From assembly GCF_032362555.1 (NCBI RefSeq), contig NC_083530.1:3688001-3752000 (forward strand): a stretch of DNA of 64,000 nt, given 5' to 3'. Under the pieces are notes generated by a model. That model saw nothing but the letters and a program-made list of their open reading frames with translations. It was not told the origin of the DNA and searched no databases. Below, piece by piece: positions 1 to 64,000 of the stretch. Positions within the stretch are counted from its first letter, which is position 1. Each line of letters starts with the position of its first letter. The DNA comes from Amyelois transitella. Taxonomy: Eukaryota; Arthropoda; Insecta; Lepidoptera; Pyralidae. Position numbers and translations under genes: made by a program.

Positions 1-904
1 AAGACTAGCGTTAAACACTAGATCGTAATGATCATAAAATTGGTGATGTGCGGATTTTGTTTTGATTGGTTGAAGCATCACATCGTGACTGTTTCAATCG
101 TTGACGTGTATGAGAATATCAATGACCTTTTTTATTGATTAAATCGATCATCTTGTTATTTCGTAAATCGATTTCTTGTTCAGCACTGTAAATCATATTA
201 TGTACTTACATTGTTTTGTAAATAAAATAAATGACAATATTGGTGATTCTTTTAATTTTTTATGACTTTAACAGTCCTGTTTCTTTACCTTTTTTGTAAG
301 ACCTGGTGTTTTATTTAAATTTCATAACTTATCATGAAATATCTAAGATTTAGATTGTTTTATTTATGGGACAAATGCCTGAAAAAGGAACCTGACTACT
401 CTGAACTGAACACAGGAAACGCTGATAGTTTATTAAAGCATGTGAAGCCATGAGCAACAGTTAGTGTACAAATGACATAACATATTACCTAAAATAACAA
501 CGAAGTTGATTAGGGAATTGAAATCATAGAGACAAATGGACGAATCAACCTTGGAGGCGTCGATATAGCGAGCGACCTACTTAAAAGGCGTGAAGGTTGT
601 GTACATTGATGATTTTTTATAAAGGTACGTATCTAGTTCCTAATTCGAGAGCGTCAGTCTTCGGATGGTTAGGTTAAAGAGCCTGAATGTTATAGCGTGA
701 TTGTACAGGTTCAGATCTTATCGTCGTTATCTCTTTTATAATTGTGTATGTAACTTTTGGATTAATATTCGATGTTTTCACGAAGAGGGAAAACATCGAG
801 AGGAAACTGGAAAAATCAGGCAACTTGATTCAATAGGGTTTTGTTTTTTTATTTATTTATTTGTTTCAAGCCAGGTTGCTGATGTTTTTGTAATGTGATG
901 ACGC

Positions 905-1075
905 AAATGGAATCAATAGGGTTAGGTAACCCCTGAAATTTGCGGAGGTCAGACGGGAGCTGCCAAGTATTAAAACCTGACTTAGCCAATCTAGGACCAT
1001 GGTTATAGGCGTACCTAGATCGAGAAGTGAGGTCGGACCTTGGATTCTTTGAATTGTGAAGTCAATGTACTTACC
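905..1075 (+). repeat. REP-E SINE fragment (3' half)
   Basis: The block carries the REP-E signature GCGGAGGTCAGACGGGAG followed by an AAACCTGACTTAGCCAATC-type stretch and ACCATGGTTATA. The same order of blocks is seen in the fuller copies at 29736-30105 and 39081-39430. The tRNA-derived head is missing. Confidence 0.7.
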
Positions 1076-1104
1076 TGAGTGCGTTAATTCAACATACATT
1101 ACAT

Positions 1105-1470
1105 ATACATAAAATCACGCCTCTTTCCCGGAGGGGTAGGCGAAGAATACATCTTACCACTTGCCAAACTTCTAAGATACATCTGTCGCTGAATTGTATT
1201 CACAATCTGTAAATTAAATTCGGTTTGGCGCTAATTATCCTTTTCTTTTGTTCCTTTTTTTTGATTTCAATAGTTTTCCAGCCAGTACTAACTACTAACC
1301 AATGAGGTTGTCTCATTTTAACTGCCTGTTTGACTACAATCATACCTCCTTTCAGGCTTACCGGTTTTGGGTACTCTTGACTTGATCTTTCGCCAAGACT
1401 TCTCTGATTTGATCAAGATACGTCCGTCTAGGCCTTCGCACTTCAACCCATAATTTCCACTCAATCCCTG
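1105..1470 (-). repeat. REP-B fragment, LINE 3' end
   Basis: Reverse complement of the block that encodes the GRPRR...YPSGK tail at 3340-3580. It starts with an ATACATAAAATCACGCC-type tail and a CCCGGAGGGGTAGGC motif. The part near 1350-1470 matches the frame coding for the TYLDQI and GQVKSTR-like segments. It is broken by an unrelated stretch in the middle. Confidence 0.7.
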
Positions 1471-3238
1471 TGATATTTTGTCCTGAAATCTCTTCAAATT
1501 TTAAAGTTTAACGCGCACACGCAACCAATTTTATTCATCAATTCTGACCACATGCAAATAGGAAGGAGGCAAATTGTTTCTAATGAAACCTCATTGGTTC
1601 AATGAAGTTCACACTTGAAAAGTTCGACCCATGAACAGCACTTTGGGAATTTCCATTAGGATTTTTTAATGTATCTACCTAATCTGTGTATGATTATGAT
1701 TTAAATATAAAAAATCGACTTCTGGACACAAGAGCATTTTTATCACAGCCATCTGTAAACTTAATATACGGTAAGTTTAATGGGTAAATATTATTTTTAA
1801 ATATTTTTATATGTACTAAAATACTCGATTCCGATTTCCATGTAATCGTTTTTATAAGGCCGTAAGGCCGCCTAGTAAGTGGCTTTAATCTTTCATTCAT
1901 AGAATTACGTCTATACCCCTTGCGGGGTAAACAGAGCCAGCAGTTTTGTAAGAGTAGGCTACATTCAGCTGTTAGCGGTTTTAATCAAATAAGTGGCTAT
2001 AATTTAAAAGATTATATGTTTTATATATACTATGTCGCATATTATATCAATCGTTTTCTGACAACTTTTGTATCTGTTATAGGCTAGTTGTCTTAACAAT
2101 GCTTAGCTATCATAAATACAAATAGACTTTAGGACAGAGGCTTCATTCTTGCAGAATTTTTCTGAAATTAAAAGAAAAAGAACTAACAGTTTTATTTTTG
2201 ATAATATTCTTTATGCATTTCAATTAATTGTATCTAGTATTTATTGACTTTATTCGTTTCAAGCAATCAATGAAACAGTTATGTAAACATTAGCGATGTT
2301 TTCCCCTTTTTAATAAAAGCAAAGAAGTATGGATGAAATAAATACATATATTTCATAACTAATAAGTCATCAACACATCTTAAAAAGTAATCTTGAGTGT
2401 CACACATACAAATAAACGGCTACAAACTAGGTTTAAGATAAGGACTTAATTACTGTAAAATATATTTAAATTATCTACACTGGAGAGCAAAGAGAAAGGC
2501 TCCCTTTCTTTAAATTTTTAACACAATCATTGTATTGAATAAAGATTTTACTCCACTTTTTGTTTGTAATAAGTAGATTATATGGTTCATAACATTGTAT
2601 CAATCAATCAATCGTTTTAATTAAGGCTTTTCTATTGTAAATTGTATTGTATACTGTCGTAAAAAAAATATGTAGTAATTTGAAAATTTTCAAATAAAAA
2701 ACGCAATATGTATTGTTAAACGAAGATCACGTCTTTATCTTTTACGGGGCAGATAAAGTCAACAGCCTCCAAAAGACCAGGTTTAGCTGGATGCCTTACT
2801 TAAAGGTAACTATATCTTTCTGCATTCCAAAACCTAGTTCAGCTGTTTCAGTTATGTATGTGTTATGTTTTAGGCATTTTTTCCTTTAGAAAATAAGTTT
2901 GTTAATTCTTTATCTACTTTTAAACCACTGAACCGATCTTTATGAAATTTTGCGAACATATTCATTTTCCGGTACCCCATGGAAAATCTACATAGTGGTA
3001 CTTTGTACTTTATACAGAGAAAATATTTGTATTTTAATTTGCAATGAATAAACTCTAAAATAATTTTAATGATATTTAACCCTGCCAACCGTTTCACTAT
3101 AATAATAATAAAATTTATAGAAATGTATCTGATTTCCTGCCTGAAAGTGTACACGGCAAGGTTGTAGTCGGAATGACATTACAATTGATACAGTGTTCAA
3201 CTTCTGAACGAATCGGTCGCGGAGTGTAGTGAATTATC

Positions 3239-3262
3239 ATGGAATTGGATACACATGTTAAT
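3239..3262 (+). CDS. Candidate first coding exon of transporter copy 1
   Basis: An ATG with A at -3 and G at +4 opens eight codons (MELDTHVN) and ends at a GTTAGT donor at 3263. The phase is 0, which joins in frame to the exon at 4515 that starts NNTQTQ. No other short ATG exon with a good donor was found upstream of 4515. With this exon the protein is 469 residues, matching copies 2 and 3 (470 and 464). This is an inference from frame and splice-site logic. Transcript evidence could move the start. Confidence 0.4.
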
Positions 3263-3339
3263 GTTAGTGCTTTGCATGCATTTATTATTGTTTAGTAGTT
3301 TAGTTTACTCCGCAGTTATTATAGCGCGAAAAACTATCG

Positions 3340-3585
3340 CTGTCCCTTTTCCCGGGAAAGGTCGGAGTGGGAAGACCTAGACGAACGTATCTTGATCAAA
3401 TTAAAGACGTCCTGGCAAAGGGTCAGGTCAAGAGTACCCGAAACCGCCGAGCTTGCATGAAGAGAGTTATGAATGTGGATGAAGCGAAGGAAGTATGCCG
3501 AGATCGTGGCAAGTGGAAAGATGTAGTCTCTGCCTACCCCTCCGGGAAAAAGGAGTGATTTTATGTTATGTTATGTCCCGTTTAA
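3340..3585 (+). mobile_element. REP-B: 3'-terminal piece of a LINE (C-terminus of the reverse transcriptase ORF)
   Basis: The frame at 3367-3558 reads GRPRRTYLDQI, then GQVKSTRNRRACMKRVMNVD, then a stop followed by a TTTATGTTATG tail. This type of basic tail closes the ORF2 of several insect non-LTR retrotransposons. The 5' side is cut off, as expected for target-primed truncation. Many degraded copies of the same segment occur in both orientations in this window. It is not a host gene. Confidence 0.8.
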
Positions 3586-3989
3586 CGTCATAATAAAAAG
3601 AGAAACAGCGATAGCTATGCTACGGCTACGGAGGCTGAAGGGCGTCGATGGTTGAAAGACGGTTCAGTTTCAGTTAAGTTAAGGGTGAAAGTGCTTTTCC
3701 CTTAGTCACATCTCAGGACATCCACGACGAAAAAAATTGAATTGTTCTATTCTAATACGTGCAAGTATTTGATTGAACTACACCACACGAGATACGGATA
3801 CAATTCATAAATAGCGTCTTACGAAAAGATTGTTGATAAAAATATATTTTTATGTTTGATTAAGATAAGTCACCAAGAAAATTTACAAATTTACAAGCGG
3901 TATAACTGTATTACAGAACACATAAATAGTATCTAGCATCGTAGAGAAGTCATATATGTCATTCAAGATTTTTCAGACATCTTTTTCTT

Positions 3990-4277
3990 TGTCTTTTTCC
4001 GGAAAGGCAGAAGGCAGAGACTACATCTTTCCTCTTGCTTCGGTCACTGCATTCTTTACCATCAACATTCTTTAATCTTGAAAAGACAGGCCACGTTCAG
4101 CTGTTTAGCTTAATAATAGAATTGAGATTCAAACAGTGACAGGTCGCTAGCCCATCGCCTAAAACAAGAATCCTAAGTTTATAAGCCTATCGCCTTTTAC
4201 GACACCCATGGAAAAGAGATGGAGTGGTCCTATAAATTTCTGCTGGTCCTGTTTGTTGTGTCCGTAACCACACGGCA
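3990..4277 (-). repeat. REP-B fragment followed by REP-A copy
   Basis: About 3990-4065 is a minus-strand REP-B piece (CCGGAAAGGCAGAAGGCAGAG). About 4074-4277 is a minus-strand REP-A with GGCCACGTTCAGCTG, GCTAGCCCATCGCC, CGCCTTTTACGACA and the terminal CCACACGGCAC. The terminal end forms one arm of the hairpin at 4270-4327. Confidence 0.75.
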
Positions 4278-4327
4278 CTATTTGCACAATGTAACTTCTT
4301 AGTTACAATGTGCAAATAGTGCCGTGT
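4270..4327. repeat. Near-perfect hairpin, 27-bp arms
   Basis: Arms 4270-4296 and 4301-4327 are reverse complements at 26 of 27 positions with a 4-nt loop. The outer part of each arm is the REP-A terminus (ACACGGCAC); the inner part is not part of the REP-A consensus seen elsewhere in the window. Confidence 0.9.
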
Positions 4328-4514
4328 TCTTACAACACGAGCTTCAAATTGTCTCTTTGAATAATTGAATAGTCCTCTGACTGGCGAAAAACTAGCGACA
4401 TCAATACTAATATAAATTAATATATGTATTTGAGATTTGTGGCACGAAATACTACCTCAACGATACTATATTTACTACTCTTGATCTTATCAAGGTTTTC
4501 TTTATAATTTACAG

Positions 4515-7500
4515 AATAACACACAAACCCAACTAGAAGATGAACAGCAGAATTCTAAACCCCCACCTCAGCCACCCCCAGTCGACAAAAAGAAGTTTGT
4601 CTTCCACACCAAGAAGGAACCGTACGATTTCGTTGCATTTAGGAATGTGAGGAAACCTACTAAGTAAGTATCCAAATATATAAACAACCTTTCCCTTAGC
4701 CGCCTCTTACGAAATCCTTGTGAAAGATATGGAGTGATCCTATTCTAAAGATACGGGAACCACACGACAAGAGAAGAATCCCAATTTTTTTATCTTTTCC
4801 TCTGGGTTGACTTGTCCATTTTGTATGGAAAGAAAATATTAAAACACCAAACGCAATATTTTTTTATAGAATCTGAAAATTAGCATCCAATCAAAGATAG
4901 GTACTATATTTTATGCATACAAGGAAAATGTTTGCCTTTTCCTTCATATTTATCAGATTGTTTAATAAGGCTTAATGCTCAAAAGATAAACAATTCCCAC
5001 TCAATTACACTTCAATGCAGTTTTAAATGGACCCTGGACTATTAAAAAAAACAAAAATTAATACACAATACAATACACATATGTCACGTCTTTACGAGAG
5101 GCGACAATGCCAATATCTCGAACAGACTGGAAGATCAGATTCAGCTGGATGGCCTAGTTATGAAATTGAGATTCCAATGTATCTGGAACCTAATCGCCCA
5201 TCGCCTAAAAGAAGAATCCCAAGTTTATTTGCGATTCTTCTTTTAGACCGAAAGCCTTTTCCTTAATTGACTTATACAGTTTCCATGGGAAGAGAAACAG
5301 CTGGCAAATACTACGTTTTCTCTTTTCTATCAGACCAGCATGGAAACTTGCACCAGATCAATGTTTGATTCCCTATGTCGCCTTTTACGATGATTACGAT
5401 AATGATCCATGGGAAGGAGATGGAGTGACCTAAAGTGCGAAAAACCGCAGATATGAATAACTTTATTTAATTTAGCGCCGTGTGGTTCCCGGCACCAAGA
5501 GAAAAAAGAATTGGATCACACCATCACTCTCACATGGATGTCGTAAAAGGCGACTAAGGGGTAGGCTTATACTTAAACTTGGGATTCTTCTTTTAGGCGA
5601 TGGGCTGGCAACCCGTCACTATTTGAATCTCAATTCTATCTTAAAGCCAAATAGCTGAACGTGGCCTATCAGTCTTTACAAGACTGTTGGCTCTGTCTAC
5701 CCCTCAGGGGATATAGACGTGATTATAGTATGTATGTATATGTTATTTAATTTACTTTTCAGTGCCATAGAGTCAACAGGCCATCTTATCAAAGGCTGCC
5801 TTGGAGGTGGAATTCTGGGCATACACGAGGCTTATATGAAGAATGGATTGTGGACTTCACTCTTTCTAACAATCATCTTTGGATTCTACATCACATATTG
5901 TGTGCACGTAAGTCCAATTATTCTGTTTACTTTTGTATTAAAAACTAGTAGATAACATTATCTAAGCGCTTGGCTTAAAACACTATGAACTACTTGCCAA
6001 AAATTCATGTACTTGGAAGGGACGAACTTGCATGAAGGAGTTATGAATGTGGATAAAGCGAATGAAGTATTCAAGTATCGTGGCAAGGTAAAAGATGTAA
6101 TCTCTGCCTGTCCTTCCGGGAAAGAGATAAAGAGAGGTTCTGGTGAATGAACCAATCTATTAAAAAATGCCTATAAAGTATAAATTGTCTGCATTTCATT
6201 GTCTGAAAGATAATAATAAGCTTATCAAATTCTTGTAATTAAGTCTCGAGGTCCTACAGACATTCAGTATATCGTAGGCACTACTTATAATTCTGTGGTT
6301 TCAAATGAACTTGCATGAAGAGATTTATGAATGTGGATGAAGCGAAGGAAGAATGCAGAGATCGTGGCAAGTGGAAAGAAGTAGTCTCTGCCTACCCCAC
6401 CGGGAAAGAGGCGTGATTTAATGTATGTTTGGTTTCAAATAATAGTTCTAACATTGATGATGATAATATGATTCCAGATATTAATCAAGTCAGCACAAGT
6501 ATTATATCAAAGGCTGCATGTGCCAGAGATGTCTTATCCTGATGTCGCTCAGGCGTCGTTAGAGATTGGACCATTTCCGAACTTGAGGAAATACGGGGTA
6601 TGGTTTCGGTAAGTTACAAAAATCAACTTTTCTTGAAAACATCGGATATGATACATGAACGAATAGACTTAAAACTAACTGAGGATGTATAAGACTATAA
6701 GCATCAGTGGTCAAAAGGTTAAGACACATGAATGAAAAGCATATAATATAAAAGAAGTTATTTATTTATTAATTTATTTAAAACTTTATTGCACAAAAAT
6801 AAATGTACAAAGCTAGTTCATGTCCAACCATCCAATCCTATCGCGACCATGTATCAAAATACTGTGAGGAAATAATTGCACACGGGTGTGTAACCATGAT
6901 CCAATATGAGTGAAGTTTCCCTGCAAAGGTTGCGAAAGTCCGACGGGAGTCAATTCGTGTAAAAACCTGACTTACCCAATCCAGGACCATGGTTAAAAGC
7001 CTTCTCTAAGAAGATGAAGATATCTAGGATAAGGTGAAAGAGGACCATTATCTAACACATTGTAAAATGTACTGAAATAAGTACTATAAAATTATGAAGA
7101 AAATTTTATAGCTCACATTAAATTTAATATACTGAAATAAGTACTACAAAATTATGTAGAAAATTTTATTGCTCACATTAAATTTCAAAAACATTTCCTG
7201 ACAGTTGACATAGTAAATGATGACGTCGATGTTAACGCTACACTGCTTGAGCTAATAGTAAAAGTACTTTAATTACCTACTTATAGATAACGTTTTATGT
7301 GTATATCTTAGTAAATAAATGAAAAAAATAAATAAAACTACCAATTAGGTGGTTTTGAAGACCACCCAGAACCCGAGAGATACGCCGCAATAATTGTATC
7401 ATCATACATACATATAATCACGTCTTTACCCCTTGCCAGGTAGACAAAGTTAACAGTGTCGCAAAGACTTAAAAGCTACGTTGTGTTGTGTGATACTCGT

Positions 7501-10500
7501 GGCTCAATTCCTGACTCTACTCAATTACTTCCTAACTAAAGTTCCTGAGTTAGGGCTTCAGACGTGCCAAGGGATAAATAGTGACAAGTTGCTAGCCTAT
7601 CGCCTAATAGTAGAATCCCAAGTTTATAAGCCTTAACGTTTATGAAGTGCCGTGTGGTTCCCGGCACCAATAAGAAAGAAAATAATAAGACCACTCCATC
7701 TCGTTCCCATGGATGTCGTAAAAGGCGACTAAGGGATAGGCTTATAAACATGGGATTCTTCTTTTAGGCGATGGGCTAGCAACCTGTCACTATTTGAATC
7801 TCAATTCCATCATAAAGCCAAACAGCTGAACGTGGCCTATCAGTCTTTTCAAGACTGTTGGCTCTGTCTACTCCGCAAAGGTTATAGACGTGATTATACA
7901 TATGTATGTATGTTTGTACGTTTATGAAGACAATGCATCACTACATTCCAGGTACGCAGTAGACTTAATGATATGCATAGACCTTTTCGGAGCTTGCTGT
8001 GTGTACCAAATCATAATAGCGGAGACGATTAAACAGCTGATTGAAGAAGGCTACAACCTTAGTATTGGAGATCGGGATCAGTTGAGGTTTTATATCCTGG
8101 CTTTACTCGTGCCGATACTACTTCTATGTATGATCACGACGCTGAAATATTTAGCACCGTTCACGTTGGTCGCTGATATATTTATTGGTAAGTGGTATGA
8201 AAGCCTTTTTTATTTTTTTTATTTTTAGGAACACAGAAAACATCGAGACTGATAAACACAAGAAACAAAATTACAAAGGTTGCCTTTAGCTTTTTACGAG
8301 CATAATCTTGGTGACTTAATACAATGAGGTTTTTGAGAAACTATATCCTGTCTTCTAATTCTGTGTGTTTTTCAAGATGGTTTCAAGTTAAACCCTTAGC
8401 CCTGTACTTCGAAAATCAACATGTCTCCTTCCACTTTCTCCGGGTTGCCCTTCAGTTAATTTTTTTTGTTTGTTTGTTTGTAATATCTTTATTGCACAGA
8501 AATTTACACAGTACCTAACAAGAAAATAGTAAGTACATAGTTATACATACATACATAAAATCACGCGTCTTTCCCGGAGGGGTAGGCAGAGAGTACCTCT
8601 TTCCACTTGTACATACATATTTATAAAAGAAACAAATCACTTGCAATGGCGGACTTATCAGTTTATCATTATCAAGGTCAAGCTAAGTCTTCACGCTCCA
8701 CAAAGAACTCAGATACCATAGTTTAACTTCACGTGCCTAAAAATCATCCTCTACCCACATTTCTAGAAGCATATCTAGGAGGAAAGTTATTTAACGGAAT
8801 TAATGTAATCAGGCGACTAAACTAACCATTATTTCAACAGTCTTAAAAGACTGATAGGCCACGTTTAGCTGTTTGGCTTAATGATAGAATTGAGATTCAA
8901 ATAATGGCAGGTTGCTAGTCTGTCGCCTAAAAGAAGAATCCCAAGTTTATAAGCCTATCCCTTAGTCGCCTTTTATCACATCCATGGGGAAAGAGATGGA
9001 GTGGTCCTATTCTTTCTTTTCTAATGGTGCCGGAAACGACACGGCACTACATACATACTGAAATTTGTTTTTTTTTTTTTTAAATTTATTTTCAGTTGTA
9101 TGCGTGGCTGCAACGGTAGTTTATAGTATCCGAGTGGCGCCCTCTATAAAACAAATGCCAGCGTGGAAGAACGCGTTGGGTTTCTTCGAGTTCTGCGGCA
9201 TATCCATATTTAGCATGGAGGGAATTGGTGTGTCATTGCCGATAGAAAACAATATGAAGAATCCGAGGCAGTTCCCGTTGATATTGTGTTGTGGTGAGTA
9301 GACGCATGTGCTTTCGTCAAAGGATTTTTATCATAAAATATAGGTAGTATCGTTGAGTTAGTATCTCGTAACACAAGTGTCGAACTTACTTCGAGGCTAA
9401 CTCAATCTGTGTTATTTGTCCTGTATGTATTTATTTATTTTTCATTCGGTTGTTTCGACAACTTCACAAAATATATATTTAAGAGAAATTCGGAAATGAT
9501 ACATAACATAACATATAATCAAGTCTCTGCGGATAAATACCCTTGCAGGGTAGACAGAGCCAACAGTAATCAAAAGGCTGAAAGGCCACGTTCAGCCGCT
9601 TGGCTTGGTTGCTAGCCCATCGCCTAAAAGGAATCCCAAGTGCATAAGCCTATCCCTTAGTCGCTTTTACGACTTCCATGGGAAAGAGATGAAGTATGTC
9701 CTATTCTTTTTTTTATTTAGCTAATACTAAAGTTGTACCAAAGCTTAAAAAACGCAATTAATAGAATAAAGTACAAAATAAGTTTTCGTAGTCCCTTCAC
9801 TATATTAATACTTGAATTAATTAATAAATCTTAAGTTACTTAATTGAGTTACAGCATGTTTAGTTATAATAACACTGTCTGCATTTAATTAGTACCTAAC
9901 TTTATTTCTAGGTATGTTTGTGGTGGTACTCTTCCTGATATTGGTGGGATTCTTCGGTTATTGGGGATTTGGTGAAAGTTCTAGGGCACCAGTGACGCTC
10001 AATTTCCCATCAGAAACGTAAGAACCTCCTTTTATTGTTATTAGATCTGGTTTTGTATGCTCATTGGCTGTCAGTAACTCTACTCAGCAGTTTATTCATT
10101 CATATATTCAAGTTTATATCACTTACGGAGTAGACGGAGCCAGCAGTTGATAGACTGATAGGCCAAGTTCAGCTGTTAGTGTTGAGATTCAAATTGTGAC
10201 AAGTTGCTAGACCATCGCCTTAAATAAGTATCTCAAGTTTAAAAGCCTATCCCTTAGTCGCCTTTCACGACATCTATGGGAAATAGATGGAGTGGAATCC
10301 CATGGCACAAATAATGCTATATTCAAATAAAATTAGAATTTTAGTTCATTTATTTATTTAAACTTCATTGCACAAAATACAAATGTATAGCACAATTGGC
10401 AGACTTAATGCTGGAAGCATTATCTACCAGTCAACCATTGGGCCTGACAGAGAACTTTATGTGGCGTCAAACTAAATAAAAATATTTATACCTACACAAA

Positions 10501-11771
10501 ATATAAAATAAAATAATTATAATAAACATACATAAAAACTACAATATATAAACAATATACATACATAAATAAATTGGTGCAGCGATTACCGAAATTAGTG
10601 AAAAGGCTTATAGGTATAAAATACCCTTGCGACTCAAGAGAAACCCGTATACCCCTGTTTTGAAACTAGAACGACTATTTAGTTATATAGCATTTATGTT
10701 CATCTATTCTATTATTGGCTCCACAGCTTCCCCACCGTACTCAAATGCCTCATGGCCATCATGATCTTCGTGACGTTTGCCCTTAACTTCTGGGCGCCCT
10801 TCAACCTCGTCTGGCACTATTTGTCCAAGAAACACAACCCTAGAAGGTTCTGGATCTGGGAGAGGGTTTACAGAGCCAGCTTCATCGTTGCCATAACGTC
10901 TATAGCTGTTGCCTTCCCGAATATAGGGAACCTGATGGGATTGGTGAGTATCATTTCATAATCAATTCAAATTTTGTGAGATGGAAATTGGTTTCAATGG
11001 GACGCGATACATTGTGAATGCTTGACTTTAATGTGATTATATTTAAAGAATTTGTTCATATTTTAATTTGTGATATTGATAACTAAATGACTTCATCGCC
11101 AAGGAAGGGCTTGATATGATTTCTTTAGATTAGAAATATAAACGCCTATAAAATGTATTTGCTCTTTCCAACACCTCTGTTTTTTTTTGGATATGGTTTA
11201 AAACTGAGGACTCCAAATGGTGCACGTTTACCCAAATGATTCATAGGTTTCTAATTTCTTAGCGAAGACAAATTCCAGATGTACTTAAACTTTGCAGAAA
11301 TACATACCATCACGCCTGTCTCTCATTGGGTAGGCAAAGACTATGGATTTCCACCTGCAGCGATCCTTACAGACCTCTCCCGTTTCCGCCACACTCATTA
11401 CTCTTTTCATGCATATTTGACGATTACGGGTACTCCTAACATCCTCCTGTTTAACACATTCAAAATTTGGTCCTTGAATGTGCAGAAATTTAGGTGCTGA
11501 ATTAACGCTATCTACGACCGTTTATATGTTACTCAGAATGTAAAGAATTCAATTTGTTTGTTTTCAGTTAGGAGCATTCTGCCTCTCGAACCTAGGCTTC
11601 ATATTCCCAGCGATCATTGACCTTTTGGTGGTCTGGGAAGATCCTGGATTGGGGAAGTTCAAATGGAGACTTTGGAAGAACGTCTTAGTCTTAATTTTAG
11701 GTGTAATATTCTTCATAGCTGGTACTTACTCAAATATTAACGGTCTGATTTCCAGTTTGTATAAATCATAA
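4515..11771 (+). CDS. SLC36 proton-coupled amino acid transporter, copy 1
   Basis: Multi-pass membrane protein expected to move small neutral amino acids with protons across plasma or lysosomal membranes. Exons: 4515-4663, 5763-5907, 6478-6608, 7952-8187, 9096-9293, 9912-10017, 10727-10943 and 11568-11771 (TAA), all with GT-AG introns and matching phases. The start exon is probably 3239-3262, giving 469 residues. Family marks are the first membrane helix HLIKGCLGGGILGIHEAY, the DLFGACCVYQIIIAETIKQL segment, the SLC36 block PIENNMKNPRQF at about residue 277, and the LGAFCLSNLGFIFPA helix near the C-terminus. The N-terminus is hydrophilic and proline-rich (PPPQPPPV). Unlike copies 2 and 3, the exon at 7952-8187 is continuous where those genes have an intron, and it lacks their GGWHL motif. 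AATAAA lies at 11915. Introns carry REP-A, REP-B and SINE fragments. Family assignment is firm; substrate is unknown. Confidence 0.9.
5080..5430 (-). repeat. REP-A, degraded minus-strand copies
   Basis: The segment shows CCCATCGCCTAAAAGAAGAA and CGCCTTTTACGA with diverged flanks, probably two overlapping or broken copies. It sits in the first intron of the coding region of transporter copy 1. A smaller fragment lies at 4684-4760. Confidence 0.65.
5478..5745 (+). repeat. REP-A, nearly complete copy
   Basis: Begins with GCCGTGTGGTTCCCGGCACC, continues through GGATGTCGTAAAAGGCGACT, GGGATTCTTCTTTTAGGCGA and CTGAACGTGGCCTATCAGTC, and ends in a GTATGTATGTATA tail. The tail ends only about 20 bases before the splice acceptor of the next exon at 5763, so the element supplies DNA right up to the polypyrimidine tract. 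Confidence 0.85.
5985..6430 (+). repeat. Two REP-B LINE-tail fragments
   Basis: Fragments at about 6000-6150 and 6307-6430 each carry the TTATGAATGTGGATGAAGCG-type block (MNVDEA in the LINE frame) and the GGCAAGTGGAAAGA block (GKWK). They sit in the same intron on the same strand. Confidence 0.75.
6885..7030 (+). repeat. REP-E SINE 3' fragment
   Basis: Contains TGTGTAACCATGATCCAATA, CCTGCAAAGGTTGCG and AAAAACCTGACTTACCCAAT in the order seen in complete REP-E copies. Confidence 0.75.
7071..7188 (+). repeat. 60-bp tandem duplication, two copies
   Basis: The unit starting ACTGAAATAAGTACTA at 7071 recurs at 7131 with only a few substitutions through TTGCTCACATTAAATTT. It lies in an intron of transporter copy 1 and matches none of the interspersed families. 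Confidence 0.9.
7410..7920. repeat. Inverted pair of REP-A copies
   Basis: A degraded minus-strand copy (about 7410-7625) is followed at 7647-7920 by a well-preserved plus-strand copy (GTGCCGTGTGGTTCCCGGCACC start, ATGTATGTATG tail). The two are joined at their GTGCCGTG ends. The plus copy ends about 30 bases before the acceptor of the exon at 7952. Confidence 0.8.
8545..9050 (-). repeat. REP-B tail and REP-A copy
   Basis: About 8545-8620 is the minus-strand REP-B tail (ATACATACATAAAATCACG then CCCGGAGGGGTAGGC). About 8838-9048 is a minus-strand REP-A ending in ACACGGCAC. Both lie in the intron between exons 7952-8187 and 9096-9293. Confidence 0.75.
9340..9470 (+). repeat. REP-C SINE 3' fragment
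   Basis: GTATCTCGTAACACAAGTG, then TTACTTCGAGGCTAACTCAA and TCTGTGTTATTTGTCC match the body of the tRNA-headed copy at 21041-21200. The tRNA head is absent. Confidence 0.75.
9499..9705 (-). repeat. REP-A copy
   Basis: Minus-strand copy with GCAGGGTAGACAGAGCCAAC, GGCCACGTTCAGCCG, TTGCTAGCCCATCGCCTAAA and a CCATGGGAAAGAGAT block. Intronic in transporter copy 1. Confidence 0.8.
10100..10470 (-). repeat. REP-A copy and a second AT-rich repeat
   Basis: About 10108-10296 is a diverged minus-strand REP-A. It is followed at about 10345-10460 by a TTTATTTATTTAAACTTCAT repeat with GCACAAAATACAAATGTA. The same AT-rich start recurs at 6765-6820. Confidence 0.65.
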
Positions 11772-14356
11772 ACTGAAATTCTTGTGTCGTCACCGTGTGT
11801 GTTTAAAATAAGTTAAATCAGATAATTAATTTGTGATGCTTCGATCAAATATGTTTGAATTGAAATATAAGTTGTAAACTTAAATTTTATTTATACCTGC
11901 TAACGTAAATAGTAAATAAATTTAAAGATACACTGAAAAATAACTGCATTTTATTGCCTATCTGTCAAAAAGAACGTTATTTTGTTTCGTAGACCTTTTC
12001 CTGTTTTTAACGTTGGGTTGCCACGGTAGTACTAAGTTCTTACAATTTTTTTTTCAAGTCAACTGATAAGTCCCGCGTATAAAGTTACTAAATAAATTCA
12101 GGTGGTTTTAGCTTTACAACCCAATAATCAAAGCCAGTATCCTTTATCTACCTAATTTTCCTTTGAAAAGGCGTTTCTTAGTTCATACATACATACATAC
12201 ATAAAATCACGCCTGTTTCCCGGAGAGGTAGGCAGAGACTACCTCATTCCACTTGCCACGATCTCTGCATATTTCCTTTGCTTTCTTAGTTCAGCGGTTT
12301 AATATATAGTGAATTTACATAATTGACTAATCAGGGACGTTTTGACAAAAGGTCGCGGCAAGAGTACCAGAAAACGACGACATTGCATGAAGAGAGTTAT
12401 GAATGTGGATGAAGCAAAAGAAGTATGCAGTGGCTAGTGAAAAGTAAGAGTACTTACTTTCCTTACATTCATAGTGGTGTGATTATATGTCTACACTAAT
12501 ATTATAAAGAGGAAAACTTTGTTTGTTTGGTTGTAATGAATAGGCTCAAAAACTACTGGACCGATTTTAAAAATTCTTTCACCATTCGAAAGCTACATTA
12601 TTCACGAGTAACATAGACTATATTTTATTTTGGAAAAAAATAGGGTTCCGTAATATATTTGGATTTTTCGGACACAAACTGAAAAAAATCAACCAAAAAG
12701 TTACTTATTTTGCGTACGCTGTCTAAACTACAAAAGATAGAACCATAAAATGTTCTAATTAATTGTAGATCTTATAAATATCTACAAAAAAGTCCGCGAC
12801 ACACTATACCTATCTATGTCGAGTGAGGCACAACAACCACATTTTTATTTAAAAATCTTGAATTTTTTTTAGTCTACATTTGAACGCGTTTTTTTTACTC
12901 ATGCTATTAATCCTTATCAAAATAAATAATTTCATCAATAAGTACAGTTTATGTAGATAATATTTGGTCTTTGAATTATTAAAATTGGACGTTTGGTTTT
13001 GAAGTTGTGGTGAAATTAAAATATTACGATTTTTGCTGCACTGCCCGGGACTACAGGCAGAAGTGACACTTTTGCCGGGAGCAAGACTTAGTTAGCCGCT
13101 TAGCGGGCGGTCCTTTAGTTAGTTCTAATAGAGATATATTTAGTATCGGCTGTTCATCCGTGCGAAGCCGGGGCGGGTCGCTAGTATGTTATATATACAA
13201 ACCTCTCACACACAAACATTGGTAAGGCAAATGAGGAAACTACCATACTATGTTCCGTAAAAAGGAGGTAATATGGAGAAATTAAAAAAAAAATGTCTTG
13301 ACTTATAGGTAAATAAACTTTTAGGGATCTTAAGTTAGAAAGTTTAAGTTTTTGATACCATTTACTATTTTAGAATCTGTAAACATTTTCAAATTTGGAA
13401 ATATATTATATTAACGGTGCAAGTCCGACTCGCACTTGTCCGGTTTCTTTGTTATCATAAAAATAGACGTAACTAACATAACAGGTCGCTTTAAAATTGT
13501 GTGCTAATGAAAAAATTTTATGATCTCATTTAAACATCAATTGTTTTTAATGGATTCATCGATCTTTTATCAATGTCAGAGATCGTCAAACTGTTAACTA
13601 TATACTTATTTAACTTAACTGTGTTTGCAAAAAGAAAATAGTTATATTTTCGTTTGTTTGTATTTATGAATTTACCAAAAGTTGGTTAACCAAATTTCGA
13701 ATGCCTTGAAAAAGGGAGATGTAATTGTCGACTACGCATGAAAAGAGTAATGAGTGTGGAGGAAGCGGGAGAGGTCTGTAAGGATCGTAGCAAGTGGAAA
13801 TCCATAGTCTCTGCCTACCCCAAATGGAGACATGCGTGACGGTGTGCATGTAAAACTTGAAATTCTTTATATTTAAATTATTTCAGAATTAAGAGATAGA
13901 GATAAGAAAAAAAATAGAATAAATAGAGCTTAGAATACTGTAATAAGTATACTTCACATTTAATTGACAATAAAACCACAGTTTGTGAAGCGCTGTACTT
14001 TAATAAGTATGACTATTAGTGCTTTGAACAAATTGATTCGCATAACTGTCTTCTTTGTATTTAGATGTAACATGACTTTCGTAACATTTGATTGAATAAA
14101 AAAAAATCAAATATAATTTTTAAAGCGTTAAAATTTAAAGAGAATAATAAATTGTTGTATGAACAATAAATTATTGATTTGGAAAAGTGAAACTTACAAA
14201 ATGAAATAAAATTTCTTAAAAGTAAAATTTATAAATGTCTAGTGCTAAAGTTAATTAAAATTTAATTTAATATTTTGACCGATGATTATATTGACCTCAA
14301 GTAGTATTTTACTTAATATTTTTTATAGATAATTTATTAGTTCTGAGAACACAAAC
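11772..14356. other. Gap between transporter copies 1 and 2
   Basis: The 3' UTR of copy 1 runs to a likely AATAAA at 11915-11920. The rest is repeat: REP-B fragments at about 12190-12290 (-), 12330-12440 (+) and 13715-13850 (+), and a long decayed REP-F-like block at about 12487-13190. Near 13418 a CAAGTCCGACTCGCACTTG palindromic end is seen. About 13860-14350 is plain AT-rich DNA that should contain the copy 2 promoter; I see no clear TATA or initiator. Confidence 0.6.
12487..13190 (+). repeat. REP-F-like composite repeat
   Basis: Starts with ACTAATATTATAAAGAGGAA, contains CTACTGGACCGATTTTAAAA, and ends with GTGCGAAGCCGGGGCGGGTC followed by GCTAGTA. This order is typical of common lepidopteran non-autonomous elements. 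It is larger than the other REP-F copies, so it may be nested. Confidence 0.6.
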
Positions 14357-17300
14357 ATGCCCGTAAGTACCACACTCAACTTTCACTCCCATTCATTAGA
14401 GTTGTGACCAACACGCCTCTATACACCGCCACGCCAGGGGATCCTTGCTTTTGATTTTAAATATAAACTTTTTCACTTGCTCCACTTTTTCTTCTTATCC
14501 CCCTTTTCGTCGAATGTATTTTATTTTAACCATTATCAAAACATCACAGCATATTGGTAAAACTAGATTTATTTTATCTCATTAAAATTAAAATCTAATT
14601 TGAAAGGTCATTCTAGAAATGCAAAAAATTATTATACTAACCTAAATCTGAAATAAATGAAAAGGCGTGATTTTATGTTTGTATGTAAATCTGAAACACA
14701 TAGGTATAAACACACCTAACTAAATAATTCCATCATTGACAAAAAAACTTACAAACTTTAATTCCCATCCACACCAAAGCGATTTGTATTTTTGTATGTT
14801 TGTAACGAATAATATCAAAACTACTGAACTAATATTTACGAAATTTGACACGGATACAGAATAGATAATTTTTTTCTGGAATAACTCACGAAAGCGAAGC
14901 CCTCCGCGAAAGTTCTCTTATAATTTTCTTTTTACCATCTGGACACAATTTCAAATTTCTTTTCATAAGTTTTAACTTATCCCACAATGTTTTCAGGAAT
15001 CACAAAAAGGGTCCATCGAATTCCCTCAGAAACTTACAGGGTTTCAGCCATTGGCAGGTGGTCCTGGGAACTTTAGAGTTTTGGCTAACAGCCAGGCTGA
15101 AGAAGATGCGTTTGACTACAAGCTGTTCAGGGATGTGTCAAAACCTACTGGGTATGTAATTATATCAATTTACTAGCTGTGCCCGCGACTCCGTCCGCGT
15201 GGAATAGTTATTTTGGGCATCATTGAAGCCCTCAAGGGTGAATAATTTTCCCCGTGTTTTCACATTTTCCATTATTTATTCGCTTCTTATAATTGCAGCG
15301 TGATGTTTTATAACCTAAAACCTTCCTCGATAAATGGTTTATTCAACACAAAAAGAATTTTTCAATTTGAACCAGTACCTAGTACCCAGTAACCAGTTCC
15401 TGAGATTAGCGCGTTCAAACAAACAAACAAACTCTTAAGCTTTATAATATTAGTATAGATTACATTTTGATTTTCTTTATTCATAAGCTGTATAAGAAAA
15501 GCCGTGATATATATATCACGTAGGTATTTACCCCCTCAGGGGTAGCCGGAGCTAAAAATCTCGAAAAGACTGATAGGCCTCGTTTAGCTGACAATTGAGA
15601 TTCAGATAGTGACTATTCATTGTTCAGATTGGCAATTATTGTCTTGTTTGGGTTTTGTAGAAAAATGTATAAGTTTTTTGCTATCTTCCTGTCATCCCAC
15701 CAAAGTTTGCATCTAAAAATAATCTACACCTACTTACATCATTTGTTAGTTCTTTAGACTTAACTTTACATAGAATCTGTCGGAAACCACATGCAGTTCC
15801 AATTAACATCAAAGTCTCATGTGATCATGATCATCAAATACCAGTTTAGAAAATGTGAATTCTCTTTATGAATTTCCAGATTATTTGGCTCCGTCGCTCA
15901 CATAGTGAAAGGAGCTTTGGGAGGTGGTCTACTTGGGGCTCATGTGTCGTATATGAAGGCAGGGATTGGTACAGCTATACCCTTAACTCTCTTCTTAGGA
16001 TTATACATGGCGATGTGTTTACATGTAAGTTTAAATTGGGGGTAAGAGGGTCAACACGAAATATAATTTGATCATCCTCGCTGGAAGAGAGGCCGAGGTT
16101 CGCCTTCGACAATGAATCTGATGACCGTTGGCGGATTTCGAATCCAGTAATAAACCAAACTCGGACCTAAATGATAAATCAGGCAATACCAAAAATAATA
16201 TTTATCTAAGATGAAATAAATACCAGTATCTTGGGTCGTTGGGCCCAATTAAAAACAAATTTACAAGCAACAATGACCCATAGACTCGTGGTATGGAATA
16301 CAATCTCAGCGTTATCCATTATGCTCCAAATTCACGTGAAATCCAAGCCCGATTTTGTTCAGAGGAAAGAATCTTGGCACCATAAACTATTGAAATAAAT
16401 AGACCCAATAAATCAAACTTTGATCCTTGAAGTACTTTCATTCAATGAATCTTATTACTTATTAATTCCATGACAACCCTACTAGTGCCGTTGCATTGTG
16501 CGACATTGTCTCTTATTATTCTGATTTCTTTAGTTTATAGTAGTTAGTTATTAGTGGTTTTATTCCTGACTACCTATTCACCTTCTGCACCATCCACAGA
16601 ATGTGATGAATTTTTATGCGTTGTATGATTTAATTATCTCCTACTGTTAAAAACTTTCCAGCTGCTAGTAGAATCAGCTCAAATCCTCTATCGACGGACA
16701 AGAATACCAACGATGTCGTATTCAGATGTGGGAGAATGTGCTGTACAATGTTGTCCAAACCCTAAAGTGGCAAGATTTTCTCGAGTATTCAGGTAAATTC
16801 ATTATTACTACAAATTCTTTTTTGTCTAACATCTTATCATTATGTAGGTGAGACAAATATTTTAATTTCATTTCAATCGATCGATCAATATACATAATAA
16901 TGTACTTACTGATTTGGCATGACTAATCTGGATGACTATATTTTAAAAGTACAATTTAATAATTCCATATCTTTGACTAAATAGTTTTTAAAGCAGGTAA
17001 ATCGAGGCATTTATCAAACTGCGACTATTTTAAATCTATTTGCTTTCCATCAAGTACATATCAGATACAACCAAATAAGATTTAGTTTGATTGTAGGTAT
17101 ACGATTGACGTTGTGATCACTATTGACCTCTTTGGAGCCTGTGCTTGCTACCAACTTATCATAGCGAAGACTATAAAACAGCTAGTCGAGAATACTGTAA
17201 GCTCTGATGCGGAACCTCTTGTAACAGGTCAGCTCTTTATTCTATAAGATACTTGTACCAAAGGGAAAGGAATTTAAAATTCCCAAAACAGATTGCACTA

Positions 17301-20300
17301 AGCAGCCTATGATATGGAAGAGGCATGCGAATGACTGGACAAAATATAGTGATAAATATCGAAAAGTGAACCCTTGGGTCTGCCAAAACCATAGCGGAGA
17401 GTGCAACCGGGAAGACTTAATAATGAGGGAGATATATTTGTACATATATGTAGACAAGTCATCATATAGACTCTTTAGAGTCAGAATATGGTCTTTTACG
17501 TACAGTCGACAACACATCTACCCAAATTCTATGCGGTAACTAAATATGTCGGTACAATGACTGATAACTGATAAAAGTTACATTACCTTTCTCGAAGTTG
17601 ATTTGTAAAAATTTTGCAATGACATTTATTCAATAGATGGCGCTGATCCAAACGAAACGATCCGTATCACGATTTTTGCGTAAAAACGTAATACGGGTAG
17701 GAGAAAAACGGGAACTAATCCCCAGACAAGAGTATAGTTAATTATTTATCACCTTTGATATTATTATTATTATCTCCGTTAGGAACTATATATTTTTATT
17801 TCATTTTCAGGGGGATGGCATCTGAAAACCTACTTGGCCATTATGATTGTACCAATGATCGTGTTATGTTTGATCACTCATTTGAAATGGCTGGCTCCGT
17901 TTTCCGTCGTGGCTAACATTGCAGTAGGTAATATACTTACCCATTATTCAATCTTATATATAAAATTCTCGTATCACCATGTTTGTCTCCGTACTCCTCC
18001 GAAACGGCTTTACCGATTTTAACCAAATTTTGCATGCATATTCAGTAGGTCTGAGAATCGGCTAACATCTATTTTTCATACCCCTAAGTGTTAAGGGTTG
18101 CCTACCCTTAACATTTTTTTTAACTAGGAATTTATATGGCAAAACAACGTTTGCCGGGACAGCTTGTAGATCTATATGCCTTTCCTTTACTTTCACGCGG
18201 ATTTGTAAACAAAGAAAAATCAATCTTAAAAGCTTATAAAGAGATTATATTTTTAGACGACGGGCTACCTAACCTGTTGTGGCGTTTTAGTAAAACGTCG
18301 CATCGGGAAATGAGAGATGATTAAAAAAATTATAGAACAAAGACAAACTTCGTTTGGGTTAGTTTTACAAGTTAAGAGAGATCGTTAGTTTAGCTATAGA
18401 CACGAGATCCAGCAAGTAGCAGCTAGAGGATAGCGAGGTACTTAACTCGGTGACTACTAATATTCCAAAAGTGGAAACTTTTATAAGCCTCCTGGGTTGT
18501 GAAGAGACGCTAAACAGAAAATTATCAAATATTTAAGAAATAAATGCTTCTTTACAGTGGTGGCCATTATAATGGCAATATATTACGCCTTCACAAACAA
18601 CCCAAGTTTTTCCAACATGCACGCAGTGACTGAAGTCAGCCAACAGTTCGAGTTCGTTGGAATGGTTGTCTTCGGCATGTCCTGCGCAGGAGTGGTGATC
18701 CCAGTTGAAAACAACATGAGGGAGCCGCATAAATTTAAATACGTTTTCGCCATTGGTAAGTTTATTAATGTCATAGTTTAACTATGTTGTTTTCCATGTC
18801 ACTTTATATATATCTCCAATTCTACTAAGATACTACATTAAATTTTTTTATGAGAAACTTAATCATATAAAATATTTTTGATGTGTTTCTTCTTTCCGAG
18901 GCTTATGGTATAAATAACACTGAATCTGTTTTCTCAAAAATAGTAACCAGATGTTACGACTAAATGCTAACAAACTTTATAAGAGTAAAAGGTAATTAAC
19001 GTACCTTAAGTAGAAATAGATTGTAATTTTTATTTAATTACGTACCAAATATTCGGGTATATTAAACATTAGCAGAATGGAATATGATTCATTTATCTTC
19101 TCATGTTTAAGCGATCAAAAGCTTTTATGTGAACAGCTGAGAATTTAGTTTGAAATTCATTTCTTTGTGCAAACCAAACCAAACCTAAGCAAACTGTCTA
19201 TTAATTACTCTATAACCACTGTAATTATCTTCACAGGTATGTTTCTAACTGTCCTCTGCACATTCTTGGTATCGTTCTTCGGTTACGCCGCATTCTTAGA
19301 AAAATGCGTCAGCCCAATAACTCTCAATTTTGACATGACTGAGTAAGTGCTCACATGGTTATACATACAAAAATAAATCATACATACATAAATCGAGGCA
19401 TTTTCCCGGAGGGCTAGGCAGATGCTTATTTTACTTCATACACATTCATAACTCTTTTCATGCAAACTCGGCGGTTTCGGCTACTCCTTGACCTTTTGGT
19501 TATTATAAAGCCTAAAGACTTTACTACGTAAATAAATACGTAAATACGTTTAACGTATAAAAGTAGTTATTTGGAAAATGAAATTAATATATTTTTCTTA
19601 ACTTTCGATGATAAATTAAAAACGCCAACTGAATTAATCTTTAGATAAATTAATAATAAACATATTTTAAGTTTATGTAAAAACAACAAAATTATTATTC
19701 GCTATTGACTAGCCGTAGTTAGTTTTCTCTATGGTTTGAATTATTTTAATGTTATTTTTTTCTATTGACATCACTAAATTCTTTTTCGTTTTAAAAATAC
19801 GATAGTCATCAGGTTTGCTTACATTAGGTCACATGCATTTTCTTCTAAGCAAATTTATATTTTCAGAACAACTAAGATATTCAAAGGCTGTGTAGCTGCT
19901 ATGATTTACGTTACCCATGCTTTGAACTTCTGGGTGCCATTCAACCTGTGTTTCCACTACCTCAAGAAACTGCACAAGACCAACTTCTTGGCCTGGGAAT
20001 TGATCTACAGAGCTATATTTGTCGTTATTATAGCAGTTGTTGCCATAGTCTTCCCTGATATTAATGGGTTGATGGGTTTTGTAAGTACAATATTAGCTCT
20101 TTTATGTTACTACTGCCACGCCCAAGTATTTAGAACTAATCTTGTCAATGTATTTTTCATGTGCCGTGTGGTTCCCGGCACCATTAGAAAAAAGAATAGG
20201 GCCACTCCATCTCTTCCTCATGGATGTCGTAGTAGGCGACTAAGGGATAGGCTTATAAACTTGGGATTCTTCTTTTAGGCGACAAGCTAGCAACCTGTCA

Positions 20301-21504
20301 CTATTTGAATCTCAGTTCTATCATTAAGCCAAACAGCTGAACGTGGCCTATCAGTCTTTTTAAGACTGTTGGCTCTGTCTACCCCGCAAGGGATATAGGC
20401 GTGATTATATGTGTGTGTGTATGTATGTATGTATTTTTCATCGCTATACGAGCTTACTGGTGACGAATATGCAGTGTCAAGCCATCGCCATGTTTATTCC
20501 TAACTACCGTTCTTTAGCGACTGTTTCTATACACTTGCACTTTTTCTTTTAACTTATCCATAATTCATTCATTCATATAATCACGTCTCACGTCGTCATG
20601 CTTGCGGGGTAGACAGAGCCAGCAGTCTTGAAAGACTGGCCACGTTCAGCTGTTAGCTTAACGATGGAATTGAGATTCACTTAGTGACCGGTTGGTAGCC
20701 CATCGCCTTTAAGAAGAATCCTAAGTTTACAAGCATATTCATCAGTCGCCTTTTACGACATCCATGGGAAAGTGATGGAATGGCTATTCTTTTTTTATAT
20801 AGGTGTCGGGAACCCCACAGACAGGGCTTATCCATAAAATAGAGCATTTAAAAAATTGATTACCATATAATTGGACAAGATAACTTCTCGTAATGTATCT
20901 GAACAAATAAGTGCACCCTTAGACAGTGCGTAAACACGTGTTCCTCGCTTTCCTCTCGTATCATATTTTTTTAGAGATCAGAAACACTTAGCCTCCTTCT
21001 CTTTCTCTTTTCAAACTCTAATTATCTTTCTGACGGTCTCTGTGGCGCAGCGCAGCGGTAGTGCGCTTGTCTGTGTCACCGGAGGTCCCGGGTTCGAATC
21101 CCGGCCAAGGCATGACCAGGTTAACATCTCGTAACACAAGTTTCGAATTTACTTCGTAGGTAACTCAATCTGTGTAATTTGTCCCGTATATATTTATTAC
21201 TTATTGTATAAACAGGGATTCATTCTATTACTCTGCAGATACATAGTATGTATCAAGCGTAAAGACAATTAAACTTATATTTTTATCCTAACAGCTCGGT
21301 GCGTTCTGCCTCACCAACATGGCGTTCATCTGGCCCAACGTTATCACTCTCCTCGTGATCTGGGAAAGACCAGGCTTCGGCAGGTACAGGTGGAGATTAT
21401 GGAGGGGCATCGTCTTTATCTCTATTGGTATATTCCTCTTTGTTTGTGGTAGCATCGTTAACACCGCCGAACTGGTTTCTATATTCAAGAAAACTAATAC
21501 TTGA
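14357..21504 (+). CDS. SLC36 proton-coupled amino acid transporter, copy 2
   Basis: Exons: 14357-14362 (ATG CCC microexon), 14997-15151, 15880-16024, 16662-16792, 17097-17227, 17811-17927, 18558-18755, 19237-19342, 19867-20080 and 21295-21504 (TGA). They join in frame to 470 residues. A hydrophilic N-terminus leads to membrane helix 1 (HIVKGALGGGLLGAHVSY), then LLVESAQILYRR, SYSDVGE, DLFGACACYQLIIAKTIKQL, GGWHLKTYLAIMIVPM, LITHLKWLAPFSVVANIAVG, the SLC36 block PVENNMREPHKF and ALNFWVPFNLCFHYLKKL. The last exon encodes LGAFCLTNMAFIWPNVITLL. It is closer to copy 3 than to copy 1 in sequence and exon layout. The start is supported by the matching microexon of copy 3. AATAAA is at 21976-21981. 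Function is inferred from family: proton-driven amino acid uptake. Confidence 0.92.
15171..15465 (+). repeat. REP-F element
   Basis: Begins CTAGCTGTGCCCGCGACTCC followed by GTCCGCGTGGAATAG, and ends with TTTATAATATTAGTATAGA. A copy of the same length and order is at 46683-46960. It starts about 20 bases inside the intron after the 14997-15151 exon of transporter copy 2. Confidence 0.8.
15510..15612 (-). repeat. REP-A fragment
   Basis: Contains CCCCTCAGGGGTAGCCGGAG, AAAGACTGATAGGCCTCGTT and a CAATTGAGATTCAGATAGTG block, the microsatellite-proximal end of REP-A. Confidence 0.65.
19370..19500 (-). repeat. REP-B LINE-tail fragment
   Basis: ATACATACATAAATCGAGGC, TTCCCGGAGGGCTAGGCAGA and CACATTCATAACTCTTTTCA read as the reverse complement of the REP-B coding tail. 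Confidence 0.7.
20161..20440 (+). repeat. REP-A, complete copy
   Basis: Starts exactly at GTGCCGTGTGGTTCCCGGCACC-type sequence and ends in a GTGTGTGTATGTATGTATG tail. Every block of the family is present, which makes it a good reference copy. A minus-strand copy follows at 20568-20822. Confidence 0.9.
20568..20822 (-). repeat. REP-A copy, minus strand
   Basis: Opens with ATTCATATAATCACGTCTC, passes through TTGCGGGGTAGACAGAGCC and CATCGCCTTTAAGAAGAATC, and ends at GTCGGGAACCCCACAG. With the preceding copy it forms a tail-to-tail inverted pair in the last intron of transporter copy 2. Confidence 0.85.
21041..21210 (+). repeat. REP-C: SINE with intact tRNA-derived head
   Basis: The first about 75 bases look like a tRNA: an A-box-like GGCGCAGCGCAGCGGTAGTG, and a perfect T-arm CCGGGTTCGAATCCCGG that contains the B box. 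The 5' and 3' acceptor sequences do not pair, so this is a SINE head and not a functional tRNA. The body (ATCTCGTAACACAAGTTTCG, AACTCAATCTGTGTAATTTG) recurs at 9340-9470 and, inverted, at 54165-54336. Confidence 0.85.
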
Positions 21505-22629
21505 AGTAAAAATTACAACTTATTTTATGTCTGAGAGTGAAGTCTTAACTTACATTTATTTATTGCAAGTGGATTTGTAAATCTGTTTTTGTTTGCTCTT
21601 CACGCTTAGCCTTAAAATATAAAAAGTCTGCTTTGACATAATCATGATCCTAACAAATTAGATTGACTGAATTTTTTAATTTAATTTAAGAAATTGTATA
21701 ATGAAATACTGCTCCCATAGAGTTTTCGATATAAAACAACAGATAGCGAAGCTTGTCTAGATACCTATAACGTTACAAGCCTAACCTTAAATGAATCATA
21801 AAAATCTGACTAATTCCATTTAGTATTAGAATCTTGAGTGCTGCTTCGCTCTTGTGGGACATTTTTGATTCTGAATTCCTTGTATACGAGTATCTCAAAG
21901 GTTATGCGGTAGTTAACTCTCATTTGTGTGTACTATTTTTGATTATTGTTGTATATTTATAAAATTAAAAGTTATAATAAAGAGTGTTTTATTTTACAAC
22001 TAACATCATACACGTACACATAGTCACTTCTATATCCCTTGAGAAGTAGACAAAGCCAACAGACTTGAAAATACAGAAAGGCCACGTGAAACTAACAACA
22101 AATGTTATGATTATCTAACTAAGTTTAATGCCAAAATCATACTTTCTGGGAACAACAGTAAAACTTTATGAAACATTCCAAAATCAACTTAATGCAAAAG
22201 GATGATGGTCAAAAGAATCACGCCAGACTTCTCACCAGAGAGAGGCTAGGATGTAAGCGGGGTTTATGCCAAAGACAAAGACAATAACTATCAGAATGTC
22301 GATGTTCGAATGACAATGGTATCGACTCAAAAGATGTGCCTATTAAAACGTAAAGGTACAGGTTCCAGTCCCCTCTGTCTCCGTTTTAGGCATTAAATAA
22401 TTAGTTCAATTTATAGAATTAATTTTTATCTTGACCTGAAGGTGGAACTTCAAGACCAAAGAGGTCATCTAGAAACATTATGCTTCTTCACTTAATAATT
22501 GGAAAGAACTTGAAAGATTCTTCCATGACAATTCAAACATTCTTTGACACTATTTCGTCAATTATTGTGATTTTTTAAAGATTTTCAGATACTTTTTTTA
22601 CGAATTATTTTTAAAGATACGAACACGTA
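21505..22629. other. Gap between transporter copies 2 and 3
   Basis: The copy 2 3' UTR probably ends just after AATAAA at 21976-21981. About 22010-22090 is a minus-strand REP-A fragment (GGCCACGTGAAACT end), and about 22300-22390 looks like a decayed REP-E tRNA head (AGGTACAGGTTCCAGTCCCC). The last 240 bases should hold the copy 3 promoter. No clear core element is seen. Confidence 0.55.
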
Positions 22630-25600
22630 ATGTCCGTAAGTATGAGTTTAATCTCGATGTAAAATGAATATATTCAATTGTAATTATATTAGGAGCAAGC
22701 TAAGAAATCCCAAGTTTACAAACATTTCTCTTGAATAATCTGTGGGAAGGAAGATTGAAGCACAAATTGTTTTTTTTTTCATCACCAGACTAACATGACG
22801 TTCTCATGTAGTGTTCTACCTACGAGATGAAAACTTACTTTTTCTTTTGTGAATTCACTTGTAAATTTTTATATTAACTTATTCTATTTCGTTGTTAGTA
22901 TATTCATTTTCGTTTTTTTATATATCCGTCACCCCTTTTACATCGGACCTGGGTTTTGTCACAATATAATAAAATTGATATTGTACATTTCAGGCTCCTG
23001 CTGCCGGTACTGGATCTCCGGCTCCCAGCGCAGGGGTTAGTTGTCACATCATATCTTTGACCAGAATCAAGTCTAGGATACTTTATAAATAATTAGTTCT
23101 TCGCCGCGAATTTGACCTAGCGAACACTTTTATGTTTGACCAAAGTGTGAAAATCTCAAAAAGACTGAGCATATTTTGTTACCCTGTGAACTTAAAAATT
23201 CTATCGAAAGATCCCACATATCTTTTAAATTTCATCAAAATCAGACCAAAGGTTCGAAAACAAATTTGAAATCTTTGTCGAAGCAACTGGTGTGTTTCCC
23301 CTTGCGGAGGTCAGACGGGAGTTGTTTCGTATAAAAACCTGACTTACTTAATCCATAATCGTGGTTATAAGCCCTACATTCCACAGAAGACGACAATTGT
23401 TCTAAGCATTTATCACAACTTTCCAAAAAGTGAGCACTGAACTAATTCCTTTTCATAATTTTTAGCAACCACATGGTGGTCCTGGAAACTTCCAAGTGTT
23501 AAACCGTACCCAGGCTGAGGAGGATGCGTATGATTACAAATTGTACAGGAGCATTGCTAAGCCGACCGGGTATGTGGTTAAAAAAAACACGAAATTTAAA
23601 AAAAAATCATAACGACTTTGTTCGTTGGATTTTCCGCATATTTTCCATATTCGTTGTTTAATAAATAATAAATTATTGTGTGTCAAATTCGTTTTGGAAT
23701 ACGCGTTATGTGCAATCATTCGCTGCTCGTAACCACGGTTAGAAAATATCAAACCTGCACATGCATTCAGGCGACTGTATAAAAAACGGCAGTGTTGTGG
23801 ATGTCAGATGGGAGTAGCTTGGTGTCCTCCTTAACTACTCCGTGGTTTTGGGCGAACTTAGAATTTCTCACCAATAAGGCATGGACGTCACAGAACTGCC
23901 AATAAGCTATGATTATACAGGATGTGTGTTAAGTCTCTTTTTTCTTAGTATTTTTTTTTTTAATTAGGTACAATTTTAAATCCCTATTTCTTGTAATTAT
24001 TTGGAATGAGAATCAGATACTAAGTGAAAGAGGACTTTCAATATGCAATGCGATTTACCACTTATTATGGTATGGCTAAACGTTCAATTGTCTCTGGCCA
24101 TTCCGCACAACGCTGAACTAGGAATAATTGTCAGTCAAAATAACTATTTTTAAGTGTAATTTTTTCGAACATTTGTTGGTAACTCTTAAAATTTTCAGAG
24201 TCATTGCATCCATTGCTCATATTGTGAAGGGAGCTTTAGGAGGCGGCATATTGGGTGCCCACGTGGCTTATTCAAAAGCCGGTATAGCCACGGCTATTCC
24301 GATAAATTTTCTGCTGGGAACGTACTTGTCCATATGTTTACATGTAAGAATTTTAATAACAATGTAGACACGACTTGATACTTGTATTTGTAGCTGTTAC
24401 CCACAACTTTCACAGCTTAGAACAGTTACCCTATACCAATATATACCAAATTCATCAATTTAAAATTGAAAGATCCTTATGACGTTAACAAATGTCTCAC
24501 TTTAAATACATAAAATTCTGTCAGTCATATAACAATTGAAAAAAAAATTAAGTATCACAAAATGAAAGTCACTCAAGTTATGTTCTAAATATTTGCAGCT
24601 ACTTGTAGAATCCGCCCAAGTACTATACCGAAGGACCAAAGTGCCTTCCATGTCATATTCAGACGTGGGAGAAGCCGCAATGTCATGTTTTCCCAATCCG
24701 AAAATAAGAAAATTCTCGAAACCTTTCAGGTAAGTCAGTTTTAGATTGACCCAAAGTCGCGTCGGTCGATGCATGCGGATGCAATACGAATTACGATTGT
24801 GATAGTTCTCTCTCTTTGTCGGGTCTTCGGCATCCTCAGTTAAGTCGATTGATTCATCTTTGCGACGTCCAGCCAGGATTTTTTCGGTTCTTTTTTGTCC
24901 CTAGTTAGTCTGTATTTTTTTTTCTCTTAACTAACCAGTAACTATAATTATATTTTAAGGTATACCATTGATTTATTGATCAGCCTTGATCTCTTTGGAG
25001 CCTGTGCATGCTATCAATTGATTATAGCCAAAACTATAAAGCAACTGGTGGAGAATACACAAGAAAGCTCCGAAGAACCTTTAATAGAAGGTGCGTTCAT
25101 TTATAAGTATAATCACATTTTATATACCATGATCCCTGTTAATTTTACCTACATCTGCTTTGATAATTATTTTCATGATATCAAGAACGTAAACTGATAA
25201 TGCTTACCAATACTTGAACATACTCGTATCTTGATCAAATCAGGGACGTTCTAGTCAAAAGACAGTTCAAGAGGGCCTTAAACTAATGAGCTTACAGAAA
25301 AATACATAATAACATTTTAAGTACCACTCCATCTTTTTCCCATGTGTGTCGTAAAAGGCGACTAAGGTATAAACTTATAAACTTTTGATTTATTTTAGGC
25401 CAACGGCTAGCAACCTGTTACTATTTCAATCTCAATCCTGTCATTTAGTCAAACTGGCCTATCAGTCTTTTCAATACTGTTGTTTCTGTCTACCACGCAA
25501 CCCATATAGACATGGTTGTATGTATGTTACATAAAAATATTGTTGTCTGTGGATTGAGCACACAGCTTAAGAATACCTGGTCAAGGCAAGAAGGTACAGT

Positions 25601-28600
25601 TAGCTCCTGACCTGACCTACCACCTAATGTAATGTGCATTATTTATTTTTGTTTTAGGGGGTTGGCATCTAAGAGTCTACTTAGCTATCATGATCGTGCC
25701 AGTAATATGCATTTGTTTAATTACGCATTTGAAATGGCTAGCACCTTTTTCCCTTGGAGCTAACATTGTAGTCGGTACTTATAAAATCAATTTTAAAACT
25801 CTTGCGTTTCTGTCTGTCTGACTAACAGATTACAAGCAAAACTACTGGGTATAGGAGAAAGGAACCAATAATCTTACGGTGAGGGTAAACGTCGAAGAGC
25901 GTCGATGGTCGAATCGGCAAATTGCCCGGTTAAATGCGTGTGGCGCAAAAGGCAAAGGCACAGGTTCGAATCCCACCTCGGCCTTGTACCAATGACTATT
26001 TTCGAAGTAATGTACATTAGTTTGAATGCTAACCGATGCTCTTACGGTGAGGGAAAACATCGTGAGGAAACCTGCACATTTAGGCTTGACCACTTCTTTC
26101 GCTTCATTCACATTCATCACTCTATTTATGCAAACTTTGCTGAGTTTTTAACCGACTTCAAAAAGGAGGTTTCTCAAGTCCGCGGATAACTTCGTCGTTT
26201 ATGAACCGATTTTGTTTTTTTTTTTTTTGGAAGGGGAGTATCCCAATGGTGGTCCCATGGTAAGGAAACCGGGATCTGATGGTGAAATCGTGAAGAACTT
26301 GAGGGAAACTCTCGTAACAATTGTCTTTCCGACTTGTGTGTTCCTTAAAGAACATATAGAGAATTTTAAAGCCCTATTATTCATGAGGGTTTGGTGTTGA
26401 TCTGATGAGGCAGGGAAAGGCAGTCGAGGGAACTCCTCAACGGTTTACAGCAAGAAATTTAAGTTTGGGCTTGATTAATTTATATTACTTTTTAGTTCCC
26501 GTTTTGAAGTTGGTTTTTTTGGTAATCACCAAAAAGTGGTACGTTCGACTTAGGCCCCATTTTTTACTACTTATATTACTATTTTGTAGGTATTGATTAT
26601 ATCTTGTTTCAGGTATCGCCATTATCATGGCAATTGGCTATGCCTTCAACAACAACCCAGGGTTTACGGGAATGACGTTAGTAACAACAGTCTATCAGCA
26701 ATTCGAGTACATGGGGATGCTGGTCTTCGGCATGTCATGCGCAGGAGTGGTCTTACCAATTGAGAACAATATGAAGGAGCCTCACAAGTTTAAGATTGCA
26801 CTTTTTATTGGTTAGTTTGCTGTTGAAATTTATTGTTGGTTTAAATGTTTGGGAAGAAACAACTGATTATGCTAAAGATACTAAATTACAACTCACATAG
26901 TTGCAGTTGACCGATATAAGCTTATAAGACGAAATATTCATATTGAAGTCATTAGTTTTATATTCATTCATATTTTTAATGTAGACAATGTGCAATGTGC
27001 ATGCGTCCAGAATTTAAATTTAATCTGTATTTGTAAATCGACGGCCGGTGAAAATGCTGCAGTGTAGTTTGTTTCGCCGCTTCTTCTACACGTATGTTTG
27101 GGAAGCGGTAGTAGTTATAATTACATTTAAGTGATGTGACGTCAATAAGTGACACCTTGTATCCAATTTTAAAAGTAAATCTGTTCTATTTTATTCTGGG
27201 TTAGTCTGTTATCCTCGCTAGGTCATCTAGAGAACTGTCCAGAAAACATATATCCTAGCCCTTCTTAAATGCTTAGCATGGTTCCGCAAATATTATACTC
27301 GTATGAACATACCGAGCGACGTTTGTTACGATATCATGTTCTATCCCTTATGTGTCCCATGTTGCTAGCCCGTCGTCCTAATTAATATTATTTTTATTCA
27401 TTTTTTACATCACTTGGTTACAGGTATGGCAGCGATTGTGTTTTGCACATTTTTCGTATCCTTCTTTGGTTATGCTGCCTTCTTGGATAAGTGTACGAGC
27501 CCTATTTCCTTGAATTTCAGCATGAACATGTAAGTTTGGGTCCTTATTTTTAAGAAACATACTTAGCACATTTATTTTGGAAAAAAATACCTATGAATTT
27601 CCTTGTTTACAAATCTCTCGATTTCATTTCGCATCTCGCTTTCTCCACTTTTCAACTGACTTCAAATTTGGAAAGTTTTCAATTTAACTGGTATATAATC
27701 TCCCCTTATTATAATGCTTAGATCTATCAAATTTAGGTTACTCGTAGTGGCACATATACCTGAGATCTGACACATCAGAAAGTAAATTATAAATTTCTAA
27801 ATTTATCCATTGCTGTATTACAACTTAACTGGAACTATGCTTTACTTGAAAGCAGTAGAAGATTTTATCATACCTAAGTTATGTTATCATCATAAAGTTA
27901 TCCTATTTTGAAAATAAATCTTATTTTATTACTTCCAGGGCCACAAAAATTTTCAAAGGCTGTGTGGCCGCAATGATCTACGTAACCCACGCGTTAAACT
28001 TTTGGGTGCCGTTCAATCTTTGTTTCTACTACATCAAGATTAGGGTCCATCCTAGCAAGGCTCTCATGTGGGAATTGATCTGCCGAGCTCTGTTCGTCAC
28101 TGGAGTGGGAATCATTGCTATTGTCTTCCCGAATATAAATAATTTGATGGGTTTTGTAAGTATAGCTGACTGAATTACATTATTGTTTCTGTTAAGTTTT
28201 AATCTTGACTGCCTGTATTTTTTTTTCATACAGTTATTTCATAGGTTTAATGAATAAGGAAAAATGAGTTATTATACATTTTAATTTTCGGTGCGTGCGT
28301 ATATATATCTATTAGAGGTAGCGTAATGAATGCACTTATAAATTTTATGAGAATGTTAAACTTCGAAACCCAAACAAAGATCAAGATGACTTGTTCAGTT
28401 TTACTTACTAAAGACACATAACATCATCATCACCTCAACTCAGTACCTAAAAGACGTTTTCCAAAGATTTCCACCTTGACAGAAATATTTGTTATTTAGA
28501 AGAGTTCATTCGACGAAGATGATTACGACTATCTAACAATAATTTTAATTCCCTAACAGCTCGGAGCCTTCTGTCTATCCAACATGGCTTTTATCTGGCC

Positions 28601-28757
28601 CAACATCATCACTCTCCTTGTAATCTGGGAGAGGCCAGGCTTCGGCAAATACAGATGGAGGCTCTGGAGAAGCGTTGTATTCCTTCTGATCGGTTTCTTC
28701 CTATTTGTCTGTGGAAGTATTGTCAACATCAACGAACTTCTCTCTGTGTTCAAATAG
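22630..28757 (+). CDS. SLC36 proton-coupled amino acid transporter, copy 3
   Basis: Exons: 22630-22635 (ATG TCC microexon), 22994-23035, 23466-23569, 24199-24343, 24599-24729, 24960-25090, 25658-25774, 26613-26810, 27424-27529, 27939-28155 and 28560-28757 (TAG). They join in frame to 464 residues. The N-terminus is a short Ala/Pro/Gly-rich stretch (APAAGTGSPAPSAG) encoded by its own 42-nt exon, a split not present in copy 2. Then come NRTQAEEDAYDYKLYRS (compare NSQAEEDAFDYKLFRD in copy 2), helix 1 HIVKGALGGGILGAHVAY, DLFGACACYQLIIAKTIKQL, GGWHLRVYLAIMIV, the SLC36 block PIENNMKEPHKF, and LGAFCLSNMAFIWPNIITLL. After the stop a GTATTA could be a weak donor joining an acceptor at 29109, which would make a 3'-UTR intron. 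AATAAA-type signals are near 29081 and 29318. Confidence 0.92.
23290..23380 (+). repeat. REP-E fragment
   Basis: GCGGAGGTCAGACGGGAGTT, AAAAACCTGACTTACTTAAT and CGTGGTTATAAGCCC are the middle of REP-E. A further weak piece is seen at about 23795-23880. Confidence 0.65.
25312..25530 (+). repeat. REP-A copy, 5'-truncated
   Basis: Begins at ACCACTCCATC and keeps TGTCGTAAAAGGCGACTAAG, CTATCAGTCTTTTCAATACT and a TGTATGTATG end. Intronic in transporter copy 3. Confidence 0.75.
25899..26149 (+). repeat. REP-E SINE with tRNA head, joined to a REP-B fragment
   Basis: The head reads GGTCGAATCGGCAAATTGCC, then CAGGTTCGAATCCCACCTCG (B box), then ACCAATGACTATTTTCGAAG and ACCGATGCTCTTACGGTGAG. From about 26098 it turns into minus-strand REP-B (TTCGCTTCATTCACATTCAT), so one element interrupted the other. 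Confidence 0.8.
26150..26515. mobile_element. MITE-like element with 14-bp terminal inverted repeats
   Basis: Left end AACCGACTTCAAAA (26150-26163) and right end TTTTGAAGTTGGTT (26502-26515) are inverted copies at 13 of 14 positions. Inside there is no long reading frame of interest. A related end fragment (ACCGACTACAAAAAAGAAGG) is at 41242. The size of 366 bp and the inverted ends suggest a non-autonomous DNA transposon. It lies in an intron of transporter copy 3. I did not confirm a target-site duplication. Confidence 0.6.
27045..27205 (+). repeat. REP-D repeat (TTCTA-type tail)
   Basis: AATGCTGCAGTGTAG, CGCCGCTTCTTCTACA, AAGTGATGTGACGTCAATAA and TTCTATTTTATTCT are shared, in order, with 36525-36680 and, inverted, 45915-46055. 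Confidence 0.75.
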
Positions 28758-29735
28758 GTATTACTCTGTTACATATTCGATATTAGATTCCGAAACAACT
28801 GATGCAGTTTACGAATTACTTACGTCAATCGAATTTACGGGCCAAAATTGCAACGCACTAACTAGCAGAATTAAATTTTTCTGGCGTCCAGGCTTGACCC
28901 GGTATGACAAAGCCAAACAAAAATATAGTTGCGGAGTTGTGCGCTGTTGGCTTGATCAGCTGAATGGGCTTTTTTATCTTTCCACTTGCACGATCTCTAC
29001 ATACTCGTACTTCTTTCCTGGATCCAGATGCAATGTACTCGATGTTATGTTATTACATTTTCTGTCTAGGTATATTTTTTAAAATAAATTCTTAATAATA
29101 TTATTGCAGGCCAGAATAATGCGGAATCAACGGCGCCAAGGTCGTAATGTGCCATTAAATCTAAGGAACCATCGTCCATTTCTGGGAAATTTCCCTCTAT
29201 ATGTTAAGGAGTGGAAATGCTTGCAGTTTAATTCATCCTTTCAATTTCTTCTTGGTCTCGAATTCAATTATTTATAATGTCGAAATCATAAATGTCATAG
29301 TTCTTAGATTTCATAAAATAAAATTTCTTCAAGTGTAAAACTCTGAAATTTTGAGGTAATTTTTTAATCGATCGAGTTTATGTGTTTAATTATTTTTCTA
29401 TATAATAATTGTACGTTTAACACTATTTAGAAAATGACTATTTAAATAATAAATGTTTTAATATTAGGTACATTTTAAGTTTTATTGGCGAAACTGATCG
29501 AATAATACTAAACTGGCTTTTGCCCTTCTATCAGTTGTCGACATCTGAGATTTCTTTAGTGTCACTTCTGCCATGGGACTACTGGTACAAAACCACCGCA
29601 CTTGTGCGAACATAGGACAACTCTATGAGACAAGTGGGACAGATGGGACTTTACCCCTTCTTGACTACTCACGAACTTAACAAGACAAACAAGCGTATGC
29701 ACAACTATACAACCAGCTTTTACTACTTAAGGAGT
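28758..29735. other. 3' flank of transporter copy 3
   Basis: A possible 3'-UTR exon begins at about 29110 after TTATTGCAG. The open frame at 28705-29082 is out of frame with the final transporter exon and has no support. From about 29470 to 29735 I see nothing recognisable. Confidence 0.45.
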
Positions 29736-30105
29736 GTTGGTGGTCGAATGGTTAAGGTGTCCGCTTAAAATGCGATGTGCAGATAGGCACAGATTCGAAT
29801 CCACTCCCATGTACCAATGACTATTTTCAAAAGTTATGTTCATTATTTTGAATACTAACCGATGTTCTTACGGTAAGGAAAACATCGTGAGGAAACCTGC
29901 ACATTCAAGAATCTGTATGTGCAACCATGATCGATCCAATACGGGTAAGGTTTACCTGCAAAGATTGCAGAGGTCAGATGGGAATCGCTTCGTGTAAAAA
30001 CCTCACTCAATCATCCAGGGCCCATGGTCAAAGGCATATCCCGGGCTCCTCTCCAGAGTGGTGTGGATGCAACCGGAACTAAAAGCCAGGAGAGGAAGAA
30101 GATTA
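29736..30105 (+). repeat. REP-E SINE, nearly full length
   Basis: tRNA-derived head (TGGTCGAATGGTTAAGGTGT, then CACAGATTCGAATCCACTCC as B box) followed by the whole body: ACCAATGACTATTTTCAAAA, AACATCGTGAGGAAACCTGC, CAACCATGATCGATCCAATA, AAAAACCTCACTCAATCATC, and the end GGAACTAAAAGCCAGGAG. Useful as the reference copy for the family, about 370 bp. Confidence 0.85.
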
Positions 30106-30383
30106 CTACAGCTGAAGATAATAGCCCTTTAGATTTCTCTACAAAGATGGATGATTCTCTACAATACTCACAAAATCAAGTGAGAAGCGTAAAAATTAAT
30201 CAACACAATAATCAGCGCACAAGTAAATAACATTTTTATACGGCGTTCATAATATTTGCACGCTCTTATAAAATTGATTAGATACACAATGCTGTAGTAA
30301 CTAGTAATCAAAATGAATGTAAACCACCAGTTAATACAAAATGTTTTTGTGTTAAAAACGTAATGTAAAATTGTGACATCAGT

Positions 30384-31993
30384 ATGAATAAATTTAATCA
30401 TTTTGTTTTTATTTTCATAGTAGTACAATGTTATGCTGCAGTAAGTGTAATTGATATTATTGATTTTAATTTTAATAAAGTGACTACCACTTAAACTGAA
30501 TCTCGGTTTGTTGACGAAGCTGATGTTATTAAATTCTTAATATATCAATGAAAAAAGTGTAAAAGGTATATTATTTTGTCATGTATATATATATATAACT
30601 AGTATAAATTTAATATGAAAATTATTGAAAAGTTATAATAGCTTTATGACCAGGCAATATTATCACTAGCGATAAGAAACTGGAAACCAAAAAAACATTT
30701 TTATAAACATTTAAAACATATTCATATTAACCTCAAATATTTTTAGGTAAATATCGAAAAATTTACCGAAGATTCCGCGTTCAATGACAGTGAACGAACG
30801 GCAAGTAATAAATCATTGACTATTGCCGACTGGAGAATATACGATGAATCTGAAGAGGAAGACAAATCTTTATCAGATTTTGACTATGAGGACAACACTA
30901 ATGAGTATGACTTCTCTGGTGAAGATCAAAACGACAGTCCTGAAATAGAGAAGATTGAAAGAACATCAGAAACAAAAGCTAAACGACCAGCTATCTTAAC
31001 TGATTCCAAAACGAAGACAGTAGATGATGAACAGAAATCGGAAGAAGATAAAGAAACTCATCATAATAATGTGGAAGAGATTCCAGAATTATTGTTACCA
31101 AGAAGGAGAACAATGAACCCACGTCCAGATGTCAAAATTCCAAAAACTGTACCTTCAGTTGCCGACTCTGATTATCCTCTAGCGACACCACATCCATTTC
31201 CGATGTTCAGACCCAATTTCGGTAAGTGACTGTGGCTTTAAATTAAAACCAAAACCAGTTTGGGGCGAAAATACATTTTTTGTATATTTATAATGCGATT
31301 ACTTTAAAACCGTTGGTTTGATTTTGATGATATTTAATTTAATGTAGTTCGTGAGTCGTTTTTATTGGTTCACTCGTTTTTGGGATATTCACAATTTTCT
31401 AAAAAATTTAAATGTTTGCGTTATTTAAGTTTGTGGTGAACAAGACATCAGAAATGCCATATCATAAAACCTGTAGGAATGGTTTGTCGTGATGTTACAA
31501 GGCACGCAATTTTCTGCACAATTAATCTCATAATCAAGTGCTATAGTTTAATTCTAAGTTCTAATTAACGTAAATACTTATGAAAACAGAAAAAGTACTG
31601 AACTAAACATATATAGGTATGTTTAAGATAATATATGTAATGTTTTCAAACTATCATATCTGAATGTATTAAGATTTATATCTTGTCTATATTATATCTA
31701 TATTTAACTTAATTACTTGAATTCCGACATGTTTCTGTCAAACTTTTCCAGGCCAGTTCCCGAATCAACTATACAAGACGCCATTGCCTAACTATCCGAC
31801 AAGATTTCCGATATACGAGTATTTGAATCCACTTCGTGAGCCGCCAAAGCCTACCTTCAATTTTATGGGCAGCCCCGCATACAGTTACATGAGTCAGGAT
31901 ACGACAAATAACTATCCCTATATGGGACAAAAGAGTTTCGCGTCCATAACTTTTAAACCATTCTTACGATCATACATGCAATATCAGTTTTAA
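30384..31993 (+). CDS. Secreted acidic protein of unknown function (257 aa)
   Basis: Three exons: 30384-30440, 30747-31221 and 31752-31993 (TAA). Exon 1 codes exactly a signal peptide (MNKFNHFVFIFIVVQCYAA) and ends at a GTAAGT donor in phase 0. Residues about 20-130 are very acidic and serine-rich (DESEEEDKSLSDFDYEDNTN), then basic PRRRT, then a proline- and tyrosine-rich tail (PNYPTRFPIYEYLNPLREPP) ending FLRSYMQYQF. No cysteine is left after the signal peptide and no known domain is seen, so the mature protein is probably disordered. I do not recognise the family. It lies beside three other small signal-peptide genes. Start chosen because it gives a classic secretion signal with A at -3. 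A silk-, cuticle-, egg- or gland-associated role is possible but not shown. Confidence 0.75.
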
Positions 31994-32184
31994 TATAACG
32001 AATATTATAAGTACTTTTTACATAGCTTTCTGGGCAAGTTAAATTTAATTAAGGTAAATTGTATAAAATTCCATATAGTATGTAGTAGAACATAATTACT
32101 TATTTTAATTATAGTTATTTTAAAAGAGCATTTTTGTTTGTTATCACAGTGTGACTTTTTGTTCAGATTTCTATTGACTGTACT

Positions 32185-32572
32185 GGAATACAATTTTTTT
32201 CCTCCTGGCTTTAGTCCAGGTTGCATTCTCGACACTCTGGAGAATAGCCCGGGGTATGTCCTTGACCATGGAACCTGGATTGGGTGAGTCAAATTTTTAA
32301 ACGAAGCGATTCCTGACTCACCCCTGCAACAATTGCAGGGGAACCTAACCCGTATTGCATCGATCATGGTTACACATCCAGTTGGCATAGTGTGCACGTT
32401 TACTCACGATGTCTCACCGTAAGAGCATCGGTTAGTTTTGAAACGAATGTGCATAACTTCGAAAACAATCATTAGAAGGTACATGGCCAAGGTAGGATTC
32501 GAACCTGTGCCATTTGGCGCCACACACATTTTAACCGGTCACCTTACCGATTCAACCAGGACGCTAAACTAC
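32185..32572 (-). repeat. REP-E SINE, minus strand, nearly full length
   Basis: Reads in reverse: tail CTCCTGGCTTTAGTCCAGGT at the left, AACCATGATCGATGCAATAC-type middle, and the tRNA head at the right with the B box (inverted GGATTCGAACCTGTG). It lies between the two plus-strand secreted-protein genes. Confidence 0.85.
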
Positions 32573-32761
32573 AATTGTACTAGGCTACAATATTGATAGG
32601 ATTTACAGTTCTATGCAACCTTACGACAATTTTATCGCAAGAAATCACAAGCAATCACGTCAACTTTAATCATCAAAACATTATTACACCTGTATGGTAA
32701 AAACTTATAATTAACTTTGTAACTTTAACTGCAAATATTTTCGTTTCCTTGTCATGACAAT

Positions 32762-35700
32762 ATGAAGTGTGGAATTGTTGCCGTCTACGTTTTGCAAACG
32801 ATTTTTTTGACGGTAGGTAAGTTTATTTTAGCGAAAATAAAAAAATAAAATAAAACCAGCGTATTTTCAAAACACTTTCAAATTATACAAATCTCCTAAA
32901 TATGCTTAATCAGAACTTTGGCTTATTAAGCATATATTAGGAATTAAAACTACACCAAATTTAATTGCAGTGGCTAACTCTACAGTGACTAATACGTTCG
33001 TTTGGGAAAATCATACAAAAATGCAATAAAAGAAGACGCATCTAACTAACATCTAACAACTTAATACACAAAAACACAATAAATGAATAATTTATCAAAA
33101 TTCCGCAGGAATGTAGACTAAGAGAAGGAAATGGTGATGCAGGCTCAAATGAAGAAGATTATGGATATTCTGTTAACAGAGACAACATGCCCGAGGTACT
33201 AGACCCACCGGTAAGTACTGGATTTCCCAAACTTAAAATAATAATAATGAAACAAAAAAAAAGAATAATGAAGCCATGCATAACAAAACTCCCTGTTGAT
33301 GATAATTTAAACTTTTCAGCAAAAAAGTCCCCAACTTGAAAGTGAAATTGCTGCTGGAAGTTTTGCTGATGCTCTGTCGCCAAATGAACATTATTCCATA
33401 TCTAATCTGTATAATGATTTGGGTAGAAGATTTGTTCCACAGTATCCATATTATGAGAAAGAGGTAAGTCTCCAACTACTTATTTTTAATTGGGTACTTC
33501 TTACTCGTTCTAATGTTACCTATATAATGTTCAAAGAACTTGCTTGAGTGCATTCTGAAAACGCTGCAGATTAGACAAATGCGAACGAGAAAGATCGAAA
33601 AGCAGTATCTAGTACAACTGAGATTACGCAAAGATGAGAGAGAAATAAATATGTTTGTTACTAGTTTTCATGAAATTTTTAATAATAATGTAAAAAGTCC
33701 GATTGTTCATTGTTTTATCATTCTGTTTTCTTTGTTCGTACTATCAAAGTCATTTATGAGGACCTTTTGTTTTTAGAAACAATCTGAGGAAGACAAAAAA
33801 GCGGAAGATAATTTACACAAAGTGATACAGGTAGGTGAGAACACAGATGGAATGCCAGGAGAAGACCGATTTCCATCGCCGCCGACGGACGAACTCCTTA
33901 AAGGTCAACGCAGACTTGGCCACACCACAGTCTTCGTATTCGAAACGTTTTTATAAAGTTTTGTATTCAACTTTGCGCACTCGCCTGCGCCGTTTTCACC
34001 ACAGTACCTACCTGAATAATAGCTATCACTAATACTGAGGTGCGTAAGGAGCGGCTAAATCTGCGTTTATCTTAAGGGCCCTTAGACCCAGATCTACGTT
34101 GAAAAGTTTGTCTTTCTCTCTTCCTAGTGGTTTGGTTAACCTCAAAGATAAATAGAGAGTAAACGTTCATGAATACGAGTACACATCGTCAACGAGCTCG
34201 CAAACGTTAACTAGGTACTTATGTATATTTTCCTCCAACTATAAGCATATATTAGGATTTAACTACACTTAAATTAACTACAGTGGCTGACTCTAATGTG
34301 ACTTATTCCCCCAACTAACAAATAATTATTCAAGTGGAAAAGGCATAATAAAGTGCAGAAAGAGATGAGCTTGTAGAGTTACCTATTACATCTCAGAATT
34401 ATTAAAGATGGATAAATGTGCATCGAAAGGAAATATTCACTCATTTTCTTATATTATATTCAGACGAGATCAGAGATAAACGGATTCTTTTTTCCAGGAC
34501 ACCAAAGCTAAATACGAAAGTGATGACATTAAACTTCTTCCAGTCAAGGTAAGGTTTAACTATCAGGGAAAATCTGAAAAATCATTTCTTTACCTTCTCT
34601 TATAAAGCTCTTTCTTTTACCTAAGGGTCAGATAATAAGTAGCCTGATAACCCAATTGGTCTGAGGATTGATTTTTAGATATAATACTTATAATTTAAGA
34701 AAACTTATTTTGGCGATGGTACAATCAATGGGAGCATTTGCACTTCACTCCATTGGTATATAAGAATTCCGTGAACTGACTTTTAATAATACTAACTAAC
34801 CTCAAATATCTGTAGGCTTCACCAGAATTCGTCATGGAAGTCGCAAAGCAATCCAAATTGCTTGAAGATTCAAAACCTGTGAATCCTACTGATGAACTGA
34901 TCACTAAAGACAGCTTGAGATCAGGGGTAAGAAAAATACATATAAGTAATCACCTCTATATCCTTAGCGGGGACCACAGAGCTAATAAACTTGAACAGAC
35001 TGAAAGGTCACGTACAGTGTATGGCTTAATGATGATATCGAGATTCAAATAGTGACAAATTTTTAATACTTAAGATTTATGCACTAGTAACCATTGCATA
35101 TTTTTCTGTGGCCCAAAAATCAAACATTAGATCAAGGGACTTTCTGGTGAAAAAATTGAGTATCCTAAACTGCCGAGCTTGCCTACAAACATATATGTCA
35201 AGTTAGATGTAGGTAAGTGATTTTCAACCAGAGGTGGCAAGTGGAAAGATGTAATCTCTGCCAACCGTTCTAGGAAAGGGTAGTGTATTTTCTTTCTCAT
35301 CAATATGCTCTCCACAGCTAATAATCAATTTGTGTGTAACATTTTTTTAAAGGACTATTGGAACGATTTTTGGAAAGAAGATGTGAATCCGAATATTCTT
35401 CGAACTGGTAATGAGAAATATTCACAAAAGGTGAACAATTTTTTTCTTACAACATACCTAACTGACAAAGAGGACTCAACTTAGTTATAGTTACTTAGTT
35501 AAATGCTGAATAATAGATTAATGTGGACATAAAGGTGCCAAAAGATCCATTAATGGATTTCCAAAATGTATTTTAGTAGACGTAGGAAACAAGAATTACA
35601 GAGATAAGACGGTGGATAACTTACTTACTCCAGCGGGTTTATCAGCCAACGTTAACAAGGCATCTTCTCTTTTTAACCAAAGAGAAAAAGAGAGAAAAAA

Positions 35701-36795
35701 CATAGGACGTCTTCCTCCTGATATTAGTCTCGGATACATCCTCACTTTTTGAAGAGATGCCAAATGTATCTTGAACCATGATCCTGGGGTCAGTTTTATT
35801 TTTATCCGAAGCGTCTTCCGTCTCACCTCCGCAATTTCGCATGGAAACCTTATATTGGATCATGGTAACACCTCCAGTTTTCCCCCACTGAGGAAGATAA
35901 GACATAAAACTTTGTCAAAATTAATCAATAACCTCTCTGTATCATGCTTAAAGGCAAAATCCAACCTCTTCTAAAGGTAGGACAATAATTCACAACTACC
36001 CGAAAATACACCAACCAATTTTCACGTTCTTATGAGTATGGACTAATCGCCTATTAATATTTTATCTCCGATTCCAGGAAACTGTTCGACCGTTACCAAA
36101 ATTAGTAAGTCTACATACCTAACTACATACATACATATAGTCACGACTATATCCCTTGCGGGGTAGACAAAGCCAGCAGTCTTGAAAGACTGAAAGGCCA
36201 CGTTCAGCTGTTAGGCTTAATGATAGAATTTAGTAAGTATGTGTATCTTAATCATATATTCCTGATTATATTCTAGTTATCTTGAAATCTCAGGGTCTGT
36301 TATAAACAACTTACATAAGTGATAGGCAGTTTCCACACTGTGCAAGAATCCTGTGAATTACTAGCCCATTGAGTTGTCTTATCCCCAGTGGGTTAAAGAA
36401 TCCTTACTTTATTAGATTTTCCCTTAATAGACTCTCGCACGGAAAAAAAACGGAACACACTTTATACTATGTTCTTTTACCACAAAATGGTAACTAAACA
36501 TTTGAATAGGAACCTATCTAGTCAAGTTTCATTGCAGTGTAGGTATTGTTCCGCCGCTTCTATACATGCGCTTTGGAAGTGTAACGAAGTAGGTAGTTAC
36601 AATTAGATTTAAGTGATGTGTCGTCAATAAGTGATACATTGTATCCAATTTTGTAAATAAATCTATTCTATTCTATTAATTTGTTCCCAGGGCTCAATAA
36701 AAACCAAGATAATGCCTGGGACGAAGCTTTACCAATTAATATCAGTTTTGAAACGAATTTCCCCAAAGTTTTTGTATGTAATGAATGTAAATTGA
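32762..36795 (+). CDS. Secreted protein of unknown function built from nine phase-0 exons (about 240 aa)
   Basis: Proposed exons: 32762-32812, 33109-33210, 33320-33463, 33777-33830, 34498-34548, 34816-34926, 35353-35430, 36078-36104 and 36691-36795 (TGA). Exon 1 is a hydrophobic leader (MKCGIVAVYVLQTIFLT). The rest is hydrophilic and acidic: ECRLREGNGDAGSNEEDYGY, NLYNDLGRRFVPQYPYYEKE, KQSEEDKKAEDNLHKVIQ, DTKAKYESDDIKLLPVK, DYWNDFWKEDVNPNILRTGN, with a basic end (GTKLYQLISVLKRISPKF). Every exon is a multiple of three and every intron is phase 0, so exons can be skipped without loss of frame. Exon boundaries were picked by eye, so one or two small exons may be wrong or missing. No domain is recognised. 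Confidence 0.6.
34950..35060 (-). repeat. REP-A fragment
   Basis: CCTCTATATCCTTAGCGGGG, GAACAGACTGAAAGGTCACG and GATTCAAATAGTGACAAAT mark the tail half of REP-A. It sits just after the 34816-34926 exon. A REP-B piece follows at about 35160-35290. Confidence 0.65.
35690..35900 (-). repeat. REP-E SINE fragment
   Basis: CTTCCTCCTGATATTAGTCT, CCATGATCCTGGGGTCAG and TTGGATCATGGTAACACCTC are the reverse complement of the 3' half of REP-E. The reading frames across it are incidental. Confidence 0.7.
36115..36232 (-). repeat. REP-A fragment
   Basis: ACATACATACATATAGTCAC, CCCTTGCGGGGTAGACAAAG and AAAGGCCACGTTCAGCTG. It starts about 10 bases after the donor of the tiny exon 36078-36104. Confidence 0.8.
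36525..36680 (+). repeat. REP-D repeat
   Basis: GCAGTGTAGGTATTG, CCGCCGCTTCTATACATGCG, AAGTGATGTGTCGTCAATAA and a CTATTCTATTCTATTA tail. The tail runs to within about 10 bases of the acceptor at 36691, so the repeat supplies part of the polypyrimidine tract. Confidence 0.8.
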
Positions 36796-37033
36796 AAAAT
36801 ATATGGCATGGCCATTTGGATATGACCATATAGTTTATTTTATTTGATACCACAATATTTTTAAAATTGTAAGGTATATTGAAAGTTAGCTCTTGCATCC
36901 GTTCTTGTTATTTATGCATGCCATTCTTCATCCAATCAACAAAATAACTGCGTAAGTGAATATACCGGAAAAATACGTTCGTTGACATACAGATATTAGA
37001 TAGAAACAATTATATGTAGTCAACGAATATATC

Positions 37034-38215
37034 TTATGTACGTTTATGAAAAGGTGCGTTTACATGGTCAATAGTCAGCGTATTTGTCTGGAGCTGACCA
37101 TAAATATTTTTAAGGCTACACATTTCTATAAAAGCCTTCTGTAGGCATTGTTTAACTCTTTTCTTTATCCTACAACCGTCATCATACTCTATATAATCAA
37201 CGAAATTCCTCAGAGAATCCCTTAAAGTTTTTGGGTTCCTGATTTTGGTCATACCTTTTATAAAATAGTCAATGCTCTTCGGGTAAGCATTGATGAATGT
37301 CACTATTTCACCCAATCTCATTTCGTGTTCTTTCCTCAGTTTGATTCCCAATGCATGCCTATATTCGGCTTCTTTCTTTAACGTTTCCTGAGATTTTTTT
37401 TTTTGTTTGAAATGTCTCGGCATGTAATCGTATTGGCCGTAAAAATCTTTTTCTTTTTGTAACGTTCTCCTATATGAATCAAAGCTTAACAAGTCTTCTA
37501 GGTCATCGTTCAGAAATTTCACTAAAATAATTTTCATAAATCCTGAATCATAACCGTCAGATTCTTCATAAAGTGTCGTTTTATTGAATGGTAAGTAGTT
37601 TAGTTCAGGGAAATTATTGTGATCGAAGTAATCGTCTTCAGAAAGGTGCTCCGCAAACGCACGAGGTAAGACAGCGAGCTGAAATTTATGATGAACTGAC
37701 ATAAAATCCACAAAGATGTTAAGGTTAAGGAGCGTTCCAACTAAGGGTGCACGACACATAACACACTCTTAGGAAAATCGGGTATACAAAGGGAGTGTTA
37801 ATGGGAATGTTGGAGTGGGAAGGCCAACTGAAATGACGAACGTACATTGATCAATTCAGGGACGTTTTGGCAGAGTCAGGCGCAACGATTGTACACTCAT
37901 ATCATGAACCATCGTGAGGAAACCTGCACGTTCAGGCAAATGGATGTATAACCATGATCGAATACGGCTTTAAGTTCCCCTGCGTTGGTTGCAGAGGTCA
38001 GATGAAAGTCAAATCGTGTAAAAACCTGACTCACCCAATCATAGAATCCATGGTCAAGAGCGTACTCCGGGCTCCTCTCAAGAGTGGTTAAGATGTAACC
38101 GGAACTATAGCCAGGAGGAAGATCATAAACTATAATTTGGCACGTAACCATTAACCAAATAAATAAATACGGAGAAAAAGAAAATAACAATTACAATAAA
38201 TATGAACGCAGTCAT
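37034..38215 (-). CDS. Secreted protein of unknown function (about 238 aa)
   Basis: The main exon is 37034-37678. A first exon at 38144-38215 codes a strong signal peptide (MTAFIFIVIVIFFFSVFIYL then VNGY) with A at -3. Two joins are possible: TAC|GTGCCA to the acceptor before CTCGCT at 37678 (phase 0), or AATG|GTTACG to an upstream acceptor (TTTATGTCAG) in phase 1. Both keep the same main frame. The mature part begins LAVLPRAFAEHLSEDDYFDH, is rich in Lys, Asp and Tyr, and has a helical, charged middle (SYRRTLQKEKDFYGQYDYMP, RIKKRVKQCLQKAFIEM). Two cysteines near the C-terminus (DDGC, KQC, plus MCSL) may pair. No family is recognised. A SYRR-x2-Q-x2-K-x2-Y pattern also occurs in the neighbour at 39514-40134, hinting at distant relationship. 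The open frame continues upstream to an in-frame ATG at 37759, a fallback start without a leader. Confidence 0.6.
37905..38128 (+). repeat. REP-E SINE, head-less, inside the first intron of the minus-strand gene
   Basis: CCATCGTGAGGAAACCTGCA, ATAACCATGATCGAATACGG, AAAACCTGACTCACCCAATC and GGAACTATAGCCAGGAGGAA. Its 3' end is about 16 bases from the donor of the signal-peptide exon. A REP-B start fragment precedes it at about 37810-37880. Confidence 0.8.
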
Positions 38216-38454
38216 TGTTTTATATCACTCTGCGAGATGCAATATATAAGTACAAATACCTAACATTGCAGCATTTTGTGTGGGTAGTAAATATAATATT
38301 GGATTGGATACGTAATAAAATCCGATCAAATGCGTGTTGCAACAAAAAATACTGCACATGAAACAAATCTATGCTTTTCAAATTTCAATCGATCCTCACT
38401 ACAAGTATGTAAACTTCATTAAAATCGAGTCAAATTTATATGGTCAACCTGCAG

Positions 38455-38655
38455 ATGGTGCCGTGTGGCGCCCAGCATTTTAGAATAGGACCACTCCGTA
38501 TCTTTCACATGTCGTAAAATAAACTAGAGAATCTCCTTTTGGGCGATGGGCTAGCAACCTGTTACTATTTGAATCTCAATTCCACCATTAGGCCTAACAG
38601 CTGAACGTGTCCTATCAGAAAAAGACTGCTGGCTGGATTATATGAATGAATGAAT
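38455..38655 (+). repeat. REP-A copy, diverged
   Basis: GGTGCCGTGTGGCGCCCAGC start, GGGCGATGGGCTAGCAACCT and CAGCTGAACGTGTCCTATC, ending in GAATGAATGAAT. It lies upstream of the minus-strand secreted-protein gene. About 38660-39060 holds nothing else I can name. Confidence 0.75.
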
Positions 38656-39080
38656 AGAAACAAATTATGTACGGCTACAGAAATATCTCAAGAAATCTGC
38701 CAGAGTTGGTATTGTTATGGTATTGTTACATGTCGATGGGAACGCTAATAAAGAATAAAACCATGTAGTTAAAACAAACTTTTAATCAATTAATTCATAC
38801 AATTATGAGTTGCACCCTCAGCCTTCACGGATTTGGGTCCGCTTGAAATCAAATGTCAAATCACCCTGTCACTGGCGGCCATTTTTGAAGATGGTCTATA
38901 ATGAGAGTATTCATGGGTATATTATTTTGAAACTGGCAAGATTGACTGGTCCGGAAAAATTTTGCACACCTAAAAATACACAAAATTAATTTCCACAGAT
39001 TTTCTAACTTTGTTATAGTTAACGTCAAACTTGACTTTGCGGTTACAGTCATAATAATGGTATGTTGATTAAAAGTGGAG

Positions 39081-39435
39081 AGAGTCGGTGGTCGAATCGG
39101 TAAGATGCCCGGTTAAAAAGCGTGATGCGCAGAGCACAGGTTCAAATCCCACCCCGGCCATGTTCCAATGACTATTTCCGAAGTTATGTACATTCGTTTG
39201 AATACTAACCGATGCTGTTACGGTGGGGAAAAACATAGCGAGGAAACGTGCACATTCAGGTAACTGGATGTGTAACCATGGATCCAATACAGATTAGGCT
39301 TACCTGCAAAGGTTTCGGAGGTCAGATGCTTCATGAAAAAACCAAGCGGTCCTGAAACTTGGATCATGGTCAATAAGGAACACCCCAAGCTGAGAAGTGA
39401 GGATGTAACCGGGACTTAAGCCAGGAGTAAGAAAA
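39081..39435 (+). repeat. REP-E SINE, nearly full length
   Basis: tRNA-derived head (GTGGTCGAATCGGTAAGATG; B box CAGGTTCAAATCCCACCCCG), then CCAATGACTATTTCCGAAG, ACCGATGCTGTTACGGTGGG, and the end CCGGGACTTAAGCCAGGAG. It lies about 80 bases past the stop codon of the 39514-40134 gene. Confidence 0.85.
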
Positions 39436-39513
39436 ATAATGGAATTATTTCTTCTCTCGCAGTTTCACAATCCTCTAGACCCGAAGAGAGAAAGACAAAA
39501 ATGAAGAAAAAAA

Positions 39514-40134
39514 TTACTTCAGAGCTCTAATAATTTTCCTTCTATCCCTCAAATCGCACAAGGCGGGCACGTGCCCCTGAAGCAAAGCAAACATTTTCGT
39601 AATCTCATCCGGGTGCGCTTTCTTCCCTGACAAACCCTTTATTTGGTCTTGAAAATAAATAGTAGCCATCATACGAGTTTTCAGAAAATCCAACAATTTC
39701 AATACTTTCTTCTTAAAAGGTTTAACATTTTTTTTCATTACTTTGGTATCACGCAAATCGTACAGACTTTTGACACCTTGAAATATTCTACGGTACGAAT
39801 GATTCTCGCTATTAATATCATTATCTTGATCGTCTTCAGTTAGGTTATCGAGGTAAATTATTTTCAATTCTGGTGTTTTATCATTATAATATATAGCTTC
39901 GTTCGAAATTGGAATTGGAGGTAATTCTGAAATTTCTCCCAAGTCCTTGTCAGTTTTGACTTCTGTCCCACAAAGTAATATGACTGTACTAATCTGTAAA
40001 TTTTACACATTCAAATTAAATGATCGAAAATTCTGGTTAGTTTAAAAGTATATAAGATGGCAAGATATGTCTTCGCCAAATATTAAGTTATATATTAAAA
40101 AAAAATTACACATTACTTTTAGAATCAGGTTCAT
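39514..40134 (-). CDS. Small secreted protein of unknown function (165 aa)
   Basis: Two exons: 40117-40134 (ATG plus five codons, MNLILK, donor GTAATG) and 39514-39993 (acceptor TTTTACAG). Together they give a signal peptide MNLILKISTVILLCG followed by TEVKTDKDLGEISELPPIPI. The mature part has an acidic stretch (DNLTEDDQDNDINSENHS), then a basic helical half (SYRRIFQGVKSLYDLRDTKV, KKNVKPFKKKVLKLLDFLKT) and ends RDRRKIIRALK. Without the first exon the frame has no ATG before the acidic region, and the codons right after the acceptor are hydrophobic, so the two-exon model is favoured. Domain unknown. It shares the secretory layout, strand and the SYRR pattern with the gene at 37034-38215. Confidence 0.6.
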
Positions 40135-41391
40135 CTTTGAATATTTTTTCTATGAAATACATATATAACAAAATTTAACGATCCGAAATATTATAAATTT
40201 TTCTTATCAAGAAACCTACTTGTGGTGTTCGATTTATAGCCGCAAGTTATAAAGGTATTAACAAAACTATAAACAATATTTTAAATTTGCAACTTTTAAC
40301 ATAAAAAATTTTCATGGTTCTTGGGGTATCTGACAACAGACAACTCCAGATACTTTTATCCGTCAAATACATTTGTTTTTAATTTTTAGGGACATTATAC
40401 ATCAACAAGTATTACAAAACTAAAGAATTTTGTATTCTGGATTACGAAACAGAAAAATATCACTCGTTACAATTAGTTAAAAATCAATGCTGTTGATAAA
40501 AATGTGTTTTTTAATATCATTGATATTAATTCAAAAGGTATTGGTATTATAATAAAAAATTATATCCTCAAAGGACTGATTTGCTTGTAATATCTTTTTA
40601 TAAGCTTTGTAAGCTTGAATGGTAACTGATATCTTTTCCTACCGTACCGATTGTAGAAATCAATCAAAAGGAATGATAATTTTAACTTGGGTTCTTATTT
40701 TAGACTACCTCCCTACAAAGTCTCTTTTATCTCCCTTTAGGTTTGTATGTCTCATCCCTATTATAGGGAGAGCTGACGATTCACGATACGCCTCGCGTAG
40801 CCACGCCATCGCTGGTAACCGAGATGAGATTTCAGGTGTCACCACATGCATTACTTGCGCATCTTAGCCGGAGACCTATTCGACCTCTTACGTTCAACTG
40901 TTTCAGGTACAGCCACGAACACTTTTAAAGCCTGAATTCCATTTCATCAACTACCCAGTATTGGCATTTACACAAACACCTATGTCATACACACGGACTA
41001 CAAGGAGAAAGCCACATGTTTGATGTTTTATTTATTTGGCGAAACATGCTGTATAACAGATGTATTTTTTTTATTACATTATTTTTTCCTTTTATTACTG
41101 TTTTTTTTTTTAACAACTAGTTTCTGAGAAAAGATGGCCTATTTTATCGTAACAATATCACCAAACCTTCCTACTTATGTCGTAATGCGAAGTTTTATAG
41201 GAATTTGTGAATTTCTTGGTCTGTACTTATTGTATTTTTAACCGACTACAAAAAAGAAGGAGGTTCTCAATTCGACAGTATATTTTTAAGACCAATAGAT
41301 CAAGCTAAATTTACAATTTCAAGCATAATTAACTATGTTAATGATAAATTTAGATAAAGATACAATTGAAATTAGGTTCATACCTAACTCG
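40135..41391. other. Gap between the secreted-protein cluster and ZMAT5
   Basis: AT-rich sequence with no supportable gene. The open frame at 40619-40867 has no partner exons. Near 41242 an ACCGACTACAAAAAAGAAGG end belongs to the MITE family seen at 26150-26515. Confidence 0.55.
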
Positions 41392-42985
41392 TTACCCCCA
41401 CTCAGTTATCTTCGTATTGGCAAAATCCTCCAGTTTAAATTTCTTGATACTTGGCGGCAGGCCTTCCATAGCATCAAAACTATCATTATATGTCCAAGGT
41501 AGAACATGGGTTAAGCCATTGCTGTCATACAAAACAGTGTTCTCATTTTTGACATTCGGTGCGTTCCTTCCGTCAAGCAGTTTGTTGTAGAGATCTTGAA
41601 ATGATGGAGAGTGGTTGTCTAAATTTGATCTGTTCTTTGTTAACACTGAAATTAAAATGAAAATATAATTTAATAAATATAACTTAAAAAAATTCATTTC
41701 AAACCATTAGTTCTTGAGATTAGCGTGTTCAATCAAACAAACAAACTCTAATATTATAAAGCTGAACTTTATAATATTAGTATAGATATATGGAAACTCT
41801 TGAAAAAGTTGACATATTGACTCTCGGCATCTGCAATCACATGAGTTACAAATATAACCAAATGTGTTAGGCTTGGTCAAACCTAAATACTGGCATACAA
41901 TAAATTCTCTCTCCACCCCTCTAGGGGCAAAATACAGGAGGTCAACTGTATTGTGATGTTAGTGTACAAACAAAGTCGCGTGCAACAACCAGTAACTTAT
42001 AAACTTTTTAATTGGACCTTACCATATTCTCTTAATTGATTGATCTGCTCTTGCGTATAGTGAGAATATCTGCATATGCCTCCAAACTGACATTCTCCTC
42101 GGGCAAAACGGAGACACGGTTTCTTCTTCTGTTCTTCAGCTAGTATTGTTTCCGGGTCTGGAATTTTAAGTTAGTATGTAGTAGTAGTCTTTGCCTACCT
42201 CTCTGGGAAAGAGGCATGATTTTTTGTATTTATGTTGAAGGTGTGTTCTCAGACTTTATAGTTTACTGATGAATACTAAATTGAAGTTTTATAATATGCT
42301 AACTACCTTTGCTCTAGTGGGAATTTCTACGAAATTCTTATCTACTGCTTTGATGAAATTTACTACAAAGAATAAGGAATAAGGGTAGAATGTAGTAAAT
42401 TTCATCAAAACTGTCCAGTAGATTTTAAGTGATAGAGGAACAAACAAACACACACACACCCACATCTTTGCTTCCCCTTAAGTTAACTTTTGAAGCCTGA
42501 AAGATATCATATTCCATACTAAAAGTGTGTTTTGTTTGTATTTCATGTCAAAACAACATAACAATCTTCATTTATAATTTTGAATACATATAGTGTGGAG
42601 TAAGGAGAAGGACGATAGAAAGGATATTTTTCATGTGGGGGAGCAGACGGTTTAAACTAGTTTAAAGCTTAAGCCAGCGTTAACATAATTGATTCACAGC
42701 AATTGTTACAAAAAGCCTGTAGTCGGCCGATCTTTAGAAATAATAACAAGAATCATTAAGTGAGCAAAATGAGCAACATTTTAGACAAGTACAAAAGAAC
42801 CAGGCAGCACTTACAATAACAATAGCGCTTACTAAATACGGTATAAGCTGCTACTAACCTTTAAATTTCTGATAATGTTCTTGAACCAGTTTCTGATGCA
42901 CGATACCTTTGTTATGTGTTTTTACTATGGCAGGTGTCGCTACCATATTTTTATCACAATAATTACAGTAATATCTCTTTCCCAT
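41392..42985 (-). CDS. ZMAT5: U11/U12 small nuclear ribonucleoprotein 20 kDa protein (ZMAT5)
   Basis: Component of the minor spliceosome U11/U12 di-snRNP, which recognises U12-type introns in the nucleus. Exons: 42859-42985, 42023-42157 and 41392-41645 (TAA), together 516 nt or 171 residues, against about 170 for the human protein. Residues 1-30 are a matrin/U1-C-type zinc finger: MGKRYYCNYCDKN with Cys7, Cys10, His24 and His30. Exon 2 encodes a CCCH finger (C-LRFARGE-C-QFGGI-C-RYS-H, spacing C-x7-C-x5-C-x3-H). The C-terminus has LPWTYND and MEGLPPSIKKFKLEDF, the short conserved tail of the family. The upstream in-frame Met at 43090 would add 35 residues, but MGKRYY is the family's usual start. 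It is transcribed away from UVRAG with about 0.95 kb between start codons. Confidence 0.92.
41715..41790 (+). repeat. REP-F end fragment
   Basis: AGTTCTTGAGATTAGCGTGT, AACAAACAAACTCTAATATT and TTTATAATATTAGTATAGAT match the 3' ends of the copies at 15171 and 46683. It lies in the last intron of ZMAT5. A REP-B fragment (CTACCTCTCTGGGAAAGAGG) is at about 42190-42230. Confidence 0.7.
42350..42408. repeat. 18-bp perfect inverted repeat in the first intron of ZMAT5
   Basis: Arms 42350-42367 and 42391-42408 (TTGATGAAATTTACTACA and its complement) with a 23-nt spacer. The pairing continues imperfectly outward (TCTACTGC against the complement of CAGTAGA). Confidence 0.85.
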
Positions 42986-43930
42986 ACTGTAGAAAAAAAT
43001 ATTGGAATTGGAACTCGTATCGTACTCGAACGAAAAGCTTGTCTGTTGATGCCCACGCCGGGTCGCACTGGTAGTATTTATAGATATCAATATTACTCAG
43101 AAAACTCGTTTTCCAGCATTTCAGAACAGTGATTTTATAAATCCTAGCATAAGTCCTAATTAGCTCTCTTCGTATAAAAATCTAAGAAAAATCTCAGAGA
43201 TATCAATCAATCAATCAAATCCGAATTGACAATGACAAATAAATCGATAAACAAAAGACTGACATGACAGTTTTCAGAGAAAAAAATAAGCATAGGAAAA
43301 AGGAAGTTGAAAGTAATCATGGCTTTACCTAAATAATGATTAATTAAGATAATCCACATCTACACTCTAAATACTTTTGTTTTAAATGTGGTTTCGATGG
43401 ACCATTATTATTTATTATTGATATTGATAATTATTAAGTGTGGGTTATTAATCATTTAGTGTTCGTGGAGAAGCACGAGTGTTAATTAGTGTTACATTAA
43501 CAGATTTAATGACTTTTGATGTTGTCCCAAAAAGCCCTGAGAAAGGGTGAAGTAAAGTATCTACTGCTTTTACTCGACCAATACAAAAGTAAAATTTTAT
43601 GATGACCGACTCTAAAATAAGCTCATCATCAAGAAGAAGTTTGATTGCCAAAACAAAGAAAAGAAAAAAATTACATGACAAATGACAGTACAGAAGAACT
43701 TTAAGTGACATTGACAGACTTCTTGCATTGTTGAGAAATATTCAAGTAAAGTAAATTTGTTGAATATTTTTATAGCTTTGCATAGTTTACTTGTTATTAT
43801 AATCAAATTACCATGTGATTTTAAATGCCGCGTATTTGTATTACTGTCACACACAGCCAGTAAAATTGGAAGAAACCTGAGTTCGTTTATCCTTATGTCT
43901 GTATTGTGATCTTTGTTAGTGCAAATTATT
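42986..43930. promoter_or_regulatory. Shared divergent promoter region of ZMAT5 and UVRAG
   Basis: Both start codons face away from this stretch, so both promoters or 5' UTRs must lie in it or in unseen upstream exons. A short TATCAATCAATCAATCAAAT run is at about 43201. No repeat family or TATA box is obvious. This is inference from gene order. Confidence 0.5.
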
Positions 43931-46900
43931 ATGTTTGGGAGACCCCGATGTCGAGAGTGGACGCCCCTGGCGACTCAGCAACTTCGTCTGAGAAGCCTTG
44001 TACAGGTAAATAACAAAAGCAATATTTTGTGCCGTGCAGAACACCTGAAAGTGGCCTTTAAGACTTTTCAACACTGTTTCTCTGCCTACCACGTGAGGGA
44101 TAAATATATGATTATTTATGTAAGTATGATATTAATCAAATGACTACTTTCCTTCCATTCAACAGATTGTGGGCTACAATATACGACCCCCAGAATGGTG
44201 TCACACTCAGTGCAGCTTCTACCTGACTCTGCACCACACCACCATGTCGGCTCCGTTCTACACTAGTGAAAGAATATCTTCTCCTCACCCAAAATGGAAA
44301 GAAATTGATTCAGGTTAGTAAAAAGGAGTTATTCAATAAAATCAACAAAAGTTAATTATTTGCAATGCTGTATCTTTATAATAGTTCCTATGAAATGGAC
44401 TCCACTATAAATATTGGCTGTAAATTTTCTAAGCAACCTATTCCCAATCACATGGTGTGGCTTTATTTTTCTGGCATTTTAGAATAATGTCAATTTGTTT
44501 CATTCTTATTCTTCTTTTCATCTTCTCTCATAATTTTCATCTTATAACAATCATGATTCAAGCTTCATAGGTTAGAGTCATAAAAGTTAGTTTGGAGTCA
44601 CTCCAGGTCATTATTACACATACCATCTGGATCATTTCAATGGCACTGAATGTCATCATAAGTAATTACTTTTTAACAGTTACCAGTTAAGAATTTGAGT
44701 GCATTTAACATTATTCTGCAAGATCAAGTCTAAGGTGGTACACATCGTCTTTAATAATGCCTTTTTACTTTTGCTGGTAACGAGCTCTGCTTCTGATAGA
44801 AAAAACCGCATTATAATTGAAGGCTTAATTAGTTTATGAACGTTAAGATGTTTAATTTTATTTTCATATTAAATGTTAATGTGTTTGTCCTGGTTGCATC
44901 ATCCCCATGTGGTCATTATGCCCGCTTCTCCACCCTTATTCCTGAAAGTTGAAAGGCAATGTGTCTTATTTTCTCTCTCTTTCTATCACAGTTAACCTCA
45001 GAGCCCTTTGATGTTAGTGAATGAACCTGGTCTCAATTGTGTGAAAGTCATATTAGTACAAAGAGCAATGATAATCTTCATCTCCCGGCGCTAGGTACGG
45101 TTGCATCCTCACCTCTCTGGAGAGGAGACCATAATCCTCCTTATACCATGATTCGGAAATATCATTGAGTCAGGTTTTAAACGAAGGGACTCTTGTCTCA
45201 CCTCTACACTCTTACAGGGAAACATAACCCATATTGGATCACGGTTACATGGGTTTCTTCACGATGTTACAAGTTACAAGATTCTACTTTCGCTGTTTGT
45301 CACTATATTTTCCCTCACTTGACCATCAAATAACATTCAAACTAATGTACATCTTTCAAAACAAAAGTTATGGCTGAAGTAGGATTTGAACCTGTGCGTC
45401 CCTTGGGCAGCTTAACCTTTCGACTACTGACGCTCCGGCCCCAATGACCCTTGATAAGAAAATCGAAATGCGTAGTAAACGCACTGGCTATCCCAGTGAA
45501 CTACATTACGTCAGTTTGCGTGACACATGATTCACTGATAATAGGGTTAAGGATAACTTTGAACTGTATTTGCATGTATGTGTGTTTAACCCTGCCTTGC
45601 ACTAAATGCAACATACATAGGTTACTAAATACAATATACCTACTTATAATCACGTCTTTATCCCTTACGGGGCAGACAGCCTCGCAAAGACTGAAAGGCA
45701 CGCTTGATTCAGCTGCACGGTTTGATGATAGAATCGAGATTAAAATAGTGTCAAATTCAAATATATTTTATTTCCCTTCAATCCACCTTCGGAGCTGGTC
45801 TTTGGTAACCAAATATGAACATCTGCACAATCGGAACTATTATATGCACCTCAATTCCAACTTTAAGCCATACAGCTTTCAGTCAACAATGTGGCGTTTG
45901 AGTCTTTGTGAGACTTGGAATAGAATAGAATAGATTTATTTTAAAAATTAGATATAAAGTATCACTTATTGACGTCACATCACTTAAATCTAATAATATC
46001 TACTACCGCTTTCAAAAGCGCATGTGTAGAAAAAGCGGCGAAACAATCTACACTGCTACATTTATGTTAATATGTATCTATGTTAACGGAAATGTATACA
46101 ATTCCGAAGCTATTTAGGAAATGTATAAAATATTGTTTTAAAAATTATTTAATACATATAATATTCATACATATCCTGGGAGATGTATACATTTCCTAGG
46201 AATTGTATATAATTCGTAGATAATAAATAAATTGTGAGAGACTTATTTAAACTTGGCAAAATATTTTAGCAGACCTGACTTAATATTGTATGTATGTATG
46301 TTTTACCTTTGCTCAAGTTTCATATAAACAAACTATAAAGTCTAGCGGACTATAGAAATAATTTTGCTCATAGTAGTTAGTCAGATGTGTTATAAATTCT
46401 TCTATTTGTGAGGTTAGTTAAAAGTAATGGAAATGCGACCTGTGGATTGATAGGCACATTCCCTAGGAAATTGCTTGGTATTTCTTGATCTTTCAATGTT
46501 CAATGTATTGTCTATAAAGATATCGAGATATTCACACTGTTGCAACTATCGATAGGAGTTTGTTTATGTTATCAGTTGGTATGGCCGCCCCAAATGATAT
46601 AAGTATGTATCACCATGCATATCATAGAGGTTTTCCTCTTCATGTTATTGGCTTAGTAAACCTTTTATGTAAGTATATTATTTAGCTATGCCCGCGACTT
46701 CGTCCGCGTGGAATAGTTATTTTGGGCATCATTGAAGCCCTCAAGGATGAATAATTTTCCCCGTTTTTTTTCCTCAAATTTTCCCTTATTTCTTCTCTCC
46801 TTAAAGTTGCAGCGTGATGTTATATGTATAGCCTAAAGCCTTCCTCGATAAATGGTCTATTCAACACAAAAATATTTTTTCAATTCGAACCAGAAGTTCC

Positions 46901-49900
46901 TGAGATTGGCGCGTTCAAATAAACAAACAAACTCTTTAGCTTTATATTATTAGTATAGGTAGATAAAGATCGTTTACCTTAATTTGAGTGTTTAATTGCA
47001 TTCCATAATATAATCATCCTTTCATAAAATAATGCCACATAAAACCTAACATACAAAATTTGCTTTGTAATTAGGTATAACTATCGTAATTGTTTGACAC
47101 GAATATACGCCCGTTGATTCGACGGAAACGCAATTAAATTAACATTAATATGTGCATAATTAGAGTGACACATTTGTTAATGAGACAATCCATAGATAAG
47201 GGTTTATTTTTTAGGGTTACGTACGTTCTTTTGATTTTTGATGATAGAAAGTAGACTATAATGATAGTTCTGTGCGGCGGTGGGAATGTGATGTGATAGG
47301 CTGATACCCACCCAAGCCTGATGACTTGGCTACTGCCCAGTAGAAAAAAAGACGGGGTACTTATCATAAGTTTGACGTGTCGGTGGATGGGTTATGATTA
47401 TTTTTGTTTCAAATGTCGATATGTGAATGTTAGTCGTTATTTGATGGAAAGGAATTCGGTCCAAAATGGGCGCCCACCACTATCAGATTACATACATACG
47501 TATAATTACGTCTACATCATTGAAAATGCTGATAGGCCACGTTCAGGTGTTTGGCTTAATGATAATTGAGATTCAAATAGTGATAGGTTGCTAGCCCCTC
47601 GCCTAAAATAAGAATCCCAAATTTATTAGCCTCATATCTATATGGACATCATATAAAATAACTTAAAAGTACCTATAATACTATGAGTATATTAGACAAA
47701 ATTGTGTCAGAGGCCTTAATATTTTTATTTTTAACTCATTTACAGAATTAACCCAACGCATGTCATCAACGAACGTTGTCATCAGGATATGGTGTCACAC
47801 GCCACACGTCTCTCAGGAGGACGGTGAGAAATGTCACGACACGGTCATACAAACGTGGGGCGTGTATTTCACGGGGCTGCGGTACATAGGGGCCAACCTA
47901 GCTTTAAATTTCACCTCAGACTGTTTCAAAAGTAATACACTTGTATTCCAAATGCACGGAGGCTACTTTTGTTCCTACAAGAGTTTGAAATTAGATATAA
48001 TCCCGCCGGAGAACGAATTAGAACACGGATCTCTGTCGTCCAGCTCTTCGGGGAAAACGAATCTTTCGAAGATAACACTAGAACCTAAATTTATACAGTA
48101 TAACAAAGTTAGAGAAGCGAGATCGATATCGCCTAGTAAGTACTCTAGAAGAATCGATAAAGAGTATTCGAAAAGCAATAGTCCAGTAGAAAGAGGTTTG
48201 AAACAAAATTTCGCTACTCTTAAATCTTCAACTAGTCTAAACATAGCTCAGAAGAAAGAAGATAAGAATGATCCAAATTACATATACGAGCATTCGCCTG
48301 ATAGTTTAGATGTCAAAGAATTGCCTACGGGTACTCTGAATTGCTTCGGTTTTTCCAAGACATCGTCGAATGAGGATTTAGCCGATAACAATATAGATAT
48401 GAGCGAGACAGCTGAAAATTATGATTTAAGGAACGAATCGGAAGTACCTAAGTATAGGTATATATCGTTGAGTTTTTTGAAATCAGAAATAAGGCCCAGT
48501 TATAATGCTAGTAAGTTGCAGAAGCTACATTTGTTACAATATTCGATTAAGAAAAAACAGGAGGCGGTGCAAGAAATTAAAGAGAGGATTTATACAAAAT
48601 CTGCTTTAGCCAATGAAACGCCAAGAAATGAAGAGATTGATTTCAAATCGAGGGCGAAAAGTAAATCGCATAAGAGTTTGTTCTCTACGGAAGATGGTGA
48701 TAGTGATAAGAATAAAACGGCGTCACAAAGTGATTTGAGTATGAAGAACGGTAAAATTAAGGGGGATAGGCCTATCGTCTCTAATGGACCTCGGCTTACG
48801 TTGAAACTGAATGATCTCCTGTCTTTTAAGGTGAGTGTTGTTATTTAAAACTGTTTTCATAAGGCTTTGGCGTAAAACTCCCCTGTACAGTCAAGTTTGT
48901 AAAAAGACTTATCTTGAAAACACTTGAACCTGCCCTAACGGCATAAAAAATTGCATATAGGCAACTTTACGTTTCCTTGTACTTACATATCATTCCAAAT
49001 TCATCAGTATTAAATAATAGACTCTGCAGTTAAATCATCATAAACGTTATGTGTGTTTTTATTTTGTTTTCTTTTATTATTAATCTTAATATCGAGATAG
49101 TTGTGTTATTAATTATAAATTATTATTGTAAGAGAATAATTGTGTTATTTTAAACTATTTTTTATTTTTCAGTCAAAACCATCCCCGTTTGAAAGGTCCG
49201 AATACGTTAGACTTACAAAACAAATAGAAATACTACGCTTCAAGCGTATAATACTAGCGGACGAGAGAGACAGCAAGCTGGTTAATATAAGGAGACTGAA
49301 AGAGAGGCACGGTAAACTGTTGGAAGAGAATCAGGATGTTGGTAAGTCTTTATTAGACAGTGGCCGGTACTTAAATTGACTTATTCCAAACCTTATTTTG
49401 TTGCAACTCATATGCCGTGCTCTTATTTATTTTTGTCGTTAAGCTATTTATGTTTTTAGCTGTTACATACATACATATGGTTACGTCTATATCCCTTGAG
49501 GGGTAGACCGAGCCAACAGTCTTGAAAAGACTGAATGGCCATGTTCAGCTATTTGGCTTAATGATAGAATTGGGATTCAAATAGTGACAGGTTGCTAACC
49601 CATCGCCTAAAAAAGAATCCCAAGTTTGTAAGCCTATCCCTTAGTCGCCTTTTACGACATCCATGGGAAAGAGATGGAGTGGTCTTATTCTTTTTTGTAT
49701 GTGAAATTATTTTACAAATTGTAAATGTTACAATAAAGAATAGACAAATAAACAATTGTCATCGATTGCAGGCGTAGAACTAATGGAAAACTACCACAGC
49801 CTATCACGCAGTACTGAGACTGTAAAAGAAGCGAAGACCTCGTGCGCGGCGATGCGGGAATTAGCTGCTAGATCCTACGCCGCGTTACTAACCCGTAGGC

Positions 49901-52900
49901 AGGAGTTATTGAGTCAATTGCACCAGATATTTTATATTGAACAGGTAAGTTTGGGTAACTAGTACCTGGGTGACTGAGGGGTGCTCGGTTTACATCAGAA
50001 AAACCATTAAAATTATAAAAACAAAAATCGGGGTATGTCAGGGAAACCATATTTATAAATAGAACTAAAAACAAAATCAAGAATAATTGTTAAAACAAAA
50101 AAAAAACTTAAAACTTAAAACCGATCGCTCGCCAACTCGCTCGTCGCGCCGCCGAAATTATCGATCTCTTGCACCCATTTTATAAGAGAAAATGTTTTGG
50201 GAATCTCTTCCATTAATCTTTATCCCCATATATTATTTTTATCTCAACAGAAAGAGCCGTCAATATGGACGATATGCGACGTTCGCCTGCCAGTTTGCGG
50301 TGACGAATCCCCGCGAACTTCCAACGTCAGCGATTCCGTATCAGCCGGCTTAGCAGCTCAGGCCACAGTTCTAGCGGCGGCTGTGTTGAATCAGCCTTTG
50401 AGATATAAAATCACTTTGTTAGGATCCGCCACCAAGATATTGGACATCACCCCGGATTTGCCTGACCCCAAGTAAGTTTCTCTATATTTCTCACCTTTTT
50501 TGTGTCCCTTTCTTTTTTATATAATGTACCTAGTAGTACCATACATACATACATACATATGATCACGTCTATATCCCTTGCGGGGTAGACAGAGCCAACA
50601 GTCTTGAAAAGACTGAATGGCCACGTTCAGCTATTTGGCTTAATGATAGAACCGAGATTCAAATAGTGACAGGTTGCTAGCCCATCGCCTAAAAGAGGAA
50701 TCCTAAGTAGTAGTAGTACTACCAATAGAAAAAAATAGGGCCACTCAATCTGCTTTCCATGGATGTCGTAAAAAGCGACCAAGGGATAGGTTTATAAATG
50801 TTGAAATTCATATTTTGTTTATTTTATCATGGAGCCACACAGCAGATTGTGGCCTTTTCGAGACAGTTGGCATTGTCTACCCCTCAAGATACGTATATAA
50901 GTAGACGTGACTTTATGTATTCATATATTGTTTTTTTCCAGCATCCCGCTATATGCAAGAGGAGGGGATACTACGTTATTCCATTACGCAATGTTTCTTC
51001 TCAACAAATGTATAGCTCAGTTGTTGTGGGGCCGGGGAATACCCATATCCGACATGAGACCGACACTTGCCAATCTGCAGAAGCTGTTGACCGCACCTTG
51101 TAATGTGTAAGTGTCTTTATTATCCTTAAAATATAAAAGAGACGCCCTGGTGAAAGGTCCGGTCGAGAGTACTTTAAACCGACGTTCTTGAAGGGAGTTA
51201 TGGATGTGGAAATGAGAAACGTAGTTTCTCAGTCCCTAAAAAGTAAATTATCGAGTGTTTGCCAAAAATTTGTGACAGTTATTAATTTATGTAAATGAGA
51301 ATTAACTCTAACATACCGTTTTTCCTGACGTTTTGATCGGGAAGGAAGTATAGGAATTTTGCAGAGATCTTTAGGGAATATAAAATTTTATTCCTGGTTT
51401 CTTTACAAAATGAAACGGTGACTGGTTTCACCAATGCTTAAGTGCAGTGCAATCACTGATTTCTATATTTGGTATGTGGTAGCTTATGTATATTGTTTCA
51501 TTTTGTTTTGAAGGCAAAGGAAGTTTATTGTAGGTTATACAACGATACAATATTTTAAATCAACCATAGATAACTGTCGAAGAATATATTTCAACCCATT
51601 TTCGGAAGCAATAACGTTGGTACTTCGATAAGATTCCGTTAATATATTTCGTTTTTTTTTTTGTTATTTACAATAATATAGTTTGTGCCTACATATACTT
51701 TCTTTATCTTAATAATTTATCATACACCCTTTTGACTGTCTTAATTCATTGTTCATTAATTTGTATGTCCATGTGTATGTATATTTTGTGAATATGGAAA
51801 CGATATTTGAAGCATATTTTAACAGTATATTGTGAGTGGTGGTATGTAAGTGTGTAATTATCATGTAAAAAGGGGAGCTTTCAGCAATAGGATTTAAAAC
51901 AAATATTTTCATAATTTCTTAAACTCACGCATCCTTCATCATTTTATTATTTCTGTACACAAATTTATTCCGCAAAATTTATGGCTACTATAAAATTTAC
52001 GTCTAACAATGTGTTAGACATACGCCTAATGCAATATTGCTAGCCGTCACGATAAATTGAATCCTATTTCCTAGGGCGGACACACAAAAGTTGTTTGGCA
52101 CGTACAAATGGCTTGAAGACAACCAATGCCCTAGGACGCAATCGTTGAGGAGTTTGGTTGCGCAAGAAAGAGGGAAATTTAGACAGTTCAACAGATTTAA
52201 GGTAAGGATGTTGGCATGTTAGTATTGAGATAACTGCAACTTTTGGTAACAGTCAGACTTAGAGCAATTCAGTGACGTGTAAAATTGTGATATTTAATAT
52301 TTAACCAGCCGATGCCCGCCACTTCGTGTGCGTGGCTTAACAATTTTTGATAAGATTCAAATTATTGGAGTGTTAAAAAATTCTTCATATACTATATTGG
52401 GGTTCTTTCCTTCGAGCGCTAATATAAAATGATCATTAGGCTGAAAACCTTAAGGTGCAATTTCCATTGTTCCTATAGTTGTTGCATCAGGTCTTCGATT
52501 TTTATAATTTATATACCTATTATTTGAAATACCATCACTTGCGATGTAGTACTTACAACTTTTAATAGTCTTACATTATTCCAAATTGTATGTGACCGCA
52601 CCACCTGATTACGAAATCAGCCTTCAAGCATTAGTTACCAAAAGAAAGGTTATCTCTTTATATGTGGAATGGTTGGATGTGTTTTTATTAACATTGCATT
52701 TTATGGCATGATTGATGTTTCAATTAACACTTTTTTTTAAATTTAAACGTGCGTTTCGTAGATTATTTGTATAAAAAAACAATGAAAACTTTATTCAATT
52801 AATTGCTTTTTTTTAGTATTCGGTGTTAGAATTTTATTTGCTGGATGTAAGCCTGAATTTTGGAATGCTTTTTTTTTCTCTGGTTAATTTGCGTGATTAA

Positions 52901-55001
52901 TTTCATAAATCCTTATTATGCATCGCTTACATAGGATTATAAATTTAGTTAAGTAACAGGCTGCGCTCCAATTTTAAGGGACTACCCTAATTGGTTGATT
53001 TTCGAATGGTTTTCCACTATGTAATGTCAAAGCAAAGGGATTTGCTTTGGGCTACGGAATTTTTGTTAGGTGTAAAGTTTGTTTGTGTTTATTTGTGCAA
53101 TTATTCGTGACACCTCATAACATCTTCATTGCACATTAATAAAATATTGCAGCTGGATTGACAATAAGTATATTGAAGAACTTTTTTCATTCATCAATTT
53201 TCGCTTGTAGGTTAAGATTTTTTTGGGGTCTTATTTAATTGGACATGATTTTTTGCATGCACTTGAAAATATCATTTCATCTCTGCTTTGTCTTAATTAT
53301 TTTTTGGTGTTGGCCTCAAGGTGATGGGTATTCGATGTTGATATTCAGCTTAAACTTCAATGAGAAACTATTTGCACTTGTTATTGTTATATGTTTGTGG
53401 TAGTGTTACTTTATTTTACCTGTATAAATTTTAGACATGAATTATTTTCAATTCACACAAAACGTGGGTTATATCGTATGTCTCTGTCTAGATACAACTA
53501 TGTGTGTTTGAGAGAGAAAGAGCACGATAAATAAGAGGGACAACTCGATATAAAATAAAATCTCATTCATTTATTTTTTATGAAATATTTCTATATTAAT
53601 TCTTAACGTCAACAATAATTACACACTACAGGTGGACTCCAAAGTCTTTCTGTAAGACTAAAAGACAACTAATTACTGCTGAGTATATAATCGCTACATA
53701 TCTTATTGTGGATGTCGTAGGAGGCGACCAAAGTTCAAAATCACTTCCAATAACTCATCAGATATTCCTAATCAGGGTGATGTATCCCTTTACATTTCAT
53801 CAAATCTATTAGCGAAAAAGTAAAAAATTCTATGATCAGAATAAAAATTCGAAGTGATTAAACACGTATCTTTCACACGTGATTCATCACTTTGATCAGA
53901 TTAAAGAATACTGGCGTGAATTGTATGCATACATTTTGATAGTAGTCAAAATAGGTGATAGATCCAAATCTTGTTACTATTCAATGGTATAAAAATTATC
54001 ATTTTTAGTATAATTGTTTGTTGGCAACAGGAATCAGTGGATGGACACTCGCCCCACTCCGCTTTGAACTTGAAGAAGCACCGCCATTCCAGAAGCGTCG
54101 GTAGTTATAGAGACGATCAGGTAATTCTGTTGTATTAACAGTGGTGAATAGCACAATTGTGAATACAAAGTTTTTTTTTTGACAAATTATACAGATTGAG
54201 TTAGCCTCGAAGTAAGACTTGTGTTACGAGATACTAACTCAACGATACTATATTTTATAATAAATACTTACATAGATAAACATCCAAGACGCAGGCAAAG
54301 TTCTTTTCTCGTCATGCCCTGGGCGGGATTGGAACTTATCAAAAATATATTTTTACTAAATAGTTGACTTTAAGATATTACTATTAACATATTGTAAGAT
54401 GTAAAGAAATACAACAAATATAACATACAATAATTTATTTTGGTTTCAGGAGCTGTCAGCCTTAGACGCCTCTACAACGTCAATAATGGGCAGCGAATCA
54501 AACATATACGACATGAAACTCTCCCAAGCCAGCACTTCGGACTTACAGCTTAAAACTCATAACTCTGACTCAGAAATACAAAGAATACTTGACGAACAAA
54601 AAGTCATATTCACTTTAGGAGAAGACACATTAGTCAATTTGAATTCACAAACTTTAGTACGAATTTCTACTAATAATGAAGATGTGTGTTTAGGAGAGAA
54701 CGTCAAAAGAATTTGCTCTGAAATCGAAAGTTTTTGTACTACAGCTGATGTTGATACGCAAAATGTACACGAAGGTTTCGATGTAGCTAAACATATGGAA
54801 GCTGTTAATGAAGGTATATCTAATTTAAGGGATAAGACTGATATGGATAACTGCGATACGTGTCCGGTAAAGGATGTGTGTGAGTTGGAATGTGCCAAAA
54901 CTGTGGAAGACGTTATTGTTATACCTAGTGCTGAGGCGAGGATTGATACGGAACAAGAAAGTGTGGTAGAAGAAACCGCTGGTGGTATTCAAAAATTGTA
55001 A
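43931..55001 (+). CDS. Uvrag: UVRAG/Vps38, subunit of class III PI3-kinase complex II
   Basis: Partner of Vps34, Vps15 and Beclin-1 in endosome maturation and autophagy. Exons: 43931-44005, 44166-44313, 47746-48830, 49173-49341, 49772-49944, 50251-50471, 50942-51106, 52075-52201, 54031-54120 and 54450-55001 (TAA), 2805 nt in frame, 934 residues. The N-terminus (QQLRLRSLVQIVGYNI) leads into a C2-like domain (SFYLTLHHTT, FYTSERISSPHPKWKEID, VVIRIW, GVYFTGLRYIGANL, about residues 20-130). Then comes a Ser/Lys-rich linker of about 300 residues inside the 1085-nt exon, and a coiled coil (about 436-550: RLTKQIEILRFKRIILADER). The C-terminal membrane-binding part includes LPLYARGG-like IPLYARGGDTTLFHYAMFLL, GIPISDMRPTLANLQKLL and ADTQKLFGTYKWLEDN. 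The last exon encodes an acidic tail. It is longer than human UVRAG (699). Introns hold many REP-A and REP-E copies. Candidate polyadenylation signals are near 55038, 55733 and 56910. Confidence 0.9.
44030..44130 (+). repeat. REP-A fragment in the first intron of UVRAG
   Basis: GTGCCGTGCAGAACACCTGA start, AAGACTTTTCAACACTGTTT and CTCTGCCTACCACGTGAGGG. Much of the middle is deleted. Confidence 0.6.
45080..45440 (-). repeat. REP-E SINE, minus strand
   Basis: TCCCGGCGCTAGGTACGGTT tail end, AAACATAACCCATATTGGAT, ATCACGGTTACAT, and at the right the tRNA head in reverse (GTAGGATTTGAACCTGTGCG, then TTTCGACTACTGACGC). Intron 2 of UVRAG. Confidence 0.8.
45630..46055 (-). repeat. REP-A piece and REP-D copy
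   Basis: About 45635-45740 is a REP-A tail half (ATAATCACGTCTTTATCCCT, ACTGAAAGGCACGC). About 45915-46055 is an inverted REP-D (AGAATAGAATAGATTTATTT, TATTGACGTCACATCACTTA, AAAAGCGGCGAAACAATC). Confidence 0.7.
46683..46960 (+). repeat. REP-F element
   Basis: TAGCTATGCCCGCGACTTCG, GGGCATCATTGAAGCCCTCA, TTGCAGCGTGATGTTATATG, and end TTATATTATTAGTATAGG. Same layout and length as 15171-15465. Intron 2 of UVRAG. Confidence 0.85.
47490..47620 (-). repeat. REP-A copy, internally deleted
   Basis: ACATACATACGTATAATTAC, GATAGGCCACGTTCAGGTGT, GATAGGTTGCTAGCCCCTCG. It ends about 130 bases before the third UVRAG exon. Confidence 0.75.
49465..49700 (-). repeat. REP-A copy
   Basis: TACATACATACATATGGTTA, CCTTGAGGGGTAGACCGAGC, GACAGGTTGCTAACCCATCG, CGCCTTTTACGACATCCATG. 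It lies in the intron before the 49772 exon of UVRAG. Confidence 0.85.
50538..50930. repeat. Inverted pair of REP-A copies
   Basis: A minus-strand copy at 50538-50712 (ACATACATACATATGATCAC, TTGCGGGGTAGACAGAGCC) is followed directly by a plus-strand copy at about 50716-50930 (GGGCCACTCAATCTGCTTTC, GGATGTCGTAAAAAGCGACC, ending before TTTTTTTCCAG). The plus copy ends about 10-15 bases before the 50942 exon acceptor. Confidence 0.8.
51140..51240 (+). repeat. REP-B fragment
   Basis: GACGCCCTGGTGAAAGGTCC, TCGAGAGTACTTTAAACCGA and GAAGGGAGTTATGGATGTGG read as a decayed DVLAKGQVKSTRNR-to-MNVD segment of the LINE tail. Confidence 0.65.
54165..54336 (-). repeat. REP-C SINE, minus strand
   Basis: From the left: a T-run, then ACAGATTGAGTTAGCCTCGA, AGACTTGTGTTACGAGATAC, and at the right the inverted tRNA T-arm (GTCATGCCCTGGGCGGGATT). 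Second copy with part of the tRNA head. Last intron of UVRAG. Confidence 0.8.
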
Positions 55002-57839
55002 TTAGCTTCTTGATTTAGACCTTAAGAAACGGATAATAATAAATAAATTATTATATTACTAAGGCCTTACCGAACATATGAAATCTAAAGTATAGGCCAT
55101 CAATATAGCTCGATTTTTTGACAGCAGGATCAAAGCAGCTGTCAAAGAGATCGAGCCATATTTTTCAGACCTTGATATACACATTTCTTGAAATTACACA
55201 AGTAAGCACTGGACACAAAATTAAAATGATTATTTCATGAAATTTATATTTTTATTAGATTCTGGAGCTACCGTCATTGTGCTAACAGAGTCATATTTTA
55301 CTCTTCAATTTTCCCAAGCTTGCAAGACATACACCCCTTGAAAAAAAAACGTAAGTTTTCGTACCGCAAAAACGAAACGGTTCTCGTTTTATATTCTGCA
55401 GTTAATCGTATGTTTGTAAGCATCTTTTTATCGGTTTGCATCTCTTTTATTTTACAATTTTGTGTATCAATTCAATGCTTCAGCTTTTTTTTATTTGTGA
55501 GTGAGTTAATTTTATACAACTAATTTCACTACTAGGTATTTATTCTTCCACTTTCGTGAGGTCCTAAATTTTGGGAGTGTTTTTATCAAAAGTAATGGAA
55601 GTGTGTAACAAGAAGTTACTCATGCTGCTTCTAATACAGAAGATAATAAATAATGTTTATAATCCTACCGATCTCGTGTGATATGTCATTCTACTAAATT
55701 GTCTTAATATTTCTTAAATTATATAATTTATTGTAATAAAATATTGTTTGTCTCACTTTCACTATAATTTTTAACTTGAGGCCATAGAGATGGTTTTTCT
55801 GCATGGTGCGTGTCTGTCTTTGTTTTATTTGGTGTCAGAATTTTTACTAACTACACTTTTCACAGTATATCAACTATTATCTTTATGATGTCTCTTAGAA
55901 TCATCGATTCCATCGTCCACGCTATAATTGAGAGACAGAAATATAGCTATAACTACGTTTGTGATTATCTTAGGTATTAATCTTTCTAAATTAGATCCTT
56001 AAAGTAATTTTAAAATAGCTTGTGTCGGTGATCGTTATTTTATCTGTGATTGAATTAGATTTTATAATAATAACGGATTTCTTAGGTTGATCGAATGGCC
56101 GTCGTTTTTAATAAAGCCTTTGACAATAACAATTAACGTTTAATATTGTCATACATTTAAAGTACGTACTAATAAGCTTGGTATATAGTTTTCAGACGCA
56201 TAATGGTCATTAGGCATAATATTTCTTTTGACACAATGAAATTTTTTATGCCAATGAGTATAAGTATATTTTTGTGTGGTTCCTTTTTTTGTTACTTTAG
56301 TTATATGCCGAAAGAAGCGCCATTAAAATCGGTACAGCCGATTCGAAAATGTTGATGCTATCAAATATATAACCCTAAAATTTAGAAGACGATATATATC
56401 GCTACTCGATCAACTTTATAAAAATGTTTGCTTTGAATTTACGTACATGGTCATCTCAGGGACCTACATTGAGACCATTTTTATAAATATTGTTACTATC
56501 ACTAAGTTACTTCACACTAGTAGTTTGTTGGTTTACACGTAGAATATCTGATTCTCAAAATGACAATTTTCGCAAAAAGACTAACCACATGTGTCAATGA
56601 AATGGCTGTTTAGACATCTAGACTTTGTGCGATTGAAATCATCTGTAAAGTTATCTTACTAAGACGTATTTGTTGTAAATTAATAGGTAAACAAAAGTAT
56701 TTATTAAAATAATGAATAATGGCATTTATATTATTTAACCTGCATCACAAGAAAATAAGTTTCTACTGTGTTGTAAGTAATGTAATGTGTTAAGTATTCC
56801 TTAATATTTTTGTCATTTCAAGAATTAGACATTCTACGCCAATAGCTTTGATTAGCAAGAGTTGTGTAACAATTGTAAATTGTATAATCACCAATTGTTA
56901 ATACGTCAACAAAATAAAATATTTATTTAATAATCTAAGGACTTTTATTTATCGACTGTTTTGACCCCCGAGTAAAAAAGGGTTATTATTATGTTGATGT
57001 ATCTAATCTATGGGTCTTTTTTGTGTGTCAACGTATTGGCCAAACGAATGGAATTTTGAATCTGGTTTTTTTTAAGTCCTTTGTTTATCGAAAAGTACGT
57101 AGTCATACGAAGTAGACAGATTGTAACTATCTCGAAAATACTGGAAGGCCACGTTCAGCTATATGGTTTAATGGAATCGAGATTCAAATAGTGACAGTGG
57201 CCTGACCATCGCCTTAAATAAGAATTTAATGAGTTTATAAGCCTTTGCCATGATGCCCACGATATAAAGGTTTTTATACACACAAAGAAACCCAAACGAG
57301 TTTGAGAAGGTTGTTTGTGTATTTACGTCGCTAACATCTTTCATAAGAATGCGCACTGATACGTAACTCGTATCGCACTGAGTAAACTTTTTTAAATCAA
57401 TTGAAAAGAAATTGACAAGTTCTATCATAAAGCACCCCACACGGCGAGTGAATTTTAACAACGGTTATTTAAAATCTATTTTTGGAGATTTATTCCCTTT
57501 TAAACGCTCGTCTGTGGCTTGTTTCTAGAAATTAATAAAGGTTCTCCTCGTATTATTTGATTGTCCATCTACCTACTACTTTTTCTTCAGTCCGTTGTAG
57601 ATAAACTGCAAAATTCATTCTTAAAGTTAGAAAAACTAGTTCGATGACTCGTTTGAGGAAGTAGAATGATTAGGAAAGGACGGCTGGGTTCGTATATTCG
57701 TTTCGCAGTCAAAATATAAAGAGACCAGCTCAACTTGAGCTTTTTCAGGAGATCTGGCTACGGACTTTTCATTCCTGGCATATCATTGTGGAAGGTCTTT
57801 ATTAATTGGTTGGTAGTTCTCGCCCAGCGAAAGTATTTA
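55002..57839. other. UVRAG 3' flank and intergenic DNA
   Basis: Several AATAAA signals suggest alternative UVRAG 3' ends up to about 56.9 kb. A minus-strand REP-A fragment is at about 57080-57245 (GAAGGCCACGTTCAGCTATA, TGGCCTGACCATCGCC). No gene is seen. The open frames at 55320-55523 and 57168-57461 have no splice or homology support. Confidence 0.55.
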
Positions 57840-58121
57840 TAGCGAAAGGCCGGCACGCGCATGCGCGGTCGTTCCTTATTCTAAATTCAAGTCCGGCGGC
57901 GCCCGAGCAGCCCGGATTGTTCGAAAAATTGGGATTTTAAATTCCGAACCCCCGATTCCGACTGGAAAGGCCACTGATAATTAAAAACAGAAAAAAAAAC
58001 AGTTTTTTCGTATACGAAATTAGGACGATTGTGATTCGGCTGTGTATCGTGCAAAATGTGTGAACAGTGTATTCAACGCTAATATTTTTTACGGATTTTT
58101 CATGCGTTTTCAGCGCATGTG
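57840..58121 (+). promoter_or_regulatory. GC-rich candidate promoter and non-coding first exon
   Basis: This stretch is much richer in G+C than its surroundings. It has a perfect 12-bp palindrome CGCGCATGCGCG at 57856-57867 that contains the GCGCATGCGC core bound by NRF-1/erect-wing factors. It ends in a strong donor (CATGTG|GTAAGTG, intron from 58122). No long reading frame crosses it. It is best read as the 5' end of a plus-strand gene that continues beyond the window. Confidence 0.5.
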
Positions 58122-58419
58122 GTAAGTGTCATTTTTTTTTCTTATTATAAACATATTTGCCCCTGTATCTTTTAAGTTCTATATCAATCCAAAAACTAAC
58201 CTAACATCTTAAAATATCATGTTATTATTATTACATAATGCAATATCTTGAGTAACCAAGGTAATCAAATCAATCTATGATTGGCTTAGTGCCGATTTTG
58301 AGTAGGTCAGCGTTATAGGCACTAAATAACGATCAAATTAATGACTTAACTAATTAAGGGTTTCGCGGTGTTATCAATCACTTAATTGTGGCTAGCTAAA
58401 TTGAAAAAGATAAAAATAT

Positions 58420-58670
58420 CGTGCCGTGTACCAATAGAAAATAGAATAGGACTTCTCCATCTCTTACCCACGGATGTCGCAAAAGGCGACTAAGGAATTG
58501 GTTTACAAACTTAAGATTCTTCTTTTAGGCGATGGGCTAGCAACCTGTCACTATTTGAATCTCAATTCTAAGCCAAACAGCTGAACGTGGCGTTTCAGTC
58601 TTTTCAAGACTGTTGGCTCCGCCCCGTAAGGGATATAGACGTGATGATGTGTATGAATGTATGTATGTAT
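58420..58670 (+). repeat. REP-A copy
   Basis: CGTGCCGTGTACCAATAGAA start, GGATGTCGCAAAAGGCGACT, TTTAGGCGATGGGCTAGCAA, GATATAGACGTGATGATG, then ATGAATGTATGTATGTAT. It ends about 25 bases before the candidate coding exon at 58698. Confidence 0.85.
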
Positions 58671-58697
58671 AAAAATTCCGTAAAGCCCCAAATCATA

Positions 58698-58910
58698 ATG
58701 GTGGACCCTTGGCTTAGTTTGGCAATAGGAAACGAAATGATGAGAGAGACCTTCCCGGGGTATCTCTCGTTTGCTCCCTGGGCCTCATTTAAGGAGCCTA
58801 GCAATCACATTGAAGACACAGACTCGCCGTTCAACCCGTTTACTTCTGTTCCCGTGGGAATTTCGGGAGATCCTCTAGATCAAGGATGGAACTTACCAGC
58901 TAAATTTCAA
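58698..58910 (+). CDS. Candidate coding exon, 71 codons, unknown gene
   Basis: An ATG with A at -3 and G at +4 starts MVDPWLSLAIGNEMMRETFP; the exon ends WNLPAKFQ at a GTACGC donor in phase 0. The composition (Trp, Pro, Phe, mixed charges; third positions not AT-biased as in the surrounding DNA) looks like protein-coding sequence and not repeat. It could be the first coding exon of the gene whose promoter is at 57840-58121 or near 60 kb. I do not recognise the protein. No clear acceptor lies upstream (only TCCGTAAAG), so this may itself be a transcription start exon. Confidence 0.4.
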
Positions 58911-59104
58911 GTACGCCAAGCGGTTTGGACTTTGCGTTGTCTGTTAGTGACTCAGTAACAGAAGAGTTTATATACATAGATGTCTAGCTCAAGAAAATAT
59001 ATCAGAACTTGGATACCTATTTAGTTACTCTATGCATTATCGATAAAATTATAAATGTTTCTTCGTTTTACAAGTTTCCATCAGCTCTTTAAAAATAAAA
59101 TAAG

Positions 59105-59280
59105 ATAAATTAGTCACAATATCCCTTGCGGGGTAGACAGCGCCAACAGTCTTGAAAAGACTGAAAAGTCACATTCATCTGTATGGCTTTATGATGGAAC
59201 TGAAATTCAAATAAGTGGCAGGTTGCAAGCGTATCGTCTACAATAGGAATCCCAAGTTCATTAGCATATCCCTTAGATTA
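59105..59280 (-). repeat. REP-A copy, degraded
   Basis: ATCCCTTGCGGGGTAGACAG, GTCTTGAAAAGACTGAAAAG, GGCAGGTTGCAAGCGTATCG. A smaller fragment follows at 59770-59835 (TGACAGGTTACAAGCCCATC). Confidence 0.75.
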
Positions 59281-59959
59281 TAATATTGAAAGATGTAACT
59301 GTAAATGCACATTTATTGGCAAATTCCTCGTGATAATAAGCCAAACCCCGTACAATAACGTGCCATGCATGGTGTTCTTGACCTACTAGATATGTTTTAT
59401 CGTATGTATTTGGCTGCCCCTTTCAGTTAACCAAACAGAGACGTTAGGCGTCTATTTCTTTATGAATAAGCCTGTTATATTTCCCGGATGGCGGGTGGCA
59501 ATAAACAAACTAATAATTTCATTGTCGTTGAAAGCTCAGCTGACAAGATTGCATGAAGGCAGTAAACTAATGTGCATGAAAGGAGAGAACCGTACGTGGG
59601 ATTGGTACCCAAGCCCACGTACCTACTAATTATGCTCTTTTCTGCGTTAAGTAACTGAACAAAATTAGGGGATATCACTAACTCTCACTATGACTGTAAT
59701 CCAAGATCCAAGTTTAGGCTTGCCTTAAACTTGAAACTCCATGGAATTTATGAATGACTTAATTTTATAGAATTGAAAGTCTCATAGTGACAGGTTACAA
59801 GCCCATCGCCTATAAGAAGAATCCCAAGTTGCAAAAACAAATTAATCGGATATTAAAGAAATTAATGCTAAAAAAACTCGGCACTTACCAGAATCACGCG
59901 ATAAAATGAATAAATTCATAGTAACGAATGGTAACGCTGTCTCCCTGGAGCTTTATTAC

Positions 59960-60168
59960 TTTGCAGCTTTCAGTTTCAGTACTCTGCGGCAGTTCGCCGC
60001 GGATAGACGCGCGTGGGAGGGAGCGATTTTTCACGAAGAAAAATGCAAAATTGTCTCAAATCACTGTTTACGCGTGTTTTGTGTCTAAATTATGTAGTGA
60101 TGTGAACGTGTCGATTGTTTGTAGTGTCGATGATTTTTTGGATGCGTCTCTTTGGATATTTTTTAAGG
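59960..60168 (+). promoter_or_regulatory. Second candidate promoter or first exon
   Basis: CTTTCAGTTTCAGTACTCTG carries TCAGT-type initiator matches, followed by a G+C-rich stretch with CGCCGCGGATAGACGCGCGT, and a possible donor at TTTTTTAAG|GTTTGT (60169). No convincing reading frame. It may be an alternative promoter of the same downstream gene. Weakly supported. Confidence 0.25.
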
Positions 60169-61065
60169 TTTGTTTTTGTACGCGCGTAGTAAGCGTTTTG
60201 TTTCTTTGTTACACTTGTTTTAATACTGGCTGGATGGAACTTGAGTTTTTATGGTTTAGCGTTGTTTGCTAGTGGGCGGGCATTTTATAGTTTGTGTTTA
60301 AAAGATGTTTCAGAAACAGTCTATTACATATAAGTAGTTACCTTTATTATTTCTGGGAAGAACACACAAAATTTAAAATTCTTGATTTGAGAAAAAAAAT
60401 GTGTTGGAACAATTAGGTATCTAAAACGTAAAAAAACACAAATCAAGCAGGATTCAGTCTAAAAAAGTAAACAAACAATATTATTTACTGATTTCTATTA
60501 TATTTGACTGTAATCCAGTCAAAATATTGATCATTCTTTTAAATTAAATGTTAAATTCGCGTACCACAAACATTCCACGGAAGTCCTAATTAAGAATTCG
60601 TATACACGCAACCTAAAGTGTGTCAGGGTTTGGCGAAAGGGGCTAATTCTTATATTTTTTTGATTAACATGTCTTCTGTCTACTGAAATTAATATTACTG
60701 TCATGTCGTGTGGTCCCAAGCAATTAAGAAATTCTACTATATTTACTTATATTGTAAATACGAAAGTTTATAAAGATGTAAGTAGATACTCCTTCAAATA
60801 AAAATTATTAAAAGAATTTTCATGAAACTTTGTAATCAGTGGAATGATGTCATTGCCTCCCCCTCTCTGGAAAAGTCCTATGTAAATTTGACAGTGCAAC
60901 AAAAAAGCCATTAAAACTAGACCACAATTCTGCCGAGGTAACGCAATAACCCGACCTTTGCATACAAATACACCTGGGACGATGCATTGCAGATGCACAC
61001 TGCAAATGCCAGAAGGTCGCTTTGTTTTAACAACAGACGAGCAAACGAATTTTAGTCTTCGAAAT

Positions 61066-61285
61066 ATCCTGCTAATATTATAAATGCGAAAGTTTGTGAG
61101 TATGTCAGGATGTCAGTATGGATGTTTGTTACTCTTTCACGCTTAAACTACTGAACCGATTACGATGAAATTTGGTATTTAGGTAGCTGAAGACCCAGAA
61201 TAACATAATCTACTTTTTATTCCGGAGTTCCCGCGGGATTGATAGGGTTTCCATGCGGACGAAGTCGCGGGCGGCGTCTAGTTAT
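61066..61285 (-). repeat. REP-F-type element, inverted
   Basis: CCTGCTAATATTATAAATGC, AAACTACTGAACCGATTACG, and end CATGCGGACGAAGTCGCGGG. The last block is the complement of the CCCGCGACTTCGTCCGCGTG start seen at 15171 and 46683. Confidence 0.8.
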
Positions 61286-61296
61286 AATATAAAGTT

Positions 61297-61520
61297 TCCG
61301 TGTGGTTCCCGACACTTTATAATACGACCACTCCATCGCTTTTCCATGGATGTCGTAAGAGGCGACTAAGCGGTAAGGCTAATAAACTTGGAATTCTTCC
61401 TGTAGGTTCTCAATTCAATAATTTAGCCATACAGCTGAACGTGGCCTTTCAGTCTTTTCAAGAGTGTTGGCCCTGTCTACCCCGCCAGGTATATAGTCGT
61501 GATAGACATACATACAGACA
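61297..61520 (+). repeat. REP-A copy
   Basis: TTTCCGTGTGGTTCCCGACA, CATGGATGTCGTAAGAGGCG, AGCTGAACGTGGCCTTTCAG, CCCCGCCAGGTATATAGTCG. The 110-codon frame through it is incidental. Confidence 0.85.
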
Positions 61521-61834
61521 TAGGGACGGACGCGGGAAGCGACTTTGCGTGATTTACAACAAGAAAAAAAAATACAAGACTAAAAAACTTATTTGTTACG
61601 AACAAAATACAAAATGTCTCGTTATTCTTTAGGTATATAGATTCTGGATTTATCTGAACTGTATGTTATTAGCTTTAGATAGTCCTTAATAACATAGTAA
61701 ACAGCTTATTTATCGCTCAACTCCGACAACACGCTCCCGTAAGCTTCCGTCGGATCTAATACATTTTTAAACAAATCCTGCACCGCTTCATTGGGTAATC
61801 ATGACACGTTTGCTCCAAAATATGGTTTATGGTA

Positions 61835-61935
61835 CTTGTACATACATACATACATACATAAATCACGCCTCGTTCCCGGAGGGGTAGGCAGAGACCACTA
61901 CTTTGCACTTGCCATAATCGCTGCATACTTACACT
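61835..61935 (-). repeat. REP-B tail fragment
   Basis: ACATACATACATACATAAAT, GCCTCGTTCCCGGAGGGGTA, GGCAGAGACCAC, ATAATCGCTGCATACTT: the microsatellite tail and last codons of the LINE end in reverse. Confidence 0.8.
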
Positions 61936-62904
61936 ACACGAAAGTTGTCGCGTTATAAACATACATACGAAATATGTATGTATTTTCGCCCCAATATGAT
62001 TGGTAGATAACCAGAAATAACATAAAAAGTACGTTTTAAACCCGAAATTCCCACGAGAGTGAATTCCCGGAGCGCAGTTAGTGACAAAAAACATTTTTTG
62101 TATGTATGTATATTTTTTTAATTTGTAACGCGATTAGGTACTTTAGAACCGTTGGTTTGATTTTGAAGAAATTAAAAATGCGTGTATCGTTTTTGAATAA
62201 TTTACAAGTGTTCGCGAGGTTTTTTGTTCGCGGCGAACGACTAGTGTAGGTAAGGTTGTACTTACCATCTCTCTCTCTATCTCTCTCTCTCTCTCTCATT
62301 CCTCTCTTTCTCTCATTCAATTGCACCCTCAGCCATAGTTGTAGAACCATAGTTCTTCGGGGCCTGGGGTCCGATTTCCTACTTTAATCTATTCACTTAG
62401 TCAGGTCTGCAGCGTTTTAAATTTTACTTACTATGTTTAACGCAAATAACTGTTTTTTTTTCCTTTTTTTGAGAAATGGATAAATAATGGAAAGAAATCT
62501 CTGGAAACAGGTTTGATTTTAAATCCATTTATCAAATTCTCGAAGAAACGAAGGTAATAAAAAGCTTGTAAAATTATAATACAAATTGTCTAAGAAAGGA
62601 ATGTACCTAATAGCATGCAAAATTATTATACAAATTGTTCAAGTCTAGTCTAGACAAGTTTTTGTTAACGTAAACATGTTCCATCGCCAAAGTAAATGAC
62701 ACCGTGTCCCTGAAAGTGAATGTCCTTGCTCGGCCTGGCCAGTCACCGGAAAAGGTTCCTTTACAAGGCCATGTGTTGTGTATACTATAGGGTAGAATTT
62801 TAAATGATAGCCGAATGTTTAAGCTAGTTTGGTGCATACAAGCACATTACATGAAATTGGTATTTATTTATTTTATTTACATACATACATATCTTCTCGG
62901 ATGA

Positions 62905-64000
62905 GCCTCACATCTAGAGAACGCGTCCCCGGGTGGCGGATAGGGGAACGCTCGGCGCTACGCCGAGTAGGAGGTATATAAAACACCTCTCGCGGACCAA
63001 CAGGCCGGAGATGGATACTCCGTTATCAAACCCCTGCAACAGGCTTCTCCGACATATTTTGGAGTAGAGGCTGAATGCTAGTGCTATGTGTTTCGGCTGG
63101 AGCATATAGAAGGGAAGGCGGCGTATGAACTCGCAGATGAGTCAACGGCGGCACCCACACCCTAGAATAGGGTGACAGTCTTAGCGTCAGGTGGCAACCG
63201 GCTGTAAAACTACAAGCCAAAAACAACAATCTCCTAGTATGAAAGCACAACGAAAGATAAAAAGTATAACGGCTAGGGCGTCCCCCTCAAGCGACGGTCA
63301 GAAGCGATCATATGCGAAAAATGCTAAGGCGTCCCCTGCAAGCGACGAAATAAGACGCTGCGCCAAAAATATGCGCATAGCTACATGGAACATAGGTTCC
63401 CTGACCGGACGCAGCCAAGAATTGGCAAATACATTACATAGACGAAATATCAACATCTGCTGTGTACAGGAACTTAAATGGAAGGGGTCAAAGTCTAGAG
63501 ATATTGGAAGAGGCTACCAACTACTATATAATGGCACGTCAACAGCAAGAAACGGAATTGGCATCATCCTCGACGCAAATCTAAAACAAAGAATAATCAA
63601 AGTTGAAAGAATAAGCGACAGAATTATGTATATTAAACTAGCTCTTGATAACCAACCGGTTTTAAATATAGTTTCCGTATACGCCCCTCAGATTGGCTGC
63701 GACAAAAACGAAAAGGATCTGTTTTGGGGAAACTTAGAAGATCTTCTGCAAATGATACCCTTGGAGGAAAGAAAACTGGTGGCTGGAGATTTTAATGGTC
63801 ATGTTGGTCAGACAGCACCAAAAGACTCGGTCATACACGGAAACTTTGGTTATGGCACTAGCAACAGTCAGGGCATCGACATAATGAATGTGGCTACTCA
63901 GTTCGATCTTCCGATCGCCAACACATATTTCCAGAAAAAGGACGAACATATCATTACTTACAAAAGTGGTGGCTCGGCCTCACAAATAGATTACTTTTTA
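62905..64000 (+). mobile_element. Non-LTR retrotransposon, 5' part, cut by the window edge
   Basis: About 62905-63238 is a G+C-richer leader (GAACGCGTCCCCGGGTGGCG onward) with no long frame. It is followed directly by the endonuclease ORF described next. The layout of a short leader then an apurinic-like endonuclease fits an RTE-like non-LTR element, of the type often annotated in insects as craniofacial development protein 2-like. The reverse transcriptase would lie beyond the window. The left boundary is approximate. Confidence 0.7.
63239..64000 (+). CDS. Retrotransposon endonuclease (EEP/APE-like domain), partial at the 3' side
   Basis: One open frame of 254 codons from the ATG at 63239 to the last base of the window, with no stop. 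After about 46 variable residues the exonuclease-endonuclease-phosphatase fold begins: MRIATWNIGSLTGR, ICCVQELKWKG (the catalytic QE), YQLLYNG, GIGIILD, IYAP-type VSVYAPQIG, LVAGDFNGHVG (GDFN motif), then GIDIMNVATQFDLPIANTYF and SGGSASQIDYFL (IDY motif). All catalytic motifs visible so far look intact, so the element may be young. It nicks target DNA for target-primed reverse transcription. It is not a host gene. Confidence 0.85.
   Translation, partial: MKAQRKIKSITARASPSSDGQKRSYAKNAKASPASDEIRRCAKNMRIATWNIGSLTGRSQELANTLHRRNINICCVQELKWKGSKSRDIGRGYQLLYNGTSTARNGIGIILDANLKQRIIKVERISDRIMYIKLALDNQPVLNIVSVYAPQIGCDKNEKDLFWGNLEDLLQMIPLEERKLVAGDFNGHVGQTAPKDSVIHGNFGYGTSNSQGIDIMNVATQFDLPIANTYFQKKDEHIITYKSGGSASQIDYFL

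Follow-up and report, generated by a model that had tools for sequence, protein, structure and literature searches.

Does the stretch between positions 30384 and 40134 of the window carry four real genes for secreted proteins, and do these genes belong together? The window is the whole stretch of DNA that was analysed, 64,000 nucleotides of the Amyelois transitella contig NC_083530.1. The initial annotation had placed four small genes here within 10 kb, two on each strand, and had presented them as an undescribed system. Our models agree with the extent of the cluster, as its four coding regions (g1 and g2 on the plus strand, g3 and g4 on the minus strand) run from the ATG of g1 at 30384 to the candidate ATG of g4 at 40134. 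At its core, our reading, an ordinary one, is that these are four real, secreted and lineage-restricted genes, probably confined to a lineage of Lepidoptera. We consider this as probable as not, a judgement that covers the core and not the tissue.

The models were assembled by hand from splice sites (Table 1), and the first intron is in phase 0 in all four of them. They comprise 3 exons and 257 aa for g1, 8 or 9 exons and 253 or 240 aa for g2, 2 exons and 221 or 229 aa for g3, and 2 exons and 165 aa for g4.

Table 1. Positions in the window of the exons of g1 to g4 and of the neighbouring genes
Feature	Position	Strand	Basis
g1 exon 1, signal peptide MNKFNHFVFIFIVVQCYAA, phase 0 end	30384-30440	+	donor GCA/GTAAGT
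g1 exon 2, acidic region	30747-31221	+	codon score; identical boundaries from in-house gene finder
g1 exon 3, Pro/Tyr/Phe-rich C-terminus and stop	31752-31993	+	consensus acceptor; best of six frames
g2 exon 1, signal peptide MKCGIVAVYVLQTIFLT, phase 0 end	32762-32812	+	signal-peptide test; absent from gene finder's chain
g2 exons 2-6, all phase 0	33109-33210, 33320-33463, 33777-33830, 34498-34548, 34816-34926	+	consensus splice sites, coding score
g2 preferred 3' exons and stop	35137-35212, 35580-35752	+	model score; also picked by gene finder
g2 alternative 3' exons	35353-35430, 36078-36104, 36691-36795	+	lower model score
g3 candidate exon 1 (MTAFIFI)	38195-38215 (alternative end 38171)	-	donors 1.4 and -1.0
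g3 exon 2, terminal coding exon	37034-37678	-	214 open codons
g4 candidate exon 1 (MNLILK)	40117-40134	-	donor 2.3
g4 exon 2, terminal coding exon	39514-39993	-	159 open codons
Amino-acid transporter array, three tandem copies	6472-28754	+	homologous exon sets between copies
ZMAT5-like gene, three exons, 171 aa	41392-42985	-	U1-type zinc finger and CCCH finger
Large gene, conserved-looking	43948-54981	+	exon 47748-48830, presumably UVRAG-like

The genes flanking the four are ordinary and conserved, and the cluster would be positioned between the tandem amino-acid transporter array and the ZMAT5-like gene. Part of one transporter copy, the one searched against Pfam, matched Aa_trans with an E of 2.2e-33, and we take the copies to be SLC36/pathetic-like. 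In the gene on the other side, which we assume to be ZMAT5, the zf-U1 family was accepted (E 1.7e-06, 28.1 bits, above the Pfam cut-off of 22) and zf-CCCH scored 20.3, just under its cut-off of 20.5. A signal-peptide-like frame at 41392-41706 was considered as a fifth secreted gene and rejected, because it is the last exon of this zf-U1-bearing gene. For the large gene beyond it, two pieces were searched, and neither gave an accepted Pfam match; the exon 47748-48830 had no Pfam hit. Within the window there was no Rfam match at the gathering score and no tRNA. Among the papers listed in a literature search on gene order, none named both the transporter and UVRAG.

Two families of short interspersed repeats are also found in the window. 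One has seven matches (29800-30130, 32192-32486, 37907-38122, 39158-39343, 25982-26080, 45075-45240 and 6887-7000), four of them inside or adjoining the cluster, with 37907-38122 lying in the g3 intron. The second is more numerous, with a match at 38519-38618 and 20 others across the window.

The main exons of g1 to g4 carry a real coding signal. Synonymous codon use was scored after training on 1523 codons that other frames in the window supplied: 16 pieces of transporter exons, one exon of the UVRAG-like gene and one further open frame. It was compared with 1928 open frames from 15 dinucleotide shuffles; these null frames are at least 60 codons long, so the comparison flatters the short exons of g2. 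The frame of our models was the best of six in 12 out of 14 exon pieces, the failures being the eighth and ninth exons in the first g2 model. The mean codon log-odds of g1 exon 2 (0.145) is above the maximum of all 1928 null frames (0.138). The codon score of g1 exon 3 is weak, above 83% of the null, though this frame too is the best of six.

Signal peptides were sought with a crude in-script test (a hydrophobic core followed by a small-residue cleavage site), with random placement as the chance control. In 300 random placements, an exon of this kind with a donor of at least 4 within 400 bases arose with a frequency of 0.00 for g1 and 0.01 for g2, and at the loosest setting, within 600 bases, chance rises to 0.08 and 0.15. 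For g1 and g2, a signal peptide on its own first exon is thus well supported, and the secretion of these two proteins, which fall in no known family, is supported as well. The initial annotation had described a signal peptide split off, or nearly so, by an early intron as a trait of the whole cluster. This is confirmed for g1 and g2, where the signal peptide is followed by a good donor and an intron in phase 0. The candidate first exons of g3 and g4 are indistinguishable from chance: 0.12 (score at least 2) to 0.41 (at least -1.5) for g3 and 0.54 (at least 2) for g4.

For g3 we prefer the shorter first exon, with the better of the two donors. The MTAFIFI start would give g3 and g4 one layout, with a first exon of 6-7 codons. 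The case for secretion of these two proteins draws on the N-terminal residues of exon 2 more than on the first exons, as exon 2 opens with signal-peptide-like residues in both (LAVLPRAFA in g3, ISTVILLCG in g4). It is plausible that g3 and g4 also encode secreted proteins of no known family.

The absence of known domains, which the initial annotation had claimed, found support in the libraries searched: none of the four proteins had a Pfam match at the curated cut-off. The best result was that of g4 against CC_BshC (E 0.0072, 16.6 bits, cut-off 27). Other scores were also below their cut-offs: 13.1 against 25 for g4 and Ku, 6.7 against 27 for g1, and 12.6 against 23.8 for the first model of g2, with 12.5 for the second; g3 had no Pfam match. 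In NCBIfam there was nothing for two g1 exons, g3 exon 2 and g4 exon 2, and the one g2 match was far under its cut-off and not accepted. No PDB sequence was a convincing match; the best E values were 0.27 for g1, 0.01 for g2, 0.53 for g3 and 0.27 for g4, and a g3/g4 profile had no PDB match at E 1. We read two resemblances as chance: the one between g2 and bacterial cytochrome cd1 nitrite reductase, which gave the best E of 0.01, and the one between g1 and bacterial lipases (26 rows, best E 0.27). The collections searched include insects only through the content of Pfam and the PDB.

Transfer from viruses or bacteria was considered and rejected, as the contigs scanned gave no confirmed relatives. 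PHROGs gave chance-level rows only (E 0.11-0.29). In viral contigs no relative of g3, g4, g1 exon 2 or g2 was confirmed by tblastn. In prokaryote genome contigs a pattern-based scan, which covered the g3/g4 alignment, yielded no confirmed relative.

The composition of the proteins agrees with the initial description of them as acidic or rich in Lys, Asp and Tyr. The pI is 4.74 for g1 and 5.03 for g2, and 8.57 for g3 and 9.30 for g4; g3 contains 11.2% K, 8.3% D and 6.8% Y, and g4 13.6% K, 10.2% D and 4.1% Y. Mature g1 and g2 are cysteine-free. In charge-hydropathy terms, g1 (0.378 vs a boundary of 0.434) and g2 (0.405 vs 0.426) fall on the disordered side, g3 (0.406 vs 0.419) slightly so, and g4 lies at the boundary. 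In AlphaFold2 models of the second exons, g3 is mostly helical and so is the second half of g4, but a mean pLDDT of 37.6 and 39.7 means very low confidence, too low for use.

Lineage restriction, tissue and role of the four genes are inferred, as are the secretion and the paralogy of g3 and g4. The proteins would be produced in a secretory gland, where the signal peptide would be removed before release. Acidic, cysteine-free and probably disordered, g1 and g2 would be components of an extracellular matrix or fluid; g3 and g4, basic and rich in helix, would be small soluble partners. An extracellular role is a reasonable guess for proteins of this class. By resemblance of class, our first guess at the site would be the reproductive tract, in seminal fluid or in the spermatophore, though this is less likely than not.

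The same mechanism and the same core could apply in another tissue, with the four proteins as non-repetitive components of silk, saliva or eggshell rather than of the male reproductive tract. In Ephestia and Galleria, the genes for sericins, seroins and zonadhesins of silk are clustered (PMC9745057), and g1 and g2, being acidic and without cysteine, would fit a matrix. Against this, Tandem Repeats Finder at its default score found no array within the four genes, and none of the proteins is Ser-rich or repetitive in the manner of sericin or fibroin: Ser makes up 4.1-9.0% of them, vs 21% and 29% in repetitive genes of the sericin cluster (PMC9745057). We regard this placement as possible, on balance unlikely.

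Less likely still, g1 and g2 might be one gene, or the 3' end of g2 might be mis-joined, leaving three genes or other products. The unconstrained gene finder indeed linked g1 exon 2, g2 exons 2-6 and the preferred 3' exons of g2 in a single chain with a score of 71.0. Its boundaries are identical to ours for 4 out of 5 of g2 exons 2-6, and it uses the same start for the remaining one, at 33777. It left out both signal-peptide exons and g1 exon 3. However, the finder has no signal-peptide term, and its fused chain takes in exons that come from two copies of the repeat (29800-30130 and 32192-32486). Moreover, a signal-peptide exon with a good donor is present in g1 and again in g2, and a stop closes g1 exon 3.

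Taken as a separate chain, g1 does not stand out from the null: its score of 11.5 is equalled in 13 null strands out of 30, or in 14 if a tie on rounding is counted. The g2 chain reached 27.3-35.6 vs 21.3 for the best null chain in 30 strands. The lower and upper values for g2 belong to its competing ends, the alternative and the preferred 3' exons, respectively. The acceptors of the preferred exons are weak (1.3 and 3.0), and the first model has eight introns, each in phase 0. We regard the 3' end of g2 as uncertain.

We keep g1 and g2 apart, and turn to whether the four genes are related. None of the six pairs is significantly similar once six comparisons are allowed for. In whole-length alignments under ten settings, g3 and g4 gave p values of 0.013-0.059 with full shuffles and 0.019-0.090 with local ones, uncorrected for the six pairs, and 0.02-0.11, likewise uncorrected, in a separate run of shuffled alignments. 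This pair had the lowest full-shuffle p in 9 out of 10 settings, g2-g4 being lower in the tenth. The margin is small, because g2-g4, which we do not take as related, scores nearly as well (0.027-0.109 with full and 0.052-0.163 with local shuffles, uncorrected for six pairs). Homology of g2 and g4 is unproven at these values, as is that of g1 and g2 (p 0.05-0.54 by setting and shuffle). BLASTP between g3 and g4 was not significant (E 31), and flanking DNA, where similarity might have been a trace of duplication, gave a best blastn E of 0.22.

The initial annotation had also pointed to a pattern, SYRR-x2-Q-x2-K-x2-Y, common to the two minus-strand genes. The pattern is present, with 7 out of 13 identities in this segment, but 6.65% of 2000 shuffles equalled the match anywhere (p = 0.067) and 2% did so when the offset was allowed to differ by at most 20 residues. 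A segment with 7/13 also occurs in the control pair g1-g2. The motif is only suggestive as a sign of kinship. We read g3 and g4 as possibly or probably tandem duplicates of old date, though unproven; for g1 and g2 these alignments prove no relationship, either with that pair or between the two.

A rival reading takes g3 and g4 as decayed or non-functional open frames, a pair in appearance only. The SYRR and BLASTP values and the nearly equal score of g2-g4 point that way, as do the weak first exons of both genes. For g4 it also draws on the poly(A) signal, as no match to any of four variants occurs within 500 bases after the gene, though AATAAA is expected only 0.85 times in such a length. Against our core reading itself stand the whole-chain scores of g3 (-0.3) and g4 (1.2), which show no excess over the null, and the gene finder, which hit the g3 acceptor but missed the g4 model. 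Among the four genes, only g3 has AATAAA within 500 bases past the stop.

On the other side, exon 2 of g3 is open for 214 codons, and no frame in 15 shuffles is as long (longest 165). The length of g4 exon 2 alone is not rare, as frames of at least 159 codons occurred three times in 15 shuffles. Both second exons have codon scores above 99% of the 1928 null frames, and their codon use is coding-like in the frame of our models and not in the other five. The rank of g3-g4 among the six pairs also speaks against a pair in appearance only. Altogether, we think it improbable that g3 and g4 are decayed frames, and retain both as putative genes.

The claim of a single undescribed system found no support, with no significant pairwise similarity in six comparisons and no sign of joint action; it is most improbable that acidic, disordered g1 and g2 and basic, helical g3 and g4 form a co-regulated module released together as a charge-condensed extracellular gel of a type undescribed so far, for instance the matrix of a spermatophore, a plug or the coat of an egg.

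If our preferred reading of four secreted genes is confirmed, four lineage-restricted genes would join the many known in insects, possibly including an old duplicate pair in which the trace of kinship has almost gone from the sequence. Should all four be expressed in one tissue, this neighbouring set of acidic and basic proteins would be a compact case of new extracellular materials arising.

Fast-changing genes for secreted proteins without a recognised family are common in insects, and many are expressed in glands. In Lepidoptera, 38 orthogroups that lack homology outside the order date from its base (PMC11837612). Like such restricted families, g1 to g4 gave no homologue when the general libraries were searched. 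In the accessory glands of Heliconius, about 1/3 of the unigenes lack a GenBank match and about 25% encode secreted proteins (PMC2621208). Our proteins are like these in their signal peptides (g1 and g2) and in the lack of a match in the searched libraries. They differ from the abundant Heliconius groups described there, which are repetitive and Tyr- or Asn-rich, in having no array. As for silk, the main text of the Ephestia and Galleria study contains neither 'amino acid transporter' nor 'UV radiation', and its landmark gene names sit in the supplement (PMC9745057). Apart from the differences in Ser content and repeats given above, the locus is like the lepidopteran sericin and silk-gland clusters of that study in its arrangement, that is, in adjoining genes for proteins that are, in our case, predicted to be secreted.
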